Below are positions 1-64,000 of a stretch of DNA of 64,000 nucleotides, piece after piece. The stretch spans positions 1-64,000 of the forward strand of contig NZ_FNPH01000003.1 in the NCBI RefSeq assembly GCF_900107255.1, read 5' to 3'. Position 1 is the first letter of the stretch. Every line of letters starts with the position of its first letter. Under the pieces are notes generated by a model. That model was not told the origin of the DNA, made no database searches, and saw only the letters and a program-made list of their open reading frames with translations. Position numbers and translations under genes: made by a program. This DNA comes from Micromonospora pattaloongensis. GTDB lineage: Bacteria; Actinomycetota; Actinomycetes; Mycobacteriales; Micromonosporaceae.

Positions 1-1
1 C

Positions 2-100
2 GCCTGGCTGCATCACTACAATCACCACCGGCCACACACCGCAACCGGCGGCAAACCGCCCGTCACCAGATTGACCAACGTCCCTGGGCAGTACACCTAG
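2..100 (+). CDS. IS481-family transposase, C-terminal end only (runs off window start)
   Basis: An open frame enters from the left edge and stops with TAG at 98-100. Its 32 visible residues carry the C-terminal signature of IS481-family DDE transposases, with HYNHHRPHTATGGKPP followed by a short TRLTNV tail. No terminal inverted repeat could be recognised between this stop and the next gene, which starts only 3 bases later. The insertion end has therefore been lost or was never complete here. Whether the upstream part is intact cannot be seen. Confidence 0.8.
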   Translation, partial: AWLHHYNHHRPHTATGGKPPVTRLTNVPGQYT

Positions 101-103
101 CAC

Positions 104-601
104 ATGTCCTTCCTCCCGCCGACGACGGCCGAAGACGTCATCGACAAGCCAGCCAAGGTCCAGTTCGAAGCGTTTCTCGATGAGCACCGCGGCGCCCTCA
201 ACCGCTGCCTGGACGGGCTGACCGAGGAGCAGGCGCGCCGATCTTTGGTGCCGTCCCGGACCACGCTGCTGGGCCTGGTAAAGCACGCGACTTTCGTTGA
301 GAAGGTCTGGTTCGACGAAGCCATCACATGCCGGTCGCGCGCCGAGATCGGCATCCCTGCGACGCCGGACGAGTCGTTCATCCTCGATGAGAAGGACACC
401 ATCACCACCATCCAGCGAGCACACCGCGAAGCATGTGAGGCATCACGCCGCGCGACGTCATCCCTCGGGCTGGACGACATGGTCCACGGCAACCGACGCG
501 GCCCCCTCCCACTGCGCTGGGTGTACCTCCACATGCTGCGCGAGCTCGCTCAGCATTGCGGGCACGCAGACATCCTGCGGGAGCAGCTCCTGAGCGATTG
601 A
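104..601 (+). CDS. DinB/DUF664-family protein
   Basis: This 165-residue protein has the four-helix-bundle pattern of the DinB/DUF664 superfamily. Members include mycothiol-dependent enzymes and many uncharacterised metal-binding proteins. Candidate metal ligands are His61 in LVKHATFVEKVWF and the His pair near 151 and 154 in LAQHCGHADILRE. No signal peptide or membrane segment is visible. The ATG lies 3 bp after the transposase remnant, so transcription could run through from that side. The stop codon touches the boundary of an IS605-type end, which means the gene is bracketed by mobile-element debris. The family assignment is firm; the substrate is unknown. Confidence 0.75.
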   Translation: MSFLPPTTAEDVIDKPAKVQFEAFLDEHRGALNRCLDGLTEEQARRSLVPSRTTLLGLVKHATFVEKVWFDEAITCRSRAEIGIPATPDESFILDEKDTITTIQRAHREACEASRRATSSLGLDDMVHGNRRGPLPLRWVYLHMLRELAQHCGHADILREQLLSD

Positions 602-660
602 CGATCTCTCCGCCCTAAAGGACGGAGATTCCCTCCACGCTGCGCGTGAAACACGCGGCG
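597..660 (-). mobile_element. Orphan right end of an IS200/IS605-type element (TnpB/omegaRNA-like tail)
   Basis: Read on the minus strand, two consecutive hairpins are present. The first has arms CGCGTG/CACGCG at 643-657. The second has CTCCGTCC, loop TTTA, GGGCGGAG at 608-627. They are followed by AGAGATCGTCAA, close to the AGAGGATGTCAA tail that I recall at many tnpB-type right ends. One pair in the second stem is G-U on the minus strand but would be a C-A mismatch on the plus strand, so the folding RNA would be minus-sense. No tnpA or tnpB reading frame follows to the right, so only the end survives. Confidence 0.6.
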
Positions 661-761
661 TCCGGGTGGATTCCTGGTGATGACGGGTGATTTTTTACGT
701 CAGTTGTTGACGGTGGGAGCAGCGTGATCAGATGGCAGATGCCGAACCAAGGGAATCGACC

Positions 762-986
762 ATGCCCTCTGCACCTGCCGAGTACCGACGCATCGCGGAC
801 GACCTGACCGCGCAGATCAAGGGCGGCGCGCTCGCGCCGGGAACGAAGCTACCCAGCACGGCCGAACTCGCGGACAAGTACGGGGTAAGCGTAGCCACGG
901 CGTACCGCGCGGTGTCGTTGCTGCATGACCGGGACCTCGTGATGGGGCAGCCCGGACGCGGCGTATACGTAGCCGGCGAGAAGTAG
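762..986 (+). CDS. Small GntR-family winged-helix regulator
   Basis: This is a stand-alone GntR DNA-binding domain of 74 residues with no effector domain. The helix-turn-helix is clear in PSTAELADKYGVSVATAYRAVSLL and ends in the typical GRGVYVA wing. I chose the ATG at 762 because AAGGGA lies 7 bp upstream; an in-frame ATG at 732 with GGGAG 12 bp upstream would add 10 residues. Short GntR proteins of this type occur on actinomycete integrative elements, which fits the mobile-element debris to the left, but no integrase or replication gene is present. Target and ligand are unknown. Confidence 0.8.
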   Translation: MPSAPAEYRRIADDLTAQIKGGALAPGTKLPSTAELADKYGVSVATAYRAVSLLHDRDLVMGQPGRGVYVAGEK

Positions 987-1100
987 CTGCACGGCCGCGC
1001 ATGTCACAGCACGGCCGCTCTCCTCCGATAGCCCGTACGCCCACCCCCTCTGAGTCCCCCGTCGAGCCGACGGAGCCGCGTCCAGCGGCAGAATGCAGAA

Positions 1101-1991
1101 TCAGGGCCTCCGGGTCAGCGCGACCCCGGCGAGGACCAGGGTGACGCCGGCGAGGACCGCCGTCGTGACCGGTTCGTCGAGAACGAGCCAGCCGAGCACG
1201 ACGGCGACGAGCGGCAGCAGGTACATGACGGTGGCGGCCGCGGTCGGGCCCTCGTCCTGAATGATGCGGTAGTTGAGGACGTACGCCAGTCCGGTGCCCG
1301 GGATGGCGAGGATGAGCAGGCTCAGCGTCGCGTCCCAGCGCCACGACACCGCGGCGAGCCCGAAGACCGGCATGGCGGCCGCCATCAGCACGGTCCCGGC
1401 GGCGAGCTGACCGATGGCGAGCATCAGCGGCGGGATTCCCCGGTTCGTCAGGTGCCTCGCCATGTAGAGGTAGCTCACGGCGTAGCTGGCCGCGGCGGCG
1501 AGACACGCGAACCCGCCCCAGCTGGCGAACTCGCCGGCCGACCGCCACGGACTGAAAAGCACCACCACGCCGAGGAAGCCCAGCCCGAAGCCGGCCGCCC
1601 TGGCCGGGGTCACCGCCCGGTCCGCGCCGACCACGACTCCGAGCAGCAGCGACCAGAGCGGCGTGGTGGCGTTGATGACTCCGGCGACGTTCGAGCCCAC
1701 GGTCTGCTCGGCGATCCCGACGAGTACGTACGGCAGCGCGTTCGCCAGCATCGCGGCGACGAACAGGTGAGCCCAGACGCGCCAGCCGCGCGGCATCCGC
1801 AGCCCCTGCGACGACGCGATGGGCGCCAGCGTCAGCGCGCCGAGCAGCAGCCGCACGAAGACGATCTGCACGGGGTTGAATCCCCGGAGGCTGAGCTTGA
1901 TCCAGAGGAAGCCGGAGCCCCACAACAGGGCGAGCGCGGCGATCCGCAGAACCCCGGCGGTACCGGGCAGCCATCGGCCAGTTCTGTCCAC
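1101..1991 (-). CDS. EamA/DMT-superfamily transporter
   Basis: An inner-membrane protein of 296 residues with about ten hydrophobic segments arranged as two EamA repeats, the usual size and layout of drug/metabolite exporters. The first repeat begins LRIAALALLWGSGFLWIKL. The second covers about residues 150-290 and ends VLAGVTLVLAGVAL. I place the start at GTG 1991, with AAGGGGG 4 bp upstream; a longer frame to 2042 lacks such a site and adds hydrophilic residues. The gene diverges from the PAS-GGDEF gene across about 150 bp. The transported compound cannot be told from sequence. Confidence 0.85.
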   Translation of the reverse strand: MDRTGRWLPGTAGVLRIAALALLWGSGFLWIKLSLRGFNPVQIVFVRLLLGALTLAPIASSQGLRMPRGWRVWAHLFVAAMLANALPYVLVGIAEQTVGSNVAGVINATTPLWSLLLGVVVGADRAVTPARAAGFGLGFLGVVVLFSPWRSAGEFASWGGFACLAAAASYAVSYLYMARHLTNRGIPPLMLAIGQLAAGTVLMAAAMPVFGLAAVSWRWDATLSLLILAIPGTGLAYVLNYRIIQDEGPTAAATVMYLLPLVAVVLGWLVLDEPVTTAVLAGVTLVLAGVALTRRP

Positions 1992-2142
1992 TATGCCCCC
2001 TTGGGAGAGCGCCAAGGATATCGATGGCGGCTCACGAGTCACGAGGTGAATCAGAACCGGACGGTTCGGCGCCGCGACGAGGCTGGCACAGCCGGGTACC
2101 AGATCCGCTCATCTTTCGCGGAACCGGGCCGATAGCGGGGAT

Positions 2143-3795
2143 ATGCCGGAGAAGATGGTCGCCGCCGAGTTGCGCGACAACGCGCTGAACTCGCTGCTGA
2201 AGACCCATCCCGAGGCGCTGGTCTCCGCGATCGGGACCGACGGGTTCCGGGTGCCGATGCCATCCTCGGTCGGCCTGCGGGATGAGCAGATCATCCCGGT
2301 CCCGACCGACCGCGCCACGATGCTCGACCTGGTCGTGTCGCAGGACGCGCTGCGTGTGGTCACGGCCTGGGAGCAGGCGAGCAAGAGCGGGATGGCGATC
2401 GGCACGGTCCGGACGCGCAATAACCCCGACCACTTCCTCAACCTGCTGCTCATCGACATGCGGCACCGTCACGGTGTCTGGCTCGGCGCCCTGACCGAGC
2501 TGAGCAGCGACGATGCCGTACCCGCCACGGGCACGGCGCTGACCGCTTCCCTGCTCGTTCCGCTCCGACCCCGCACCGCGACCGTGCGCAAGAACTGGCG
2601 GGGCCTGATCACCGGCATCGACGATCGCGCCACCCGGATGCTGGGCTGGAGCGCCGAGCAGATAGTGGGGCTGCGGTCGACGGAGTTGATCCACCCCGAC
2701 GACGTCGAGCGGGCCGTGGCCAACTGGATGGAGATGCTCTCCAAGCGGGAGGGCCAGCGGGTACGCGTCCGGCACCAGTGCGAGGACGGCACCTGGCTCT
2801 GGGTGGAGACCGAGAACACCTTCCACGACGCCGACGATCCCGAGGAGATCGTCGTGGTCACGCAGCTGAGCGACATCTCGGACGAGATGGCCGCGCACGA
2901 GGCGCTCGACCGGCGGGAACGGCTGTTCCGGCGGCTCGCCGAGTCGCTTCCCACGGGCCTGCTGCAGCTGGAGTCCGACGGCTCCCTGTTCTACGCCAAC
3001 GAACGGCTCGGCGCGATCCTCGGCATCCCCGCCGCGACGACCCTCGACGAACAACTGGCGTCCGTCGTGGACCGGGACCGCCCGGGCCTGGACGCCGCGA
3101 TCACCGCGGCGTTGCGGGAGGGTACGGACTCGGAGCTCGAAGTCGAGGTACGACTGCCCGGCTCCGAGCAGCTGCGGCGGTGCGCGGTGAGCCTGACCGC
3201 GCTGACCGACCAGGAGGGGGCGCCGGGCGCGCTGGCGTGCGTCAGCGACATCACCGAGAGCGCGCGCCTGCGCGAGGAGCTGAAGGCCCGGGCCACCTTC
3301 GACGCCCTGACCGGGTGCTACAACCGTGCCTCGATCATGGCGCTGCTCGACCAGACGCTGGCCGACGACCAGCCGGGGCTGACCGCGGTGGCCTTCGTCG
3401 ACCTCGACAAGTTCAAGCCCGTCAACGACGGGCTCGGCCACGCCGCCGGTGACGAACTGCTACAGCGGGCGGCCACCCTGCTCACCGGGCTGCTCGGCCC
3501 CGAGGACCTGGCCGGACGACTGGGCGGCGATGAGTTCCTGCTGGTCTTCCCCGGTGTGGTGTCCCGGGCGGAGGCGGTCGCGATCGGGCAGCGGGTCGCC
3601 GAGACGCTGCATCAGGAGGTCGCGCTGTCGTGCGGGGCCGTGCGGCTGGGCGGGAGCGTCGGCGTCGCCTGCGCCGACCGGCCCATCACCGCCGACGAGC
3701 TGGTCGCGCGCGCCGACGCCGCGATGTACGAGTCGAAGCGGCAGCGTCTGGGCGCCCCGGTGCTCTACACGGATGAGCTGCGCCAGGCCGCGTGA
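2143..3795 (+). CDS. PAS-domain diguanylate cyclase (GGDEF protein)
   Basis: A 550-residue soluble signalling protein predicted to make cyclic di-GMP. After an N-terminal PAS-like region (about 1-140), a canonical PAS domain with its PAC tail spans about 145-260 (RATRMLGWSAEQIVGL, WLWVETEN). A further PAS domain spans about 265-385, and a GGDEF domain about 385-545. The catalytic motif is intact as GGDEF at residues 461-465, and the upstream DALTGCYNR and FVDLDKFKPVND signatures are present. The position of the RxxD product-inhibition site reads GPED, so feedback by c-di-GMP at the classical I-site is unlikely. There is no EAL domain. The PAS ligand is unknown. Confidence 0.88.
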   Translation: MPEKMVAAELRDNALNSLLKTHPEALVSAIGTDGFRVPMPSSVGLRDEQIIPVPTDRATMLDLVVSQDALRVVTAWEQASKSGMAIGTVRTRNNPDHFLNLLLIDMRHRHGVWLGALTELSSDDAVPATGTALTASLLVPLRPRTATVRKNWRGLITGIDDRATRMLGWSAEQIVGLRSTELIHPDDVERAVANWMEMLSKREGQRVRVRHQCEDGTWLWVETENTFHDADDPEEIVVVTQLSDISDEMAAHEALDRRERLFRRLAESLPTGLLQLESDGSLFYANERLGAILGIPAATTLDEQLASVVDRDRPGLDAAITAALREGTDSELEVEVRLPGSEQLRRCAVSLTALTDQEGAPGALACVSDITESARLREELKARATFDALTGCYNRASIMALLDQTLADDQPGLTAVAFVDLDKFKPVNDGLGHAAGDELLQRAATLLTGLLGPEDLAGRLGGDEFLLVFPGVVSRAEAVAIGQRVAETLHQEVALSCGAVRLGGSVGVACADRPITADELVARADAAMYESKRQRLGAPVLYTDELRQAA

Positions 3796-3837
3796 CGTGA
3801 CGTCGCCGACCGGCCCGGCTCTCCCCTCCGTACACCC

Positions 3838-4191
3838 TCACCGCCGGACGGCGGAGGCGCAGGTGATGCACATCGTGGCCGACGGGCGGACCGCGAGCCG
3901 CTCGGCGGCGATCGGCTGCCCGCAGCCCTCGCAGACGCCGTAGTCGCCGGTCCGGAGCCGCTCGAGCGCCCGGTCCAACTCTTCCAGCCGGGTACGCGCC
4001 CTGGTCAGCAGCGCCGTCACCTGGGCCCGTTCGAACGCGATGGTGGAGCCCTCCGGGTCGTGCTCGTCGTCCGTGGCGACCAGCGCCGACGCGTCGATGA
4101 TCCCCCCGAGGTCGCGGCTCAGGTCCGCGATCTGCTGCATCGTGCCGGCGCGCTCCGCGGCGAGGAGTTGTTCGACGGTCTGTTCGGTCAT
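3838..4191 (-). CDS. DksA/TraR-family C4 zinc-finger protein
   Basis: A 117-residue cytoplasmic protein with an N-terminal helical hairpin and a C-terminal zinc finger built from Cys87, Cys90, Cys108 and Cys111 (CEGCG and CITCA). DksA/TraR proteins insert their coiled coil into the secondary channel of RNA polymerase. Here the coil is about residues 1-80 and contains the acidic stretch DDEHDPEG. I prefer ATG 4191 over an in-frame ATG at 4224; neither has a strong ribosome site. The gene converges on the GGDEF gene with a 42-bp gap. Function beyond the family is not predicted. Confidence 0.85.
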   Translation of the reverse strand: MTEQTVEQLLAAERAGTMQQIADLSRDLGGIIDASALVATDDEHDPEGSTIAFERAQVTALLTRARTRLEELDRALERLRTGDYGVCEGCGQPIAAERLAVRPSATMCITCASAVRR

Positions 4192-4230
4192 ACAAGATGC
4201 AACGTCGCCGCTCAAACCCGGCATTCCGGG

Positions 4231-5106
4231 CTAGCGGATCTTCGGCAGCACCTCGGTCGCGACCGTCTCCAGCACGGCTTCGTCGCCGGCGTACCAGCTG
4301 GACTCGCGCGGCCAGTGGGTGATCACGTCGGTGAAGCCGAGCTCGGCGGCGCGCCCCACCGCCTCGGCGAAATACCCCGCGCTGGAGAGCGAGAAGACCG
4401 GGGCGGAGTCCAGCGAGAGGTAGCGGTCCAGCGTCGCCGGATCACGGCCGTCGGCGGCGAGCGTCTCGTCGAGCCGCTCGCTCAGCGCGGCCACCGACCG
4501 CCACCAGTCGTCGAGATCGTCCGTGGCCTCGCCGATCGTCACCCATCCCTGGCCGAACCGGGCGGCCAGCCGCAGCGACCGCTTCCCGTTCGCCGCCATC
4601 ACGAACGGGACCCGCGGCGTCTGCACGCACCCCGGCGTGCTGCGCGCGTCCACGGCGGTGAAGTACTCCCCCTGCCAGGTGACCCGCTCCTGCCGCAGCA
4701 ACAGGTCGAGCAGCTCGGTGAACTCGGCGAACCGGTCGACGCGGGCGCGGGGCGGCAGCGTCTGCCCGCCGAGCACCGTGGCGTCGAACCCGATGCCGCC
4801 GGCTCCGACGCCGAGCAGCAGACGCCCGGCCGACACGTCGTCGAGCGTCGTCACCTGTCGGGCGAAGTGCACCGGGTGTCGGAAATTCGGCGACGCGACC
4901 AGGGTGCCGAGCTTGATCCGCGAGGTGACGCCGGCCGCGGCGGTCAGCGTGCCCACCGAGTCGAACCATGGGCCGTCGACCAGATCACGCCAGCCGAGAT
5001 GGTCGTACGTCCAGGCGTGGTCGAAGCCCCACTCCTCGGCCTGCCGCCAGCGCCGTCGCGCCTGCGCCCACCGCCGGTCCGGAAGGATCACGATGCCCAC
5101 TCGCAT
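4231..5106 (-). CDS. LLM-class flavin/F420-dependent oxidoreductase
   Basis: A 291-residue luciferase-like TIM-barrel oxidoreductase. It starts MRVGIVILPDRRW and has the family features FDHAWTYDHLGW, IKLGTLVASPNFRHP and LLLGVGAGG. In actinobacteria such proteins commonly use F420 or FMN; which one applies here is not decided by the sequence. It lies just upstream of the DksA/TraR gene on the same strand and diverges from the hydrolase-TetR operon. A TAGGCT hexamer 8 bp before the ATG could be a -10 giving an almost leaderless message. The substrate is unknown. Confidence 0.85.
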   Translation of the reverse strand: MRVGIVILPDRRWAQARRRWRQAEEWGFDHAWTYDHLGWRDLVDGPWFDSVGTLTAAAGVTSRIKLGTLVASPNFRHPVHFARQVTTLDDVSAGRLLLGVGAGGIGFDATVLGGQTLPPRARVDRFAEFTELLDLLLRQERVTWQGEYFTAVDARSTPGCVQTPRVPFVMAANGKRSLRLAARFGQGWVTIGEATDDLDDWWRSVAALSERLDETLAADGRDPATLDRYLSLDSAPVFSLSSAGYFAEAVGRAAELGFTDVITHWPRESSWYAGDEAVLETVATEVLPKIR

Positions 5107-5159
5107 GGAATAGCAGCCTAATCGCGTGGGCAGCCGCCGCCCACGTATTCACGGGCCCC

Positions 5160-5188
5160 TTGACAAGTGATCCTAATGGCGTTAGGTT
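5160..5188 (+). promoter_or_regulatory. Promoter with overlapping operator for the hydrolase-tetR operon
   Basis: A near-consensus vegetative promoter is visible: TTGACA at 5160-5165, 17 bp, then TAGGTT at 5183-5188. A perfect inverted repeat, CCTAA-TGGCG-TTAGG at 5172-5186, covers the spacer and the first bases of the -10. A repressor bound there would block RNA polymerase. Since a TetR-family gene is the second gene of this operon, autoregulation is the natural reading, but that is inference. Confidence 0.7.
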
Positions 5189-5221
5189 TTGTCCTAGCAA
5201 CGATAGCCTTGGGGGGCAGAG

Positions 5222-6022
5222 ATGGGTACGGCGTTTCTGGAGGTGCCGGGCGGCCGGCTGGCGTACGAGGCGACGGGGCCGGCGGACGGCCCGCTGGTGG
5301 TGTGCGCGCACGGCATGGGCGACACCCGCGCGTCGTACCGCTTCCTGACCCCGGCGCTGGTCGCGGCGGGTCACCGGGTCGTCACCGTGGACCTGCGGGG
5401 GCACGGCAAGTCGAGCAGCGGCTGGCCGGCGTACAGCGCGCGGCTGATCGGCGAGGACCTGCTGGCGCTGATCCGCCACCTCGGCGGACGGGCGACGCTG
5501 ATCGCCCACTCCATCAGCTGCGCCTCCGCGGTCTGGGCCGCCGCCGAGGCGCCCGACGCGATCACCCGGCTGACGCTGATCGGCCCGTTCGTCGAGGACG
5601 CCCCGATGAACCCGGCGATGCGGCTGGCCACCGCCGCGGTGCTGCGCAGCCCCCGCCTCTGGACGATGTACTACCGCTCGCTCTACCCGTCGGCGAAGCC
5701 GGCGGACTTCGCCGACTACCTGCGGGCGCTGCGCGCCACCCTCGGCGAGCCGGGCCGGATGGCCGCGGTGCGCGGCCTGATGGGCACCGGCCCGGAGTGC
5801 ATGGCCCGGATCCCGGAGGTGCGCTGCCCGGTGCAGATCGTGATGGGCACGAAGGACCCGGACTTCGCCGACCCGACCGCCGCGGCCCGCGAGGCCGAGC
5901 GCCGGTTCGCGCGGGCGACGGCCGAGCTGGTTGAGGGCGCCGGGCACTACCCGCACGCCGAACTGCCGGCGCTCACCACCCCGACGGTGCGGGCGTTCGT
6001 CGCGGAGCCGGTCAGTGCCTAG
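5222..6022 (+). CDS. Alpha/beta-hydrolase-fold protein
   Basis: A 266-residue soluble hydrolase. The nucleophile is probably Ser97 in IAHSISCA, in the elbow position, with an oxyanion region near VVCAHGMGDTR and a catalytic His near 242 in EGAGHYPHAE. The acid is likely the Asp in MGTKDPDF. It opens a two-gene operon with a TetR regulator whose GTG start lies inside its last codons, so the two are probably translationally coupled. Expression is likely controlled at the promoter/operator just upstream. Such hydrolase-TetR pairs often handle a small hydrophobic compound sensed by the repressor; the compound is unknown. Confidence 0.85.
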   Translation: MGTAFLEVPGGRLAYEATGPADGPLVVCAHGMGDTRASYRFLTPALVAAGHRVVTVDLRGHGKSSSGWPAYSARLIGEDLLALIRHLGGRATLIAHSISCASAVWAAAEAPDAITRLTLIGPFVEDAPMNPAMRLATAAVLRSPRLWTMYYRSLYPSAKPADFADYLRALRATLGEPGRMAAVRGLMGTGPECMARIPEVRCPVQIVMGTKDPDFADPTAAAREAERRFARATAELVEGAGHYPHAELPALTTPTVRAFVAEPVSA

Positions 6023-6584
6023 GGCGGGGTTGTCGCCGGGCGCGGTCGTGGACGCGGCGCTCGCCGTCATCGACGAGCGGGGGCCGGAGGCGCTGACGTT
6101 GGCGGCGGTGGCGGCCCGGACCGGCGTCGCCACCCCCTCGCTCTACGTGCACGTGCGCAACCTGGCCGAGTTGCGCCGGCTGGTCGCGCAGCGGGTGCTC
6201 ACCGAGATGGCGGAGCGGCTCGGCGCGGCCGTGATGGGTCGGGGCCGCGACGAGGCGGTGGCCGCGCTCTTCCACGCCTGGCGGGCCTACGTGTTGGCGC
6301 ATCCCGCGCGCTACGCCGCAGTTCCGGCGCAGCCGCGGACCGACCCCGAGGTGGCGGCGGCCGCCGCCGGGCTGATGGAGGTCGTCCTGGCGGTGCTGCG
6401 CGGGTACGGGCTGACCGGCTCGGACGCGATCCACGCCGCCCGCCGGCTGCGCGCCACCGCGCACGGCTTCGCCGCGCTGGAGGCCGCCGGCGGGTTCGGG
6501 CTGCCGGAGGACCTGGACACGAGCTACCAGCAGGTGATCGACATGGTGGTGGCGAGCCTGCGGGGAACCGCGGCGGCTACGTGA
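6015..6584 (+). CDS. TetR-family repressor
   Basis: A 189-residue TetR-type regulator. The N-terminal helix-turn-helix is seen in LTLAAVAARTGVATPSLYVHV, and the C-terminal ligand domain has the all-helical character of the WHG subgroup. The start is GTG 6015, with GGAG 7 bp upstream and an 8-bp overlap with the hydrolase gene; an ATG at 5931 in the same frame would add an unlikely arginine-rich leader. It probably binds the CCTAA-N5-TTAGG repeat over the operon promoter. Its end overlaps the convergent debranching-enzyme gene by 8 bp. The ligand is unknown. Confidence 0.85.
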   Translation: MPRAGLSPGAVVDAALAVIDERGPEALTLAAVAARTGVATPSLYVHVRNLAELRRLVAQRVLTEMAERLGAAVMGRGRDEAVAALFHAWRAYVLAHPARYAAVPAQPRTDPEVAAAAAGLMEVVLAVLRGYGLTGSDAIHAARRLRATAHGFAALEAAGGFGLPEDLDTSYQQVIDMVVASLRGTAAAT

Positions 6585-8676
6585 TCGGTCGGGGGCCGCC
6601 GCCGTGCAGCTCACGCAGCGTGGACCGGCCGGCGATCTCCACCCGCTCGCGGCCGAACGCGTCGGTCCGGCCCCACCGCCCCGGGATGTCGAGCAGCCCG
6701 ACCCGCCCCATCCCGACCGGCAGCGCCGGCTCGACCACCAGGTGCTCGCCGTGCGGCTCCAACCCGAGCATCGTCCGCAGCAGCAGCAGCGGCGTCCCGG
6801 TCGACCACGCCTGCGGGCTGCACGCCGTCGGATACTGCACCGGGTACTTGGTGACCGAGCGGTCGTAGCCGCCGAACGCCTCCGGCAGCCGGCCGCCGAA
6901 GAACTCCCCAGCGTCGATCATCCCTTCGGCGATGCAGCCCGCCTCGGCCCGGAAGCCGTACCTGCGCAGCCCCCAGGCGATGAACGAGTTGTCGAACGGC
7001 CACACCGTGCCGACGTGGTAGCCGATCGGGTTGTAGCGCCCCTCCCCGTCGGCCATCGTCCGCACGCCCCAGCCGGAGAAGAGCCGCGGCGACATCAGCG
7101 CCCGCGCCACGCTCCCCGCGCGCTCCTGCGTGACGATGCCGCTCCACAGCAGGTGCCCGATGTTCGACGTCAGCGAGTCGACCTGCCTGCCCTCGGTGTC
7201 CAGCGCCAGCGCGTAGAACTGCCGGTCCTCGACCCAGAAGTCGCGGTTGAAGCGCTCCTTGAGATCGGCGGCGTCCCGCTCCAGCCGGTCGGCCAGCGCC
7301 GGGTCCTGCCAGAACTCGCGCGCCAGCCGCGCGCCGCGCACCTTCGCGTCGTACGCGTACCCCTGCAGCTCGCAGGTGGCGCGCGGGAAGCCCGGCAGCC
7401 GGCCGTCGTGGTAGGCGATCGAGTCCCAGGAGTCCTTCCAACACTGATTCTCCAGCCCGACCTTCTCGTTGCGGCGCTGGAACCAGACGTAGCCGTTGCC
7501 CATCAGGTCGCCGTACTCGTCGATCCACTCCAGCGCCCACCGCGCCTCGGGTTCGAGCTGCCGCACCAGCGTCGCGTCGCCGGTCCAGCGCTCGTACTCG
7601 TCGAGCAGGATCACGTAGAGCATGGTGGCGTCGGCGGTGCCGTAGTAGGGCGAGTGCGGCTGCTCCTCGAAGGCCGCGGTCTCGCCGTACCGCATCTCGT
7701 GCAGGATCTTCCCGGGCTCCTCGTCGCGGAAGTCGTCCAGCTTGCTCCCCTGCAGCGTGGCGAGCAGCCGCAGCGTGGTGGCCGCGAGGTCGGGCACGAA
7801 CGGCAGCGCCTGCAGGCTGGTGAAGAGGCTGTCCCGGCCGAAGATCGTCATGAACCACGGCAGGCCGGCGGCGGGCACCGACTCCCCGCCGTACGTGAGC
7901 GGGGTGTACCGCAGCGCCGCCAGATCCACCAGGCTGCGCTTGTACGTCGTCTCCAGCGCCGCGTTGTCGGTCTCCAGCCGCGGCGCCTGGTCCAGCCACT
8001 TGTGCAGCTCCTCTTGCATCTGCGTCTTGGCGCGTCCGTGCTGGCCCTGCAGACTGGCGCGCAGATCCCGTCCACCGGCGCCGAGGATGATCGTCTGGAC
8101 GTGGAGGCTCGTGCTCCAGCTCTGCTGCGGATCGATGCGGACGGTGAACGTGAGTCCGTGCTCGTCGACGGTCGCCGGCTCGCTCGCGGTCACCACCGTC
8201 TCCCGGCGGAACGTCTCGCGCTGGTAGCCCAGCCGCAACGCGCCGTCCTCGACCCGGATGTACAGATCGCCCTTCTTGTTCTCGACGTTCTTGATCTCGA
8301 ACAGGTCGGCGAAGTCGTTGCCGACCTCCATCCGGACCGTCACGTCCATCGGCTTGTCGTCGTGGTTGAGCACGGTCAACTGCTCGTCGAAGCTGCTGCC
8401 GATCACCCGCTGCCGGATCACCGACACCTTCGCGTCCACGTAGTGGGTGGGCGCGCCCGGCACCAGGAAGAACCGGGTCTCGAAGTACTGCAGGTCGTCG
8501 ACGGAGAGCGCGTTCAGCCCCTCTCCGTTGATCTTCAACTGCCACTTCGACAGGAACCGGGTGTCGTACGAGAAGAAGCCCTTCGGCACGCTCGGCGACG
8601 GATCGATGTCACCGGTGTCGTTGCTGACCACGAACGTGTTGCCGTCCAGGATCCGGACGAGGGTCTCACCGGTCAC
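6577..8676 (-). CDS. Glycogen-debranching-type enzyme (GDE N-terminal domain plus amylo-alpha-1,6-glucosidase-like domain)
   Basis: A 699-residue protein with an N-terminal beta-sandwich (about 1-200, RILDGNTFVVSNDTGDI and PKGFFSYDTRFLSKW) and a large alpha/alpha-barrel. The barrel carries the hallmark GLPWFMTIFGRDSLFTS and the later PIGYHVGTVWPFDNSFIAWG. This architecture is annotated as amylo-alpha-1,6-glucosidase/glycogen debranching enzyme in many actinobacteria. No signal peptide is present, so it should act in the cytoplasm. The GTG start overlaps the end of the SCP2 gene by 11 bp, indicating a shared transcript. The true substrate (glycogen, trehalose-derived glucan or another oligosaccharide) is not established by the sequence. 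Confidence 0.85.
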   Translation of the reverse strand: MTGETLVRILDGNTFVVSNDTGDIDPSPSVPKGFFSYDTRFLSKWQLKINGEGLNALSVDDLQYFETRFFLVPGAPTHYVDAKVSVIRQRVIGSSFDEQLTVLNHDDKPMDVTVRMEVGNDFADLFEIKNVENKKGDLYIRVEDGALRLGYQRETFRRETVVTASEPATVDEHGLTFTVRIDPQQSWSTSLHVQTIILGAGGRDLRASLQGQHGRAKTQMQEELHKWLDQAPRLETDNAALETTYKRSLVDLAALRYTPLTYGGESVPAAGLPWFMTIFGRDSLFTSLQALPFVPDLAATTLRLLATLQGSKLDDFRDEEPGKILHEMRYGETAAFEEQPHSPYYGTADATMLYVILLDEYERWTGDATLVRQLEPEARWALEWIDEYGDLMGNGYVWFQRRNEKVGLENQCWKDSWDSIAYHDGRLPGFPRATCELQGYAYDAKVRGARLAREFWQDPALADRLERDAADLKERFNRDFWVEDRQFYALALDTEGRQVDSLTSNIGHLLWSGIVTQERAGSVARALMSPRLFSGWGVRTMADGEGRYNPIGYHVGTVWPFDNSFIAWGLRRYGFRAEAGCIAEGMIDAGEFFGGRLPEAFGGYDRSVTKYPVQYPTACSPQAWSTGTPLLLLRTMLGLEPHGEHLVVEPALPVGMGRVGLLDIPGRWGRTDAFGRERVEIAGRSTLRELHGGGPRPIT

Positions 8677-9046
8677 GGCGCCACCGCCCCCGCGTCGCCG
8701 GCCGCGGATGCCGCGCCGTCGGCGGCCCCGGCAGCAGCCGCTCGAAGAGCACCAGCAGCCGCAGGTTCCCCTCCACGGTCATCCGGTTGCGCAGCAGCGA
8801 CGCGATCGCGTTCGACTCCCCGGTGGCCAGCTTGTCGAAGAGCCCCTGGTCGGTGCGGACCACGCAGTCCGCCGGCCGATCCTCCTGCGTCACCGTCACG
8901 TCGCCCCTGCTGATCGCCAGGTGCCAGTGGTCGGTCTGCTGGTCGTGCTCCAGATCGAAGCGCAGGCTGCCCTGCACCTTCTCCAGCAGCGCCTCGTGCC
9001 CGCGCCGCCCGATCCCGGTGAAGAGTTCCGTGGTCGGACTCGCCAT
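8666..9046 (-). CDS. SCP2 sterol-binding-domain protein
   Basis: A 126-residue single-domain SCP2-like protein. These proteins have a hydrophobic lipid-binding cavity and usually accompany lipid or acyl-CoA enzymes. The fold pattern is visible in LRFDLEHDQQTDHWHLAISRG, then DCVVRTDQGLFDKLATGE and VEGNLRLLVLFERLLPG. An excellent ribosome site, AAGGGAGAGG, precedes ATG 9046. It overlaps the debranching-type gene downstream, a pairing with no obvious metabolic logic. The C-terminal 20 residues are arginine- and proline-rich and lie outside the domain. Confidence 0.8.
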   Translation of the reverse strand: MASPTTELFTGIGRRGHEALLEKVQGSLRFDLEHDQQTDHWHLAISRGDVTVTQEDRPADCVVRTDQGLFDKLATGESNAIASLLRNRMTVEGNLRLLVLFERLLPGPPTARHPRPATRGRWRRDR

Positions 9047-9102
9047 CAACCTCTCCCTTCGCCCTGACCGGGAGCGTCGCTGACGAAGGGGTGGCCGGGC
9101 AT

Positions 9103-9119
9103 CACCCGCGGCGGGTGAC
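9103..9119 (-). terminator. Short GC hairpin after the GNAT gene
   Basis: TCACCCGC and GCGGGTGA face each other across a single G, forming a compact stem just downstream of the GNAT stop codon on the minus strand. There is no U-run, as is common for actinobacterial terminators. It could equally be an attenuating structure ahead of the SCP2 gene. Confidence 0.4.
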
Positions 9120-9132
9120 CCGACGCGCGGCC

Positions 9133-9795
9133 TCACTCCTCGAAGAGCCCGTACGCCTTCCAACCGCGGTCGGCGAAGCCGGCCGCCTCGGCGACCCGCG
9201 CGGACGCCGCGTTCTGCACGTCGTGCACGTACGTCGGCACCAGCCCCTCGTCGAGCACCCGCCGCGCCGCCTGCGCGACCAGCCGGCGCGCCAGCCCCTG
9301 ACCGCGCGCCGCCGGCTCGGTGCCGACCGCCAGTTCGCGCCCGTACCGGTCGTGCCGCTTGATCCCCACCCCCGCCAGGTACCCGCCGTCGGCGTCGCGC
9401 GCGATCAGCACCTGGCCGCCGAACGGCCGCAGCCACGGCGGCAGCACCGGATCATCGGCCGACACCCACTCCCCGGCCTCCGGCAGCGGCGCCGGCGCGA
9501 GCGAGTAGCGGAACACCGCCCGGTACGCGTGCCAGCCGTCGTACCCGACGGCGGCCGGCAGCTTCGCCAGCAGGTCCCCGACGGGGAACGCGGCGAGCGC
9601 CCGCACCGCCTCGACCCGCGACGGCGGCACCGACAGCACCGCGCCGCCGGGCGCACCGATCCCCACGACCGGGTTCACCCGGCCGTCCCAGCCCGGCCGG
9701 GTACGCCGCTCGGACCCGACGACGTACAGGGCCCGCCCGGCCGGCCACTGCCCCAACCAGGACGCGAGGTGGTGGTAAAGGCGCTTGTCGAGCAT
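9133..9795 (-). CDS. GNAT-family N-acetyltransferase
   Basis: A 220-residue protein whose C-terminal half is a GNAT domain. It has the acetyl-CoA-binding loop in VGTEPAARGQGLARRLVAQAA, preceded by the strand VLIARDADGGYLAGVGIK. The N-terminal 110 residues are a separate region without recognised motifs. ATG 9795 is chosen because TAGGAG lies 6 bp upstream; a longer frame to 9825 lacks such support. It stands alone, separated from the next gene downstream by 86 bp with a hairpin. The acetylated substrate is unknown. Confidence 0.8.
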   Translation of the reverse strand: MLDKRLYHHLASWLGQWPAGRALYVVGSERRTRPGWDGRVNPVVGIGAPGGAVLSVPPSRVEAVRALAAFPVGDLLAKLPAAVGYDGWHAYRAVFRYSLAPAPLPEAGEWVSADDPVLPPWLRPFGGQVLIARDADGGYLAGVGIKRHDRYGRELAVGTEPAARGQGLARRLVAQAARRVLDEGLVPTYVHDVQNAASARVAEAAGFADRGWKAYGLFEE

Positions 9796-9892
9796 CGGCA
9801 CTCCTAACGGAACCGCCGCGGGCACACCGTGTCCGCGCAGCGTACGCCGGAAGAACCGCGACGCGCGGCCCGCCGGCGCCGGTCGTGGCGGT

Positions 9893-9908
9893 TCCGGCGG
9901 CCGCCGGA
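9893..9908. terminator. Perfect 16-bp palindrome after gdh
   Basis: TCCGGCGGCCGCCGGA is a perfect self-complementary stretch 18 bp past the glutamate dehydrogenase stop codon. It may act as the gdh transcript terminator; there is no U-tract and no other evidence. Confidence 0.35.
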
Positions 9909-9925
9909 GCGGAGGGAGGCGACGG

Positions 9926-12900
9926 TCAGGCCGCCGCCCCCGAGGTGCGCACCAGGGTGCGGATCTGGCGCAGCAGCACGGAGAGCGCGGCCAGGTCGGC
10001 CCGCGAGTCGTCGAACGCGGCCATCGCGGCGCGCGCCCGGTTGATCGCGGTCTCGTTGGACTGCTCCCACTCCCGCACCCGCTCCGGGGCGGACGCCGAC
10101 TCGGTGGTCGAGCCGAGCACCTCGGCGGTGAGCGCCGCCAGCGCCGCGTACAGGTCGTAGCGCAGCGCCATCCGGGCCAGCGTCTGCCACCGGTCCTCGC
10201 GCGGCAGCAACGAGATCTTGGACAGCAGCGCGTCGACCCGGAACAGCTCCGACAGCACGAAGTAGACCGACGCCACCTCGTCCACGTCCCGTTCGGTGGC
10301 GGCCGCGGTCTCCACGATGTCGAGCAGCCCGAAGCCGTACATCAGCCGGGTGGCCTGCACCGCCAGCTCCGACGGCACGCCGCGCTCGACCATCTCGGCC
10401 GCGTGCGCCTCCAGCGCCTGCCGCTCGCTGCCCAGGAAGAGCTCCTCCAGCCGCGGCAGCAGCCGGGAGATCCCCTCGCGCAGTCTGGCGATCTCGCCGG
10501 GCACGTCGAGCGGCGAGCGGCGGTTGGCCACCAGCCAGCGCACCGCCCGGTCGACGAGCCGCCGGGTCTCCAGGTAGACCGAGGTCTGCGCCTCGGTGGA
10601 GATCTTGTTGTCCAGCGCCTCCACCGCGGTCCACAGCTCGGCCAGCCCGTAGACGTCGCGGACCACCACGTACGCCCGGATCACGTCCGCCGCCGAGGCG
10701 CCGGTCTCCTCCATCGCACGGTGCACGAACGAGATCCCGCCGCGGTTGATCACCTCATTGACCAGGCCGGTCGTGACGATCTCCCGGCGCAGCCGGTGAC
10801 CGGCCATCCGGTCGGCGTAGCGCTCCCGCAGCGGCGTCGGGAAGTAGCCGGTCAGCGCCGCATCGGTCCACTCCTCGTCGGGCAGCTCCCCGTGCAGGAC
10901 GTCCCGCTCCAGCACGATCTTGGCGTACGCCATCAGCACCGCGAACTCCGGCACCGTCAGCCCGCCGCGACCGGCCTCGGCCCGCGCGTCCAGCTCCGCC
11001 TCGCTCGGCAGCGCCTCCAGCTCCCGGTCGAGCTGGCCGCCGCGCTCCAGCTCCGCGATCATGCGTCGGTGCACCGGCAGCAGCGACTTCGACTGCACCT
11101 TCGCGATGCCGAGCGCCCGCGCCTGGTCGTAGTTGTCCCGCAGCACCAGCTCGGCGACCTCGTCGGTCATCTCGGCCAGCAGGGCGTCGCGGTCCGGCTG
11201 GCTCAGCTCACCGTCGGTCACCGCCCCGCCGAGCAGGATCTTGATGTTCACCTCGTGGTCGGAGCAGTCCACGCCCGCGGAGTTGTCGATGAAGTCGGTG
11301 TAGATGCGACCACCGCCGAGCGCGTACTCGATCCGGCCCCGCTGGGTCAGCCCCAGGTTGCCGCCCTCGCCGACCACCCGGGCCCGCAGCTGCCGGCCGT
11401 TGACCCGGATCGCGTCGTTGGACTTGTCCCCCACCTCGGCGTTCGACTCGCTGGACGCCTTGACGTAGGTGCCGATGCCGCCGTTCCAGAACAGGTCCAC
11501 CGGGGCCTGCAGGATCGCCCGCATGAGCTCCGACGGCGACATGCTGGTGACCGACTCGTCGAGGCCGAGCGCCGCGCGGACCTGCGGCGTGATCGGGATC
11601 GACTTCGCGGAACGCGGATGGACCCCGCCCCCTTCGGAGATGAGGGAGGCGTCGTAGTCGGCCCAGCTCGAACGGGGCAGCTCGAAGAGCCGCCGCCGCT
11701 CGCGGTACGACACGGCCGCATCGGGATCGGGGTCCAGGAAGATGTGCCGGTGGTCGAACGCGGCGACCAGCCGGATGTGCTCCGACAGCAGCATGCCGTT
11801 GCCGAACACGTCGCCGGACATGTCACCGACGCCGACGACCGTGAAGTCCTGGCTCTGGGTGTCGATCCCCATGTCCCGGAAGTGCCGCTTCACCGACTCC
11901 CAGGCGCCGCGCGCAGTGATCCCCATCTTCTTGTGGTCGTAGCCCGCCGAGCCGCCGGAGGCGAACGCGTCGCCCAGCCAGAAGCCGTGCGCCACCGAGA
12001 TCGCGTTGGCGATGTCGGAGAAGGTGGCGGTCCCCTTGTCCGCCGCGACCACCAGGTAGGGGTCGTCCCCGTCGTGCCGCACCACGTCCTTCGGCGGCAC
12101 GATGTCGCCCGAGACGATGTTGTCGGTGACGTCCAGCAGCGCGGAGATGAACTGCTTGTAGCAGGCCACCGCCTCGTCGCGGTCCCCCGGCTTCTGCTTC
12201 AGGACGAACCCGCCCTTCGCGCCCACCGGCACGATCACCGCGTTCTTCACCATCTGCGCCTTGACCAGGCCCAGCACCTCGGTGCGGAAGTCCTCGCGCC
12301 GGTCCGACCAGCGCAGGCCGCCGCGGGCGACCGCGCCGAAGCGCAGGTGTACGCCCTCGAAGCGCGGCGAGTAGACGAAGATCTCGTACTTCGGGCGCGG
12401 CGCCGGCAGCTCCGGGACCGCCTGCGGGTCCAGCTTGAACGCCACGTACGACTTCGGACGCCCGTCCGTGGTGCGCTGGTAGAAGCTGGTGCGCAGCGTC
12501 GCCTGGATCAGCGTCAGGTAGGCGCGCAGGATGCGGTCCTGGTCCAGGCTGGCCACGTCGTCGAGCTGCTGGCGGATCTCGCCGATCAGCTCCTTGGCGC
12601 GCTGCTGCCGCTGCGTGTCGGTCAGCCGCAGCACCGGGGAGAAGCGGTTCTCGAAGAGCTCCACCAGCAGCGCCGCGATCGCCGGGTACGCGATGAACGT
12701 CGACTCCATGTACTCCTGGGAGAAGACGGTCCCGGCCTGCCGCAGATACTTCGCGTACGCCCGGAGCACCACCACCTGGCGCCACGTCAACCCGGCGCGC
12801 AGCACCAGCTCGTTGAAGCCGTCGATCTCGGCCTCGCCGCGCCAGGTCGCCGAGAACGCGTTCTCCACGTGCGGACGGACCTCGGCGAGCTCCCGCGCGC

Positions 12901-15016
12901 CGGCCGGCAGCTGCAGTCCGAAGTCGTACAGGTAGATCCGGCCGTCGGAGCGGTTGATCTCGTACGGGTGCTCGTCGACCACGCGTACGCCGAGCGAGTG
13001 CAGCACCGGCAGCACCGCGGAGAGCACCATCGGCTCCCCGTTCCGGTAGACCTTGAACCGCACGTCGCGGTCGTCCTCGCCGGTCTCCATCGCGCGCTGC
13101 GCCGCCTGCCAGGTACGGAACAGGTGCATCTCCAGCTGCCCCGGTTCCTCGAGCAGCTCCAGCTTCGCGAGGTCCTTCACCGCCCCGTACGGCGTGTGCT
13201 CGTCCTTGTAGCCCTCCGGGAACGCCTCGGCGTACCGGCCGAACAGCACCTTGGCCTGCTCGTCGCCGAGCTTGCGCTCCAGCACCAGCCGGAAGTCGTC
13301 GTCCCACAGCCGGGTGGCGTCGGCGAGCAGCTCGGCGAGACCGTCCACGTCGACGGCGCCCGGCGGGGCGCTCGGGTCGGTGCGCACGATGAAGTGCACC
13401 CGGGCCAGCACCGACTCGGTGACCCGGGTGGTGTAGTCCACGCCGATGCCGTTCAGCTCGCGCAGCAGGATGTCCTGCATGCGCAGCCGGTTCTGCGTGG
13501 TGAAGCGGTCGCGGGGCAGGTAGATCAGGCAGGAGATGAACCGGCCGTAGCCGTCGCGGCGCAGGAAGAGCCGCAGCTGCCGGCGGCCGGCCATCCGCAG
13601 CACCCCGACCACCGCGCGGTAGAGGTCGTCGGTCTTGATCTGGAACAGCTCGTCCCGCGGGTAGGTCTCCAGGATCTGCAGCAGGTCCTTGCCGGAGTGG
13701 CTGCGCGGGCTCAGGCCGGAACGGTCCAGCACCTCGGCGACCTTGCGCTTGACCACCGGCAGCTCGCGCACGCTCGTCCGGTACGCCGCGGTGGAGAACA
13801 GCCCCAGGAAGCGCCGCTCCCCGATCACCTCGCCGTGCTCGTCGAAGACCTTGAAGCCGATGTAGTCCAGGTAGGCCGAGCGGTGCACGGTCGCCCGCGA
13901 GTTGGCCTTCGTGATGATCAGGAGCCGCTTCTCCAGCACCTTGTCGGCCGCCTCCGGCGTCATCGACGACAGCCGGCGCAGCGCGGTCTGGTCCGGGCGC
14001 AGGATGCCCAGCCCGGTGCCGAGCACCGCCTCCAGCGCCTTGCCCCCGTCCTCGGTGTCGATCAGGCGGTATTCGCGGTAGCCGAGGAAGGTGAAGTGCT
14101 CGTGGGCGAGCCAGTGCAGCAGCTCGACGGAGTCGGCGATGTCCTTCTCCGGCACCGGCGGCGCGGCGTCGGACTTGCGGGCGGCGGCCAGCTCGTCGGC
14201 GAGGTCCATCGCCCGCTGGCGCATCTTCGGCCAGTCCTCCACCGCCTCCCGCACGTCGGTCAGCACCCGTTGCAGGTCGGCGCGGAGCCGCTCGCGGTCC
14301 GCCGGGTCGCGCACCGGGTCGATCTCGATGCGCATCCAGCTCTCGACGATGTCGCCGTCGATGGCGTCGTCGGGCTCCACCTCGGCGGCCACCTCGGTGA
14401 GCCGCCCCAGCGGCTGCCGGCGGACCACCACCAGCGGGTGGACCAGCAGGTGCACGTCGAGGTGGTGGCCGGTGAGCAGGGCGGTCACCGAGTCGACCAG
14501 GAACGGCATGTCGTCGGTGACGATCTCGATGACGCTGTGGTGCTGCTCGCCCTGCGGCTCGCCGATCCGGAGCTTCAGCTCCCCCGGCACCCGCTGCTCG
14601 GCGAGTTCGCGGTGCGCCCGCGCCGCGGCGAGCATCTCCTGCGGCGTGTAGTCGATCAGCTCCTCGTCGGGAGCGAACCGCCAGTAGCGGTCGACCAGGC
14701 ACGCCGTGTCGTGGTCCTCGCCGGCAAGCGCGATCGCCTGCGCGACCAGCCGTTCCGCGTTCGGCACGGCCTCCTCGAACGCGCCGTCGTCGCCGTCGTC
14801 CGGGCCCGCGTCGCTGGCGACCGCGCTCTCGTAGAGCGGGTCGAGGCCGGCGTCGCCGCCGACCGGCGCCCCGATCGGCTCGTCGAACGGACCCGGCTCC
14901 GCCGAGCCGCCGGGACCGGACTCCTCGTCGCTGACCACCGGCTCCAAGCGGTCGGACCTGCCGTTCCCGCTGGGCCGGAGCTCCGGTTGTGGGGTCGTCG
15001 CCGGACGCCGCTCCAT
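9926..15016 (-). CDS. gdh: NAD-specific glutamate dehydrogenase, large (GDH180-type)
   Basis: A 1,696-residue protein of the large NAD-glutamate dehydrogenase class, which oxidatively deaminates glutamate to 2-oxoglutarate. The N-terminal 700 residues form the regulatory region of this class. The catalytic domain lies at about 750-1250, with KYEIFVYSPRFEGVHLRFG, GGLRWSDR, the lysine loop VGAKGGFVLKQKPGD and the NAD-binding stretch NGGIGTYVKA. A long helical C-terminal region follows. I place the start at ATG 15016, because AGGGGAG lies 8 bp upstream; a GTG 9 bp further out sits directly against that site. It is monocistronic and diverges from the penicillin-binding protein gene. Confidence 0.93.
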   Translation of the reverse strand: MERRPATTPQPELRPSGNGRSDRLEPVVSDEESGPGGSAEPGPFDEPIGAPVGGDAGLDPLYESAVASDAGPDDGDDGAFEEAVPNAERLVAQAIALAGEDHDTACLVDRYWRFAPDEELIDYTPQEMLAAARAHRELAEQRVPGELKLRIGEPQGEQHHSVIEIVTDDMPFLVDSVTALLTGHHLDVHLLVHPLVVVRRQPLGRLTEVAAEVEPDDAIDGDIVESWMRIEIDPVRDPADRERLRADLQRVLTDVREAVEDWPKMRQRAMDLADELAAARKSDAAPPVPEKDIADSVELLHWLAHEHFTFLGYREYRLIDTEDGGKALEAVLGTGLGILRPDQTALRRLSSMTPEAADKVLEKRLLIITKANSRATVHRSAYLDYIGFKVFDEHGEVIGERRFLGLFSTAAYRTSVRELPVVKRKVAEVLDRSGLSPRSHSGKDLLQILETYPRDELFQIKTDDLYRAVVGVLRMAGRRQLRLFLRRDGYGRFISCLIYLPRDRFTTQNRLRMQDILLRELNGIGVDYTTRVTESVLARVHFIVRTDPSAPPGAVDVDGLAELLADATRLWDDDFRLVLERKLGDEQAKVLFGRYAEAFPEGYKDEHTPYGAVKDLAKLELLEEPGQLEMHLFRTWQAAQRAMETGEDDRDVRFKVYRNGEPMVLSAVLPVLHSLGVRVVDEHPYEINRSDGRIYLYDFGLQLPAGARELAEVRPHVENAFSATWRGEAEIDGFNELVLRAGLTWRQVVVLRAYAKYLRQAGTVFSQEYMESTFIAYPAIAALLVELFENRFSPVLRLTDTQRQQRAKELIGEIRQQLDDVASLDQDRILRAYLTLIQATLRTSFYQRTTDGRPKSYVAFKLDPQAVPELPAPRPKYEIFVYSPRFEGVHLRFGAVARGGLRWSDRREDFRTEVLGLVKAQMVKNAVIVPVGAKGGFVLKQKPGDRDEAVACYKQFISALLDVTDNIVSGDIVPPKDVVRHDGDDPYLVVAADKGTATFSDIANAISVAHGFWLGDAFASGGSAGYDHKKMGITARGAWESVKRHFRDMGIDTQSQDFTVVGVGDMSGDVFGNGMLLSEHIRLVAAFDHRHIFLDPDPDAAVSYRERRRLFELPRSSWADYDASLISEGGGVHPRSAKSIPITPQVRAALGLDESVTSMSPSELMRAILQAPVDLFWNGGIGTYVKASSESNAEVGDKSNDAIRVNGRQLRARVVGEGGNLGLTQRGRIEYALGGGRIYTDFIDNSAGVDCSDHEVNIKILLGGAVTDGELSQPDRDALLAEMTDEVAELVLRDNYDQARALGIAKVQSKSLLPVHRRMIAELERGGQLDRELEALPSEAELDARAEAGRGGLTVPEFAVLMAYAKIVLERDVLHGELPDEEWTDAALTGYFPTPLRERYADRMAGHRLRREIVTTGLVNEVINRGGISFVHRAMEETGASAADVIRAYVVVRDVYGLAELWTAVEALDNKISTEAQTSVYLETRRLVDRAVRWLVANRRSPLDVPGEIARLREGISRLLPRLEELFLGSERQALEAHAAEMVERGVPSELAVQATRLMYGFGLLDIVETAAATERDVDEVASVYFVLSELFRVDALLSKISLLPREDRWQTLARMALRYDLYAALAALTAEVLGSTTESASAPERVREWEQSNETAINRARAAMAAFDDSRADLAALSVLLRQIRTLVRTSGAAA

Positions 15017-15316
15017 TGGTGCCACTCCCCTCGCCCACCACGTTGTGGGTCACGTCTGCGCCAATGATGCCCTGCCGATCACCGAACCCGAACCGCCGGG
15101 AGGGGGTACCGCGCCGGACTGGGGACTGTGATCTGGGACACCCGCGCGGGCGCGCCACATCCGCCCTGCTCCCGGTACCCGCAGTCATCGCCGTCGTCAC
15201 CCCCCATCGGACGACGGTTGACTCAGCTGAGGCAAGGCGCGCCGGGGCATCGGCGGGACAGCCGGCGTACTACGGTCGAAACCCGACCCGTCGTGCGACC
15301 GGAAGGTGACCACCAC
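15017..15316. other. Divergent intergenic region between gdh and the PBP gene
   Basis: About 300 bp without a convincing gene. CCCAC and GTGGG face each other across six bases close to the gdh start and could be an operator. A TACGGT hexamer at 15271-15276 could be a -10 for the PBP gene, leaving a leader of about 34 bases, but no good -35 stands at the right distance. A TTGACT at 15218 has no matching -10. I see no RNA gene here. Confidence 0.35.
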
Positions 15317-17287
15317 ATGCGCCGTCCGTACCTCGCTTCCCGCCTGGGGCGAAGCCCGCGCCGGCCGGTCGCGGCGCTCGCCGGCCTCGTGCTCGCCGCC
15401 GCCGTGCTGCCCGGCTGCTCCAGCGACGACGGGCCGGACTCGGCGCTCGACGCGTTCCTCGCCGGGTGGCCCACCGGCCAGCTCGACAAGCTCGGTTTCG
15501 TGACCGCCGCCGGGCAGCGGATCGCCGCGGGCGACGTCGCCGCCGAGCTCAAGCAGCTCTCCGGCGAGCTCGCCGACTCCCCGCCGAAGCTTCGGCGGTC
15601 CGGCGACGCGAAGGTCACCAACGACATCGCGACCGCGACGGTGGCGGTCGACTGGACGCTTCCCGGCGACGTGCACTGGCAGTACCCGACGACGGTGCGG
15701 CTCAAGCACGCCGACGACGGCGCCTGGCAGGTGGTCTGGGAGCCGACGGTCGTCCACGACAAACTCACCGACGGCGACCAGCTCGCGGTGCGGCGGCTGG
15801 CGTCGACCCGGGCGGCCATCCTCGACGGCGCCGGCAAACCGATCGTCACCGCGCGCCGGGTCGTCCAGGTCGGGGTGCAGCCCAGCGAGGTCACCGACCC
15901 GGCGGCGCTGACCCGGCAACTGGACGCCGCGTTCAAGGCGATCCGCCCCGCGATCAACCCGCCGATCGACGTCTCCGACCTGCCGAAGCGCCTCAGGGAG
16001 GCGAAGCCGGACGCCTTCGTCGAGGTGGTGACGCTGCGCGACGAGGCGTACCGGCAGATCAAGCCGCGCATCTACGACCTGCCCGGCACCAAGTTCCGGG
16101 ACGAGCAGCGCGACCTGGCGCCGACCCGCGAGTTCGCGCGGGCGCTGCTCGGCTCGGTGGACCCGGTGCAGAAGGCCGACATGGACGCCAGGCCCGGCAG
16201 GTTCGTGGCCGGTGATCTGGTGGGGCACGGTGGCCTGCAGGGGAGGTACGACGACCAGCTGCGGGGCACCCCCGGGGTCTCGGTGATCGTCGCCCGCAAG
16301 GGTCCCGACGGCGCGGTCACGCCGACCGACACCGAGGTCTTCCGGGCCGAGCCGAAGCCCGGCACGCCGGTGAGGACCACGCTGGACGTGGCGACCCAGA
16401 CCGCGGCCGACGCGGCGCTGCGCGGTGACCGGCACGTCAGCGCGCTGGTCGCGATGCGGATCAGCGACGGCGCGCTGGTGGCGGTCGCGAACGGACCGGA
16501 CGGCGGCGCGCAGAATCACGCGCTGACCGCGCAGGTGCCGCCGGGCTCGACGTTCAAGATGGTCAGCGCCCTCGGGCTGCTGGACCTCGGCGCGGTCGAC
16601 CTCGACACCCCGGTCGCCTGCCCGAAGACCTTCACCGTCGACGGCCGCTCGTTCAAGAACGCCAACAACTTCGCGCTCGGCACCGTGCCGTTCCGGGTCG
16701 ACTTCGCCCGGTCGTGCAACACGGCGTTCACCGCGCTCGCCCCGAAGCTCGGCGACCAGGGGCTCGCCGAGGCCGGCCGCAGCCTCGGCCTGGAGGGCTC
16801 CTGGACGCTCGGCGTGGACGCGTTCACCGGCAAGGTCTCCGCCGGCGGCTCCGCGGCCGAACGCGCCGCGGCGGCGTTCGGTCAGGGGACGACGGTGGTC
16901 AGTCCGGTCGCGATGGCGGCGGCGACCGCGGCGGTGGCGCGCGGCCACTGGCAGGCGCCGACGCTGCTGCGCGAACCGGCGCCCGGCGCGAAGGCGCCCG
17001 ACGGGCCGAAGCTGAAGGAGAGCTCCGTCGGGCCGCTGCGCACGATGATGCGGCAGGTGGTCACGGCCGGCACCGCGACGCAGTTGGCGACGGCGCCGGG
17101 CGGCCCGGTGTACGGCAAGACCGGCACCGCGGAGTACGACGACAATCCCGCGCACACGCACGCCTGGTTCGTCGGCTGGCAGGGCGACATCGCGTTCGCC
17201 GTCTTCGTCGAAAAGGGCGGCTCAAGCTCCGCCACCGCCGTCCCGATCGCCGTCCGCTTCCTCCGCGCCCTCGCCGCCGCCCGCTGA
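15317..17287 (+). CDS. Lipoprotein penicillin-binding transpeptidase (class B-like, NTF2-like MecA_N domain)
   Basis: A 656-residue cell-wall enzyme that cross-links peptidoglycan outside the membrane. A lipoprotein signal ends in AVLPGCSS. An NTF2-like MecA_N domain follows (about 40-155), then a PBP dimerisation-type region (about 160-330) and a transpeptidase domain. All three active-site motifs are present: Ser411 in STFK, SCN at 466-468 and KTGT at 601-604. ATG 15317 has GGAAGG 10 bp upstream. MecA_N domains are also found in low-affinity PBPs such as PBP2a. A role in intrinsic beta-lactam tolerance is possible but not shown. Confidence 0.88.
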   Translation: MRRPYLASRLGRSPRRPVAALAGLVLAAAVLPGCSSDDGPDSALDAFLAGWPTGQLDKLGFVTAAGQRIAAGDVAAELKQLSGELADSPPKLRRSGDAKVTNDIATATVAVDWTLPGDVHWQYPTTVRLKHADDGAWQVVWEPTVVHDKLTDGDQLAVRRLASTRAAILDGAGKPIVTARRVVQVGVQPSEVTDPAALTRQLDAAFKAIRPAINPPIDVSDLPKRLREAKPDAFVEVVTLRDEAYRQIKPRIYDLPGTKFRDEQRDLAPTREFARALLGSVDPVQKADMDARPGRFVAGDLVGHGGLQGRYDDQLRGTPGVSVIVARKGPDGAVTPTDTEVFRAEPKPGTPVRTTLDVATQTAADAALRGDRHVSALVAMRISDGALVAVANGPDGGAQNHALTAQVPPGSTFKMVSALGLLDLGAVDLDTPVACPKTFTVDGRSFKNANNFALGTVPFRVDFARSCNTAFTALAPKLGDQGLAEAGRSLGLEGSWTLGVDAFTGKVSAGGSAAERAAAAFGQGTTVVSPVAMAAATAAVARGHWQAPTLLREPAPGAKAPDGPKLKESSVGPLRTMMRQVVTAGTATQLATAPGGPVYGKTGTAEYDDNPAHTHAWFVGWQGDIAFAVFVEKGGSSSATAVPIAVRFLRALAAAR

Positions 17288-17358
17288 CCCCGTTCCCTGT
17301 CCCCGGTCGGCGCGAACGTCCCCGACCGGCGGTGGCGGGAGGCCGGGCGCGCGCCGGG

Positions 17359-18459
17359 CTAGGCGCCGGCGCCGCCGGTGGGCGTCGGGGGACGCCGGGG
17401 GGTGTCGAGGCCGGAGCGCGGGGCCGGGACGCCGTCGCCGGGGGTCGTGGGGCGGCGGAGGCGACCGGGGCCGACATCGGGGGGCGGGCCCACCGGGTCG
17501 GGGACCCGGGTCAGCGAGGCGGCCGGCAGCCGCATCGGCTCCGCCGCCGGGCCGCGCACCGGACCGAGGCCGGCGACGACCGTGGAGACGATCTCCGCCG
17601 CGTACGCCCCGTCCGGGTCGTAGTCCGGGTCGAAGACCGTCAGCTCCACGCCGAGGCAGTGCGGGGTGTCGACCAGGCCCGCGAGCAGCAGCTCGAGCTC
17701 GCCGAACGCGATGCCACCGGGCTCCGGCGCGTCGACGGCCGGCATGACCGCGGGGTCGAGCACGTCCACGTCCACGTGCACCCAGTAGCCCGCGCAGTCC
17801 GCGAGCTGGTCGCGGGCCCACTGCGCGCTGCGCGCCGGCCCCTCCGCACGCAGCGCCGGCACCGGCCGGTGGACGATCCCGGCCGCCTGCAGGTCCAGCC
17901 GGTACTCGTCCTGCGCCCGGATGCCGAGCACCACCACGTCGATGTCGCGGACGTACGGCCGGCGGCCCTCGATCGCGGCCAGGTCCGCCTGCCCCCGCCC
18001 GGTCACCAGGGCCAGGTCCTCCCCCGCGGCCGCGCCGACGTACGAGGCGTTGCCGGGGTGCCGGAAGTCGGAGTGCCCGTCGACGAACACCAGTCCGATC
18101 CGCCCGCCGACCGCCTCGCCGAGCCGGTGCATGGCGAGCGCGGAGCCGAGCAGGATCGAGCAGTCCCCGCCGAGCACCACCGGGAACTCGCCCGCGTCGA
18201 TGATGTCGCCGATCCGGTCGGCCAGCGCCACCGAATAGTGCGAGATCTGCCGGGCGTGGCTGACGCCGTCGCCGGGGCGCCAGTCCGCCGGGTCGTACCG
18301 GGGCGGGGTCAGGCAGCCGGCGTCGCGGGCGCCGAGCCGCGCCACCAGGCCGTGGTCGCGCAGCGCGCCGGGCGCCTTGGCGCAGCCCGGCACCGAGGTC
18401 TCGGTCGGCGGGCGCAGACCGAGGTTGGACGGTGCGTCGAGGACGGCGATCCGGCGCAT
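17359..18459 (-). CDS. Arginase/agmatinase-family protein with an altered first metal motif
   Basis: A 366-residue ureohydrolase-fold protein. Two of the three manganese motifs are canonical: DGHSD at 127-131 and DVDVLDP with Asp230 and Asp232. The first motif, normally GGDH, reads GGDC with Cys100 in place of the metal-binding His. This weakens one metal site or defines a subfamily. The last 45 residues are proline-rich and probably disordered. It starts 11 bp after the thioredoxin-TPR gene in the same direction. Arginase, agmatinase, guanidinobutyrase or formiminoglutamase activity cannot be distinguished from this sequence. Confidence 0.75.
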   Translation of the reverse strand: MRRIAVLDAPSNLGLRPPTETSVPGCAKAPGALRDHGLVARLGARDAGCLTPPRYDPADWRPGDGVSHARQISHYSVALADRIGDIIDAGEFPVVLGGDCSILLGSALAMHRLGEAVGGRIGLVFVDGHSDFRHPGNASYVGAAAGEDLALVTGRGQADLAAIEGRRPYVRDIDVVVLGIRAQDEYRLDLQAAGIVHRPVPALRAEGPARSAQWARDQLADCAGYWVHVDVDVLDPAVMPAVDAPEPGGIAFGELELLLAGLVDTPHCLGVELTVFDPDYDPDGAYAAEIVSTVVAGLGPVRGPAAEPMRLPAASLTRVPDPVGPPPDVGPGRLRRPTTPGDGVPAPRSGLDTPRRPPTPTGGAGA

Positions 18460-18470
18460 CGGCGTGGGCT

Positions 18471-19391
18471 TCAGAAGAGCGCGCTGGCGAGGGCCCGGCG
18501 GGCCGCCGCGACCGCGGGATCGTCGGGACCGGCCACCGTGAACAGCGAGACGAGATGTTTGCGGATGGTCTCCCGGTCGTCGCCGGCGCTCCGCCGGACC
18601 AGCGCGACCAGCCGGGCGTACGCCTGCTCGGCCTGCCCGCTGAGCACCTCGATGTCCGCGGCGAGCAGCTGCGCCGCGACGTCGTCCGGCTGCGCCTGCG
18701 CGGTGGCCATCGCCTGGCGCGGGTCGATCCCGGTCACTCGGCGGGCGAGCGAGACGTGCGCGAGCCCCGCCTCGGCCGCGGCGTCCGCCGGCGACTCCGC
18801 CAGGATCTTCTTGTACGCCTGCTCGGCGACGTCGAGATCGCCGGTGATCAGCGCCTCGTCCGCCTCGGCCAGCCGCGGGTCCTCGGGGGTCTCGACGGCC
18901 ACGCCGGCGGCCTTGCACACCGCGTCGACCCACTGCCGCAGCTGCGCCTCGGGTACCACCCCGGAGAACGCGTCGATCGGCTGCCCGCCGACGACCGCGT
19001 ACACCATCGGGATGCCCTGGACCCGGAACATCTGGGCCAGCCGCGGGTTGGCGTCGACGTCCACCTTCGCGAGGACCCACGCGCCCCCGGCCTCGACCGC
19101 CAGCCGCTCCAGCACCGGCGACAGCTGCTTGCAGGGCTCGCACCACTCGGCCCAGAAGTCGACCACCACCGGCGTGGTCAGCGACCGCTCCAGCACCTCG
19201 GACTGGAACGTCGCCTCCGTGACGTCGATCACCGCGACGCCGCCGCCCGGGGTGGGCGCGGCCGCGGGAGCCGAGGGAGTGCCCGGGGCGTCCGCCGCGG
19301 GACGGGGCGCGGCCTGCGCGGTGCTGCGCAACGCGCTGAGGTCCACCGCGCCGCGGGTGAAAATCGACGGGGTCGTGCGTGGGTCGCTCAT
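18471..19391 (-). CDS. Thioredoxin-domain TPR co-chaperone (YbbN/CnoX-like)
   Basis: A 306-residue cytoplasmic protein. A proline/alanine-rich leader (1-50) is followed by a thioredoxin domain with active site WCEPC (Cys84, Cys87) at about 52-160 and a helical tetratricopeptide-like tail at about 165-300. This is the layout of CnoX/YbbN, a holdase that guards client proteins. The complete CxxC suggests that redox activity is retained, unlike E. coli YbbN. The ATG is followed downstream by the arginase-family gene, probably on one transcript. Confidence 0.85.
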   Translation of the reverse strand: MSDPRTTPSIFTRGAVDLSALRSTAQAAPRPAADAPGTPSAPAAAPTPGGGVAVIDVTEATFQSEVLERSLTTPVVVDFWAEWCEPCKQLSPVLERLAVEAGGAWVLAKVDVDANPRLAQMFRVQGIPMVYAVVGGQPIDAFSGVVPEAQLRQWVDAVCKAAGVAVETPEDPRLAEADEALITGDLDVAEQAYKKILAESPADAAAEAGLAHVSLARRVTGIDPRQAMATAQAQPDDVAAQLLAADIEVLSGQAEQAYARLVALVRRSAGDDRETIRKHLVSLFTVAGPDDPAVAAARRALASALF

Positions 19392-19484
19392 GGTTACCTA
19401 GTCTCGCATGCGGTACGGCCAACCCTCACCGTCTCTTTGCCGACCCTTGACGCCGCCCCCGGCGTGGCGCGGCGGCCCGGCGGT

Positions 19485-21173
19485 TCAGAATCGCGCGGGC
19501 TCCCGGTAGACGCCCCACTCCGCGCGCAACGCGTCGCAGATCTCGCCGAGCGTCGCCTCGACCCGCACCGCGTCCAACATCGCCGGGATCATGTTCTCCT
19601 CGGTCCGCGCCACCGCGACCATCCGGCTCAGGGCGGCGTCCACCGCGCCCTGGTCGCGCCCGCGCTTCCGCTCGGCCAGCACCCGCTTCTGCTCGATCTC
19701 GACCTCGTGCGAGATGCGCAGGATCTCGAGCTCCTTGGCGACGGTGCCGGTGTGGCAGTTGACGCCGACGATCTTCTTGTCGCCCTTCTCCAGGGCCTGC
19801 TGGTAGACGAAGGCCGATTCGGCGATCTGGCCGGTGAACCAGCCGTCCTCGATGCCACGCAGGATGCCGGAGGTCATCGGGCCGATGCGGTGCGGGCCGT
19901 CGCCGCCGAGCTCGCGGATACGCGCGAAGATCGCTTCCGCCTCCGCCTCGATGGCGTCGGTGAGCGCCTCGACGTACCAGGAGCCGCCCAGCGGGTCGGC
20001 CACGTTGGTCACGCCGGTCTCCTCCATCAGCACCTGCTGCGTGCGGAGCGCGATCTCGGCGGACTCGTCCGTGGGGAGCGCGAGGGTCTCGTCCAGCGCG
20101 TTGGTGTGCAGCGAGTTGGTGCCGCCGAGCACCGCCGCGAGCGCCTCGACGGCGGTGCGCACCACGTTGTTGACCGGCTGCTGCGCCGTCAACGACACCC
20201 CGGCGGTCTGGGTGTGGAACCGCAGCCAGAGCGCCTTCTCGCTGGTGGCGCCGTACACGTCGCGCAGCCACCGCGCCCAGATCCGGCGGGCGGCCCGGAA
20301 CTTGGCGATCTCCTCGAAGAAGTCGACGTGCGAGTCGAAGAAGAAGCTCAGGCCGGGGGCGAAGACGTTCACGTCCAGGCCGCGGGAGAGTCCCAGCTCG
20401 ACGTAGCCGAAGCCGTCGGCGAGGGTGTACGCCAGCTCCTGCGCGGCCGTCGCGCCGGCCTCCCGGATGTGGTAGCCGGAGACCGACAGCGGCTTGTAGC
20501 GCGGGATCTCGCGGGCGCAGTACTCCATCAGGTCGCCGATCAGACGCAGGTGCGGCTCCGGGTCGAAGAGCCACTCCTTCTGCGCGATGTACTCCTTGAA
20601 GATGTCGGTCTGCAGCGTGCCGTCCAGGGTGGAGAGGTCCGCGCCCTGGCGTTCGGCGGCGACCAGGTACATGCAGAAGACCGGCACGGCGGGCCCGGAA
20701 ATGGTCATCGAGGTGGTGACGCCGGCCAGGTCGATGCCGTCGAAGAGCACGTCCATGTCGGCCGCCGAGTCGACCGCCACGCCGCAGTGCCCGACCTCGC
20801 CCAACGACTGCGGGTCGTCGGAGTCGCGCCCCATCAGGGTCGGCATGTCGAAGGCCACCGACAGCCCGCCGCCGCCCGCGCCGAGGATCATCTTGTAGCG
20901 CTCGTTGGTCTGCCGCGCGTTGCCGAAGCCGGCGAACTGCCGGATGGTCCAGGTCCGGCCGCGGTAGCCGGTCGGATAGAGGCCCCGGGTGTACGGGTAC
21001 TCGCCGGGCCAGCCGATCCGCGCGAAGCCGGGCACGTCGAGGCCGGGCGGCGGGCCGTACACCGGCTCGACGGGCATGCCGGACAGCGTCGTGAAGTCCG
21101 CGTCCCGCTTGCGGGCCGCGTCGTAACGGGCCTGCCAGCGCTCGCGACCGGCGGCGATCTCGTGGGCGTCCAT
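19485..21173 (-). CDS. icmA: Isobutyryl-CoA mutase large subunit
   Basis: A 562-residue adenosylcobalamin-dependent mutase catalytic subunit without a B12-binding domain, the length expected of IcmA rather than methylmalonyl-CoA mutase. Two positions known to set substrate choice are diagnostic: Phe80 in TIRQFAGFG, where methylmalonyl-CoA mutase has Tyr, and Gln198 in FKEYIAQKE, where it has Arg. It should convert isobutyryl-CoA and n-butyryl-CoA, linking valine and butyrate metabolism. It needs a separate small IcmB subunit, which is not in this window. A strong AAGGAGGAG ribosome site precedes the ATG, and a candidate acyl-CoA operator lies 52 bp upstream. The meaB gene follows upstream on the same strand. 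Confidence 0.9.
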
Positions 21174-21224
21174 CCGGGGGCTCCTCCTTGAGTCCTCGAC
21201 CTGCGTCGAGTCTAGAGGAACCTC

Positions 21225-21240
21225 CTGAACGATCGCTAAG
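21225..21240 (-). promoter_or_regulatory. Candidate acyl-CoA regulon operator, icmA site
   Basis: On the minus strand this reads CTTAGCGATCGTTCAG, nearly identical to sites before the two hydroxybutyryl-CoA dehydrogenase genes. It begins 52 bp upstream of icmA. A perfect palindrome, TACCGGCCGGTA at 21249-21260, lies directly beside it and resembles the ccr and ecm sites. Confidence 0.6.
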
Positions 21241-21328
21241 TTCTACGCTACCGGCCGGTAACGCCTCACGCCTCGACGGCCGGGGCCGGCAGCTCGACGT
21301 CGTCGACCGGGACGTTCACCTGCGTCGG

Positions 21329-22303
21329 TCAGTCCACGGCCAGGTCGTCGAGCAGCTGGCGGGCGGCGGCGTACGGGTCGAGTTGGCCGGCGGCGACCCG
21401 ACCGGCGAGCGCCGCCAGACCCGTACCCTCGCGCAGCGATCCCATCCGGGCGCGCAGCACGCCCAGCGCGATCGCCTCGATCTCGGCGGCGGCCCGCGCC
21501 TCCCGGCGCCGGCGCAGCTCGCCGTGCTCCACCAGCCAGCCGCCGTGCTTGTCGACCGCGGTTACGATGTCGTCGATGCCCTCACCACGCGCCGCGACCG
21601 CGCGCACCACCTGAGGCCGCCACTCGCCCGGCCCGCGCTCGCCGAGTCCGATCATGCCCTGGATGTCGCGGTACGTGGCGTCGGCGCCGTCCCGGTCGGC
21701 CTTGTTCACCACGAAGACGTCTGCGATCTCCAGGATGCCGGCCTTGACGGCCTGGATGGCGTCGCCCATGCCGGGGGCCAGCAGCACCAGGGTGGTGTCG
21801 GCCAGCGACGCGACCTCGACCTCGGCCTGCCCGACGCCGACCGTCTCGATCAGCACCACGTCGCAGCCGGCGCCCTCGAGCACCCGCACCGCCTGCGGCG
21901 TCGCCGCCGACAGCCCGCCGAGGTGGCCGCGGCTGGACATCGATCGGATGTAGACACCCGGGTCGGTGGCGTGGTCCTGCATGCGCACCCGGTCGCCGAG
22001 GATGGCGCCCCCGGTGTACGGGCTCGACGGGTCGACCGCCAGCACGCCGACCCGGTGACCCTGCGCGCGCAGCGCCCGGACCAGCTCGTTCGTCGTCGTG
22101 GACTTGCCGACGCCGGGCGAGCCGGTCAGCCCGACGACCCGGGCCCGGCCGGTGTGCGGGGCGAGCGCCGCCGCGAGCTCGGGCAGCACCTCGTCGCCGG
22201 ACTCCACGAGCGTGATGAGCCGGGCCACGGCGCGGGCGTCGCCCTCACGGGCCCGCTCGACGAGCATCGGGACGTCCCGGCTGCGTCGCACCGATGCGCT
22301 CAT
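21329..22303 (-). CDS. meaB: Methylmalonyl-CoA mutase-associated GTPase MeaB
   Basis: A 324-residue G3E-family GTPase that guards loading and reactivation of adenosylcobalamin mutases. The P-loop GSPGVGKST lies at residues 61-69, the Mg-binding VDPSSPYTGGAILGDRVRM stretch follows, and NKADRDGAD is the guanine-specificity motif. The C-terminal dimerisation arm is present. Its position next to icmA suggests service to IcmA/IcmB, but it may also serve the ethylmalonyl-CoA mutase at 54.8-56.8 kb. About 150 bp separate it from icmA, so icmA can be transcribed on its own. Confidence 0.92.
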   Translation of the reverse strand: MSASVRRSRDVPMLVERAREGDARAVARLITLVESGDEVLPELAAALAPHTGRARVVGLTGSPGVGKSTTTNELVRALRAQGHRVGVLAVDPSSPYTGGAILGDRVRMQDHATDPGVYIRSMSSRGHLGGLSAATPQAVRVLEGAGCDVVLIETVGVGQAEVEVASLADTTLVLLAPGMGDAIQAVKAGILEIADVFVVNKADRDGADATYRDIQGMIGLGERGPGEWRPQVVRAVAARGEGIDDIVTAVDKHGGWLVEHGELRRRREARAAAEIEAIALGVLRARMGSLREGTGLAALAGRVAAGQLDPYAAARQLLDDLAVD

Positions 22304-22319
22304 GCCACCCCGATCCGTC

Positions 22320-22354
22320 GATCGTCGAGGCCGCGGCCCGCGGCCTCGACGATC
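22320..22354 (-). terminator. Strong hairpin between thiolase and meaB
   Basis: Two perfectly complementary 16-base arms at 22320-22335 and 22339-22354 face each other across a GCC loop. They sit between the thiolase stop and the meaB start, so this hairpin should end the thiolase transcript and insulate meaB. Confidence 0.7.
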
Positions 22355-22373
22355 ATCGCAACCGCCGTCCGCG

Positions 22374-23558
22374 TCACGCCCCGGGCACCCGGATGATCAG
22401 CGCGTCGCCCTGACCGCCGCCACCGCAGAGCGCGGCCGCGCCGGTGCCGCCGCCGCGGCGCTTGAGCTCCAGCGCGAGCGTGAGCACCAGACGCGCCCCG
22501 GACATGCCGATCGGGTGGCCCAGCGCGATCGCGCCGCCGTTGACGTTGACGATCTCACCGCTGACGCCGAGGTCGCGAGTGGACTGGATGCCGACCGCCG
22601 CGAACGCCTCGTTGATCTCGATCAGGTCGAGGTCAGCCACGGTCAGCCCTTCCTTCTTCAGCGCGTGGTTGATCGCGTTGGAGGGCTGGGAATGCAGCGA
22701 GTTGTCCGGGCCGGCCACGTTGCCGTGCGCGCCGATCTCGGCGAGCCAGGTCAGCCCCAGCTCCTCGGCCTTCGCCCGGCTCATCACCACGACCGCGCAG
22801 GCGCCGTCGGAGATCGGCGAGGAGCTGCCGGCGGTGATGGTGCCGTCGGAGGCGAAGGCCGGACGCAGCTTGCCGAGCGACTCGGCGGTGGTGTCCGGGC
22901 GGATTCCCTCGTCCTCGCTCACCACGATCGGGTCGCCCTTGCGCTGCGCGATGCTGACCGGGGCGATTTCCTCGGCGAACGCGCCGTTCTTCTGGGCGGC
23001 GGCGGCGCGCTGGTGGCTGGCGGCGGCGAACGCGTCCTGCTCCGCGCGGCTGATCCCGTGCTTGGCGCCGTGGCGTTCGGTGGACTCCCCCATCGAGCAG
23101 CAGTCCCACGCGTCGGTCAGGCCGTCGAGCGCCATGTGGTCCTTGATCACCACGTCGCCGTATTTGTAGCCGGCGCGCTGGCCGAGCAGCAGGTGCGGGG
23201 CGTTGGTCATCGACTCCATACCGCCGGCGACCACGATGTCGAACTCGCCGGCCCGGATGAGCTGGTCGGCCAGGGCGATCGCGTCGAGGCCGGAGAGGCA
23301 CACCTTGTTGATGGTGAGCGCGGGGACGTTCATCGGGATGCCGGCCTCGACGGCCGCCTGCCGGGCCGGAATCTGGCCGGCGCCGGCCTGCAGCACCTGG
23401 CCCATGATCGTGTACTGGACCTGCTCGGGGGCGACCCCGGCGCGCTCCAGCGCGGCCTTGATCGCGATCGCGCCGAGCGTGGTCGCCGGGAGGTCCTTCA
23501 GGGTGCCGAGCAGCCGACCCATCGGGGTACGCGCGCCGCTGACGATCACCGAGCTCAT
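22374..23558 (-). CDS. Acetyl-CoA C-acetyltransferase (thiolase)
   Basis: A 394-residue biosynthetic-type thiolase that condenses two acetyl-CoA into acetoacetyl-CoA, the entry step for butyryl-CoA and the ethylmalonyl-CoA pathway. The nucleophile is Cys87 in [26 protein letters not shown] carries the catalytic His, and the second Cys is in [14 protein letters not shown] 23558 has GGAGG 9 bp upstream. It diverges from the epimerase gene, and a shared candidate operator lies in the 75-bp gap, so the two genes can be co-regulated. A strong hairpin follows the stop codon. Confidence 0.92.
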
Positions 23559-23604
23559 GGGATACCGCCTCCGCACAATGGGACGGGCCGGGGGGCCGGC
23601 GCCA

Positions 23605-23620
23605 CTTAACGATGGTTCGG
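23605..23620 (-). promoter_or_regulatory. Candidate acyl-CoA regulon operator, thiolase/epimerase site
   Basis: CTTAACGATGGTTCGG matches the shared consensus at 13 of 16 positions. It lies between the divergent thiolase and epimerase starts, 47 bp from one and 14 bp from the other. It is the weakest match of the six. Confidence 0.5.
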
Positions 23621-23633
23621 TCAGACTAACGCC

Positions 23634-24128
23634 ATGGCTGACAACTCCCCCGCCGAGTCCGCTGCGGACTATCTCACAGCGGTGCCGGCAGACAGCATCG
23701 GAATCCTTCGCATCGATCACGTGGGCGTCGCCGTGGCCGACCTCGACGCCGCGATCGAGTTCTACGGCCGGGTCTTCGGCATGCGCTGCGTGCATGTCGA
23801 GACGAACGAGGAGCAGGGCGTACGCGAGGCGATGATGGCGGTCGGACCGTCCACCGAGGGCGGCTGCGTGCAACTGCTCGCCCCGCTCTCCCCCGCCTCC
23901 ACGATCGCGAAATTCCTCGACCGCAACGGGCCGGGCGTACAGCAGGTCGCGTACACGGTGACGGATGTCGACGCGGCGTGCGCGGCGCTGCGCGAACGCG
24001 GGATGCGGCTGCTCTACGAGACGCCGCGCCGGGGCACGGCCGGCTCGCGGATCAACTTCGTGCACCCGAAGGACGCCGGCGGCGTGCTCGTCGAGCTGGT
24101 CGAGCCGGCGTCCCGGGCCGCGCACTGA
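23634..24128 (+). CDS. mce: Methylmalonyl/ethylmalonyl-CoA epimerase
   Basis: A 164-residue vicinal-oxygen-chelate protein that interconverts the 2R and 2S forms of methylmalonyl-CoA, and of ethylmalonyl-CoA in the ethylmalonyl-CoA pathway. The two beta-alpha-beta modules begin at [14 protein letters not shown] and [14 protein letters not shown]. Metal ligands expected from the family are the His of IDHVGV, a Gln in GGCVQLLAP and the late Glu in VLVELVEP. The position where many epimerases have His in the second module reads VQQVAY, with Gln. A 24-residue leader precedes the domain. It sits between thiolase and ccr, so a role with Ccr and Ecm is likely. Confidence 0.88.
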
Positions 24129-24132
24129 CGTC

Positions 24133-24174
24133 GGATCCCGGGTGGCGCACCGACCTCCGCGTCACCCGGGATCC
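24133..24174 (+). terminator. Hairpin after the epimerase gene
   Basis: Arms of 15 bases at 24133-24147 and 24160-24174 pair with a single G-U wobble across a 12-base loop, just after the epimerase stop. This would separate epimerase from ccr transcription. Confidence 0.65.
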
Positions 24175-24274
24175 GGGGGGGCGGGGCCGCGACGCGGGAA
24201 GCGGAGCGCGGAAACGCGTCAATGAGCAGCTTCGCGCACGGGCCGATGCAGTTTTTCACAACCGGCTTCCCGAC

Positions 24275-24290
24275 CCTAGCTACCGTTCAG
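24275..24290 (+). promoter_or_regulatory. Candidate acyl-CoA regulon operator, ccr site
   Basis: CCTAGCTACCGTTCAG lies in the 250-bp space before ccr and shares GTTCAG and the CTAG half with the other sites. Its right-hand extension TAACG also matches the palindrome beside the icmA site. About 133 bp separate it from the GTG start, so ccr would have a long leader. Confidence 0.55.
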
Positions 24291-24423
24291 TAACGTCGCC
24301 TCAACACCGTCGTTACCGGCCCCGATGCGTCGTTCGTCCCCTCGCCGGCGACGCCACGAGCCGTTCCCAGAGCCATACGCCGCAGCGGCGCCCGGCCGCG
24401 GCGCGGACGAAGTGGAGGTCACC

Positions 24424-25779
24424 GTGCAGGACATCCTCGAAGCGATCATGAGTGCGGAAGGGTCGGCGGACCCCGACCGGGAACTCGCCGCGATCGCCGG
24501 ACTGCCGGTGCCGGAGAGCTACCAGGGCATGGTCGTCCGGGCCGACGAGGTCGGCATGTTCGACGGGATCGCCCCGCGTGACCGCGATCCGCGCAAGTCG
24601 CTGCACCTGCAGGAGGTGCCGACCCCGCAGCTCGGCCCCGGCGAGGCGCTGATCGCGGTGATGGCCAGCGCGATCAACTACAACACGGTCTGGACCAGCA
24701 TCTTCGAGCCGCTGCCCACCTTCAAGTTCCTGCAGCGGTACGGCCGGCTCTCCGAGCTGACCCGGCGCCACGATCTGCCGTACCACGTCGTCGGGTCGGA
24801 CGCCGCCGGCGTGGTGCTGCGGGTCGGCCCGGGGGTCACGCGGTGGCGGCCCGGCGACGAGGTGGTGGCGCACTGCCTGTCGGTCGAGCTGGAGGACGCG
24901 GCCGGGCACGACGACACCATGCTCGACCCGCAGCAGCGGATCTGGGGATTCGAGACCAACTTCGGCGGGCTCGCCGAGCTCTCGGTGGTCAAGGCCAACC
25001 AGCTGATGCCGAAGCCGCGGCACCTGAGCTGGGAGGAGGCCGCGAGCCCCGGACTGGTCAACTCCACCGCGTACCGCCAGCTCGTCTCCCACCACGGCGC
25101 GAACATGAAGCAGGGCGACGTCGTGCTGATCTGGGGCGCGTCGGGCGGCCTGGGCAGCTACGCCACCCAGATGGCGTTGAACGGCGGCGCCATCCCGGTC
25201 TGCGTGGTCTCCAGCCCCGACAAGGCCGAGCTGTGCCGGAAGATGGGCGCGGAACTCGTGATCGACCGGGCGGCCGAGGGCTTCCGGTTCTGGAAGGACG
25301 AGCACACCCAGGACGTGGACGAGTGGCGGCGCTTCGGCGAGCGGATCCGCGAGCTCACCGGCGGGGAGGACCCGGACATCGTCTTCGAGCACCCGGGTCG
25401 GGAGACGTTCGGCGCGAGCGTCTTCGTCGCCAAGAAGGGCGGCACGATCGTCACCTGCGCCTCGACCAGCGGCTACCTGCACCAGTACGACAACCGCTAC
25501 CTCTGGATGCACCTGAAGCGGATCATCGGCAGCCACTTCGCGAACTACCGGGAGGCGTGGGAGGCGAACCGGCTCATTGCGCTCGGGAAGATCCACCCGA
25601 CGGTCTCGCGCACCTACCCCCTGGAGCAGACCGGCCAGGCCGCGTACGAGGTGCACCGCAACGCGCACCAGGGCAAGGTCGGGGTGCGCTGCCTGGCGCC
25701 GGCCGACGGGCTCGGCGTGCGCGACCCCGAGCTGCGCGCCCGCCACGAGGCGGCGATCAACCGGTTCCGCGGACACTGA
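24424..25779 (+). CDS. ccr: Crotonyl-CoA carboxylase/reductase
   Basis: A 451-residue NADPH-dependent enzyme that reductively carboxylates crotonyl-CoA to (2S)-ethylmalonyl-CoA, the key step of the ethylmalonyl-CoA pathway and a source of polyketide extender units. The residues linked to CO2 binding in this family are present: Asn in AINYNTVW, Phe-Glu in IWGFETNFGG, and His in IGSHFANYRE. The nucleotide fold is seen in IWGASGGLGSYATQ. I chose GTG 24424, because GGAGG lies 5 bp upstream and family members begin here; an upstream ATG at 24325 would add 33 arginine-rich residues. A strong terminator follows. It lies between the epimerase gene and the cytoskeletal genes. Confidence 0.93.
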   Translation: MQDILEAIMSAEGSADPDRELAAIAGLPVPESYQGMVVRADEVGMFDGIAPRDRDPRKSLHLQEVPTPQLGPGEALIAVMASAINYNTVWTSIFEPLPTFKFLQRYGRLSELTRRHDLPYHVVGSDAAGVVLRVGPGVTRWRPGDEVVAHCLSVELEDAAGHDDTMLDPQQRIWGFETNFGGLAELSVVKANQLMPKPRHLSWEEAASPGLVNSTAYRQLVSHHGANMKQGDVVLIWGASGGLGSYATQMALNGGAIPVCVVSSPDKAELCRKMGAELVIDRAAEGFRFWKDEHTQDVDEWRRFGERIRELTGGEDPDIVFEHPGRETFGASVFVAKKGGTIVTCASTSGYLHQYDNRYLWMHLKRIIGSHFANYREAWEANRLIALGKIHPTVSRTYPLEQTGQAAYEVHRNAHQGKVGVRCLAPADGLGVRDPELRARHEAAINRFRGH

Positions 25780-25795
25780 TCCACCGCGGTAAGCC

Positions 25796-25829
25796 GTGCC
25801 CGGGCCCACGCCGTGGTGGGCCCGGGCAC
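25796..25829 (+). terminator. Strong terminator hairpin after ccr
   Basis: GTGCCCGGGCCCAC and GTGGGCCCGGGCAC pair perfectly over 14 bp across a six-base loop, 17 bp past the ccr stop codon. Confidence 0.8.
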
Positions 25830-25985
25830 ACCGCTGTACGGGGGCGGAAATCCGGGTCCGACTGCGCGCCGCCGCGGGGTCGTTGTAGGGTCACCACGCC
25901 CGGGGCGAGATGACCTTGATGCAGGAGAGCGACATCGGCCGTACGCTCTTGCGACCCCCCCTGGTACGTCTGCCACTATGTCCCA

Positions 25986-27248
25986 ATGCCCCAGCAGCAG
26001 TCCTCCCTTGCGTTCTTCGACAACGCCACCGCACCGCACGATTTCACGGTCGTGCTCCGTGGCTACGACCGCAGCCAGGTGGATGACCACCTGCAGCGGC
26101 TGATCGCGGCTCTCACCCAGTCCGAGCAGGCGCGCGCCGAGGCCGAGCAGCGGATGAACGACGCGCAGCGCCGGCTTCGCCAGGCCGAACAGCGTCTCAG
26201 CTCGGTGGAGCAGAAGCTCACCGACACCAACAAGCAGCTGGAAGAGAACAGCCGCCCGACGCTGTCCGGACTGGGCACGCGGGTCGAGCAGATCCTGCGG
26301 CTCGCCGAAGAGCAGGCCAACGACCACCGCGCCGAGGCGAAGCGGGAGTCCGAGGGCATCCTGTCCGCGGCGCGCCTGGAGGCCCGCGAGATCACGGACA
26401 AGGCCCGCGCCGAGGCCGCCGCGATGAAGGCGACCGCCGAGCGCGAGGCGGGCGCGCTGCGCACCACCGCGGAGCGCGAGGCCGCCGAGGTGCGCGTGCA
26501 GGCCCGCCGGGAGGCGGACATGCTGCGGGCCGACGCCGACCGCGAGACCAAGCAGCTGCGCACGGTCACCGCGCACGAGGTCGCGGAGCTGAAGTCGACC
26601 GTCGAGCGCGAGGTCGCGACGCTGCGGGCCACCGCCGAGCGGGAGATCACGCAGCAGCGGGCGAAGGCGGCCCGCGAGGCCGAGGAGAAGCGCGCCGAGG
26701 CGACGAAGCTGCTCACCGACGCCCGCGACAAGCGCGACAAGGACCTGCAGGCGCTGGAGCTGCAGCTGGCCGAGCGGCGGGAGAAGGCCGAGCGCGAGGA
26801 GTCGCAGCGGCACGCCGCGCAGGTCGCGCAGACCCAGAAGCTGGTCGCCGAGGCCGAGGAGCGCGCGCGGGCGGCCGAGGACCGCGCCAAGGAGATCGAG
26901 CAGCGCGCCGAGGCGCGCCGCGTCGAGTCCGAGCGCAACGCCACCGAGACCGTCGAGAAGGCGAAGGCGCTCGCGGAGAAGACGCTCAACGAGGCGCGCT
27001 CCGAGGCGCAGCGGGTGCTCAACGAGGCGCGCACCGAGGCGGAGCTGACCACGCAGACCGCCCGCCGGGAGGTCGAGGACCTCACGCGGCAGAAGGACGC
27101 CGTCACCTCGCAGCTCGGGCAGATGCTCTCCGGCCTGGCCGGCATCGTGCCGGGCGTGCCACAGCAGGGAAACAAGGCCGAGGCGCCGAAGCCGGAGAAG
27201 AAGGACGGCCCGGGCGAGCGTCCGGCGAACGCCGCCGCCGCGAGCTGA
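25986..27248 (+). CDS. DivIVA-like coiled-coil protein (Scy/FilP type)
   Basis: A 420-residue cytoplasmic filament-type protein. The N-terminus has the DivIVA-like motif FTVVLRGYDRSQVDDHL (about 19-35), followed by unbroken coiled coil to about residue 370 and a disordered KPEKKDGPGE tail. The central section is built of 11-residue units such as EREAGALRTTA, EREAAEVRVQA and RREADMLRADA, a hendecad pattern. In Streptomyces, proteins of this kind (Scy, FilP) organise the hyphal tip with DivIVA. Its place beside the epimerase and thiolase genes matches my memory of the scy-filP locus. Which of the two it corresponds to is not settled. Confidence 0.8.
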   Translation: MPQQQSSLAFFDNATAPHDFTVVLRGYDRSQVDDHLQRLIAALTQSEQARAEAEQRMNDAQRRLRQAEQRLSSVEQKLTDTNKQLEENSRPTLSGLGTRVEQILRLAEEQANDHRAEAKRESEGILSAARLEAREITDKARAEAAAMKATAEREAGALRTTAEREAAEVRVQARREADMLRADADRETKQLRTVTAHEVAELKSTVEREVATLRATAEREITQQRAKAAREAEEKRAEATKLLTDARDKRDKDLQALELQLAERREKAEREESQRHAAQVAQTQKLVAEAEERARAAEDRAKEIEQRAEARRVESERNATETVEKAKALAEKTLNEARSEAQRVLNEARTEAELTTQTARREVEDLTRQKDAVTSQLGQMLSGLAGIVPGVPQQGNKAEAPKPEKKDGPGERPANAAAAS

Positions 27249-27331
27249 GCGGCCGAAACGACACCATGTGCGTCCCCGTGGCCAATTCCGGCCGCGCCGC
27301 GGGACGCCACGTAAGGACTGAAGCGGCAGCA

Positions 27332-27363
27332 GGGCCGCACCGGGAAACCTCCCGGTGCGGCCC
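27332..27363 (+). terminator. Strong terminator between the two coiled-coil genes
   Basis: GGGCCGCACCGGGA and TCCCGGTGCGGCCC pair perfectly over 14 bp across an AACC loop, followed by TTGT. It lies 84 bp after the first coiled-coil gene, so the second one should have its own promoter. Confidence 0.8.
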
Positions 27364-27477
27364 TTGTCGTACACGGCGCGACGAACCCTGACGGCCCGCG
27401 TCGAGCCGGGTCGGGCGGTCGCCGTCACGAGCATGACTATCGCCGCGGGACCCGACGAGGCGTGTGAGGATGGAGCC

Positions 27478-29268
27478 ATGGCGCACGGCGAGGAACTGTT
27501 CACTCTTGACGGGGACGTGACTTCGGAGCCGAGCTTCGAGTCGGCGCTGCGAGGCTACGACCGACGGCAGGTCAACCGGTACGTCGCCCAGACCGAGAGC
27601 GAGCTGGCGACGCTCGCCGCCGAGCGCGAGCAGGCGTTCGTGGAGATGCACGGCCTGGCCGCCCAGGTCGAGCAGCTCCAGCTCGAGCTGACCGAGCTGC
27701 GCAAGCACACCAGCTTCATCGACCAGGTCTCGTTCCGGCACCTCGGGCCGCGCGTCGAGCACATCCTGGCCCTCGCCGAGGAGCAGGCCGCCACGATCAC
27801 CTCCGAGGCGGAACAGGACATCCGGGCGCGGCGCGAGGAAGCCGAGCGGTTGCTGACGGACGCCCGCGAGCAGTCGGCGGCGGCGATCCGCGACTTCGAG
27901 CTGGCGCTGGCGGCGCGGCGGACCGACGAGGAGAAGGTCGACGCCGCGCGGCGCGCCGACGCCGAGGCGGGCATCGCCGCGGCCTGGGAAGAGGCCGAGC
28001 GGCTCCGGGTGGACGGCCAGAACGCGATCGCGTCGGCCCGGGAAGAGGCCGAGCGCCTCGTCGCCGAGGGCGAGGCGACGCGGGAGCAGGCGCAGCGCGA
28101 GGCCGCGCAGGTCGTGGAGCAGACGACCCAGTACGTCAACCGCACCCGGTCCGAGACCGAGGCGTGGGTGCAGCAGGCGCGCAGCGAGACCGAGGGCTGG
28201 GTCGAGCAGACCCGAGCGCAGACCCAGCACGAGCTCGGGCAGTGGCGCGAGCGCGTCGAGCAGGAGATCGCGCAGCGGCTGGCCGCCACCGAGCAGGAGG
28301 TGACGGTCGCACGCGAGACCGCGCAGCAGGAGATCGGCCAGTGGCGCGCCGCCACCGAGCAGGAGATCGCCCAGTGGCGCGCTGCGACCGAGCAGGAGCT
28401 CACGCAGCTGCGCGCCACGACCGAAGAGGAGATCAACGAGCGCAGGACGGCCGCGGAGCAGGAGCTGGTCGCGGTGACCCGCGAACTCAACCAGCGCCGG
28501 ACGGCCTGCGAGCACGAGCTGGCGGGCCTGCGGGCCGCGGCCGAGCAGGAGTGCGCGCAGTGGCGCGCCGCCATGCAGCAGGAGTGCACGGCGCAGCGCG
28601 CCGAGGCGGAGCAGTACGCCACGCACGTGCGGCAGCGCGCCGAGGAGCAGGCGGTCAACGTGCGGCGCCAGGCCGAGGAGCAGGCGACCGCGGTGCGCAA
28701 GGCGGCCGAGGAACACGCCGCGGGCGTGCGCCGGCACTCGGAGGAGCACGCCGCGACCGCGCAGCGCCAGCTCGCGGCGACGCAGCAGCACCTCGCCTCC
28801 GCGCAGCGCGAGGTCATCGAGGCCCGGCAGCAGCTGATGGAGGTGCTGCAGGAGGTGGCCGAGGCGCAGCAGGCCCTCGCCGACGTGCGCCATCAGATGG
28901 TGACGACGCGGCAGGAGTCCGACCAGGCCGAGCAGCGGCTCGCGGAGCTGCAGCAGCAGCTCGCCGACGAGCGCGCCCGGTTGGCCGACGCGCGTCGGGG
29001 CGCGGAGGTCGCCGAGCGGCAGCTCGCCGACGCGCAGCGGAGCGCGGGCCGGGACGACCGGAAGCCAGCGCCGGGCGACGACCGGAAGCCCGGGCCGGGC
29101 GACCAGCCGGCGACCGTGGAGAAGACCGCCGAGCCGGTGGGTGCCGGCGCCGGCAAGTCGGAGGAGGCCGCGGTCCCGAACGGCGGACCGGGCCCGTCGA
29201 AGTCGACGAACGGCGACCAGGCGGACCGGGCCGCCACGCCGGAGCGGGTCGGCGCGGACGCGGACTGA
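27478..29268 (+). CDS. Second DivIVA-like coiled-coil protein (Scy/FilP type)
   Basis: A 596-residue paralogue of the preceding protein, with ALRGYDRRQVNRYV near residue 24. Coiled coil continues to about 520, followed by a charged, glycine/proline-rich disordered tail. The middle holds tandem 11-residue units of the type AATEQEIAQWR, AATEQELTQLR and ATTEEEINERR, encoded by near-identical 33-bp DNA repeats around 28,330-28,440. ATG 27478 has AGGA 8 bp upstream. A cytoskeletal or polarisome scaffold role is inferred from the family. A strong terminator separates it from its paralogue. Confidence 0.78.
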   Translation: MAHGEELFTLDGDVTSEPSFESALRGYDRRQVNRYVAQTESELATLAAEREQAFVEMHGLAAQVEQLQLELTELRKHTSFIDQVSFRHLGPRVEHILALAEEQAATITSEAEQDIRARREEAERLLTDAREQSAAAIRDFELALAARRTDEEKVDAARRADAEAGIAAAWEEAERLRVDGQNAIASAREEAERLVAEGEATREQAQREAAQVVEQTTQYVNRTRSETEAWVQQARSETEGWVEQTRAQTQHELGQWRERVEQEIAQRLAATEQEVTVARETAQQEIGQWRAATEQEIAQWRAATEQELTQLRATTEEEINERRTAAEQELVAVTRELNQRRTACEHELAGLRAAAEQECAQWRAAMQQECTAQRAEAEQYATHVRQRAEEQAVNVRRQAEEQATAVRKAAEEHAAGVRRHSEEHAATAQRQLAATQQHLASAQREVIEARQQLMEVLQEVAEAQQALADVRHQMVTTRQESDQAEQRLAELQQQLADERARLADARRGAEVAERQLADAQRSAGRDDRKPAPGDDRKPGPGDQPATVEKTAEPVGAGAGKSEEAAVPNGGPGPSKSTNGDQADRAATPERVGADAD

Positions 29269-29441
29269 CCCGGTCGCGCCGCCGCGTACGGGCCGGGGCG
29301 CCGGCTTCCGCCACGCCCGGGTGGCTCCCGCCGACCCGGGCCGTTACCCTGCCGACCAGGGGTGCCCGCGCGAAACGCCCAAGCAGTGCCGACCATCGGC
29401 CGGGCCGCCGGCACCGCGGGCGAGAGGCGGGGAGGCTGGCG

Positions 29442-30650
29442 GTGGCGGACGAACGGCCGGGACCGGCGGAGCACGTAGAGCGGCCGGGGGCGACGGACGA
29501 CAGCGCCACCGCGGACAGCGCCACCGCGGACAGCGCCACCGCGGACAGCGCCACCGCGGACAGCGCGACCGGGGATGACGCGACCGGGGACCCGCCCGAC
29601 CCGCACCGGTTCGGCCGGCCCGGCCCGCCGCTACGGCGGGGCCCGTTCCTCATCGGCTTCACCGGCGCGCTCGGCGTGCTGCTGGCGTACGCGCTGTTCC
29701 TCGCCGTGCGCAACGCGGCGTCGATGCTGATCCTGATCCTCGTCGCGCTCTTCCTCGCCATCGGGCTGGACCCCGCGGTCGCCCGGCTGCGGAAGTGGGG
29801 GCTGCCCCGCGGTGTCGCCGTGGCCGCGGTCGCCCTGACCGCCCTGCTGCTGCTCGGCGGCGGCCTCTTCGCGCTGGTGCCACCGCTGGTGACGCAGTCC
29901 GCGCAGTTCATCGAGCACCTACCGACCTACGTAGACGATCTCCGTCGCAATGAGACGGTCAACGACCTGATCGAGCGCTACCACCTGATGGACCGGGTGG
30001 AGAGCGCGGCCAGCCCGGACGTGGTCGGCCAGGCGGCCGGCGGCGTGTTCGGCGGGGCGCGGTTGTTGTTCGGCACGGTCTTCAACGTGCTGACCGTGGT
30101 GGTGCTGACGATCTATTTCCTGGCCGCCTTCGAACGCATCAAGGCGCTCGGGTACGCGCTGGTGCCGGCGTCGCGGCGCGAGCGCGTCCGGCTGCTCGGC
30201 GACGAGATCCTCGCCAAGGTCGGTGCGTACATGGTCGGCGCGCTCGCCGTCGCGCTGCTCGCCGGGATCGCGACCTTCGTCTTCGCCACCGTCGTCGACC
30301 TGCGGTATCCGTTCGCCCTCGCCATCGTGGTGGCGGTCTGCGACCTGATCCCCCAGATCGGCGCGACGCTGGGGGCGATCCTGGTCAGCCTGGTCGGCTT
30401 CGCGACCTCGCTGCCGGTCGGCATCGCCTGCCTGGTGTTCTTCGTCGTCTACCAACAGGTGGAGAACTACCTGATCTATCCGAAGGTGATGCGGCGGTCG
30501 GTCCAGGTCAGCGACGTGGCGGCGATCGCCGCGGCGCTGCTCGGCGTGGCGCTGCTCGGCGTCATCGGCGCGCTGATCGCGATCCCGGCGGTCGCCGCGA
30601 TCCAGCTGATCCTGCGCGAGGTGGTCCTGCCCCGCCAGCAGCAGGGCTGA
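29442..30650 (+). CDS. AI-2E-family transporter (PerM-like membrane protein)
   Basis: A 402-residue integral membrane protein of the AI-2E/UPF0118 family. Seven to eight hydrophobic segments begin at FLIGFTGALGVLLAYALF and end at VIGALIAIPAVAAIQLIL, with the family motif VENYLIYPKVM near the end. The first 55 residues are soluble and contain repeated SATAD pentapeptides. GTG 29442 has GGGGAGG 6 bp upstream. Members export autoinducer-2 or act as sodium/proton antiporters; which applies here is unknown. Confidence 0.85.
   Translation: MADERPGPAEHVERPGATDDSATADSATADSATADSATADSATGDDATGDPPDPHRFGRPGPPLRRGPFLIGFTGALGVLLAYALFLAVRNAASMLILILVALFLAIGLDPAVARLRKWGLPRGVAVAAVALTALLLLGGGLFALVPPLVTQSAQFIEHLPTYVDDLRRNETVNDLIERYHLMDRVESAASPDVVGQAAGGVFGGARLLFGTVFNVLTVVVLTIYFLAAFERIKALGYALVPASRRERVRLLGDEILAKVGAYMVGALAVALLAGIATFVFATVVDLRYPFALAIVVAVCDLIPQIGATLGAILVSLVGFATSLPVGIACLVFFVVYQQVENYLIYPKVMRRSVQVSDVAAIAAALLGVALLGVIGALIAIPAVAAIQLILREVVLPRQQQG
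29499..29588 (+). repeat. Six tandem 15-bp units inside the transporter gene
   Basis: Four perfect copies of GACAGCGCCACCGCG run from 29499 to 29558, followed by two degenerate copies to 29588. Each unit encodes five residues (DSATA), so copy-number change keeps the frame and alters only the length of the soluble N-terminal leader. Confidence 0.9.
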
Positions 30651-30755
30651 GGCGTCCGCCTGTCACGTTCCGGACAGACACCTCCGGTCGCGACGCACGG
30701 TCAATACCCTTCCAACCTGGTCGGGTCCAACCTGATCGACCGGGAGGGGTGAGGC

Positions 30756-31781
30756 GTGGAGTCGAGGTCGCCGCGGACATCACCGTGGCGCCGTTTCCTG
30801 GCCGCCACGCTCGCCTGTACCGCGCTACTGGCTTCCACCGGGGGCTGCGCGCAGGAGAAGGACGACCGGCCGCCCGGATGCCGACACGTGTCGGAGAAGC
30901 TGGAGCCGGCGTGCGGAGCCTGGCTGGGCATCTGGCCGCGCACCCGGGCCGACGGCACGATGTCGGTGGATCTCGGCGCCAACCTGGCGAGCCTGGAGGA
31001 ACGCCTGGGCCGCCGGATTGACCTGGTGAGCCGCTACTACGGGTGGGGGCAGGAGTTCCCGGACGCGTGGGACCGGCAATGGCGCGACGGAAACCGCATC
31101 CTCCTGATCGACCTGCGCGCCCGGAACTTCTCCACCAACACCTACGTGTCGTGGCGGTCGATCGCCGACGGGGAACACGACGAGTACCTCGCCCGCCTCG
31201 GCGCGCGCATGCGCGACTTCGGGGCCCCGGTGTTCTTCTCGTTCAACCAGGAGCCAGAACAGGAGCTCGAAAAGGGAACGCGGGTGGCGGGCACGGCCGC
31301 CGACTTCGCGGCGGCGTACCGGCATGTCCGTGAGGTGTTCGCGCGGGCGGGCGCCCGGAACGTGGTCTGGGTCTGGTGGATCATGGGATACCTGGGCCAC
31401 ACCGGCTGGTACCACGCGCTCTACCCGGGCGACCGGTACGTCGACTGGATCAGCTACGACCCGTACGACTTCAACAGCTGCAAGGGAGGCGGCCACGAGA
31501 CGCCGGAGCAGAGCGTGATGCCGTTTCTGACGTGGTTGACCGCCAGCGGCATCGGCAGCGGGAAGCCGGTGATGCTGTCGGAGTTCGGCAGCAACGGCAC
31601 CGACCGGCACGACTGGTACGCCGGGCTCGGCGACGTGGTCAAGAAGGCGCCCCGGATCAAGGCCATCGTGTCGTTCAACTCGAACCCCGGCGGCTGTGAC
31701 ACCCGGGTGACCAACTCGGAGAGCAACTGGCGCGGCTTCGCCGGCCTGGCCGCCGACCCGTACTTCCGGCAGCGCGGCTGA
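30756..31781 (+). CDS. GH26-like secreted lipoprotein (endo-mannanase/glycanase fold)
   Basis: A 341-residue predicted lipoprotein with lipobox ASTGGC (Cys31) and a single GH26-like TIM barrel. The expected acid/base Glu166 is in FFSFNQEPE, and the nucleophile Glu276 is in VMLSEFGSNG. WISYDPYDFNSC is shared with the second GH26-like protein at 43.6-45.2 kb. GTG 30756 has GGGAGG 8 bp upstream. It is the only plus-strand gene of the polysaccharide island and converges on the GT2 gene. It may trim or turn over the polymer made by the neighbouring genes; the linkage attacked is unknown. Confidence 0.75.
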   Translation: MESRSPRTSPWRRFLAATLACTALLASTGGCAQEKDDRPPGCRHVSEKLEPACGAWLGIWPRTRADGTMSVDLGANLASLEERLGRRIDLVSRYYGWGQEFPDAWDRQWRDGNRILLIDLRARNFSTNTYVSWRSIADGEHDEYLARLGARMRDFGAPVFFSFNQEPEQELEKGTRVAGTAADFAAAYRHVREVFARAGARNVVWVWWIMGYLGHTGWYHALYPGDRYVDWISYDPYDFNSCKGGGHETPEQSVMPFLTWLTASGIGSGKPVMLSEFGSNGTDRHDWYAGLGDVVKKAPRIKAIVSFNSNPGGCDTRVTNSESNWRGFAGLAADPYFRQRG

Positions 31782-31798
31782 GCCGCCGCCGGAGCCGC

Positions 31799-32719
31799 TC
31801 AGATTCCGCGGCCGCGCTTGTGCAGCGACCGCAGCACGGCGTCGGCGGGGACGGCCCGGGTGGCGACCGCGAGCGCGAGGTAGGCACGCGGTTCCCGTGG
31901 ATTGCGCGCCAGCGTCCGCCGCGCCCACCGCACCGCGTGCCGGCGGTTGCCGGCGGCGGCCTGCGCGAACGCGATCTGCCCGGCCACCCGCGCCTCGCCG
32001 AGCGGTTGCGTGGCGAACTCGGGATAGCGCTGCAGCAGCCACTGCAGAGCACTCGCGATGGTGTCCCAGCGCTGCGCGAAGTAGGAGCGTTTGTGCCAGC
32101 GCACCAGCACGTAGGGGGTGCGCAGGTTGACCAGTGGGGCGCTGCGGGCGGCCCGCAGCAGGAATTCGTAGTCCTCGGCGTAGCTGCCGGGGATCTCCTC
32201 GTCGACCAGGCCGAAACCCTGGTGCAGCGCGGCGCGCCGGATCAGGAACGTCGACGGGTGCAGCTCGGTCATCCGGTCGCGCAGCAGCGCGGCGAGCGGA
32301 ACGGATTCGAACGGGAGGCTGCGGTCAGTGGTACGGCCGTCGTAGCTGACCCGGATGCCGCAGCTGGCGAACTCCGCGCCGGGCACGGCCAGCAGCGCGT
32401 CGACCTGGGCCCGCAGCTTGCCCGGCAGCCACTCGTCGTCGTCGTCGCAGAACGCGACCAGCTCCCCGCGGGCGTCGAGGATGCCGGAGTTACGCGCCCC
32501 GGCCAGCCCCGGCGTGCGGGAGTTGACGATCACCCTGACCTGTCGCCGCGGGTCCGCGGTCGTCGCCAGCGACATGTCCGGCTCGGACTGGTCGTGGACC
32601 ACCACCGCCTCGATCGTGCCCGGGTAGTCCTGGGTCAGGATCGCGGCCAGCGCGGCACGGAGCAGCTCCGGCCGGTCCCGGGTGGGCACCACGGCGGTGA
32701 CGGAGGGGTAGTCGGTCAT
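31799..32719 (-). CDS. Family 2 glycosyltransferase
   Basis: A 306-residue GT-A fold glycosyltransferase. The nucleotide-sugar site is seen as VTAVVPTRDRPELL, GARNSGILDARGELVAFCDDDDEW and the later acceptor region EIPGSYAEDYEFLLRA. No membrane segments are present, so it works at the cytoplasmic face. A helical C-terminal extension (about 225-306) resembles a short TPR region. It is the third gene of an operon with the Alg14-like and Alg13-like genes, separated from the latter by 8 bp. Donor and acceptor are unknown. Confidence 0.85.
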   Translation of the reverse strand: MTDYPSVTAVVPTRDRPELLRAALAAILTQDYPGTIEAVVVHDQSEPDMSLATTADPRRQVRVIVNSRTPGLAGARNSGILDARGELVAFCDDDDEWLPGKLRAQVDALLAVPGAEFASCGIRVSYDGRTTDRSLPFESVPLAALLRDRMTELHPSTFLIRRAALHQGFGLVDEEIPGSYAEDYEFLLRAARSAPLVNLRTPYVLVRWHKRSYFAQRWDTIASALQWLLQRYPEFATQPLGEARVAGQIAFAQAAAGNRRHAVRWARRTLARNPREPRAYLALAVATRAVPADAVLRSLHKRGRGI

Positions 32720-32727
32720 GGTCCTTC

Positions 32728-33378
32728 TCACTCTGCGCCCGGCAGGGCGGGTCGGCGCTGCCGCCGGAACGCGGCCCGGCGCGGTCTGGCGGTGGCGACG
32801 AGCTCCTCGACGATCCGGCCGACGCGCGCCACGGCCGCCAGCCGCGCCGTCTGCACGTCGGCGTTGGCGGTCACGGTGAACGCGCGGGGCCGCGCCAGGC
32901 CGGCGTTGAGCGCCGCGGCGAGGGCGGCCCGCGACTCGCACAACTCGATCATCCCGGCGGCACCGAGTCGGCGGGCGAAGAGCTGCTGATGGTTGTCGAC
33001 GTGCTCCAGATGGGACGGATCCCGGGGCACCACGATCGGCAGGTGGCCGTGGCGGCGCGCCTCGAGGATGGTGGCCGGCCCGCCGTGGCACACGACGAGC
33101 GTGGCGGCCGCCATGCCGTTCTGCAGCTCGGCGTGGCTGAGGAAGGGCACGGAGCCGGGGATCGCCGGCTGCCGGCTGTGCCCGTACTGGATGACCATGG
33201 TGGGCCGGGTCAGGGTGCCGGCGTACCAGTCGTCGAGCCAGTCGATCAGCCGGTCGAAGCGGTGCTTGTCGGTGCCGACGGCGACGAGCACGGTGTGGGC
33301 GGGCTGGAATCCGCCGGTGCGCTGACGCGGGATCCGGGCGCGGGCGGTGGTGCGGGGCGCGGGTACGTCGACGCTCAC
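32728..33378 (-). CDS. Alg13/PssE-like glycosyltransferase catalytic subunit
   Basis: A 216-residue protein resembling the C-terminal half of GT28/MurG-type enzymes. It has a start region HTVLVAVGTDKHRFDRLIDWL, a donor-binding loop LVVCHGGPATILEARRHG and PIVVPRDPSHLEHVDNHQ. In bacterial capsule systems this half (PssE/Cps14G) works only with a separate membrane-anchoring half (PssD/Cps14F), which is the gene immediately upstream. Its GTG overlaps that gene's TGA as GTGA, so the two are coupled. Together they should transfer one sugar to a lipid-linked intermediate. Confidence 0.78.
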   Translation of the reverse strand: MSVDVPAPRTTARARIPRQRTGGFQPAHTVLVAVGTDKHRFDRLIDWLDDWYAGTLTRPTMVIQYGHSRQPAIPGSVPFLSHAELQNGMAAATLVVCHGGPATILEARRHGHLPIVVPRDPSHLEHVDNHQQLFARRLGAAGMIELCESRAALAAALNAGLARPRAFTVTANADVQTARLAAVARVGRIVEELVATARPRRAAFRRQRRPALPGAE

Positions 33379-33857
33379 AGCAGCGGCCCCACCACGGTGG
33401 CCTCCGGATAGCTGCGCCGTTGCTCCTCCCACTGGACGAGCATCGCCGAGATGAAGGGGCGACATAAACGTGCAGTCAACGTAGGAGTGTCAATTCGGTC
33501 GTACACCTCGATATAGACCGAAGGCACCCGGCGCAATCGCGCGGCGATCACAAAGGGTAGAGCCACACCTGCACCCGTTGTGATAACCGCGGCGATGTTT
33601 CTCGTGCGGAATAGACGCAATGCGACAAAAGTGTTACGAAGAAGGTTACGAATGTTACGGGTCGTCGGGTGATGCGCCCAGGTCACCTCCTCGGCGGCCA
33701 GCAGCGATGCCGCATCGGGGGTGTCGAAGGTGACCCAGTGCCGCCGCCGCCTGCGGTACCACGGCTCCAAGGCCAGCAACTGCGCGAGGTGCCCTCCGCT
33801 CGAGCCGACGAGCAGGATGAGAGCGTCATCCTCCGCCATGCCCACGATATCGCCCAC
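33375..33857 (-). CDS. Alg14/PssD-like glycosyltransferase accessory subunit
   Basis: A 160-residue protein with the Alg14/PssD pattern: LILLVGSSGGHLAQLLAL at the start, then ITTGAGVALPFVIAARL and VYIEVYDRIDTPTLTARL. This half recruits the catalytic Alg13-like partner to the membrane. The start is uncertain: GTG 33857 follows GGGGGG closely, and ATG 33839 is an alternative. Its middle part is visibly richer in A and T than the rest of the window, with runs such as GTTACGAATGTTACG, which suggests a different history from its neighbours. Confidence 0.75.
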   Translation of the reverse strand: MGDIVGMAEDDALILLVGSSGGHLAQLLALEPWYRRRRRHWVTFDTPDAASLLAAEEVTWAHHPTTRNIRNLLRNTFVALRLFRTRNIAAVITTGAGVALPFVIAARLRRVPSVYIEVYDRIDTPTLTARLCRPFISAMLVQWEEQRRSYPEATVVGPLL

Positions 33858-34043
33858 CGATCCCCCCCAGACCCGACCAGGTACGCCCCATACACATGGT
33901 TGACCAAACGTGAATGCCTGCCAACGTCTGCCGGCGTACCGTCAAATGTCCGACACGCCGCTACCGGAGATAATCTACCGGGCGTGATATCGCCATTACT
34001 GTGAGAAATTTCGTGCCTCGCGCCCAATGGGACGACACTCTCG

Positions 34044-35315
34044 TTATTCGCAGAGCCGACGCTCGATCTCGTCGAGCAGGCCCGGATGCAGCGTCGGGTT
34101 CCACCCCGCCCCGCCGTCGGCGAGCCGCCAGGTGCGCAGCCACATCTCGACCAGATACGCGTCCACCACCAACCGCCGCTGCCGTTCATCGAGCCCGAGC
34201 CGGGCGCCGTGCCGGGCGACCAGGTCGTCCGCCGCCCGCACGGCCTCGGACAACGGCCGGGCCCGCAGCACGAGCGCGCACTGGAAACCCTGGTGCGCCA
34301 GGTCGAACCCGACCGGCGCGTCCGACCCGCTGTGCTCCCAGTCCCAGGCCACCAACCGCCCGGCGCGGGCGCCCAGGTTCCACGGCACCCAGTCCCCGTG
34401 CCAGTCACCGAACTCCACCAGCGTCGCTCCGTGCCGCTCACCGAGCCGCCGCACCGCGTCCACCGCACGCGCGCCGGCCTCGACCGCGGCGGCCGACCCC
34501 GACGCCCGGTCGGCCAGGCCCGCGAGGAACGGCGAACCCGCGAGCTGCCGGGTCGGCCGCGGCGGCCCGCCCCGGCGGGCGACGGCGAGCAGCTCGGCCA
34601 GCCGGGGCGGCGCGTCGGCGTCCACCCCGCGTACGTCGGGCGGCAACGGCTCGATCACCGTGACCGCCTGCCCCGCCCAATCCCCGTGCCACGACACCCG
34701 CGGCACGAGCGGATAGCCCGACGCGGCGGGCGGTCGGGGCAGCCGCCCCAGCGCGGCGGCCTCCGCCCGGACCAGGCCACGGGTCGCGTCGTTCCAGCCG
34801 ATCTTCGCGTAGCCGCGCGGTCGCCCGGTCACGTCGAACAGCTGCAGCGTCGGCTTGTGGTTGGGATCCGGCGGCCGCACCCCGAACGCGCCGACCAGCG
34901 GGCCCTGCCCGAGCGCGGCGGACACGTGCGCGGCGAGCACGAGCTCCGCCGCCTCCGCCGCGCCCGGGATGGACACGGTGAGGACCGGCATCCGGGCCAA
35001 CTGGAGCGCGCCCAGCCACGCCGCCGCCCCGAGCGCCGCGCGCGCGGCGCGCACCGTGGGAGGGCGCAGCGCGTTGTAGGCGAGCACCGACGCGGCGGTC
35101 ACCCGCCGGGTCCCCAACGGCAGCAGGAACCGCGCCCGGTCGACCGACGGGACGATCGCGTACCGGGCCACGACGCGCCGGCCCGCTTCGGCGGCGGCCC
35201 CCGAGCCGACGGTCAGCCGCACCCGCGGATCCGGGAAGACCGCCCGCGTCACCCAGCCCAACCCGTCGCGACGCCCCCGCGGGTCGCCGACGCGGGGTTC
35301 CGCGGCGCGCGTCAC
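34044..35315 (-). CDS. Aminoglycoside-phosphotransferase-like kinase in the polysaccharide operon
   Basis: A 423-residue protein whose C-terminal half has the APH/choline-kinase catalytic signature: VEFGDWHGDWVPWN (HGD and Asn of the catalytic loop) followed by LVAWDWEHSG, the metal-binding segment. The N-terminal 150 residues are of unknown fold. It is the last gene of the polysaccharide operon, and its GTG overlaps the sulfotransferase TGA as GTGA. In this setting I infer a sugar, choline-type or lipid-linked-intermediate kinase rather than a drug-resistance enzyme. The substrate is unknown. Confidence 0.75.
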   Translation of the reverse strand: MTRAAEPRVGDPRGRRDGLGWVTRAVFPDPRVRLTVGSGAAAEAGRRVVARYAIVPSVDRARFLLPLGTRRVTAASVLAYNALRPPTVRAARAALGAAAWLGALQLARMPVLTVSIPGAAEAAELVLAAHVSAALGQGPLVGAFGVRPPDPNHKPTLQLFDVTGRPRGYAKIGWNDATRGLVRAEAAALGRLPRPPAASGYPLVPRVSWHGDWAGQAVTVIEPLPPDVRGVDADAPPRLAELLAVARRGGPPRPTRQLAGSPFLAGLADRASGSAAAVEAGARAVDAVRRLGERHGATLVEFGDWHGDWVPWNLGARAGRLVAWDWEHSGSDAPVGFDLAHQGFQCALVLRARPLSEAVRAADDLVARHGARLGLDERQRRLVVDAYLVEMWLRTWRLADGGAGWNPTLHPGLLDEIERRLCE

Positions 35316-36256
35316 GCGGACAGCCCGGCCCAATCGAAGCTCATGCCCAGCCGGCGCTGGAGCGCCTCGCTGTACGGCCGGTAGTAGTCGGTCAGCTCGG
35401 CGCGCAGTCCGGGGTCGAGCGGCGCGGACCGGCGGTCGTTGTAGACCTTGAAGTCCGGCAGGTCGTGCGGCGGGAGCCCGAGGAAATCCAGCACCCGCAG
35501 GTACGTGGCCCGCGCGTCGCGGTAGAGCTCCTCGCTCGGCAGCACCAGCAGCTGCGACCGGTCGAACAGCCGCAGCCACGGCTCGAGGTGCTCCAGGTAA
35601 CGGCCGCGGGCCCGGTACGTGTACCAGTCGTACGGCTCGCTGAAGTAGTCCGGGTCGGCCATCATCCGGTCCCACTCGCCGATGGTCCGCTCCTGCTCCC
35701 GCGCCAGCGCCTCGGCGAAGTCCAGCGGCTCCCTGCCCTCCGTGCGCCGCTCCTTCCAGTGCGAGTACGCCCGCTCGACCGGGTCGCGCAGCAGCACGAT
35801 CAGCCGGACCGTCGGCATCAGGTCGTGGACCCGCTGGGGCACGTGCGGATGGAACATGTAGAGCGGCGACGCCTCCCCCACCCGCACCGGTCCACCGTGG
35901 CGGCTCTCCAGCGCCGCCCGCTGGCGCACGGTCGGGAAGTGCGACCGGTACCACGCCTCGCCGCGCGCCCAGTTCTCCTCGAAGTAGTGCGGCGACTTCG
36001 TGTTCCATGCCGGGAAGAGCCGGGGTACGAGCGGATGCTGGATCAGGTAGTTCCACAGCGACGTGGTCCCGCCGCGCTTCGTGCCGATGATGAGGAAGTC
36101 CGGCAGCGGGCGGCGGTCACTGGTGCGCTGGCCGTAATAGACGAGCGACTCCTTCACCCGCGCCGTGACCCGGGCCGGGACCGCCGCCTTCACCCGGTCG
36201 CGAAGAGATGACACGACGTACGCCACCTGCCCTTCCTGAGTTGTCGACCCCTTCAT
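35312..36256 (-). CDS. PAPS-dependent sulfotransferase
   Basis: A 314-residue soluble sulfotransferase. The 5'-phosphosulfate loop is IIGTKRGGTTSLWNYL, and the 3'-phosphate-binding segment is LIVLLRDPVERAYSHWKE, with the Arg and Ser expected of the family. It resembles heparan/NodH-type carbohydrate sulfotransferases more than aryl sulfotransferases. ATG 36256 overlaps the flippase TGA as ATGA, a tightly coupled position inside the polysaccharide operon. The simplest reading is that it sulfates the polymer or its lipid-linked repeat unit; no PAPS-synthesis gene is in the window. Confidence 0.85.
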   Translation of the reverse strand: MKGSTTQEGQVAYVVSSLRDRVKAAVPARVTARVKESLVYYGQRTSDRRPLPDFLIIGTKRGGTTSLWNYLIQHPLVPRLFPAWNTKSPHYFEENWARGEAWYRSHFPTVRQRAALESRHGGPVRVGEASPLYMFHPHVPQRVHDLMPTVRLIVLLRDPVERAYSHWKERRTEGREPLDFAEALAREQERTIGEWDRMMADPDYFSEPYDWYTYRARGRYLEHLEPWLRLFDRSQLLVLPSEELYRDARATYLRVLDFLGLPPHDLPDFKVYNDRRSAPLDPGLRAELTDYYRPYSEALQRRLGMSFDWAGLSA

Positions 36257-37824
36257 GCGATGTCGACGGAGGCGCGGGGAACGGCTCCGCCACCCCGAAT
36301 CTGTTTCATGATCGCCCACAACCGCCGACGCGGGCCCGGGATCGTCAGATAGCTGACGCAGCCCAGCGCGAGCAGGGCCAGCGCGACGGTCAGACCCTCG
36401 ACGCCCCGTCCCACAACGGTTACCGCCAGTACGCTCACGGCCCCGACGGCGGCGACGACAGCCAGCCCGGCGCGGGCCATCGCGGCGTTGAACAGCGGGT
36501 GGCCGACCACCCGGCGCGCCGCCGCCGCCGCGACGAGGTTCTCCACGACGATGCCGGCGCCCCAGGCCAGCGCCGCGCCGACGGCGCCGTGCCGCGGAAT
36601 CAGCGCGACCCCGAGCGCCACGTTCACCGCCAGATTGGCGAGCGTGCCGGCCAGGTGCAGACCGCTGCGACCACCCATCAGCAGCAGGGACTGAACGTTA
36701 CCGACGGTGATGTTGACGAGCATCGCGACGGCGAGCACCGTCATCGCCGTGGCGCCACCGGTGAAGCCCGGACCGAACAGCTCCAAAAAGCCCGGCCCGA
36801 AGACGGCGAGCAGCAGGTAGACCGGCGCCGACAGCACCAGCGACCAGGTCGTCATCTGGCGGTGCACGGCGGCCGCCGCCGCGCCCTGCCCCCGGCCGAG
36901 CAGCCGCGACAGCTGCGGCGCCACCGCCACCCGCAGCCCCTGGAGCGCCAACTGACCGGCGAGCACGTACCGGCCCACCGCCCCGAAGATCCCCGCCTCG
37001 GCCTGGCTGGACAGGGCCGCCGTCAGCAGCACCCCCACCCACATGCTGCCGGCGTCGATCGCCGCAGAGGCGGCGCGCGGGAGCGCGAAGCGCCAGAAGG
37101 CCGGCCAGTCGGAGCGGACGGGACGCAGTCGCGCGCCGCGGCGAAGGCCCAGCGGACCGGCGACGAGCGCCGCGGTCACCACGAGCGCGACCGCCGCCGG
37201 CACCAGCCAGCCGATCATGCCGAGCACCACCCCGCCGCCGGCCAGCGCGGCGGCGCCGACCAGCGCCGGGCGACCGATCGGCAGCAGCAGGAACTGCACG
37301 GCGACGTACGGCCCGATCGGGCGCAGACCGCGCAGCGCGGCCAGCATCAGCGTCATGGCCACGACGACGGGCAGCGCGGCGAAGGCGGCCCGCAGCAGGG
37401 CCGGGCCGGCCGGGCCGGAGGCGTCGAGCAGCCGGGGCGCCAGCGCGTCCGCGGCCAGCACGCCGCCGATCGCGACGGCCACCGCGGCGACGATCGGCGG
37501 GGCCAGCGCGACCGGCAACACCCGGGGGGCGTCGCCGCCGCTGCCGCGCCCACGGCGCGGCAGCGCCCACAACAGGCCCGTCTCGGCGCCGAGCGTGCAG
37601 ATCGCGGTCGCCACCGTCACCACGCCGATCGCCGCGAAGAAGCCCCCCGCTCCGGTCGTGCCGTACGACCGCGTGATCACCACGGCCAGCACGAACCCGA
37701 ACAGGCCGCTCGCGGCGGCGCCCAGCAGCCCGATCGAGCCGCTGCGCGCGCTGCGGCCCATCTCGGCCGGCGTCGCGCTGTCGCGGTCCGGGTCGCGCGC
37801 CGCCCGGTCGACGCCGGCCGTCAC
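36253..37824 (-). CDS. Wzx-like polysaccharide flippase
   Basis: A 523-residue membrane protein with about 14 hydrophobic segments of the MATE/oligosaccharide-flippase superfamily, starting SIGLLGAAASGLFGFVLAVVITRSYG. It should flip undecaprenyl-linked repeat units to the outer face. Its GTG start overlaps the preceding ligase/polymerase stop as GTGA, and its own stop overlaps the sulfotransferase ATG. This places flippase, polymerase and chain-length genes side by side, as in Wzx/Wzy pathways. Confidence 0.85.
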   Translation of the reverse strand: MTAGVDRAARDPDRDSATPAEMGRSARSGSIGLLGAAASGLFGFVLAVVITRSYGTTGAGGFFAAIGVVTVATAICTLGAETGLLWALPRRGRGSGGDAPRVLPVALAPPIVAAVAVAIGGVLAADALAPRLLDASGPAGPALLRAAFAALPVVVAMTLMLAALRGLRPIGPYVAVQFLLLPIGRPALVGAAALAGGGVVLGMIGWLVPAAVALVVTAALVAGPLGLRRGARLRPVRSDWPAFWRFALPRAASAAIDAGSMWVGVLLTAALSSQAEAGIFGAVGRYVLAGQLALQGLRVAVAPQLSRLLGRGQGAAAAAVHRQMTTWSLVLSAPVYLLLAVFGPGFLELFGPGFTGGATAMTVLAVAMLVNITVGNVQSLLLMGGRSGLHLAGTLANLAVNVALGVALIPRHGAVGAALAWGAGIVVENLVAAAAARRVVGHPLFNAAMARAGLAVVAAVGAVSVLAVTVVGRGVEGLTVALALLALGCVSYLTIPGPRRRLWAIMKQIRGGGAVPRASVDIA

Positions 37825-39164
37825 GACTTCCCCCCGGCCGCGACGACCCGCGCCCGCGCCACGACGGTCGGGCCCGTCCGCCAGGGTCGCGCCAGACGCC
37901 AGCGCGTCAGCGCGCGCTCGCGCCCGGTCAACGCCAGCGCGAACCCGGCGGCGAAGAACGCGGCGGTCAGGTTCTGGTTGACCAGGCCGTAGAACGGGGT
38001 CTGCACCAGGCCGATGAGCGGCACGACCGACAGCCACTGCCCCGCCGGCGAGGACGCCTTGGAACAGATCACGAACGCCGCGACGAACCATCCGAGGAAG
38101 CAGACCAGCGCCGGGATCCCGTGGCTGAACAGCACCATCCACAGCTGTCCCTGCGTGCCGATCGGGGCCTGCGCGGTGACCGTGTCGACGGTGACGGGCG
38201 CGCCGAAGCCGAGCAGCGGCGACTCGCCGACCCGGCGCAGCACCTCCAGGTAGAGCGACATCCGATCGGTGTTGGTGTCGCTGGCGCTCACCCGTTGGTC
38301 GATCATGTCGGTGATCGGGATGAACAGCATGACGAGCCCGCCGAGCACGGTCACCCCGAGCATCGAGGCGGCGACCCGGAGATTGCCCCGCAGCGTCGCC
38401 CGCACCCCGAGGAACGCCAGGCCCACCCCGAGGCTGAGGAACATCCCGCGGTTGAGCGTGAGGAAGGCCGGCGGCAGCGAGAGCGGCAACGAGATCAGCA
38501 GTAACGCCCGGAACAGGCCCCGGCCGCGCAGCATCACGAAGGCGACCACGCACGGCAGCGTCAGGGCGTACGCGCTGCCGTAGTTGTTGGTGTACGCGAA
38601 CGGCGCGGCCGGCCGGTAGATGGGGTTCAGCGACCGCGGGTTGTACTCCGCGGTATGCAGGTGGACCATGTCCCGGATGAACGGGTTGCCGGCGACCCCG
38701 CCGGGCAGCAGCAGCTCCATCGGGGTGGCCATCGACAACCGGGGCGCCAGCACACCGAGCCAGCCCAGCAGCACGAGGCCCAGCCAGAAGCCGCAGAGGG
38801 GCGCCAGCACCGGGGTGGCGTCGGCGCGTTCCCGGGCCGCGGAGTAGACGTACGCGCAGACGATGAGCGCGGTGACGTAGAACGCGAGCCGCAGTCCGAA
38901 GGTCAGCATCGCGGCCGGCGACGGCAACCGGATCGCGCTGAGCACCACGAGCCCCAGGAACACCAGCCAGAACGCGCTGGCCGGTGGCAGCGGCACCCGC
39001 CCCCGCGTCGCCATCAGCGCGAAGAGCAGCACCCCCAGCAGCGGCCAGCCGAGGTAGAAGACGCCGGCCGCCCACCACAGCGGGGTGAGCCCGAACATCA
39101 GGAACAACGGCCAGAGCGGCAGCACCGGCGGTCGGGGCGGGCCGACCGCCGACGGGTCAGCCAC
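37821..39164 (-). CDS. Wzy-like O-antigen polymerase/ligase-family membrane protein
   Basis: A 447-residue membrane protein with 10-12 hydrophobic segments and one large external loop. The loop contains the Wzy_C-type stretch LNRGMFLSLGVGLAFLGV and, further on, DRMSLYLEVLRRVGESPLLGFG. Such proteins polymerise repeat units or ligate polymers. GTG 39164 overlaps the end of the Wzz-like gene by 8 bp. In this operon a polymerase role is most likely, because flippase and chain-length genes flank it. Confidence 0.85.
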   Translation of the reverse strand: MADPSAVGPPRPPVLPLWPLFLMFGLTPLWWAAGVFYLGWPLLGVLLFALMATRGRVPLPPASAFWLVFLGLVVLSAIRLPSPAAMLTFGLRLAFYVTALIVCAYVYSAARERADATPVLAPLCGFWLGLVLLGWLGVLAPRLSMATPMELLLPGGVAGNPFIRDMVHLHTAEYNPRSLNPIYRPAAPFAYTNNYGSAYALTLPCVVAFVMLRGRGLFRALLLISLPLSLPPAFLTLNRGMFLSLGVGLAFLGVRATLRGNLRVAASMLGVTVLGGLVMLFIPITDMIDQRVSASDTNTDRMSLYLEVLRRVGESPLLGFGAPVTVDTVTAQAPIGTQGQLWMVLFSHGIPALVCFLGWFVAAFVICSKASSPAGQWLSVVPLIGLVQTPFYGLVNQNLTAAFFAAGFALALTGRERALTRWRLARPWRTGPTVVARARVVAAGGKS

Positions 39165-40788
39165 GGCCGCTGCGGGTGAAGACGTATCCGAGCGGCTCGG
39201 CGCCGGCCGCGCGCAGCCGCTCCACCAGCCGGCGCAGGTCCGTCACCCGCGTCCGGTTGCGCTCCACCACCACGATCGCCGTGCCCCGGCGCGCCTCACC
39301 GACCCCGCGCTCGTCCAACTCCGCCGGGGGCGCGTTGAACAGCACGATCTCCGTCTCCGGCGCGCCCTGATAGGGCCCCACCCGCACCCGTCCGGTCCCC
39401 ACCTTGAGGACCTCCGGCGACACCGTCCGCACCGGAACCTCGGCCATCGTCGTGGTCACCACGCCGTCCGCCGTGGACGTCGCCAGGAACTGCTCGGCGA
39501 CGGCGGGCGTGATCCGGGGAAGCCTGACCGTGGCATCCGCGTCCCCGTCCGGCGAGCCCGCGTCCGGCCCGGCCGGACCGGGTCGCTCCCCCGCCGACCC
39601 GCTCGCGCCGAGCTGGCGGGGCGGGGCCGGCGCCGCCGGGGTGGGCCGCTGGTCGGCCATGAGCACCGCGCGCAGCTGCGCGACGCGCCCGCTGTCGTCG
39701 CCGACGTACACATCCTTGCCGTCCGCGGCCAGCGCCACGGCCAGGCTCGCGGTCATCAGCGTGGTGTCTTCCCGGGCACGCGACGCGATCACCACGACCG
39801 GGGTCCGTACGGCGTGCGTGAAGCGCTCCGCGATCGCCATCGCCACGTAGCGCACGTCCGCGTCCACGGCCTTGCTCCGGGTCCGGAAGCCGCGGCTGCG
39901 CACCGCGCCGAGCAGCGGCAGCCCGGCGGCGTCGTGCGCGTCCGCGGCCGTGCGCACCACCCGCTCGGTCGACTCCCGCACGTACGCGAACACGATGCCG
40001 AGCAGCAACCCGCCCAGCGCTCCGGCGAGGACGTACAGCGCGCGGTCGTCGGTCGACGTGGTCAGTGGCTCGGCGAACTGCGTGACCCAACCCGGCGTGA
40101 CGTCGATCGAGGCGATCTCGGTGCGTGCCGAGTTGAGCTGGGCGAGCTGCGTGTTGACCGCACCCAGCTCGGCCAGGGCGGCCGCCTCCGAGCCGGTGCC
40201 GTTGGCGGCGGCGATCCGGCGCTGCAGCGACTGCTGCTGCTGCACCACCTTCGCGATGCTGGCGTCGTACGACTGCAGCATCGACGTCCGCTGCTTCTCG
40301 TACATCGACTTGCGGACCTTGAGGTAGGTGTCGGCGGCGAGGTTGACGGTCGCGACGGCCACGTCGACCGAGGGCGCGGTGTAGGAGAAGCGCAGGATCT
40401 GCCCGCCGGTCGGCACCTCGATCTGCAGTGCGTCCCGGACGTCGACCGGGGCGGCCCCGCGATCCCTGGCGATGATCTGGATGACCTCGGTGCTGGTCGC
40501 GATCCCGCTCTCGACGTTCATGTTGACCGAGCGGTCGGCGCTCGCGCCGGTCGGGGTGAAGGCGTCGGTGACGACCGGGCGTACGGCGACGACCGCGGCG
40601 GCGGTGACCGTCGTGGGCGCCAGCAGCACGTAGCCGAGCGCCACGGCGAGCCCGACGAGCGCGGTCGCCGCCACGGCGCGCCACCGGCTGATCGGGATGC
40701 GGATCAGGTCGGTGAGGGTGACGGCGCGTTGTGGTTCGACCGTACGGCGACGCTCGACGGGCCAGGGCGGAGCAGCACGGTCAGTCAT
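39157..40788 (-). CDS. Wzz-type chain-length protein with a degenerate tyrosine-kinase-like domain
   Basis: A 543-residue membrane protein. The N-terminal half is a Wzz domain between two membrane helices (about 36-58 and 245-265), with a periplasmic coiled coil around IAKVVQQQQSLQRRIAAANG. The C-terminal half aligns by position with bacterial tyrosine kinases, but the P-loop reads SRAREDTTLMTAS instead of a GxGKT-type loop, and no C-terminal tyrosine cluster exists. ATP binding is therefore doubtful. It probably controls polymer length without kinase activity. Its start overlaps the acyltransferase gene by 8 bp. Confidence 0.78.
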   Translation of the reverse strand: MTDRAAPPWPVERRRTVEPQRAVTLTDLIRIPISRWRAVAATALVGLAVALGYVLLAPTTVTAAAVVAVRPVVTDAFTPTGASADRSVNMNVESGIATSTEVIQIIARDRGAAPVDVRDALQIEVPTGGQILRFSYTAPSVDVAVATVNLAADTYLKVRKSMYEKQRTSMLQSYDASIAKVVQQQQSLQRRIAAANGTGSEAAALAELGAVNTQLAQLNSARTEIASIDVTPGWVTQFAEPLTTSTDDRALYVLAGALGGLLLGIVFAYVRESTERVVRTAADAHDAAGLPLLGAVRSRGFRTRSKAVDADVRYVAMAIAERFTHAVRTPVVVIASRAREDTTLMTASLAVALAADGKDVYVGDDSGRVAQLRAVLMADQRPTPAAPAPPRQLGASGSAGERPGPAGPDAGSPDGDADATVRLPRITPAVAEQFLATSTADGVVTTTMAEVPVRTVSPEVLKVGTGRVRVGPYQGAPETEIVLFNAPPAELDERGVGEARRGTAIVVVERNRTRVTDLRRLVERLRAAGAEPLGYVFTRSGRG

Positions 40789-41392
40789 TGAACTTCTTTA
40801 CTATCTGCTGAGGGTTGCCGATCACGACCACCCGCTCGGGCACGTCCGTCCGGACGACCGTGGCCGCGCCGACCACGCTGTCGTGTCCGATCCGGACGCC
40901 TTTCATCACCAGCGCGTGCGCGCCGATCCACACGTTGTCCTCGACGACGATCGGCGCGCGCGTCGCCGGCACGGGCGGCTCGTGCCGGCGCAGCGGGTCG
41001 AGGTTGTGGAAGTCGTTGTCCACCAGCTCGCAGTCCGACAGCAGGCACCGGTCGCCGATGGTGACCGCCGTCCAGGTGCCGATCCAGGTGGCGTTGAGCA
41101 GGCAGTCCGCGCCGACGTGGACGGTGCCGGGCCCGGCGAAGCGCACCAGTTTGTTGAGTCGGGTGCGGTCACCGATCGTGACCCGGACGCCGCGGCGGAG
41201 CCGGATACGACCCCGGATCTGCACGTCCCGTCCGAGCCGCAGCCGCGGATAGCGCACCCGGTAGTAGGCGCGCTTGACCGCGAAGACGCCCCGCAGCAGC
41301 CGGTCTTTCACGGACGCGTGTGGCAGCACGTCGGCTTTTCCTCCCCCCGAGGACGCCCTGGGCCGACGACGAAGCTTCCGCCGTCGGCCCAC
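40781..41392 (-). CDS. Hexapeptide-repeat acyltransferase
   Basis: A 203-residue left-handed beta-helix acyltransferase. Hexapeptide strands run from about residue 55 to 195, and the CoA-binding end is VEDNVWIGAHALVMKGVRIGHDSVVGAATVV. DNDFHNLDP holds the probable catalytic His. It is the first gene of the overlapping polysaccharide operon. It likely O-acetylates a sugar of the repeat unit. The start codon (GTG 41392) is uncertain because a basic leader precedes the domain. Confidence 0.82.
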   Translation of the reverse strand: MGRRRKLRRRPRASSGGGKADVLPHASVKDRLLRGVFAVKRAYYRVRYPRLRLGRDVQIRGRIRLRRGVRVTIGDRTRLNKLVRFAGPGTVHVGADCLLNATWIGTWTAVTIGDRCLLSDCELVDNDFHNLDPLRRHEPPVPATRAPIVVEDNVWIGAHALVMKGVRIGHDSVVGAATVVRTDVPERVVVIGNPQQIVKKFND

Positions 41393-41432
41393 ATCACGAC
41401 AACCTACCGGACATTTACGTTCATGGACGGCC

Positions 41433-43424
41433 TCACTGCGCCGAGAAGAACATGGTGGAGGTCGACCAGTTCAACGCGGAGCTGCGCTGGGCGAGCACCA
41501 CGGCGGCGGCGCCGTCGACGGCCGGTGCGGTGGTGGGGTCGAAGGGGACGGACCGCAGACGCCCATCCGTCGCGCCGTAGACGATGTTTCCATTGACCCA
41601 CGCCATCCCGCGCACGCCGGACCAGCTGAGCCCCTGGGTGGGGAGGGTGAACTCGGTGGCGCCGAGGTAGCCGCCGTCGATCTCGAAGTAGCGGTAGTAC
41701 AGGGCACTGCTGCCCGACCTGGTGTAGTAGAGACGACCGTTGAGGAAGAAGGCGCCGGTCATGGCGGTGGCGTTGTACCAGTCGTTGTAGCCGGAGGCCT
41801 CCCAGGGGGCGCCGACCGTGGTGCCGTCGAACGTCGAGACGTCGATCCGGCTGCCGCTCGGGGTGCCGGAGACGGTGTGGGCCCAGTAGATGCGGTCGGC
41901 GACGCGCCAGCTGGCACCGGCACGGGTGAAGTTCGGCTGGCTGGTCGCCGTCACCGTCGCCGCGTCGACCGCGCTGCCGTCGAACGCCACCTTGCTGAGT
42001 TGGCCGTTGGCGGTGCCGAGGTAGAGGAAGCCGTCGGTGACGGTCGGCGGGTTCCGCGGCGCGACGCTGCGGCCGCCGGCGAGCGGGAACATCCCGAGGC
42101 GTCCGTGGTACTCGTTGCCCATGCCGTCGGAGTTCTGCCCGAAGTAGATGCCGTCGGACCCGCGCCAGAGCACGGGCACCGCAGAGTCCCAGTTCACGGC
42201 GCCGGGCGGCAGCGCGGCTCCCGCGGTGCGGCGGGGATTCCAGTTGAGCGGCATGCCCGTGGCGGGGTTGACCGCGCCGACGCCGAGGCGGTCGATCGCA
42301 CCGTTGCCGGCCCGGTCGCTGGCGTTCGGGTTGTTCAGCCAGCGGAAGTGCCCGCCGAGGTAGACGACGCCGTCGGCCACCTCGATCGAGGTGATGGTGT
42401 CGTTGCCGGTGAAGTTGACCCACGTGGCGAGCAGGTTGCTGCCACGATCGGCGGTCTCGAACCGGACGAGCGCGTCACAGTAGGCCGCGGGCCAGCCGGC
42501 GCCGCCGTTGCTGCCGACGATGAAGTAGCTGCCGTCGGCGGAGAAGGACACGTCCTGCACGTAGTGCACGAAGGTGGTCGGCGCAGCGCACGGCGGAACG
42601 TACTTCTCCGTGCTCCAGTCGAGCAGCGTCGGCGTGCCGGAGAGGTCGACCAGCGCGAGCTGGTTCCGGGATGCCCCGTTGACCTGCATGAAGTTGCCGC
42701 CGGCAACCAGGGTCCGGCCGTCGGGGGCGACGTCGATCGTCCACACGTAGAACGCGGTGTCGTGCCGGCCGACCGTGGCGTCGACGACGAAGGTCGGGTC
42801 GATGGCGCCGGTGGAGGCGTTCACCCGGGCCAGACCCGAGTGGGCGGTGCCGTTGATCCAGGAGAAGGCGCCGGCGACGTACAGCGAGTTGCCGTGCAGA
42901 GCCAGGTCGCGCACCGTGCCGCCGTCGGACCGCCCCACCCAGCTCGCGACCGTCTGCCCGGTGGCGGGGTCGAGCGCCACGAGATTGCGCCGCGCGACGC
43001 CGTTGACGTTCTTGAACGCGCCGCCCACGATCAGGTAGCCGTTGGGGCTGACGACCAGGGTGTTGACCGCGCCGTCCAGCACCGGGGCGAAGCTCGTCGC
43101 CAGCGCCCCGGTGGTCCTGTCGTATCCGAAGAGGAAACTGCGCGGGGTCCACGTCGTCGCCGACGCCTCCTTCACCTGGGTGAAGGTGCCACCGACGTAC
43201 ACCACGTTGCCGATCTCGGCGAACGCGCGCACCTCGCCGTCCTTGGCGTGCGGCGTCTGGTCGGCGGGGTTGGTGGAGACCAGCCGGGCGGGGGCGGGCG
43301 CGGGGACCACGGCCGCGGACGCGGTGCCGGCCGCCATCGTCACGGCCAGAAATGACCCCGCTACGGCAAGTAGGACCGCCCGTCCACGACGGAGTCCGTG
43401 ATGACGCCGAGCACGTCTGGGCAT
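41433..43424 (-). CDS. Secreted beta-propeller-type protein with delta-60-like repeats
   Basis: A 663-residue exported protein with a Sec signal peptide ending near TASAA (about residue 37). The rest consists of repeating blades of the type GNVVYVGGTFTQV, NGYLIVGGAFKNVNG and NSLYVAGAFSWING, which match delta-60 repeats. No catalytic motif is recognised. ATG 43424 has GGGAGG about 10 bp upstream. It lies 40 bp before the polysaccharide operon on the same strand, so read-through is possible. A surface protein that binds the polymer is a reasonable guess, not a demonstrated function. Confidence 0.75.
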   Translation of the reverse strand: MPRRARRHHGLRRGRAVLLAVAGSFLAVTMAAGTASAAVVPAPAPARLVSTNPADQTPHAKDGEVRAFAEIGNVVYVGGTFTQVKEASATTWTPRSFLFGYDRTTGALATSFAPVLDGAVNTLVVSPNGYLIVGGAFKNVNGVARRNLVALDPATGQTVASWVGRSDGGTVRDLALHGNSLYVAGAFSWINGTAHSGLARVNASTGAIDPTFVVDATVGRHDTAFYVWTIDVAPDGRTLVAGGNFMQVNGASRNQLALVDLSGTPTLLDWSTEKYVPPCAAPTTFVHYVQDVSFSADGSYFIVGSNGGAGWPAAYCDALVRFETADRGSNLLATWVNFTGNDTITSIEVADGVVYLGGHFRWLNNPNASDRAGNGAIDRLGVGAVNPATGMPLNWNPRRTAGAALPPGAVNWDSAVPVLWRGSDGIYFGQNSDGMGNEYHGRLGMFPLAGGRSVAPRNPPTVTDGFLYLGTANGQLSKVAFDGSAVDAATVTATSQPNFTRAGASWRVADRIYWAHTVSGTPSGSRIDVSTFDGTTVGAPWEASGYNDWYNATAMTGAFFLNGRLYYTRSGSSALYYRYFEIDGGYLGATEFTLPTQGLSWSGVRGMAWVNGNIVYGATDGRLRSVPFDPTTAPAVDGAAAVVLAQRSSALNWSTSTMFFSAQ

Positions 43425-43606
43425 GGCGAGGCTACCTCCCGGTCGGGGATCGAACCCGCGTAGCGTGCTCCCTATCGGGATGATCTCGTAATCCACCGAT
43501 CGGCCCGCGCGACTATCTCGAACACGACAATAGACGACCTTCATGACTATGCGCATTCCGCGGCGAAACGGACCGTAGCCGTACATTCGCGTTGTTTGAT
43601 TCACCC

Positions 43607-45238
43607 TCACCGTTGCGGGCTCACCGGCTGACGCAGGTAAGGGTCGTGGCCGGCCGCGATGAACCCGCTCAGCGCCGCGGCGGTGTGCCCCAGCGTCATG
43701 TTGCAGGTCACGCTCGTGGTGGTCGAACCCGCGGAGTTGAAGTAGACCGCCGCCTTGATCTTCGGGTGGGCCTTCAGCGCCGCCGGGAACTCCTCGAACC
43801 ACCGCCGCTTCGCCGACGGGTCGGCCGGATCGAAGTTCGTCCCGAACTCGGCGAGCATCCGAGGCTTGCCGGCGCCGATCCCGTTCCCGTCCAGCCACCG
43901 GTAGAACGTGCCGATCGTCGTCGCCGGGGACTTCCACGTCCTGCCGCCGTTGCAGGCGTAGAAGTTGTACGGGTCGTAGCCGACCCAGTCCACGTACGCG
44001 TCACCGGGGTAGAGCCGGGCATAGCGGTCGTAATAGCCGGACGACCCCATCACGGTCCACACCCACACCGCGTTGTCCGCGCCGGCCCGGGCGAACCGGT
44101 CGTGCACGTGCCGCCACGCGGCGACGAAGTCGGCGTCGCTCCCCTTCGCCGGCTCGTCCTCGGGCTCATGGTCGAAGCCCATGAAGACCGGCGTCCGGGT
44201 CGCCGCGATCCGCCGCGCCACGTCGTCGATCACGGCGTCGTACCGCCCGCCCGAGACGTCCCGCCACGTCAGCGTGGTGCCGGAGGAGAAGATGCGCGAC
44301 TCCCAGGCGAAGAACATCAGCCGGCCCTCGGCCATCTGCGCCTTCTCGAACGCGTCCGGGAACGCCCCGTTGCTGCCGCTGTTGGAGAAGTCGTGGTACC
44401 GGTGCACGATGTCGAACCGGCGGCCGATCTGGGCCTCGATCTCGGCGACCGCCGCGCCGTGGTTCCACGATCTGGTGGCGTCGGTGGGCGAGTACATCCC
44501 CCACCACGCGCCGCAGGACGGGACGAGCGTGGCGGACACGGTCCCGCAGGCGTCCGACGGCGTCGGGCTCGGGGAGGTCGGCGCGGGCGTCGGGGCAGCC
44601 GGCGCGGGGGCCACGGTCGCCGGCGGCGCCGGCCGCACGGTGTACGTCAGCGCCAGGTGCGGCCTCAGCGTCCGGTCGCGGTACTCGGCCGACGCCCAGT
44701 AGACGCGCCGCTCGTAGCGCTCCTGCAGCAGCGCGACCGTGTACGTGCCGTTGCGGGTCACCAGCGCCGACACGTCCCACTCGTTGAAGCCCTTCGACAC
44801 GCGCGGGACCGAGCCGAGCTGGGCGCCGGGCTTCGCCCGCGCCGGCCGCGCCGCACGCGCGTCGCTGGTGGAGCGGTGCGCCGTCACCTTCGCCGGGTAG
44901 GCGCTCCAGGAGTAGACGCGCAGCTTCGCCCGCACGTTGACCGCGTTCGCCGGCAGGGACGTCACGGTGAAGCGCAACAGCGCGTCCCGCCCGCCCCGCG
45001 GGTTCTTCTCACACCGCGTCGCGCAGGTGGCCAACGTGGTCTTGCGGGCGTTGTCGCCGTCCTGGACCACCGCGGTTGCGGTGGTGTCCGCGGCCGCGTA
45101 GACCCGGGTGTCGGCGGCGGACAGCGGCGGCGCCGCGCCGAGCGTGCCGGCGACGAGTGCGGCGGAGATCAGGACGATCAGTCGTCGACGACGGCCGGCG
45201 TGCGGCGCGCGGACGCGGTGCGACCTGTGCCTGCTCAA
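43607..45238 (-). CDS. Secreted GH26-like protein with N-terminal DNRLRE-type domain
   Basis: A 543-residue exported protein: signal peptide to about residue 42, a DNRLRE/CBM96-like beta domain (about 43-180, DALLRFTVTSLPANAVNVRAK), a proline/threonine linker and a GH26-like barrel (about 215-540). The catalytic pair is in GFDHEPEDE and MLAEFGTN. It closely parallels the lipoprotein at 30.8-31.8 kb, including VGYDPYNFYAC. No in-frame ATG or GTG precedes the signal peptide; I chose TTG 45238 because GGGGGG lies 6 bp upstream. Being released rather than anchored, it may act on free or wall-bound polymer. Confidence 0.75.
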   Translation of the reverse strand: MSRHRSHRVRAPHAGRRRRLIVLISAALVAGTLGAAPPLSAADTRVYAAADTTATAVVQDGDNARKTTLATCATRCEKNPRGGRDALLRFTVTSLPANAVNVRAKLRVYSWSAYPAKVTAHRSTSDARAARPARAKPGAQLGSVPRVSKGFNEWDVSALVTRNGTYTVALLQERYERRVYWASAEYRDRTLRPHLALTYTVRPAPPATVAPAPAAPTPAPTSPSPTPSDACGTVSATLVPSCGAWWGMYSPTDATRSWNHGAAVAEIEAQIGRRFDIVHRYHDFSNSGSNGAFPDAFEKAQMAEGRLMFFAWESRIFSSGTTLTWRDVSGGRYDAVIDDVARRIAATRTPVFMGFDHEPEDEPAKGSDADFVAAWRHVHDRFARAGADNAVWVWTVMGSSGYYDRYARLYPGDAYVDWVGYDPYNFYACNGGRTWKSPATTIGTFYRWLDGNGIGAGKPRMLAEFGTNFDPADPSAKRRWFEEFPAALKAHPKIKAAVYFNSAGSTTTSVTCNMTLGHTAAALSGFIAAGHDPYLRQPVSPQR

Positions 45239-45342
45239 CGGGAGCCCCCCTACGGCGTGCGCGTGCTGTCGCGGGGAATATCGGCACGGACGTCCCGAAG
45301 TTGACCTGCTGAGTAGATCCGAGGGGTCCCGTTGATCGTGAC

Positions 45343-46158
45343 CTAACGGCCGGTTGCGTCGCGCTGCTCCGGCCCGGTCACCGGCACGTCCGCGAACGCG
45401 GCGACCGTGCGATCGGCGTACGCGCTGGCGTCGCCGTACTCCATGGGGCCGTCCCACTCCGACGGCAGCGGGACCGTCACGCCCGGCGCCACCCGCCGGA
45501 CGATCTCGTCCAGCACGGTCTCGGCGTCGCCCACCCAGAGGTGCTTCGCGCCCGGCACCCCGACCACCTCGGCCTGCGGGACCGCGGCGAACCGCTCGCG
45601 CGCCTCCACCGGGCGCAGGTAGTCGTCGAACTCCGGAACCAGCGCCGTCAGCGGCTTGCCGGAACCCGCCCAGACGGCCAGGTCCGCCTCGGCCGAGAAC
45701 CGCAGCGGCGGCGAGAGCAAGATCGCGCCGGTGACCGCCGGGTCGCAGCCGTACCTGAGGGCGAGGTCGGTGCCGAAGGACCACCCGAGCAGCCAGAGCG
45801 CGGGCAGCTCGGCGAACTCCGCGTACTCGATCGCCGCCGCGACGTCGAACCGCTCCCCCACCGCGTTGTCGAACACGCCCTCGCTGGTCCCACGCACGCT
45901 GCTGGTGCCGCGGGTGTTGAATCGCAGCACCGCGACGTCGGCGAGCGCGGGCAACCGCCACGCGGCCTTGCGGAACACGTGGCTGTCCATCATCCCGCCG
46001 TGGGTCGGCAGCGGATGCAGGCAGATCAGGGTGGCGACCGGGTCACGGTCGGCCGGCAGGGCCAGCTCGCCGACGAGGGTCAGCCCGTCGGCGGTCTGCA
46101 GCTCGATCTCCTCCCGTCGGGCGGGCAGGATCGACGCGGCGCGGATCGCAGTGCTCAC
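45343..46158 (-). CDS. Alpha/beta-hydrolase (dienelactone-hydrolase-like)
   Basis: A 271-residue cytoplasmic hydrolase with the nucleophile Ser in LLGWSFGTDLAL, the oxyanion segment ICLHPLPTHGG and a catalytic His in VPGAKHLWVGD. GTG 46158 follows a GGAG at short spacing; the frame is open to 46290, but that leader looks non-coding. It resembles the hydrolases that many actinobacteria carry near acyl-CoA genes. The substrate is unknown. It marks the end of the polysaccharide island. Confidence 0.82.
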   Translation of the reverse strand: MSTAIRAASILPARREEIELQTADGLTLVGELALPADRDPVATLICLHPLPTHGGMMDSHVFRKAAWRLPALADVAVLRFNTRGTSSVRGTSEGVFDNAVGERFDVAAAIEYAEFAELPALWLLGWSFGTDLALRYGCDPAVTGAILLSPPLRFSAEADLAVWAGSGKPLTALVPEFDDYLRPVEARERFAAVPQAEVVGVPGAKHLWVGDAETVLDEIVRRVAPGVTVPLPSEWDGPMEYGDASAYADRTVAAFADVPVTGPEQRDATGR

Positions 46159-46223
46159 GGCTCCAGTCTTTCTCGGGCGTGTCGGGTCTTTCTTTGACGT
46201 GTCGGGAGGGCTCGCCGGCGGGG

Positions 46224-46580
46224 TCACCCGTACCGGGGGGCGTTGCGGGAGCGCTGCACGACCGGTCCCCGCCGGTCGCGCGCCCGCCAACAGCCGCTGT
46301 GCCAGTGCCGCCGGTCGGTCAGGTCGCCGCGGCCGTCGGCCGGCCAGGCCACCACGTGCGGCACCCCGGGCCGGATCTCCTGGTCACAGCCGGGGCACCG
46401 GTACGTCTTGGTGGCGGCCGGGCCGGGAATGCCCCGCACCATCCACTCACCGTCGGTCCACGCCTGCACCCCCTGGACGCCGTGACGCACCCGGTCGACG
46501 TCCAGCGCGTCGTCGTCGGGCCGCCCCTTCCGCCCCGACGACGACGTCGACCGGGCAGGACGATTACGACGCGGACTCAT
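46224..46580 (-). CDS. Conserved actinobacterial zinc-ribbon protein
   Basis: A 118-residue basic protein with a Cys pair in YRCPGCDQEIRPGVPHVVAWP and a later HWHSGCW, together a probable zinc site. The sequence is strongly conserved in actinobacteria, where it is often labelled 'ATP/GTP-binding protein' without visible P-loop support; none is seen here either. It lies 64 bp upstream of the downstream tandem dehydrogenase gene on the other side of a short gap. The function is unknown. Confidence 0.78.
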   Translation of the reverse strand: MSPRRNRPARSTSSSGRKGRPDDDALDVDRVRHGVQGVQAWTDGEWMVRGIPGPAATKTYRCPGCDQEIRPGVPHVVAWPADGRGDLTDRRHWHSGCWRARDRRGPVVQRSRNAPRYG

Positions 46581-46644
46581 GATTACCAAGAGTACGGTCC
46601 CCTGCCGCGCGACCCTGGGGTTGCGGTGCCCGGTCAGCGGCGAG

Positions 46645-48435
46645 TCAGCGGTGCGTGTGGTCCCGGAAGCCGCGGCCGGTCTTGCGCCCCAGGTAGCCGG
46701 CGGTCACCAGGTGCTCCAGCAGCGGCGCCGGCGCGAACCCCGGCTCGCGCAGCTCCAGGTAGAGCTCGCGCTGGATGGCCAGCGACACGTCCAGCCCCAC
46801 CACGTCCAGCAGCTCGAACGGCCCCATCGGGTAGCCGCAGCCGAGCTTCATCGCGTGGTCGATGTCGTCGGCCGTGGAGTAGCTCGCCTCCAGCATCCGC
46901 ACCGCGTCGTTCAGGTACGGGAAGAGCAGCGCGTTGACGATGAAGCCGGCCCGGTCGGCGCAGACCACCCCGGTCTTGCCCAGCGCGGCGCAGACGGACC
47001 GCGCGGTCGCGGTGGTCTCCGGCGAGGTGCGAATGGTCCGGACCACCTCGACCAGCGGCATGATCGGCGCCGGGTTGAAGAAGTGCAGGCCGACGACGTC
47101 GGCGGGGCGCTGCGTCGCCATCGCGACCTCCACCACCGGCAGCGACGAGGTGGTGGTGGCCAGCACCACGCCGGGCTTGCAGATGTCGTCGAGGCTGGCG
47201 AAGAGCGCCTTCTTCACGCTCAACTCCTCGACCACCGCCTCCACGACCAGGTCGACGTCGGCCAGGTGCTCCAGCGACGCCGACCAGGTCACCCGGGACA
47301 GCGCCGCGTCCCGGTCGGCCTCGCTCAGCTTGCCGCGCACGACACCCTTGTTGAGGGAGGTCTTCATCGTCTCGCACATCGTGGCGGACTTCTCCGCGCC
47401 GCGGGTCACCGAGACGACCTCGTACCCGGCCCTGGCGAACACCTCGACGATGCCGGTCGCCATCGTGCCGGAGCCGACGACGCCGACCTTGGCGATCGCG
47501 CGGGCGCCGTCGGCGAGCGCGGCGCCGTCGGCGAGCGGCGTCTGCTCATCGGGTACGACCACCGGCGACCCCGGCTTCTCGTACGTGTAGAAGCCGCGGC
47601 CGGACTTCCGGCCGAGCAACCCCGCGGTGACCATCTGCTTGAGCAGCGGCACCGGCGCGTGCCGGCGGTCGCGCCCGCCCCGCCGGTACATCGTGTCCAG
47701 GATCTCGTAGGCGGTGTCGAGCCCGATCAGGTCCATCAGCGCCAGCGGTCCCATCGGCAGCCCGCAGCCGAGCTTCATCGCCGCGTCGATGTCCTCGCGG
47801 GTCGCGTAGTGCGACTCGTACATCGCCACGGCGTGGTTGAGGTATCCGAAGAGCAGGGCGTTGGCGATGAAGCCGGCGCGGTCGTTGATGGTCACGTCGA
47901 CCTTGCCGAGCCGGGCGCAGAGCGCCTCCACGTCGGCGACCACCTCGGGGGCGGTGACGACGGTGCGGACCACCTCGACCAGCTTCATCACCGGCGCGGG
48001 GTTGAAGAAGTGGATCCCGATCACCTGGTTGGGGCGGTGGGTGGCGACCGAGATCTCCGTGACGCTCAGCGACGACGTGTTGGTGGCGAGGATGGTCTCC
48101 GGCTTGCAGATGCCGTCCAGCTCGGCGAAGATCCGCTGCTTCAGGTCGAGGTGCTCGGGGACCGCCTCGATCACCAGGTCGACGTCGCGCAGCGCGGGCA
48201 GCCCGACGGCGAATGAGACCCGGCCGAGCAGCGCGTCGCGATCCTCGGCGCTCAGCTTCCCCTTGGCCACCGCCCGCCCGGTCGAGCCGGTCAGGTTGGC
48301 CCGGCCGCGCTCCAGGGCGGCGTCGCTGATCTCGACCGCGACCACGTCGATGCCGTTGCGGGCGAACACCTCGACGATGCCGGCACCCATGGTGCCCAGC
48401 CCGACCACACCGACGGTGTTGAACTCGCGCGTCAC
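46645..48435 (-). CDS. Tandem-module 3-hydroxybutyryl-CoA dehydrogenase
   Basis: A 596-residue protein made of two complete 3-hydroxyacyl-CoA dehydrogenase modules. Module one (about 1-290) has the NAD fold GVVGLGTMGAGI and catalytic-loop HFFNPAPVMKLVEVV. Module two (about 315-596) has GVVGSGTMATGI, with Ala replacing the last Gly, and HFFNPAPIMPLVEVV. Both keep the LGRKSGRGF/LGRKTGRGF C-terminal signature. It reduces acetoacetyl-CoA or oxidises 3-hydroxybutyryl-CoA. GTG 48435 has GGAGGGG 5 bp upstream. A candidate acyl-CoA operator begins 57 bp upstream. Large versions like this are known in Streptomyces. Confidence 0.88.
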   Translation of the reverse strand: MTREFNTVGVVGLGTMGAGIVEVFARNGIDVVAVEISDAALERGRANLTGSTGRAVAKGKLSAEDRDALLGRVSFAVGLPALRDVDLVIEAVPEHLDLKQRIFAELDGICKPETILATNTSSLSVTEISVATHRPNQVIGIHFFNPAPVMKLVEVVRTVVTAPEVVADVEALCARLGKVDVTINDRAGFIANALLFGYLNHAVAMYESHYATREDIDAAMKLGCGLPMGPLALMDLIGLDTAYEILDTMYRRGGRDRRHAPVPLLKQMVTAGLLGRKSGRGFYTYEKPGSPVVVPDEQTPLADGAALADGARAIAKVGVVGSGTMATGIVEVFARAGYEVVSVTRGAEKSATMCETMKTSLNKGVVRGKLSEADRDAALSRVTWSASLEHLADVDLVVEAVVEELSVKKALFASLDDICKPGVVLATTTSSLPVVEVAMATQRPADVVGLHFFNPAPIMPLVEVVRTIRTSPETTATARSVCAALGKTGVVCADRAGFIVNALLFPYLNDAVRMLEASYSTADDIDHAMKLGCGYPMGPFELLDVVGLDVSLAIQRELYLELREPGFAPAPLLEHLVTAGYLGRKTGRGFRDHTHR

Positions 48436-48491
48436 GACAGCCCCTCCGCTCGTCGACGGCGGCGGCCCCGCCGTACCGGCCGGCGACCGGA

Positions 48492-48507
48492 TTGAACGGC
48501 CGCTAAG
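48492..48507 (-). promoter_or_regulatory. Candidate acyl-CoA regulon operator, tandem dehydrogenase site
   Basis: On the minus strand this reads CTTAGCGGCCGTTCAA, 57-72 bp before the tandem 3-hydroxybutyryl-CoA dehydrogenase start. It shares 13 positions with the icmA site. Confidence 0.6.
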
Positions 48508-48579
48508 GTTATGCGCGAGTCTGCCACGTGGCGTGAAGATGTCGAGACGCGGTGGGAAATTTCACCTCGCTCCGCCGCG

Positions 48580-51500
48580 TCAGAGCAGCGGCCGCATCGC
48601 GCCCCAGCCGGTGCCGATCCGGGTCGGCCCGACGAGGCCGTTGCCGCGCCCCCGGTAGAGCAACAGGTCGGCGCTGGACTGGGCGATCCCGACAACGTCG
48701 CGGTAGCCGTCGCCGTCGAAGTCGCCGACCCCGACGAGATCACGCAGCCCGCCCCAGCCCGTGCCGATCCGGGTCCGCGGCCCGAGCGCGCGCTGCCGCC
48801 CCGGGTACAGGAACAGCGCCCCCGTCGCCCGTTCCCGCGCGAGCATATCCGGGAAGCCGTCGCGGTTGAAGTCGCCGGCCCCGACGAGCTCGTCCATCGC
48901 GTTCCACCCGCTCGTCCCCACCTGGACCCGGGCGGCGAACCCGTTGCCGCGTCCCGGATACAGGTAGAGGGCTCCGGCGGGGTCGGCGGCGAGCAGGTCG
49001 GGATAGCCGTCCCGGTCGAGATCCCCGATCGGGGTGATCTCCCGCAGGCCGTTCCAGCCCGTCCCGACCCGTACGCGGGCGCGCAGTCCCGACCCGGTGC
49101 CGGGATACAGCCATGCAGCGCCGGTCGCGGTCTCCCGGGCGAGCACGTCGCCGTGGCCGTCCCGGTCGAAGTCGCCGGGCCGGACGATCGCGTCCATGCT
49201 GTTCCAGCCGGTGCCGAGCTGCACCGGACCGGTCACCGCGGTCCCGTTGCCGGTGTACAGGTAGAGCGCGCCGGAGGACGACTGCCGGCTCAGCACGTCG
49301 GGGCGGCCGTCGCCGCTGAAGTCACCGGGCTGGTCGCCGGTGCTGTTGCGGTAGTGCGCCGTGTACGTGGCCGGCGCGGTCGGCGCGGTGATCACGTGAG
49401 TCTGCGCGCCACCGTCGGACCAGCCGCTGAAGGTGTACGTGTTGCCGCCGGCGCTCTGCGGGCTGGGGGCGCTGATCGTGTTCGTCGAGCCCTGGATGAC
49501 CGTCGTGGTGAACGGGGCGGCCCCGGTCGTCGGCCCCACGCTGAGCTGCCGGCCCGCGGGCTGGCTGGCGAAGGTGAGCGTCACGGTCTTCGGATCGAGC
49601 CGGCGCACGGTCGTGCCGGTCAGCCCCTGCGCGTCCGTGGCGGTCAGCACCAGCTCCAGGTGGGACGGGTATTCGTGGTCCGGAGCGGTGAACGAGCCGT
49701 CCGCCACGCCGCTCCACTCGCGTACGAAGTGGGTGTGGCACTCGCCGGTAACGGCGCAGTGCTGCATCCGCAGCTGCCAACTCAGCGCGGAGGCCGGCAG
49801 CCGGCCCTGCTGCGGGTCTGTGGCGCTGCCGCTGAAGCTCACCTCGTCGCCGACCGCCCAGGTGAGCGACTCCGCGGGCGTCGCGATCTCGGCGGTGGGC
49901 GCGCTGTTCCCCGGCGCGATCGTCACCGTCGCGGTGTCGCTGGCGCCCAGCGTGTCGGTGACGGTGAGCTTCGCGGTGTACGAACCCTGCGCGGTGTACG
50001 TGTGCTGCGCGGTGGCGGTCGTCGCGTCCACCGTGCCGTCGTTCGTGAAGTCCCAGGCGTAGCTCAGCCGGCCCTGGTCGGCGGCGTCCGGGTCGACGGA
50101 GCCGGTGCCGTCGAACTCGACGGTCAGCGGCACCTGCCCGGCGGTGCGGTCGGCGCTGATCGCGGCGGTCGGCGGGCGGTTGCCGGCGAAGTAGCGGATC
50201 CGCCGCACCGTGCCGCCGATGTCCACGTAGTACAGCTCGCCGCCGGGGCCGACGGCCAGGTCGATGGGGCCGGCGGCGCCGGACACGAACGTCTCGACGT
50301 TGCTCGGGCTCGGCAGCCCGCCGGGTGAGCTGGGCTTCATCGCCCAGATGCAGGTGCGGCTGTAGTCGGAGAAGAACAGCGCGCCGTGGTAGGCGGCCGG
50401 GTACGGCCCGCCGACGGTCGGGTAGAAGGCGAGCCCGGCGGTGGACGAGCCGCCGCTCGGGCACGCCTCGCCGGGGACCACCTTGGCGCTGTGCTGGTAC
50501 GCCCGGTAGGGGGCGGTGACGCCGCCGGCGGCGTAGAGGTTCTCGCAGATCGAGAGGTTGGCGTTGTCGTAGCTGGCCATCCGGGCCGCGCCCTCGTAGC
50601 AGGGCCAGCCGAAGTTCGTCACGCCCGAGGTCGGGGCGACCAGCCGGTTGACCTCCTCCCAGGTGCTCCAGCCGACGTCGCCGAGCCAGAGTTCGTCGGT
50701 GCCGGGCCGCACCGTGAACCGGAACGGGTTGCGCAGGCCGGTGCCGACGATCCGCCGGGTGTTCGGGTCGGCCGAGCCCATCAGCGGGTTCCCGGCCATC
50801 GCCGCGCCGGTTTCCGGGTTCAGCCGTAGCACCGTGCCGTCCAGGCCGGTGGGGTCGGCGCCCGTCCGGACGTCCTGGGAGCGCAGCGCGCCGCCCTCGG
50901 CGGCGGGCGGGGTCATCGGGCCGGCGGACCCGCCGGGCGGGTCGGCGCACGGGTTGTGCGGGCTGCCGAGCTGGCCGTAGTCGACGGCGCTGAAGCTCGC
51001 GCCGTCGCCGGCGGAGACGTACAGCGCGCCGTCGGGTCCGAAGCGCAGGTCGCCGATGGAGTGGCTGGGGAACTGCTGGCACCAGTCGTGGATCAGGGTC
51101 TGCTCGGTGCCGGACATGACGTTGCCGTCGGCGCGCAGCCGGGAGAGGCGGCCGGTGACCACGCAGTTGCCGTTGTTGGCGTTGGCGCAGACGTCGTTCC
51201 AGACCGGGGCGGTGCGGCCGGGTGGCGCGTCGTACGTGTAGAGCACGTAGACCCAGGGGTCGAGCGGGAAGTTCGGGGCGAGCGCGAGGCCGAGCAGGCC
51301 GCGGTCCCACTGGTTGTGCACGTTCGCGGAGAGGTCGGCGAAGAGGGTGGGCGTGCTGTCCGCGAGGGTGTCGAAGACCTTGATCCGACCCGCCTTCTCT
51401 GCCACGAAGACGCGGCCGTCGGGCGCGAACTCGATGTTCGTCGGCTGGGTCAGCCCCCGGAAGACGATCTGTTCCTGGAAGCCCGACGGCACCGTGGCCG

Positions 51501-51591
51501 CCGCGGCCGGTCGCGCGTCGGGCGACACGAGCAGCGCGGCCAGCAGCGCGCCGGCCAGTAGCGATCGGAGAACGTGACGACGGTGCGACAT
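48580..51591 (-). CDS. Secreted PQQ-type sugar dehydrogenase with PKD and FG-GAP-like repeats
   Basis: A 1,003-residue exported protein with a signal peptide ending near PAAAA. A glucose/sorbosone dehydrogenase-like beta-propeller (about 35-470) contains GLTQPTNIEFAPDGRVFVAE, FPSHSIGDLRFGPDGALYVSAGD and GTGLRNPFRFTV. A PKD domain (about 475-560) and a beta-sandwich region follow. Five FG-GAP/VCBS-like units of about 50 residues end the protein, with calcium-type loops such as GDFDRDGHGDVLAR. ATG 51591 has GGGGAG 5 bp upstream. It probably oxidises sugars outside the cell, but PQQ dependence is inferred from the fold. Confidence 0.82.
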   Translation of the reverse strand: MSHRRHVLRSLLAGALLAALLVSPDARPAAAATVPSGFQEQIVFRGLTQPTNIEFAPDGRVFVAEKAGRIKVFDTLADSTPTLFADLSANVHNQWDRGLLGLALAPNFPLDPWVYVLYTYDAPPGRTAPVWNDVCANANNGNCVVTGRLSRLRADGNVMSGTEQTLIHDWCQQFPSHSIGDLRFGPDGALYVSAGDGASFSAVDYGQLGSPHNPCADPPGGSAGPMTPPAAEGGALRSQDVRTGADPTGLDGTVLRLNPETGAAMAGNPLMGSADPNTRRIVGTGLRNPFRFTVRPGTDELWLGDVGWSTWEEVNRLVAPTSGVTNFGWPCYEGAARMASYDNANLSICENLYAAGGVTAPYRAYQHSAKVVPGEACPSGGSSTAGLAFYPTVGGPYPAAYHGALFFSDYSRTCIWAMKPSSPGGLPSPSNVETFVSGAAGPIDLAVGPGGELYYVDIGGTVRRIRYFAGNRPPTAAISADRTAGQVPLTVEFDGTGSVDPDAADQGRLSYAWDFTNDGTVDATTATAQHTYTAQGSYTAKLTVTDTLGASDTATVTIAPGNSAPTAEIATPAESLTWAVGDEVSFSGSATDPQQGRLPASALSWQLRMQHCAVTGECHTHFVREWSGVADGSFTAPDHEYPSHLELVLTATDAQGLTGTTVRRLDPKTVTLTFASQPAGRQLSVGPTTGAAPFTTTVIQGSTNTISAPSPQSAGGNTYTFSGWSDGGAQTHVITAPTAPATYTAHYRNSTGDQPGDFSGDGRPDVLSRQSSSGALYLYTGNGTAVTGPVQLGTGWNSMDAIVRPGDFDRDGHGDVLARETATGAAWLYPGTGSGLRARVRVGTGWNGLREITPIGDLDRDGYPDLLAADPAGALYLYPGRGNGFAARVQVGTSGWNAMDELVGAGDFNRDGFPDMLARERATGALFLYPGRQRALGPRTRIGTGWGGLRDLVGVGDFDGDGYRDVVGIAQSSADLLLYRGRGNGLVGPTRIGTGWGAMRPLL

Positions 51592-51938
51592 CCGGGCTCC
51601 CCTGCGGCAGGGCGGAACAACGGTTGCGGGCACAGCGCCACACAACGCGGCTGTCGATTGACGATCGTCACACCGTACGGGTGCCCCGCGGCGCGGGGCG
51701 TCGGGTTCACGACTGAAGGTGTCTCACGATCACAGTTGGCTCTGCTTCGGACAACTTGCGGAGGTGTCGCGAAAGCGGCTTACCGGCTGCAACCCAGCAG
51801 TTCCGGAGAATGCGCCCCACACCGATCGTGACGACCCTGCCGGGAGATCCCGGGAGATCGCGCGAACGGGACCTTACCCACCAGTAGCATTCGGGTCTAC
51901 ACTCGGCCGAAACCGCACGCCCGTGGAGGAGCGATCCG
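51592..51938. other. Divergent intergenic region between the sugar dehydrogenase and aldehyde dehydrogenase genes
   Basis: About 350 bp without a gene. A perfect 12-bp palindrome, TGACGATCGTCA, lies at 51659-51670, 68 bp before the sugar dehydrogenase start, and may be an operator. On the other side a plausible promoter for the aldehyde dehydrogenase is visible at 51874-51903. I saw no RNA gene. Confidence 0.45.
51874..51903 (+). promoter_or_regulatory. Predicted promoter of the aldehyde dehydrogenase gene
   Basis: TTACCC at 51874-51879 and TACACT at 51898-51903 are separated by 18 bp. A transcript from here would have a short leader containing the GGAGGAG ribosome site at 51925-51931. Confidence 0.45.
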
Positions 51939-53441
51939 ATGACGGCTGTCCATGCCCCCGGAGTGCCGGTGATCGAAGACGGCGAACTCGTCTCGACGCA
52001 TCCGGCGACGGGCGCCGAGGCGGGGCGCTTCGCGGTGGCCGACGCCGACGACGTGCGGCGCAGCGTCGCGCGCGGCGCGGAGGCGGCGCGGTGGTGGGCC
52101 GGGCTCGGGCACGCCGGCCGCCGCCAGCGGCTGCTGCGGTGGCGGGCGCTGATCGCCAACCGGCTGACCGAGATCGCCGAGCTGATCAACCGTGAGGGCG
52201 GCAAGCCGGTCGCGGACGGCATCGTCGAGACGACCGCCGCGATCGAGCACATCGACTGGGCGGCCCGGAACGCGCGGCGCGTGCTCGGTCCCCGCCGGGT
52301 GCGGTCCCGGCTCGTGCTCGCGGAGTTCTCCGCCCACCTCGAATACCAGCCGTACGGCGTGGTCGGGGTGATCGGGCCGTGGAACTACCCGGTGGTGACG
52401 CCGCTCGGCTCGATCGCGTACGCGCTGGCCGCCGGCAACGCGGTGGTCTTCAAGCCCAGCGAGTACACCCCCGCGGTCGGCCAGTGGCTCGCCGACACCT
52501 TCGCCGAGGTCGTGCCCGAGCACCCCGTGCTGCAGGTGGTGCACGGCCTGGGCGACGTCGGGGCCGCGCTCTGCCGCTCCGGGGTCGCCAAGGTCGCGTT
52601 CACCGGCTCCACCGCCACGGGCAAGAAGGTGATGGCGGCCTGCGCCGAGACGCTGACCCCGGTGCTGATCGAGGCCGGCGGCAAGGACGCGATGATCGTC
52701 GACGCCGACGCGAATCTGGACGCCGCCGCCGAGGCGTGCGTCTGGGGCGGGCTGATGAACGCCGGGCAGACCTGCATCGGCATCGAGCGGGTCTACGCCG
52801 TCGAGCCGGTCTACGACGCCTTCCTGGCGAAGGTTGTGGAGCGGGCGCAACGGCTCACCGTCGGCGACGGACCCGAGGCGCAGATCGGCCCGATCACCAT
52901 GCCGAGCCAGATCGAGATCATCCGCCGGCACATCGACGACGCGGTCGCCCGCGGCGGCCGGGCGGTGCTCGGCGGGCCGGACGCGGTACGCCCGCCGTAC
53001 GTGCACCCGACGATCCTGGTCGACGTGCCCGAGGACGCCGCGGCCGTCCGCGAGGAGACCTTCGGTCCCACCCTGACCGTCAAGAAGGTGCGCGACGCCG
53101 ACGAGGCGGTGACGCTCGCCAACGCGCTGCCGTACGGGTTGGGGGGCTCCGTCTTCGGCCGGCGCCGCGCGATGGCGATCGCCCGGCGGCTGCGCTCCGG
53201 CATGGCCGCGGTGAACTCGACCATCACCTTCGTCGGGATGTCGACGCTGCCGTTCGGCGGGGTCGGCGACTCGGGCTTCGGGCGGATCCACGGCGACGAC
53301 GGGCTGCGCGAGTTCGGCCGGGCGAAGGCGATCACGAAGCGGCGCGGGCCGTCGCTGCTGCCCGCGATGACCTTCGAGCGCACGCCGAAGCAGGTGGGCC
53401 TGATCGCCAGGACCATCAAGATGCTCTACGGCCGGGGGTGA
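51939..53441 (+). CDS. Aldehyde dehydrogenase family protein
   Basis: A 500-residue NAD(P)-dependent aldehyde dehydrogenase with complete catalytic machinery: Asn149 in GPWNYP, Lys172 in FKPSEYTP, Glu245 in IEAGGKD and the nucleophile Cys279 in NAGQTCIGIERV. The C-terminus is basic. GGAGGAG lies 7 bp before the ATG. Similar proteins are annotated as succinate-semialdehyde or long-chain aldehyde dehydrogenases; the sequence does not choose between them. It stands alone, with nucS converging 16 bp after its stop. Confidence 0.88.
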   Translation: MTAVHAPGVPVIEDGELVSTHPATGAEAGRFAVADADDVRRSVARGAEAARWWAGLGHAGRRQRLLRWRALIANRLTEIAELINREGGKPVADGIVETTAAIEHIDWAARNARRVLGPRRVRSRLVLAEFSAHLEYQPYGVVGVIGPWNYPVVTPLGSIAYALAAGNAVVFKPSEYTPAVGQWLADTFAEVVPEHPVLQVVHGLGDVGAALCRSGVAKVAFTGSTATGKKVMAACAETLTPVLIEAGGKDAMIVDADANLDAAAEACVWGGLMNAGQTCIGIERVYAVEPVYDAFLAKVVERAQRLTVGDGPEAQIGPITMPSQIEIIRRHIDDAVARGGRAVLGGPDAVRPPYVHPTILVDVPEDAAAVREETFGPTLTVKKVRDADEAVTLANALPYGLGGSVFGRRRAMAIARRLRSGMAAVNSTITFVGMSTLPFGGVGDSGFGRIHGDDGLREFGRAKAITKRRGPSLLPAMTFERTPKQVGLIARTIKMLYGRG

Positions 53442-53457
53442 GCCGGCGCGGGCGGCG

Positions 53458-54117
53458 TCAGAAGAGGGTGAGCTCGTCGCGCTCGATGCCGCGCAGCTTG
53501 TCGTAGTCGACGACGACGCAGCGGATGCCGCGGTCCTCCGCGAGCACCCGCGCCTGGGGCTTGATTTCCTGCGCCGCGAAGACGCCGGCGACCGGCGCGA
53601 GCAGCGGGTCGCGGTTGAGCAGCTCCAGGTACCGGGTCAGCTGCTCGACGCCGTCGATCTCGCCGCGCCGCTTCACCTCCACCGCCACCGTGGCGTTCGC
53701 GCCGTCCCGGCAGAGCAGGTCGACCGGCCCGATCGCGGTCATGTACTCCCGCCGGACCAGCGTGAAGCCGTCGCCGAGCGCGGTCGGGTTGGCGGCGAGC
53801 AGCTCCTGCAGGTGCGCCTCGACGCCGTCCTTGCGCAGGCCCGGGTCCACCCCCAGCTCGTACGACGTGTCCTGGAAGATCTCCTCCAGGGTGATCCGTA
53901 GCTCCTCGCCGGCCTTGTTCACCACCCGCCACACACCGGGCGCCTCCTCCATGCGGCACGGCGGGCTCATCCAGTTGAGCGGCTTGTACGCGCGGTCATC
54001 GGCGTGGATGGAGACGGAGCCGTCCGCCTTGACCATCAGCAGCCGGGTGGCCAGCGGCAGGTGCGCCGAGAGTCGTCCCACGTAGTCCACCGAGCATCGG
54101 GCAATCACCAACCGCAT
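53458..54117 (-). CDS. nucS: Mismatch-specific endonuclease NucS (EndoMS)
   Basis: A 219-residue nuclease that performs MutS/MutL-independent mismatch repair in actinobacteria by cutting both strands at mismatches. The N-terminal dimerisation domain (about 1-100) precedes the nuclease core, with Asp133 in GPVDLL and Glu147-x-Lys149 in VAVEVKRR. The last residues, ERDELTLF, fit the clamp-binding tail needed for recruitment by the DNA polymerase beta-clamp. ATG 54117 has no strong ribosome site. It converges on the aldehyde dehydrogenase gene. Confidence 0.92.
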
Positions 54118-54204
54118 CCGACGAGGGTAACGGAGCCGGCGACCGGCTCGAACGGCGCGGTTGGCGCGGCGGTCCGATCCTGATTGACGTGCTTTGCGAT
54201 CCTG

Positions 54205-54828
54205 GTGGACGTGCTTGAAGCGCTCACCGGCTCCGGCCTGGCCGCATCGGCCGGGCTCAACGCGTACATTCCGCTGCTCACCATGGGGCTGCTCGCCCGC
54301 TACACCGATCTGATGCAGCTGCCCGCCGGCTGGCAGTGGCTCGGCGACGGCTGGGTCATCGCGATCCTGGCGCTGCTGTTGGCGGTCGAGGTCGTCGCCG
54401 ACAAGGTGCCGGTGGTGGACCACGTCAACGACATGGTCCAGACCTTCGTCCGGCCGACCGCGGGCGGTCTCGCCTTCGGGGCGGGGTCGAGCGCCGAGAC
54501 CGTGACGGTCAGCGACCCCGGGCAGTTCTTCTCCTCCAACCAGTGGGTGCCGATCGCGATCGGCGTGGTCATCGCGCTCGCCGTGCACGGCGTGAAGTCC
54601 GCCGCCCGACCTGTGATCAATGCGACGACCGCGGGCTTCGGCGCGCCGGTGGCGAGCACCGCCGAGGACGCCACCAGCGTGCTCGTCTCGGTCCTGGCGA
54701 TCGTGCTGCCGGTGCTGGTGCTGGTCTTCCTGCTCGGCTTCGTGCTCGTGGTGCCGTGGACGCTGCGGCGCCGCCGGGAACGCAAGCGGGAGCGGCAGGC
54801 CGCGCGGGCGGCGGGATTCCGGGTGTGA
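54205..54828 (+). CDS. DUF4126-domain membrane protein
   Basis: A membrane protein of about 207 residues with five or six hydrophobic segments and the DUF4126 opening [20 protein letters not shown]. The central [19 protein letters not shown] motif is typical. The C-terminus is a very basic cytoplasmic tail. The start is uncertain: GTG 54205 is my choice, GTG 54211 and a TTG at 54184 are alternatives, and none has a clear ribosome site. It ends 4 bp before the convergent ecm gene. The function is unknown. Confidence 0.75.
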
Positions 54829-54832
54829 CCGG

Positions 54833-56845
54833 TCAGGCGGTGAGGCCGTTGGCCTCCCGGACGACGGTCACCAGATCGTCGACGATGCCGGTCAGCGCGA
54901 AGTCCTTCGGCGTGAACACCCGGGCGACGCCGGCCGCGCGCAGCGCTTCGGCGTCGCCCGCCGGGATGATGCCCCCGACCACCACCGGCAGGTCGGGACG
55001 CCCGGCCGCCCGCAACCCGTCGAGTACGGCTGGCACGGCCGCCAGATGCGAGCCGGAGAGCACCGAGAGCCCGACCAGGTCCACGTCCTCCTCCACGGCG
55101 GCGGCGACGATCTGCCCGGCGGTGAGCCGGATCCCCTGGTAGATCACCTCGAAGCCGGCGTCGCGGGCGCGGACCGCGATCTGCTCGGCGCCGTTGGAAT
55201 GCCCGTCCAGCCCCGGCTTGCCGACCAGCAGCCGCAACCGTCCGCTGCCCAGCTCCGCCGCCGTCCGACGGACTCGTTCGCGCACCGCCGCCAGCGAGGA
55301 GTCCCCGCTCACCCCGGCGTTGCCGGCCAGCCCGGTCGGCGCACGGTACTCCCCGAAGACCTCGCGGAGCGCCCCCGCCCACTCCCCCGTGGTGACGCCG
55401 GCGCGCACACAGTCCAGTGTGGCCGGCATCAGGTTGACCGACGGGTCGGCGGCGTCGGCGCGCAGGCGCGCGAGGGCGGCGTCGACCGCGGCCGCGTCGC
55501 GCGTCGCCCGCCACTCGCGGACGGACTCGATGGCGGCCGCCTCCACCGCCGGGTCGACCTGCTCGACGGCCTCGGCCCCGGCGGCGGTCAGCGGGGACGG
55601 CTCGGTCTCGACGAACCGGTTCACCCCGACCACCACGTCGGTGCCGTCCTCCATCCGGCGGCGCCGGTCGGCGAGCGAGGCGACCAGCGCGCTCTTGAGG
55701 TAGCCGGTCTCCACCGCGGCGACCACGCCGCCCAGCTCCAGGATCTTCGTCAGCTCGGTGCGCGCGCCGTCCACGATGGAGTCGACGAGCGCCTCGACGA
55801 CGTGCGAGCCGTCGAAGAGGTCCGGGTATTCCAGCAGGTCCGACTCGTACGCGAGCACCTGCTGCATCCGCAGCGACCACTGCTGGTCCCATGGGCGCGG
55901 CAGGCCGAGCGCCTCGTTCCAGGCGGGCAGCTGCACGGCGCGGGCGCGGGCGTTGCGCGAGAGCGTGACGCCGAGCATCTCCAGCACGATGCGCTGGATG
56001 TTGTTCTCCGGCTGCGCCTCGGTCAGCCCGAGGGAGTTGACCTGGACGCCGTACCGGAACCGGCGCTGCTTGGCGTTCGTGACGCCGTACCGCTCCCGCG
56101 TGATCTCGTCCCAGAGCGCCGCGAAGGCGCGCATCTTCGCCATCTCCTCGACGAACCGCACGCCCGCGTTGACGAAGAAGGAGATCCGCTGCACCACGTC
56201 GCCGAGCCGGTCCGCGGGCACCTGGCCCGAGTCGCGTACGGCGTCGAGCACCGCCACCGCGGTCGCCAGGGCGAACCCGACCTCCTGCACCGGGGTCGCC
56301 CCCGCCTCCTGCAGGTGGTACGAGCAGATGTTGACCGGGTTCCACTTCGGCATGTGCACGACGGTGTGCGCGATGACGTCGGCGGTGAGCCGCAGCGAGG
56401 CCGCGGGCGGGAAGATGTACGTCCCGCGGGAGAGGTACTCCTTGACGATGTCGTTCTGCGTGGTGCCGGCGAACGTCTCCGGCGCCCCACCCTGCTCCGC
56501 CCCGACCGTGGCGTAGAGGGCGAGCAGCCACATCGCGGGCGCGTTGATCGTCATCGAGGTGTTCATCTCGGCGAGCGGGATGCCGTCGAAGAGCGCCCGC
56601 GCGTGGCCGAGGTGCGCCACCGGCACCCCCACCCGCCCGACCTCGCCGGCGGCGAGCGCGTGGTCGGGGTCGTACCCGGTCTGGGTGGGCAGGTCGAAGG
56701 CGACCGACAGCCCGGTCTGCCCCTTGGCCAGGTTGCGGCGGAACAGCGCGTTGGTCGCGGCCGCCGACGAGTGGCCGGCGTACGTCCGCATCACCCATGG
56801 CCGGTCGCGTTCGGGGAGACGGATCTGGAGCGCCTTCTCGTCCAT
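54833..56845 (-). CDS. ecm: Ethylmalonyl-CoA mutase
   Basis: A 670-residue adenosylcobalamin-dependent mutase carrying both catalytic barrel and B12 domain. The N-terminal RTYAGHSSA and the stretch [17 protein letters not shown] match the ethylmalonyl-CoA mutase (formerly MeaA) branch as I know it, rather than methylmalonyl-CoA mutase. The cobalamin motif is intact as [10 protein letters not shown], with [10 protein letters not shown] and VVVGGIIP following. It converts ethylmalonyl-CoA to methylsuccinyl-CoA after Ccr and the epimerase. A candidate operator lies 10-25 bp before the start, where it could directly block transcription. It diverges from the ABC exporter operon. Confidence 0.92.
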
Positions 56846-56854
56846 GTCCGGAGT

Positions 56855-56870
56855 CTAAGTTACCGTTCAG
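56855..56870 (+). promoter_or_regulatory. Candidate acyl-CoA regulon operator, ecm site
   Basis: CTAAGTTACCGTTCAG, followed by TCAC, lies just upstream of ecm. It is most like the ccr site and agrees with the shared consensus at the GTTCAG half. A TAACTT on the minus strand inside it could be the ecm -10. Confidence 0.55.
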
Positions 56871-56927
56871 TCACATGGGCCGGTGAAAAACCGCACAGCG
56901 CTGCGGGGCTTCCTGGTAGGGGCGCGC

Positions 56928-56933
56928 GATAGT
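56928..56933 (+). promoter_or_regulatory. Probable -10 of a leaderless ABC transporter transcript
   Basis: GATAGT lies 6 bp before the ATG at 56940, so transcription would begin at or next to the start codon. No ribosome site precedes that ATG, which fits leaderless translation, common in actinobacteria. No clear -35 is present. Confidence 0.4.
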
Positions 56934-56939
56934 AGGTCC

Positions 56940-57788
56940 ATGACAAACAATCTCGCGATCTCCGTACGGGGATTGCGCAAGTCCTACGGCGACAACACCG
57001 CCGTGGACGGCCTCGACCTGGCGGTCCACCGGGGCGAGGTGTTCGCGCTACTCGGGCCGAACGGCGCCGGCAAGACGACGACGGTGGAGATCCTGGAGGG
57101 TTTCCGGCAGCGGGACGGGGGCGACGTGAGCGTCCTCGGCGTCGATCCGGCGCGCGCCGACGCCGCCTGGCGGAGCAGGGTCGGCATCGTGCTGCAGGGC
57201 ACCGGCGAATTCGACGAGCTGACCGTACGTGAGGTGGTGCACCACTTCGCCGGCTTCTATCCCGAGCCCGACGACCCGGACGACGTCATCTCGCGCGTCG
57301 GGCTGGCCGGCAAGGCCGGCTCGCGCACCCATGCCCTCTCCGGCGGCCAGAAGCGCCGCCTCGACGTGGCGCTGGGCATCATCGGCCGTCCCGAGCTGCT
57401 CTTCCTCGACGAGCCGACGACGGGCTTCGACCCGGAGGCCCGGCGCGAGTTCTGGGAGCTGATCCGTGGGCTCGCCGCCGCCGGGACCACGATCGTGCTG
57501 ACGACGCACTACCTCGACGAGGCCGAAACGCTGGCCGACCGGGTCGGGGTGATCGCCGGCGGCCGGGTGGTGGCCGTGGACACCCCCGCGAAGCTCGGCG
57601 AGCGGGAGAACGCGCTGGCCACGGTCGCCTGGCGCACCCCGGACGGGTCGGTGGAGCGCGCGCAGAGCGCGACGCCGACGGCGCTGGTCGCCGAGCTGGC
57701 CGCGCGCTACGGCGGCGAGGTGCCGGGCCTCACCGTGACCCGGCCGACCCTTGAGGACATCTACCTGACGATGATTGGGCAGCGATGA
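56940..57788 (+). CDS. ABC exporter ATP-binding protein
   Basis: A 282-residue DrrA-type ATPase. Walker A is GPNGAGKT (residues 40-47), the signature is LSGGQKRRLD, and Walker B is LLFLDEPTTG, with the switch His in LTTHYLDEAETLADR. It pairs with the ABC-2 permease gene, whose ATG overlaps its TGA as ATGA. Together they should form a two-plus-two exporter for a lipid, drug or polymer precursor. The ATG is probably leaderless. It shares the upstream space with ecm. Confidence 0.9.
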   Translation: MTNNLAISVRGLRKSYGDNTAVDGLDLAVHRGEVFALLGPNGAGKTTTVEILEGFRQRDGGDVSVLGVDPARADAAWRSRVGIVLQGTGEFDELTVREVVHHFAGFYPEPDDPDDVISRVGLAGKAGSRTHALSGGQKRRLDVALGIIGRPELLFLDEPTTGFDPEARREFWELIRGLAAAGTTIVLTTHYLDEAETLADRVGVIAGGRVVAVDTPAKLGERENALATVAWRTPDGSVERAQSATPTALVAELAARYGGEVPGLTVTRPTLEDIYLTMIGQR

Positions 57789-58582
57789 GCACGACACCCC
57801 TCTCCCTCGGACTGCGCCAGGGCGGCCTCGAGATCAAGCAGTTCCTGCGCAGCCGGGAGTCGGTGGTCTTCACCCTCGCGTTCCCGGTCATCATGATCGT
57901 CATCTTCGCCTCGATCTTCAACTGGGAGCTCGAGGGCGGGGTGCGGTTCACCCAGTACTTCGTCACCGGGATGATCGCGACCGGGCTGATGACCGTCGGC
58001 TTCCAGAGCCTCGCCATCCAGATCCCGATCGAGCGCGACCGGGGCGTGCTCAAGCGGCTGCGCGGCACCCCGATGCCGAAGTGGGTCTACTTCGCCGGCA
58101 AGGTGGTGATGGTGGCGGTGATCGGCCTGGCGGAGACGCTGCTGCTGCTCGCGGTCGGCACGCTCTTCTACGGCCTGAAGCTGCCGGAGACCGCCGGCAA
58201 GTGGCTCACCTTCGGCTGGGTGTCGGTGCTCGGCATCACCGCCTGCACGCTGTGCGGGGTCGCGTTCTCGTCGCTGGCCCGCAGCGGGCGCGGCGCGCCC
58301 GCGGTGGTCACCCCGGTCGCGCTGGTGCTGCAGTTCACCTCCGGCGTCTTCTTCGTCTTCAGCAACCTGCCGTCCTGGATGCAGCAGGTCGCGGCGATCT
58401 TCCCGCTGAAGTGGATGTGCCAGGGCCTGCGCGCCGTCTTCCTGCCCGACTCCTTCGCCGCACAGGAACCCGCCGGCTCGTTCGAGCTTGGCCGGGTAGC
58501 CCTGGTCCTCACCGCCTGGTGCGTCATCGGCCTGCTGCTCTGCCTGACCACCTTCCGCTGGACCACCCGCCGCGACGGCTGA
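57785..58582 (+). CDS. ABC-2-type exporter permease
   Basis: A 265-residue inner-membrane protein with six hydrophobic segments of the ABC-2 family. The DrrB-like motif IERDRGVLKRLRGTPMPKW lies between the second and third helix. Translation is coupled to the ATPase gene by a 4-bp overlap. The substrate is unknown. A large inverted repeat follows its stop codon. Confidence 0.88.
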   Translation: MSTTPLSLGLRQGGLEIKQFLRSRESVVFTLAFPVIMIVIFASIFNWELEGGVRFTQYFVTGMIATGLMTVGFQSLAIQIPIERDRGVLKRLRGTPMPKWVYFAGKVVMVAVIGLAETLLLLAVGTLFYGLKLPETAGKWLTFGWVSVLGITACTLCGVAFSSLARSGRGAPAVVTPVALVLQFTSGVFFVFSNLPSWMQQVAAIFPLKWMCQGLRAVFLPDSFAAQEPAGSFELGRVALVLTAWCVIGLLLCLTTFRWTTRRDG

Positions 58583-58583
58583 C

Positions 58584-58655
58584 CCAAGATCGCGACGATC
58601 TTGGAGTTATGGCGCGGATTTGTCCGACTTGTGGAGCCATAACTCCAAGATCGTC
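58584..58655. repeat. Palindromic (REP-like) element between convergent genes
   Basis: Perfectly complementary 20-base arms at 58594-58613 and 58636-58655 face each other across 22 bases. A second small palindrome, CCAAGATCG-CGA-CGATCTTGG at 58584-58604, shares its right arm with the first, so two alternative hairpins can form. It lies between the convergent permease and dehydrogenase genes and could terminate both. The AT-richer composition differs from the GC hairpins elsewhere in the window. Confidence 0.75.
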
Positions 58656-58670
58656 CGAATCTTCGCTCCG

Positions 58671-59519
58671 TCAGTAGGAGTAGAAGCCGCGGCCGGTCTT
58701 GCGACCGAGGTCGCCGGCGGTGACCATGCGCTGCAGCAGCTCCGGCGGGAAGAACTTCTCGTCGGCCGTGTCGGTGTAGATGTTCTTCGTCGCGTGCAGC
58801 AGCACGTCGACGCCCGTCAGGTCGGTGGTCGCCAGCGGGCCCATCGCGTGCCCGAAGCCGAGCTTGCACGCGACGTCGAGATCCTCGGGCGACACCACGC
58901 CCGACTCCACCAGCTTCACCGCCTCCACGACCAGCGCCGCGATCAGGCGGGTGGTGACGAAGCCGGCGATGTCCCGGTTCACCACCACGCAGGTCTTGCC
59001 GATCTCCTCCGCGAACGCGCGCGCCGTCGCCAGCGTCTCATCCGAGGTCTTGTAGCCGCGTACCAGCTCGCAGAGCTTCATCATCGGCACCGGCGAGAAG
59101 AAGTGCGTCCCCACGACCGACTCCGGCCGCTGCGTCGCCGTCGCGATCTGGGTGACCGGGATCGCCGAGGTGTTGGTGGCGAGCACCGCGTCCGCCTTGC
59201 AGATCTTGTCCAGCGCCCGGAACACGTCCTGCTTGATGTCCAGCCGCTCGAAGACGGCCTCGACCACGATGTCGGCGTCCGCCGCGGCCTCCAGCTCGGT
59301 GGTGACGCTGATCCGCCCCAACGCCGCCTCGACGTCGTCGGCGCCGATCGTGCCCTTCGCGGCGAACTTCTCCAGCGAGGTACGGATGCCGTCCAGTCCG
59401 CGCCGCGTCGCCGCGTCGTCCAGATCGCGCATCGTGACCTGCCAGCCCGCCCGGGCCGCCACCTGCGCGATGCCCGAACCCATCAGACCGGCTCCGATGA
59501 CCGCCAGTCGACCCGCCAT
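58671..59519 (-). CDS. 3-hydroxybutyryl-CoA dehydrogenase
   Basis: A 282-residue single-module 3-hydroxyacyl-CoA dehydrogenase, the classic Hbd/PaaH size. The NAD fold is AVIGAGLMGSGIAQ, the catalytic His is in THFFSPVPMMKLCELV, and the C-terminal signature is LGRKTGRGFYSY. It should interconvert acetoacetyl-CoA and 3-hydroxybutyryl-CoA between thiolase and crotonase. A candidate acyl-CoA operator starts 54 bp upstream. With the tandem protein at 46.6-48.4 kb this gives three dehydrogenase modules in the window. Confidence 0.9.
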   Translation of the reverse strand: MAGRLAVIGAGLMGSGIAQVAARAGWQVTMRDLDDAATRRGLDGIRTSLEKFAAKGTIGADDVEAALGRISVTTELEAAADADIVVEAVFERLDIKQDVFRALDKICKADAVLATNTSAIPVTQIATATQRPESVVGTHFFSPVPMMKLCELVRGYKTSDETLATARAFAEEIGKTCVVVNRDIAGFVTTRLIAALVVEAVKLVESGVVSPEDLDVACKLGFGHAMGPLATTDLTGVDVLLHATKNIYTDTADEKFFPPELLQRMVTAGDLGRKTGRGFYSY

Positions 59520-59573
59520 CTGTCTCTCCCTAGCCGTGGGGTGTGCACTCTGCCCAGACCCTAGCGGTCCGCC

Positions 59574-59589
59574 CTGAACGACCGCTCAG
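59574..59589 (-). promoter_or_regulatory. Candidate acyl-CoA regulon operator, Hbd site
   Basis: On the minus strand this reads CTGAGCGGTCGTTCAG, 55-70 bp before the Hbd gene. A partial second half-site, TAGCGGTCC at 59562-59570, lies beside it. Confidence 0.6.
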
Positions 59590-59648
59590 CCGGCCGCGTT
59601 ATGACCGAGTTGCCCTCGTCGACCCGCGCCCGCTGCGACAATGTGCCC

Positions 59649-59987
59649 ATGCCGCTGCAGGACGGCTGGCACCTGGCCGAGCCGCTGATCACCTTCGCCG
59701 CCATCGGCGCCCTGGGCTGGATGTTCTGGCCCGGAGCCAGGCCGCCCGGGCCGCAGGCCGACGACGACTACGGCCTGCTCGAAGTCGCGGCGTACGCCCA
59801 CGAACTGGTCGTCGCGCTGGCCGTGCGGCGCTTCCTCGCGCACGCCGGCATCCGGTCCACCTTCGCCACCGGTCGCGACCGCCGGATCCGGGTGCTGGTG
59901 TTCCCGAACGACCGTCAGCGCGCCCGCGAGCTGGTGCGACGCGCGCTGGACGAGCCGAAGGGCTTCACCACCGACCGCCAGGACTGA
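59649..59987 (+). CDS. Small protein with an N-terminal membrane segment, unknown
   Basis: A 112-residue protein with one hydrophobic segment at about 14-30 (PLITFAAIGALGWMFW), followed by a soluble region with an LRR-free alpha/beta pattern ending in DRQD. No family is recognised. ATG 59649 is preceded by GACAAT at 59637-59642 and lacks a ribosome site, which suggests a leaderless message. Its last codons lie inside the first copy of a 21-bp tandem repeat. Confidence 0.55.
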   Translation: MPLQDGWHLAEPLITFAAIGALGWMFWPGARPPGPQADDDYGLLEVAAYAHELVVALAVRRFLAHAGIRSTFATGRDRRIRVLVFPNDRQRARELVRRALDEPKGFTTDRQD

Positions 59988-60051
59988 TCCACCGACCGCC
60001 AGGACCGATCCACCGACCGCCAGGACTGATCCACCGACCGCCAGGACTCCG
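59968..60051 (+). repeat. Four tandem 21-bp units across a stop codon
   Basis: The unit CCACCGACCGCCAGGACTGAT occurs at 59968, 59989, 60010 and 60031, the second with one change and the last diverging at its end. The first copy carries the final codons and the TGA of the small membrane protein, so copies two to four duplicate that C-terminus and its stop in the 3' region. Confidence 0.9.
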
Positions 60052-60099
60052 TCCGCGCCATCGCCGCCGCGGCAACACGCGGCGGCCGCGCGGCCCGCG

Positions 60100-61422
60100 C
60101 TACAGGCTGAAGGACTGCTCCTCGGGCGCCACCACCCGCTCCGCGGTCACGCCGAGCGCCCGCAGATCGTCGACGAAGCTCGGATAGCCGCGGTCGATGT
60201 GGTGCACGTGCGAGACCTCGGTGACGCCGTCCGCGCAGAGCCCGGCGATCACCAGCCCCGCGCCGGCCCGGATGTCGGTCGCCCGCACCGGCGCACTGGA
60301 GAGGCGCTCCCGTCCCCGTACGACCGCGTGGTGACCGTCGGTCTTGATGTCGGCCCCGAGCCGTGCCATCTCGTTGACGAACATGAACCGCCCGTCGAAG
60401 ATGTTCTCGGTGATCAACGAGGCGCCCTCGCTCACCGCGGCGAGGCCGATCGCCATCGGCAGCAGATCGGTGGCGAAGCCCGGATACGGCAGGGTCACCA
60501 CGTCGACCGCGCCCGGACGGCGGTCCATCTGCACCCGGAAGGCGTCGTCGCGGGTCTCGACGAGACCGCCGGCGGAGACGACCTTGTCCAGCGCGATCTC
60601 CAGGTAGTTCGGGCTCACCCCGGTCACGGTCACGTCGCCACGGGTCATCGCCGCGGCGAACGCCCAGGTGCCGCCGACGATGCGGTCGCCGACCGTAGCG
60701 TGCCGCACCGGGCGCAGCGCGTCGACGCCCTCGATGCGCAGCGTCGAGGTGCCGGCCCCCTCGATGCGGGCCCCCATCTGCGACAGCATCTCGCAGATGT
60801 CGACGATCTCGGGCTCCCGCGCGGCGTTGTCGATCTCGGTGACGCCCTTCGCGAGCACCGCGGCCATCAGCAGGTTCTCGGTGGCGCCCACGCTCGGGAA
60901 GTCCAACCAGATGGTGGCCCCGTGCAGCCCGTCCGGGGCCTCGGCGATGACGAAGCCGTGCTCGCCCGAGACGTCGGCCCCCATCCGCGCCAGGCCGGCC
61001 ACGTGCATGTCCAGGCCGCGCGAGCCGATCGCGTCCCCACCGGGATGGGCCACCCGCACCTTGCCGCAGCGGGCCAGCAGCGGCCCGAGCACGCAGATGG
61101 AGGCCCGCAGCCGGCGTACCAGGTCGTAGTCGGCCTCGCTGCCCAGCTCCTCCGGCACCTCGATGGTGACGGAGCTGGCGCGCGCGGGTCCGGGGCCGAC
61201 CGGGTCGTCGTCGGTGAACGACACCTCGCAGCCGAGCCGCCGCAGCACCTCACCCATGATCGCGATGTCGGTGATCCGCGGGACGTTGCTGATCACGCTC
61301 CGACCCGGCGCCAGCAGCGCCGCCGCCATCAGCTTGAGCGCCGAGTTCTTCGCGCCCACCACGTGGACCTCGCCCGCCAGCCGCGCCCCGCCGTTGACTC
61401 TGATCATGTCCACGCCGGCCAT
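60100..61422 (-). CDS. murA: UDP-N-acetylglucosamine 1-carboxyvinyltransferase (MurA)
   Basis: A 440-residue cytoplasmic enzyme for the first committed step of peptidoglycan synthesis, adding enolpyruvate to UDP-GlcNAc. VGAKNSALK holds the conserved Lys. The loop that carries the Cys attacked by fosfomycin in E. coli reads GGDAIGSR, with Asp (codon 61033-61035); the same change is known in mycobacterial MurA and predicts fosfomycin insensitivity. I chose ATG 61422, because MurA proteins begin near MIRVNGG. The frame is open to 61593 and would add about 57 proline/alanine-rich residues overlapping the divergent adenosyltransferase gene. Confidence 0.92.
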
Positions 61423-61570
61423 CGTATGAGCGTCCGTCGCATCCGGCTCGGCCACCCCGGACCACCCGGCGATCCCGGCGGCATCCACCCCGTCGCTCGG
61501 CACGACATCCGTGCCGGGCTCGGCCGCGCCGGGCGCGACGGCGGGGATGGGCATCCGTACGCTGTGGCTC

Positions 61571-62149
61571 ATGGCGGTCCACCTCACGCGCATCTACACC
61601 AAGGCCGGCGACACCGGCATGACCAGGTTGAGCAACAACGAGCAGGTCCCGAAGACCGGCCCGCGGATCGGCGCGTACGCCGAGGTCGACGAGGCCAACG
61701 CGGCGCTCGGGGTCGCGATCGCGATGGGGCAGCTCGACGAAGAGCTCCGGACGATCCTCACGTCGATCCAGAACGATCTCTTCGACGTCGGAGCCGACCT
61801 GGCCACGCCGATCGAGCCGGACCCCGCGTACCCGCCGCTGCGGGTCACCGAGGAGTACGTCACCCGCCTCGAGGGCTGGTGCGACGAGTACAACGCGCGG
61901 CTGTCCAAGCTTGACTCCTTCGTCCTGCCGGGCGGCACCGCCGGGGCGGCACTGTTGCACGTGGCCCGCACAGTGGCGCGGCGAGCCGAGCGCGCGGCAT
62001 GGGCGCTGGTCAGTCAAGAACCGGAACGAACCAGTGTCCTCCCGGCAAAGTATCTCAACCGGCTGTCGGATCTGCTGTTCATCCTGGCGAGAACGGCAAA
62101 TCCCGACGGCGACGTGCTCTGGGTGCCCGGCGGCAAGCGCACGGAGTGA
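61571..62149 (+). CDS. PduO-type cob(I)alamin adenosyltransferase
   Basis: A 192-residue helical-bundle enzyme that makes adenosylcobalamin from ATP and cob(I)alamin. The N-terminal ATP loop is [14 protein letters not shown], and the conserved helix [14 protein letters not shown] carries the catalytic Arg/Glu residues. It supplies the cofactor needed by IcmA/IcmB and Ecm in this window. It diverges from murA. The DUF2550 gene converges on it with 15 bp between stops. Confidence 0.92.
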
Positions 62150-62164
62150 CCGGCGCCGGCGGGG

Positions 62165-62614
62165 TCAGGCTGCGGGCCAGTCCTGGGCCATAGGCGAGGC
62201 CGCCCCCGGAGGGGCGGCCTCGAGCCAGGAGAGAAATCCGGTCACCGTCGACTTCGCCATCGCGATCTCGATCGGCGCCTGGTGGCTGATACAGCGCAGG
62301 ATGATCCAGTCCGGGGACATGGCGAGCCGTTCCTGCCCCTCGGGCAGCCGCCGGCGCTCGACCGCGAGCCCCCGGCGCGACAGCACCCGCTTGGGGCGGA
62401 TCGCGAAGCTGAACAGCCGGTACCAGCGCAGCTCGTCGTCGACGAAGCGCCCGAAGCCCGGCGACCACCCACGCCCGTCGAGCATCGTCGACACCCGGAC
62501 GTTGAGCCTGATGATGCCGCCCGCGCGGACCAGGATGGCGCGGCGGACGAACAGGGCCGTCACGGCGGCAAGCAGGATCAGGAGCGCTACTCCGATCCAT
62601 TCCAGGGCCTGCAT
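62165..62614 (-). CDS. DUF2550-domain membrane-anchored protein
   Basis: A 149-residue protein with one N-terminal membrane helix (about 5-25) and a soluble DUF2550 domain containing RWYRLFSFAIRPKRVLSRRGL. It follows atpC by 15 bp, the position where this family is usually found in actinobacteria. No function is known. Co-transcription with atpC is likely. Confidence 0.85.
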   Translation of the reverse strand: MQALEWIGVALLILLAAVTALFVRRAILVRAGGIIRLNVRVSTMLDGRGWSPGFGRFVDDELRWYRLFSFAIRPKRVLSRRGLAVERRRLPEGQERLAMSPDWIILRCISHQAPIEIAMAKSTVTGFLSWLEAAPPGAASPMAQDWPAA

Positions 62615-62629
62615 CGTGACGTCGCGCGG

Positions 62630-62911
62630 TCAGTGCGTGGCGGCGGTGGCCGGCACGGCCTCTTCGGCGAGGATGGTCACGCCCTCGGCGGTGACGGAGA
62701 GGAAGCCGCCGGCCACGTCGTACGCGACCTGCTCCCCGCCGCTCAGCTTGATGCGCACCTGGCCGGGTTCCGCGAGCTGCCCCAGCAGCGGCGCGTGCCC
62801 CGGAAGCACACCGATCTCGCCCTCGGTCGTCCGGGCGACGACCATCTCGGCCTCACCGGTCCAGACCTTCTTTTCGACGGCTACGAGCTCGACGTGCACC
62901 TGCTTAGCCAC
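62630..62911 (-). CDS. atpC: F-type ATP synthase epsilon subunit, lacking the C-terminal helical domain
   Basis: A 93-residue epsilon subunit comprising only the N-terminal beta-sandwich, with the motifs [16 protein letters not shown] and [16 protein letters not shown]. Most family members have about 120-135 residues, with two C-terminal helices that inhibit ATP hydrolysis; these are absent here. A good AAGGAGA ribosome site lies before the GTG. Unlike the usual order, atpD is not upstream: an LCP-family gene ends 88 bp away. A probable promoter lies in that gap, so atpC and DUF2550 form their own unit. Confidence 0.88.
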
Positions 62912-62941
62912 GCTGTCTCCTTGTGGGCGGCGGATCGCCCG

Positions 62942-62971
62942 AGTCTAATGCGGCCCGTCCCAATCGCCCAA
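62942..62971 (-). promoter_or_regulatory. Predicted promoter of the isolated atpC-DUF2550 unit
   Basis: On the minus strand TTGGGC (62966-62971), 18 bp and TAGACT (62942-62947) form a plausible promoter, giving a leader of about 25 bases that contains the atpC ribosome site. Confidence 0.45.
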
Positions 62972-62999
62972 GCCGGGTGGCGAGCAGCACGTCAACGGG

Positions 63000-64000
63000 C
63001 TATTTCTCGCGGTTGATCAGCTCGGGATGACCGACGACGAACGCCTCGACGGTGTTTCCCCGGATCGCCCCGAAGAACTCCTGCGCGACCGGCTCGAGCC
63101 GCTCGCCCTGGTAGTCCCGGCCGTCGTAGACCGACTGCCCGGGCAGTCGCATCATGACGATCGAGCTGGCCCGGATGTTGCGCAACGCGAACCCGTACTC
63201 GGCGACGGTGTGTCCGCGGCCGTTGAAGATGACCGACTGGCCGGCGGCGCGCAGCACGGCGTCGAGCTTGAACGGGTTGGTCACCACGTCGCGGCTGAAG
63301 GCCTGGTTGACCATGGCCTTGACGAACTGCTGCTGGTGACGCTGGCGGCCGTAGTCGCCGTCCGGGAGCGTCTTACGCTGCCGGACATAGTCGAGCGCCT
63401 GCCAGCCCTTCAGGTGCCGGGTGCCCTTCTTGTACTCCGCCTGCGGGCCGATGTAGCCCTCGCCGGCCGGGTTCAGCTGCCGGTGCCGGCCGTTCGGCTC
63501 CCGGTGCTCGGACCGGACGTCGGTGTCGACGTACATCGTGACCCCGCCCATGGCGTCCACGATCTTCTGGAACCCGGTGAAGTTGATGATCGCGCCGGCG
63601 TCGAAGCGGGCGATGCCCGTCGCCTGCGACACGGTCTTGGCCAGCAGCTCGAAGCCGCGGGCCGGGTCCGGCTTCTCCTGGCCGGGGACCTGGCTGCCGT
63701 ACGCCATGGCGGAGTTGATCCGGTCGGAGCCGCCGGCGAAGTTCGCGGTCTTGAAGGCGGGGATGTCGACGATCCAGTCGCGCGGCAGCGAGAAGAGGTA
63801 CGCCTGGTCCAGCGACTCCGTCACGTGCAGGATCAGGATGGAGTCGGCCAGCGGCGGGGTGTTGGGGTTCGACGCCCGCGGGTCGATGCCGACCAGCAGC
63901 AGGTTCAGCGGGCCCTTGATGTCGCTCTTGGGCTCCTTGGGCTGGCCGTCGCCGAAGAGGTCCGCGCTGCCCACCGCGCCCTCGTAGCGCGCCAGCAGCG
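63000..64000 (-). CDS. LytR-CpsA-Psr (LCP) family protein, N-terminus beyond the window
   Basis: The visible 333 residues are an LCP catalytic domain. LCP enzymes move glycopolymers from undecaprenyl carriers to peptidoglycan outside the membrane. Key motifs are LNLLLVGIDPR, ADSILILHV, LFSLPRDWIVDIP, DYVRQRKTLPDGDYGRQRHQQQ and the RLPG region near the end. The frame stays open to the right edge, so the membrane anchor and start are not seen. It could attach wall polymers, including those from the island at 31-45 kb, but that link is speculative. Confidence 0.85.
   Translation of the reverse strand, partial: LLARYEGAVGSADLFGDGQPKEPKSDIKGPLNLLLVGIDPRASNPNTPPLADSILILHVTESLDQAYLFSLPRDWIVDIPAFKTANFAGGSDRINSAMAYGSQVPGQEKPDPARGFELLAKTVSQATGIARFDAGAIINFTGFQKIVDAMGGVTMYVDTDVRSEHREPNGRHRQLNPAGEGYIGPQAEYKKGTRHLKGWQALDYVRQRKTLPDGDYGRQRHQQQFVKAMVNQAFSRDVVTNPFKLDAVLRAAGQSVIFNGRGHTVAEYGFALRNIRASSIVMMRLPGQSVYDGRDYQGERLEPVAQEFFGAIRGNTVEAFVVGHPELINREK

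Follow-up and report, generated by a model that had tools for sequence, protein, structure and literature searches.

The window, i.e., the whole stretch of DNA that was analysed (positions 1-64,000), comes from Micromonospora pattaloongensis and carries a putative polysaccharide island at 30756-45238. The left border of the island is a gene for an AI-2E family transporter (29442..30650, + strand; PF01594, E 5.9e-53), and the right border is a conserved hydrolase-like gene (45343..46158, - strand), which gives no Pfam match and for which 125 of 150 Micromonosporaceae genomes carry an orthologue (E ≤ 1e-90); from its motifs, we take it to be a hydrolase. The flanks presumably resemble a conserved region of Streptomyces. 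Read 5' to 3' on the - strand, the gene order is GH26b, β-propeller, acyltransferase, Wzz-like, Wzy, Wzx, sulfotransferase (ST), APH-fold kinase, pssD, pssE and GT2, and GH26-type genes flank the island at both ends (GH26b on the - strand, GH26a on the + strand).

From the acyltransferase gene to the kinase gene, neighbours overlap by 8 bp (acyltransferase/Wzz and Wzz/Wzy) or 4 bp (Wzy/Wzx, Wzx/ST and ST/kinase), which agrees with the 4-8 bp claimed in an earlier, sequence-only reading of this DNA. These figures rest on start codons picked from the ORF list: ST and Wzx overlap only if ST starts at the ATG at 36256, and with the GTG at 36226 as its start the overlap would vanish. The propeller and GH26b genes are set off from their neighbours, by 40 and 182 bp, respectively. 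The adjoining three-gene glycosyltransferase set described in the same reading was recovered as pssD-pssE-GT2, with a 4-bp pssD/pssE overlap, at 186 bp behind the kinase gene. A scan for promoters and terminators returned no promoters and six terminator-like sequences, against 3.7 (sd 2.5) in shuffles, and thus no signal above the shuffled background.

ST (35312..36256, -) is a predicted PAPS-dependent carbohydrate sulfotransferase (PF00685, E 1.7e-17). In phmmer searches, it matches the heparan sulfate (HS) sulfotransferases 3-OST-3 (4.4e-20) and NDST (2.1e-12), whereas cytosolic sulfotransferases barely match (4.8e-3). With an ST profile, HS 3-OST and NDST reach 1.6e-33 and 1.4e-28, as compared with just 4.7e-4 for protein-tyrosine sulfotransferases and 0.1 for cytosolic ones. 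In sequence, ST is nearer to glycan sulfotransferases than to cytosolic or protein-tyrosine enzymes, and this ranking against characterised enzymes disfavours a small-molecule sulfotransferase. We claim membership of the superfamily only, not of the animal heparan-sulfate subfamily: the PAPS loops and the surroundings of the P-H-[YF]-F motif align with those of HS 3-OST and NDST over ~215 residues, but ST is a bacterial protein that, unlike these enzymes, lacks a hydrophobic segment. Moreover, the PAPS-loop lysine, which has a catalytic role in heparan-sulfate sulfotransferases, is replaced by an arginine (R51) in 17 of 17 aligned rows, and the best PDB match is an uncharacterised bacterial protein (3rnl, in which the lysine is kept); the arginine and the uncharacterised best match both count against a sulfated glycan as the product. 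When neighbours were scored within flanks of ~1.5 kb around ST in 29 relatives' loci, a wzx match lay beside ST in 28 and a kinase match in 25. The earlier description of a PAPS sulfotransferase locked in a Wzx/Wzy operon is supported, with a carbohydrate-type ST between Wzx and the kinase.

The Wzx flippase (36253..37824, -) and Wzy polymerase (37821..39164, -) of the window give no Pfam match themselves. Among 19 aligned Wzx relatives, MatE is found in 10 and Polysacc_synt in 6, and a simple hydropathy count finds 15 hydrophobic segments in Wzx. Wzy_C is present in 18 of 19 aligned Wzy relatives, and the AlphaFold model of Wzy (pLDDT 86.3) has the ligase WaaL (7tpg, 9.2e-7) as its only match below 1e-3. 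Through the relatives' domains and the modelled WaaL-like fold, the two proteins are assigned to Wzx/Wzy-type families. Wzy polymerases and ligases share one fold, and hence both roles fit Wzy, which counts against the sulfated glycan as well. The putative Wzz-like co-polymerase (39157..40788, -; 17 sequences in the family alignment) has two hydrophobic segments, which would suit this role, a PF02706 match below the curated cut-off (E 0.0011) and weak NCBIfam matches to EpsF and EpsG, also below cut-off; its C-terminal kinase-like part shows no Walker A motif match. The Pfam results of the cassette contain no priming phosphoglycosyltransferase, which counts against the sulfated glycan, and three PF02397 genes lie on another contig of the same genome. 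An unlinked priming gene is compatible with a Wzx/Wzy-dependent system, in which linkage is not an absolute requirement.

The kinase (34044..35315, -) likewise has no Pfam match, and an APH match is seen in just 1 of 20 aligned relatives. Its AlphaFold model (392 residues, from 35222; pLDDT 91.7) retrieves APH(4)-Ia at 9.9e-7 in Foldseek, and also fructosamine-3-kinase, glucosamine kinase and maltokinase. The motifs HGD....N and WD.E are invariant in the 20 rows. As modelled, the protein adopts an APH/choline-kinase-like fold, and its HGD....N and D.E motifs are intact; its substrate could be a sugar precursor rather than the polymer. In one of 56 loci (L080), a kinase match is absent despite 10 kb of following sequence, another point against the sulfated glycan.

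For the GT2, pssE, propeller and GH26b genes, Pfam was run on longer ORFs (31799-33091, 32728-33465, 41433-43937 and 43607-45961, respectively). GT2 (31799..32719, -; PF00535, 1.7e-20) has counterparts of 68-82% identity in those loci that show the complete gene order. The Alg13-like pssE product (32728..33378, -; PF04101, 2.8e-13) matches NCBIfam PssE (1.5e-16) and WelK (6e-19), both below cut-off, and the Alg14-like pssD product (33375..33857, -; start possibly at 33845) matches Alg14 (5.1e-10) and, slightly below cut-off, NCBIfam PssD (6.6e-29). The split glycosyltransferases PssD/PssE and Cps14F/Cps14G are likewise encoded by two adjacent, overlapping Alg14/Alg13-type genes, but both members of the window's pair remain below the NCBIfam cut-offs. 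The putative O-acyltransferase (40781..41392, -) is of the hexapeptide-repeat type (Hexapep_2, 1.6e-9), with WbbJ/WcaF-like NCBIfam matches below cut-off. The predicted secreted β-propeller protein (41433..43424, -; DUF5122, 2.3e-14) has an N-terminal hydrophobic segment, and homologues are present in most type-II loci, i.e., those of the window's cassette lineage. GH26b (43607..45238, -) combines a signal-like segment, CBM96 (1.8e-6) and a glycosidase domain with a weak PF02156 match (1.3e-4); the closest solved chain is "Endoglucanase H" (5.5e-13). GH26a (30756..31781, +), a lipoprotein-like GH26 glycosidase homologue, gives no Pfam match and was assigned by its likeness to GH26b (39% identity over 315 aa, E 8e-72); a homologue of 63% identity occurs in an Actinocatenispora comari locus. 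Both catalytic-Glu stretches, at what we take to be the family positions, align between the two proteins and between GH26b and the solved chain.

An ST relative at E ≤ 1e-40 is found in 129 of 150 Micromonosporaceae genomes, and further relatives occur in Nocardioides, Arthrobacter and acidimicrobial genomes. With a related cluster also published (PMC13390465), the proposal that such a system is unusual for actinobacteria fails for the Micromonosporaceae. The type-II lineage is present in 31 of the 150 genomes. The order wzz-wzy-wzx-ST-APH-pssD-pssE-GT2 is complete in 32 of the 56 Micromonosporaceae loci from named species, e.g., in M. lupini Lupac 08, M. rosaria DSM 803 and Salinispora mooreana DSM 45549; 16 are a variant with GT2 after wzz, and 8 are incomplete. 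The gene string is not a matter of chance, because it recurs in dozens of species and dN/dS is 0.02-0.35 for the 11 genes tested (up to five species pairs). The cassette, of about a dozen genes, is a conserved portable unit in the Micromonosporaceae, described here as new; no published description of the Micromonospora/Salinispora cassette was found in the open-access literature, and in PMC4182475 the terms exopolysaccharide, sulfotransferase, "capsul" and glycosyltransferase gave no match.

In 33 of 41 loci, aroC adjoins the cassette; that of the window lies instead at the AI-2E transporter/hydrolase junction. Of 64 genomes, 25 have this junction closed (≤ 150 bp), which supports an island between core genes. 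In 16 of the 19 inserts read, another Wzx/Wzy cassette fills the junction. Tentatively, and with rather less than even confidence, we propose that in the Micromonosporaceae whole surface-polysaccharide cassettes are exchanged at this junction, following a capsule-locus-like logic: some lineages have it closed, others have it occupied by a single conserved Wzx/Wzy cassette, and in this genome it holds a sulfated-polymer cassette mostly found beside aroC. If so, swapping cassettes between fixed core sites would alter the type of surface sugar. Insertion by an integrase or at a tRNA was considered and rejected: the window contains no tRNA, the Pfam results of the ORFs scanned no integrase, and no repeats (20-43 nt, imperfect) join both borders beyond two matches, one of 20 nt (90%, inverted; 30586-30605/44435-44454) and one of 26 nt (77%) inside the two GH26 genes.

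Most likely, in our judgment, the island directs the synthesis of a short-repeat, sulfated extracellular glycan through a Wzx/Wzy-type cassette that is portable in the Micromonosporaceae and inserted here at the AI-2E transporter/hydrolase junction. Computation gave the order of the genes, their families and folds, their conservation and the sites; from these we infer every chemical step, the sequence of steps and the location of the polymer. A priming enzyme encoded elsewhere would load the lipid carrier, and PssD/PssE and GT2 would add sugars. In the cytoplasm, ST would move sulfate from PAPS onto the lipid-linked repeat, the hexapeptide enzyme would O-acylate it, and the APH-fold kinase would phosphorylate a sugar. 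Wzx would then flip the decorated unit, Wzy polymerise it and Wzz set the length, after which the secreted propeller and GH26 proteins may bind, trim or release a polymer located at the hyphal or spore surface. The polymer is probably sulfated. The broader suggestion of a sulfated, acylated and perhaps phosphorylated polymer stands as to the genes for ST, an acyltransferase and a kinase fold, but no report that the polymer bears sulfate, acyl groups or phosphate was found in the open-access literature, and the kinase could act on a precursor.

Alternatively, ST or the kinase might have a target other than the polymer, such as a lipid, protein or small metabolite, which would leave the polymer unsulfated. 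PF00685 spans many substrate types, and none of 59 type-II loci >9 kb contains a sulfate-activating gene, which also counts against the sulfated glycan, as does the ~320 kb between the cassette and this genome's sulfurylase/APS-kinase fusion gene (C27:364724-366247). The presence of that gene, which would supply PAPS, speaks for the sulfated glycan, and so do the 9 of 36 non-type-II ST loci >9 kb that contain a sulfate-activating gene (6 sulfurylase/APS kinase, 2 CysN-like, 1 both). Since the ST gene overlaps those for Wzx and the kinase, wzx adjoins it in nearly all relatives' loci, and the nearest characterised enzymes sulfate glycans, with protein-tyrosine and cytosolic enzymes far behind, we regard a non-polymer target as distinctly improbable. 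Somewhat less improbable, but still unlikely, is a wall-linked or lipid-linked glycan instead of a free exopolysaccharide, "Wzy" being a ligase, as its modelled match to WaaL would allow. Against this, the Wzz-like gene overlaps wzy, which is typical of polymerase systems, and the signal-like segments of the two GH26-type proteins suggest an extracellular polymer.

The cassette might also be this genome's version of wps-1 (AMIS_7280-7380), an Actinoplanes missouriensis cluster published in June 2026 that is needed for sporangia and has a product predicted to be sulfated; deletion of its Wzx, ST, kinase-like, Wzy or Wzz gene each gave abnormal sporangia (PMC13390465), a finding that also speaks for the sulfated-glycan reading of the window's cassette. 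By the published description, both clusters encode Wzx, Wzy, Wzz, GH26 and GT2, together with an ST that has a heparan-sulfate-type domain and a protein-kinase-like neighbour, and the Wzx-ST-kinase-Wzy-Wzz core with GH26 genes recurs in genomes with a wps-1-like order. However, wps-1 has a second ST, a WecG-type GT26, a methyltransferase and an adjacent sulfurylase/APS-kinase gene, none of which is among the genes called in 30756-45238, whereas the window's cassette has PssD/PssE, the acyltransferase, the propeller and two GH26 genes, and occupies other chromosomal sites. In a quick-search, midpoint-rooted ST tree with 31 open forks among 94 inner branches, which does not include the A. missouriensis ST, the window's ST belongs to a clade of 62 rows (SH-aLRT 100), and wps-1-like STs form part of a separate 11-row clade (99). 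Identity to relatives with a wps-1-like gene order (not the A. missouriensis proteins) is 40-44% for ST and 29-34% for the kinase, and at least 16 of the 31 genomes with the type-II lineage have a further ST listed (38-47% identity). Disfavoured by clades, identities and gene content, orthology to the sporangium cluster is very unlikely.

If the preferred reading, a sulfated extracellular glycan, is correct, an ability best known from cyanobacteria, and reported for marine Vibrio and Cobetia, is shared by a large actinobacterial family from soil and sea, which is cultivable and available for asking what such polymers do. A whole cassette found at different conserved core sites also offers a way to study surface-sugar change in actinobacteria.

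The sulfated exopolysaccharide synechan of Synechocystis PCC 6803 is reportedly associated with sulfotransferase and Wzx terms (PMC8205485); its cluster is cyanobacterial, and the likeness to the window's cassette is at the level of description. Cyanobacterial ST relatives occur in Laspinema and Oscillatoriales (41-44% identity), and six such loci lack a cassette-type wzx, kinase or propeller at the threshold used. One cyanobacterial stretch has a methyltransferase neighbour and glycosyltransferase-like ORFs, another mainly housekeeping-like ORFs (most names by eye from translations). Sulfated capsular polysaccharides with a gene cluster are also reported for the Gram-negative marine bacteria Vibrio sp. 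KMM 8419 (PMC11641403) and Cobetia marina KMM 1449 (PMC11766843), compared here at the level of description. Next to the just-published wps-1, the cassette is a further variant, which represents another lineage with other glycosyltransferases.

The genes of the cassette at 30756-45238 were reconstructed using start codons, stop codons and the G+C content at each codon position, and named via Pfam and NCBIfam. Its ends are the outer ends of two inward-facing GH26-type genes, GH26a and GH26b, whose products align over 315 aa at 39% identity. From the acyltransferase gene to the kinase gene, successive genes overlap by 8, 8, 4, 4 and 4 bp, bearing out the overlaps of 4-8 bp claimed in the sequence-only reading, and the ends of pssD and pssE share 4 bp. 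For 11 cassette genes, dN/dS values ranged from 0.02 to 0.35 (three to five species pairs per gene). The cassette is real and conserved, and it is probably functional.

Several members are weakly recognized. Neither Wzx, nor Wzy, nor the kinase encoded in the window itself gave a Pfam match. Among aligned homologues, Wzy_C was detected in 18 of 19 Wzy proteins; of 19 Wzx proteins, 10 matched MatE and six matched Polysacc_synt, and an APH domain was detected in only one of 20 kinases. AlphaFold models of the kinase (pLDDT 91.7) and of Wzy (86.3) were compared by Foldseek with known structures: the kinase has APH(4)-Ia, fructosamine-3-kinase, glucosamine kinase and maltokinase as neighbors, and the O-antigen ligase WaaL is the sole match of Wzy below 1e-3. 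The C-terminal part of the Wzz-like protein (39157-40788) shows weak NCBIfam similarity, under the cut-off, to EpsG and MinD. A search for a Walker A motif in this protein found none, and the kinase-like part may represent a pseudo-BY-kinase.

The sulfotransferase was matched at E<=0.001 in 42 of 61 genomes (the window genome and 60 relatives), and, within ~1.5 kb flanks, 28 and 25 of the 29 best loci in relatives carry a wzx and a kinase match, respectively, beside it. At E<=1e-40, it was found in 129 of 150 sampled Micromonosporaceae genomes, window genome included; in 31 of these, again with the window genome, identity is at least 65%, the other matches listed being at 50% or less. A scan of named genomes yielded 56 loci at 67% identity or more, mainly in Micromonospora and otherwise in genera such as Salinispora, Verrucosispora, Actinocatenispora and Actinoplanes, as well as one partial Micromonospora gene. 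It also yielded 23 weaker loci (50% or less), which are found in actinobacteria (Nocardioides and other Nocardioidaceae, Arthrobacter, Paenarthrobacter, Phycicoccus and Acidimicrobiales), one Bacillus, cyanobacteria and others. The order wzz-wzy-wzx-sulfotransferase-kinase-pssD-pssE-GT2 is identical, strand included, in 32 of the 56 loci, and in 16 a variant order places GT2 between wzz and the sulfotransferase gene. Strains that bear the cassette include M. lupini Lupac 08, M. rosaria and Salinispora mooreana. The remaining eight are incomplete; seven adjoin a contig end, and one (L080) has no kinase match though 10 kb follow.

Among all solved chains, the best match of the sulfotransferase is the uncharacterized bacterial sulfotransferase 3rnl (6.8e-25), followed by heparan sulfate 3-OSTs (4.4e-20 and weaker), NDST (2.1e-12) and cytosolic sulfotransferases (4.8e-3). 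A 17-row profile gave 1.6e-33 for 3-OST-3, 4.7e-4 for protein-tyrosine sulfotransferase and 0.1 for a cytosolic enzyme. Clustering with small-molecule sulfotransferases, which would have spoken against the sequence-only reading, is thus not what this ranking gives, with 3-OST far ahead of the cytosolic enzymes. As a point of caution, all 17 rows have an arginine (R51) where the heparan-sulfate enzymes carry their PAPS-loop lysine. The polymer is predicted to be sulfated, which we consider likely.

As to PAPS supply, neither a sulfurylase/APS-kinase gene nor a CysN-like gene was found in any of the 59 loci of the window's sulfotransferase lineage (type II) with over 9 kb of stretch read. Outside type II, 9 of 36 loci contain a sulfate-activating gene: sulfurylase/APS kinase in L044-L049, a CysN-like gene in L054 and L121, and both in L122. 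The CysN-like genes, which encode EF-Tu-type GTPase domains, are presumably CysN. Those of Arthrobacter sp. Soil763 (L121:16757-17998) and of a Microbacteriaceae MAG (L122:8733-9965) adjoin related sulfotransferase clusters. The window genome has one sulfurylase/APS-kinase fusion gene (C27:364724-366247), 83% identical to its counterpart beside a cluster with a gene order like that of wps-1, the sporangium cluster of Actinoplanes missouriensis.

Only one other sulfotransferase of the window genome was listed at the survey threshold (C17:59801-60571). It lies in a further sulfotransferase-wzx-wzz-wzy operon (G000:C17:59795-64677; L056:9796-14678) with a GT4-like gene behind; its sulfotransferase and wzx genes overlap by 4 bp, and no APH-fold kinase was found in it. 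Four more sulfotransferase-family genes flank a GT4 gene on the same contig (G000:C17:41014-46076; L055:11015-16077).

The cassette is bordered in the window by an AI-2E transporter gene and a hydrolase-like gene, which are convergent neighbors. Both genes lie on one contig in 64 Micromonosporaceae genomes; 25 of these have them at most 150 bp apart, 11 have 150-5000 bp between them, 22 (window included) have 5-45 kb and six have more than 45 kb. The window insert (14.7 kb) is the shortest of the 22. Of the other 21, 19 were read in part; in the remaining two (G085 and G063), the border genes lie on one strand, which may indicate another site. At least eight genes of a different conserved cassette are present in 16 of the 19, and three show few or distant matches. 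The G001 copy of this other cassette encodes Polysacc_synt, Wzy_C, GT2 and GT4 proteins and a Wzz-like protein under the cut-off. By match positions of the 150-genome survey, no other junction insert contains a type-II sulfotransferase. It is conceivable, with the balance somewhat against it, that the junction serves as an exchange locus for whole surface-polysaccharide cassettes in Micromonosporaceae.

The different Wzx/Wzy cassette was seen at this junction in many genera (L142-L146, L152-L164), mostly with a large GSDH-type protein; a related GSDH/PKD protein is encoded just outside the island (48580-51645). On the left side of the island (24325-29268) lie an alcohol-dehydrogenase-family gene and two genes for DivIVA-like coiled-coil proteins, the latter with weak Pfam matches under the cut-off. 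These genes appear to resemble the Streptomyces scy/filP neighborhood, fitting the earlier remark on a conserved Streptomyces region.

Elsewhere, aroC and aroK lie to the right of 33 of 41 near-complete cassettes, with aroB in 29, aroQ in 28, efp in 24 and nusB in 19, and aroE lies to the left in 19. Assignments were Pfam-checked on one locus each for aroE, aroK and aroB and made via PF01264 for aroC; the names aroQ, efp and nusB are presumptive. The window genome's own aroC-aroE interval (2.6 kb) contains no cassette genes; its ORFs (L173:9574-12150) presumably encode an efflux transporter and ATP synthase subunit a, judged by eye. In G033 and G001, the flanks of the cassette are common to neither group. 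Since the cassette lies at the AI-2E/hydrolase junction in the window and at aroC elsewhere, Micromonosporaceae harbor it at two or more conserved core sites.

Along the most likely path, a short repeat would be assembled and decorated in the cytoplasm and flipped by Wzx, after which Wzy would polymerize the flipped repeats and GH26 would trim the polymer. By NCBIfam names (under the cut-off), a glucuronosyltransferase is among the named proteins most closely related to PssD/PssE, and the closest solved chain of GH26b is an endoglucanase H. To our knowledge, Micromonospora and Salinispora form no sporangia; therefore, a sporangium matrix cannot be the general purpose of the polymer.

The closest described system is wps-1. 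When wpsA, C, G, H, I, J or K was deleted individually in A. missouriensis, the sporangia were squashed, as in the whole-cluster mutant; wpsG, H, I, J and K encode Wzx, sulfotransferase, kinase-like protein, Wzy and Wzz, and sulfation of the product is the authors' prediction, not demonstrated there (PMC13390465). Locus L049 is wps-1-like in gene order: it carries, in this succession, GT2, a second sulfotransferase, GT26, GH26, methyltransferase, wzx, sulfotransferase, kinase, wzy, wzz and sulfurylase/APS-kinase genes, and it lacks a wpsD counterpart; much of this string is present in L044-L048 and L051. In the sulfotransferase tree, the window falls in a 62-row Micromonosporaceae clade (SH-aLRT 100), and the wps-1-like enzymes (of the L044-L049 and L051 kind) fall in an 11-row clade (SH-aLRT 99). 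Of the 31 genomes with the window type, at least 16 also list a second sulfotransferase at 38-47% identity, so the window type and other types, as judged by identity, coexist. The cassette is a variant of the kind of system that was published in June 2026.
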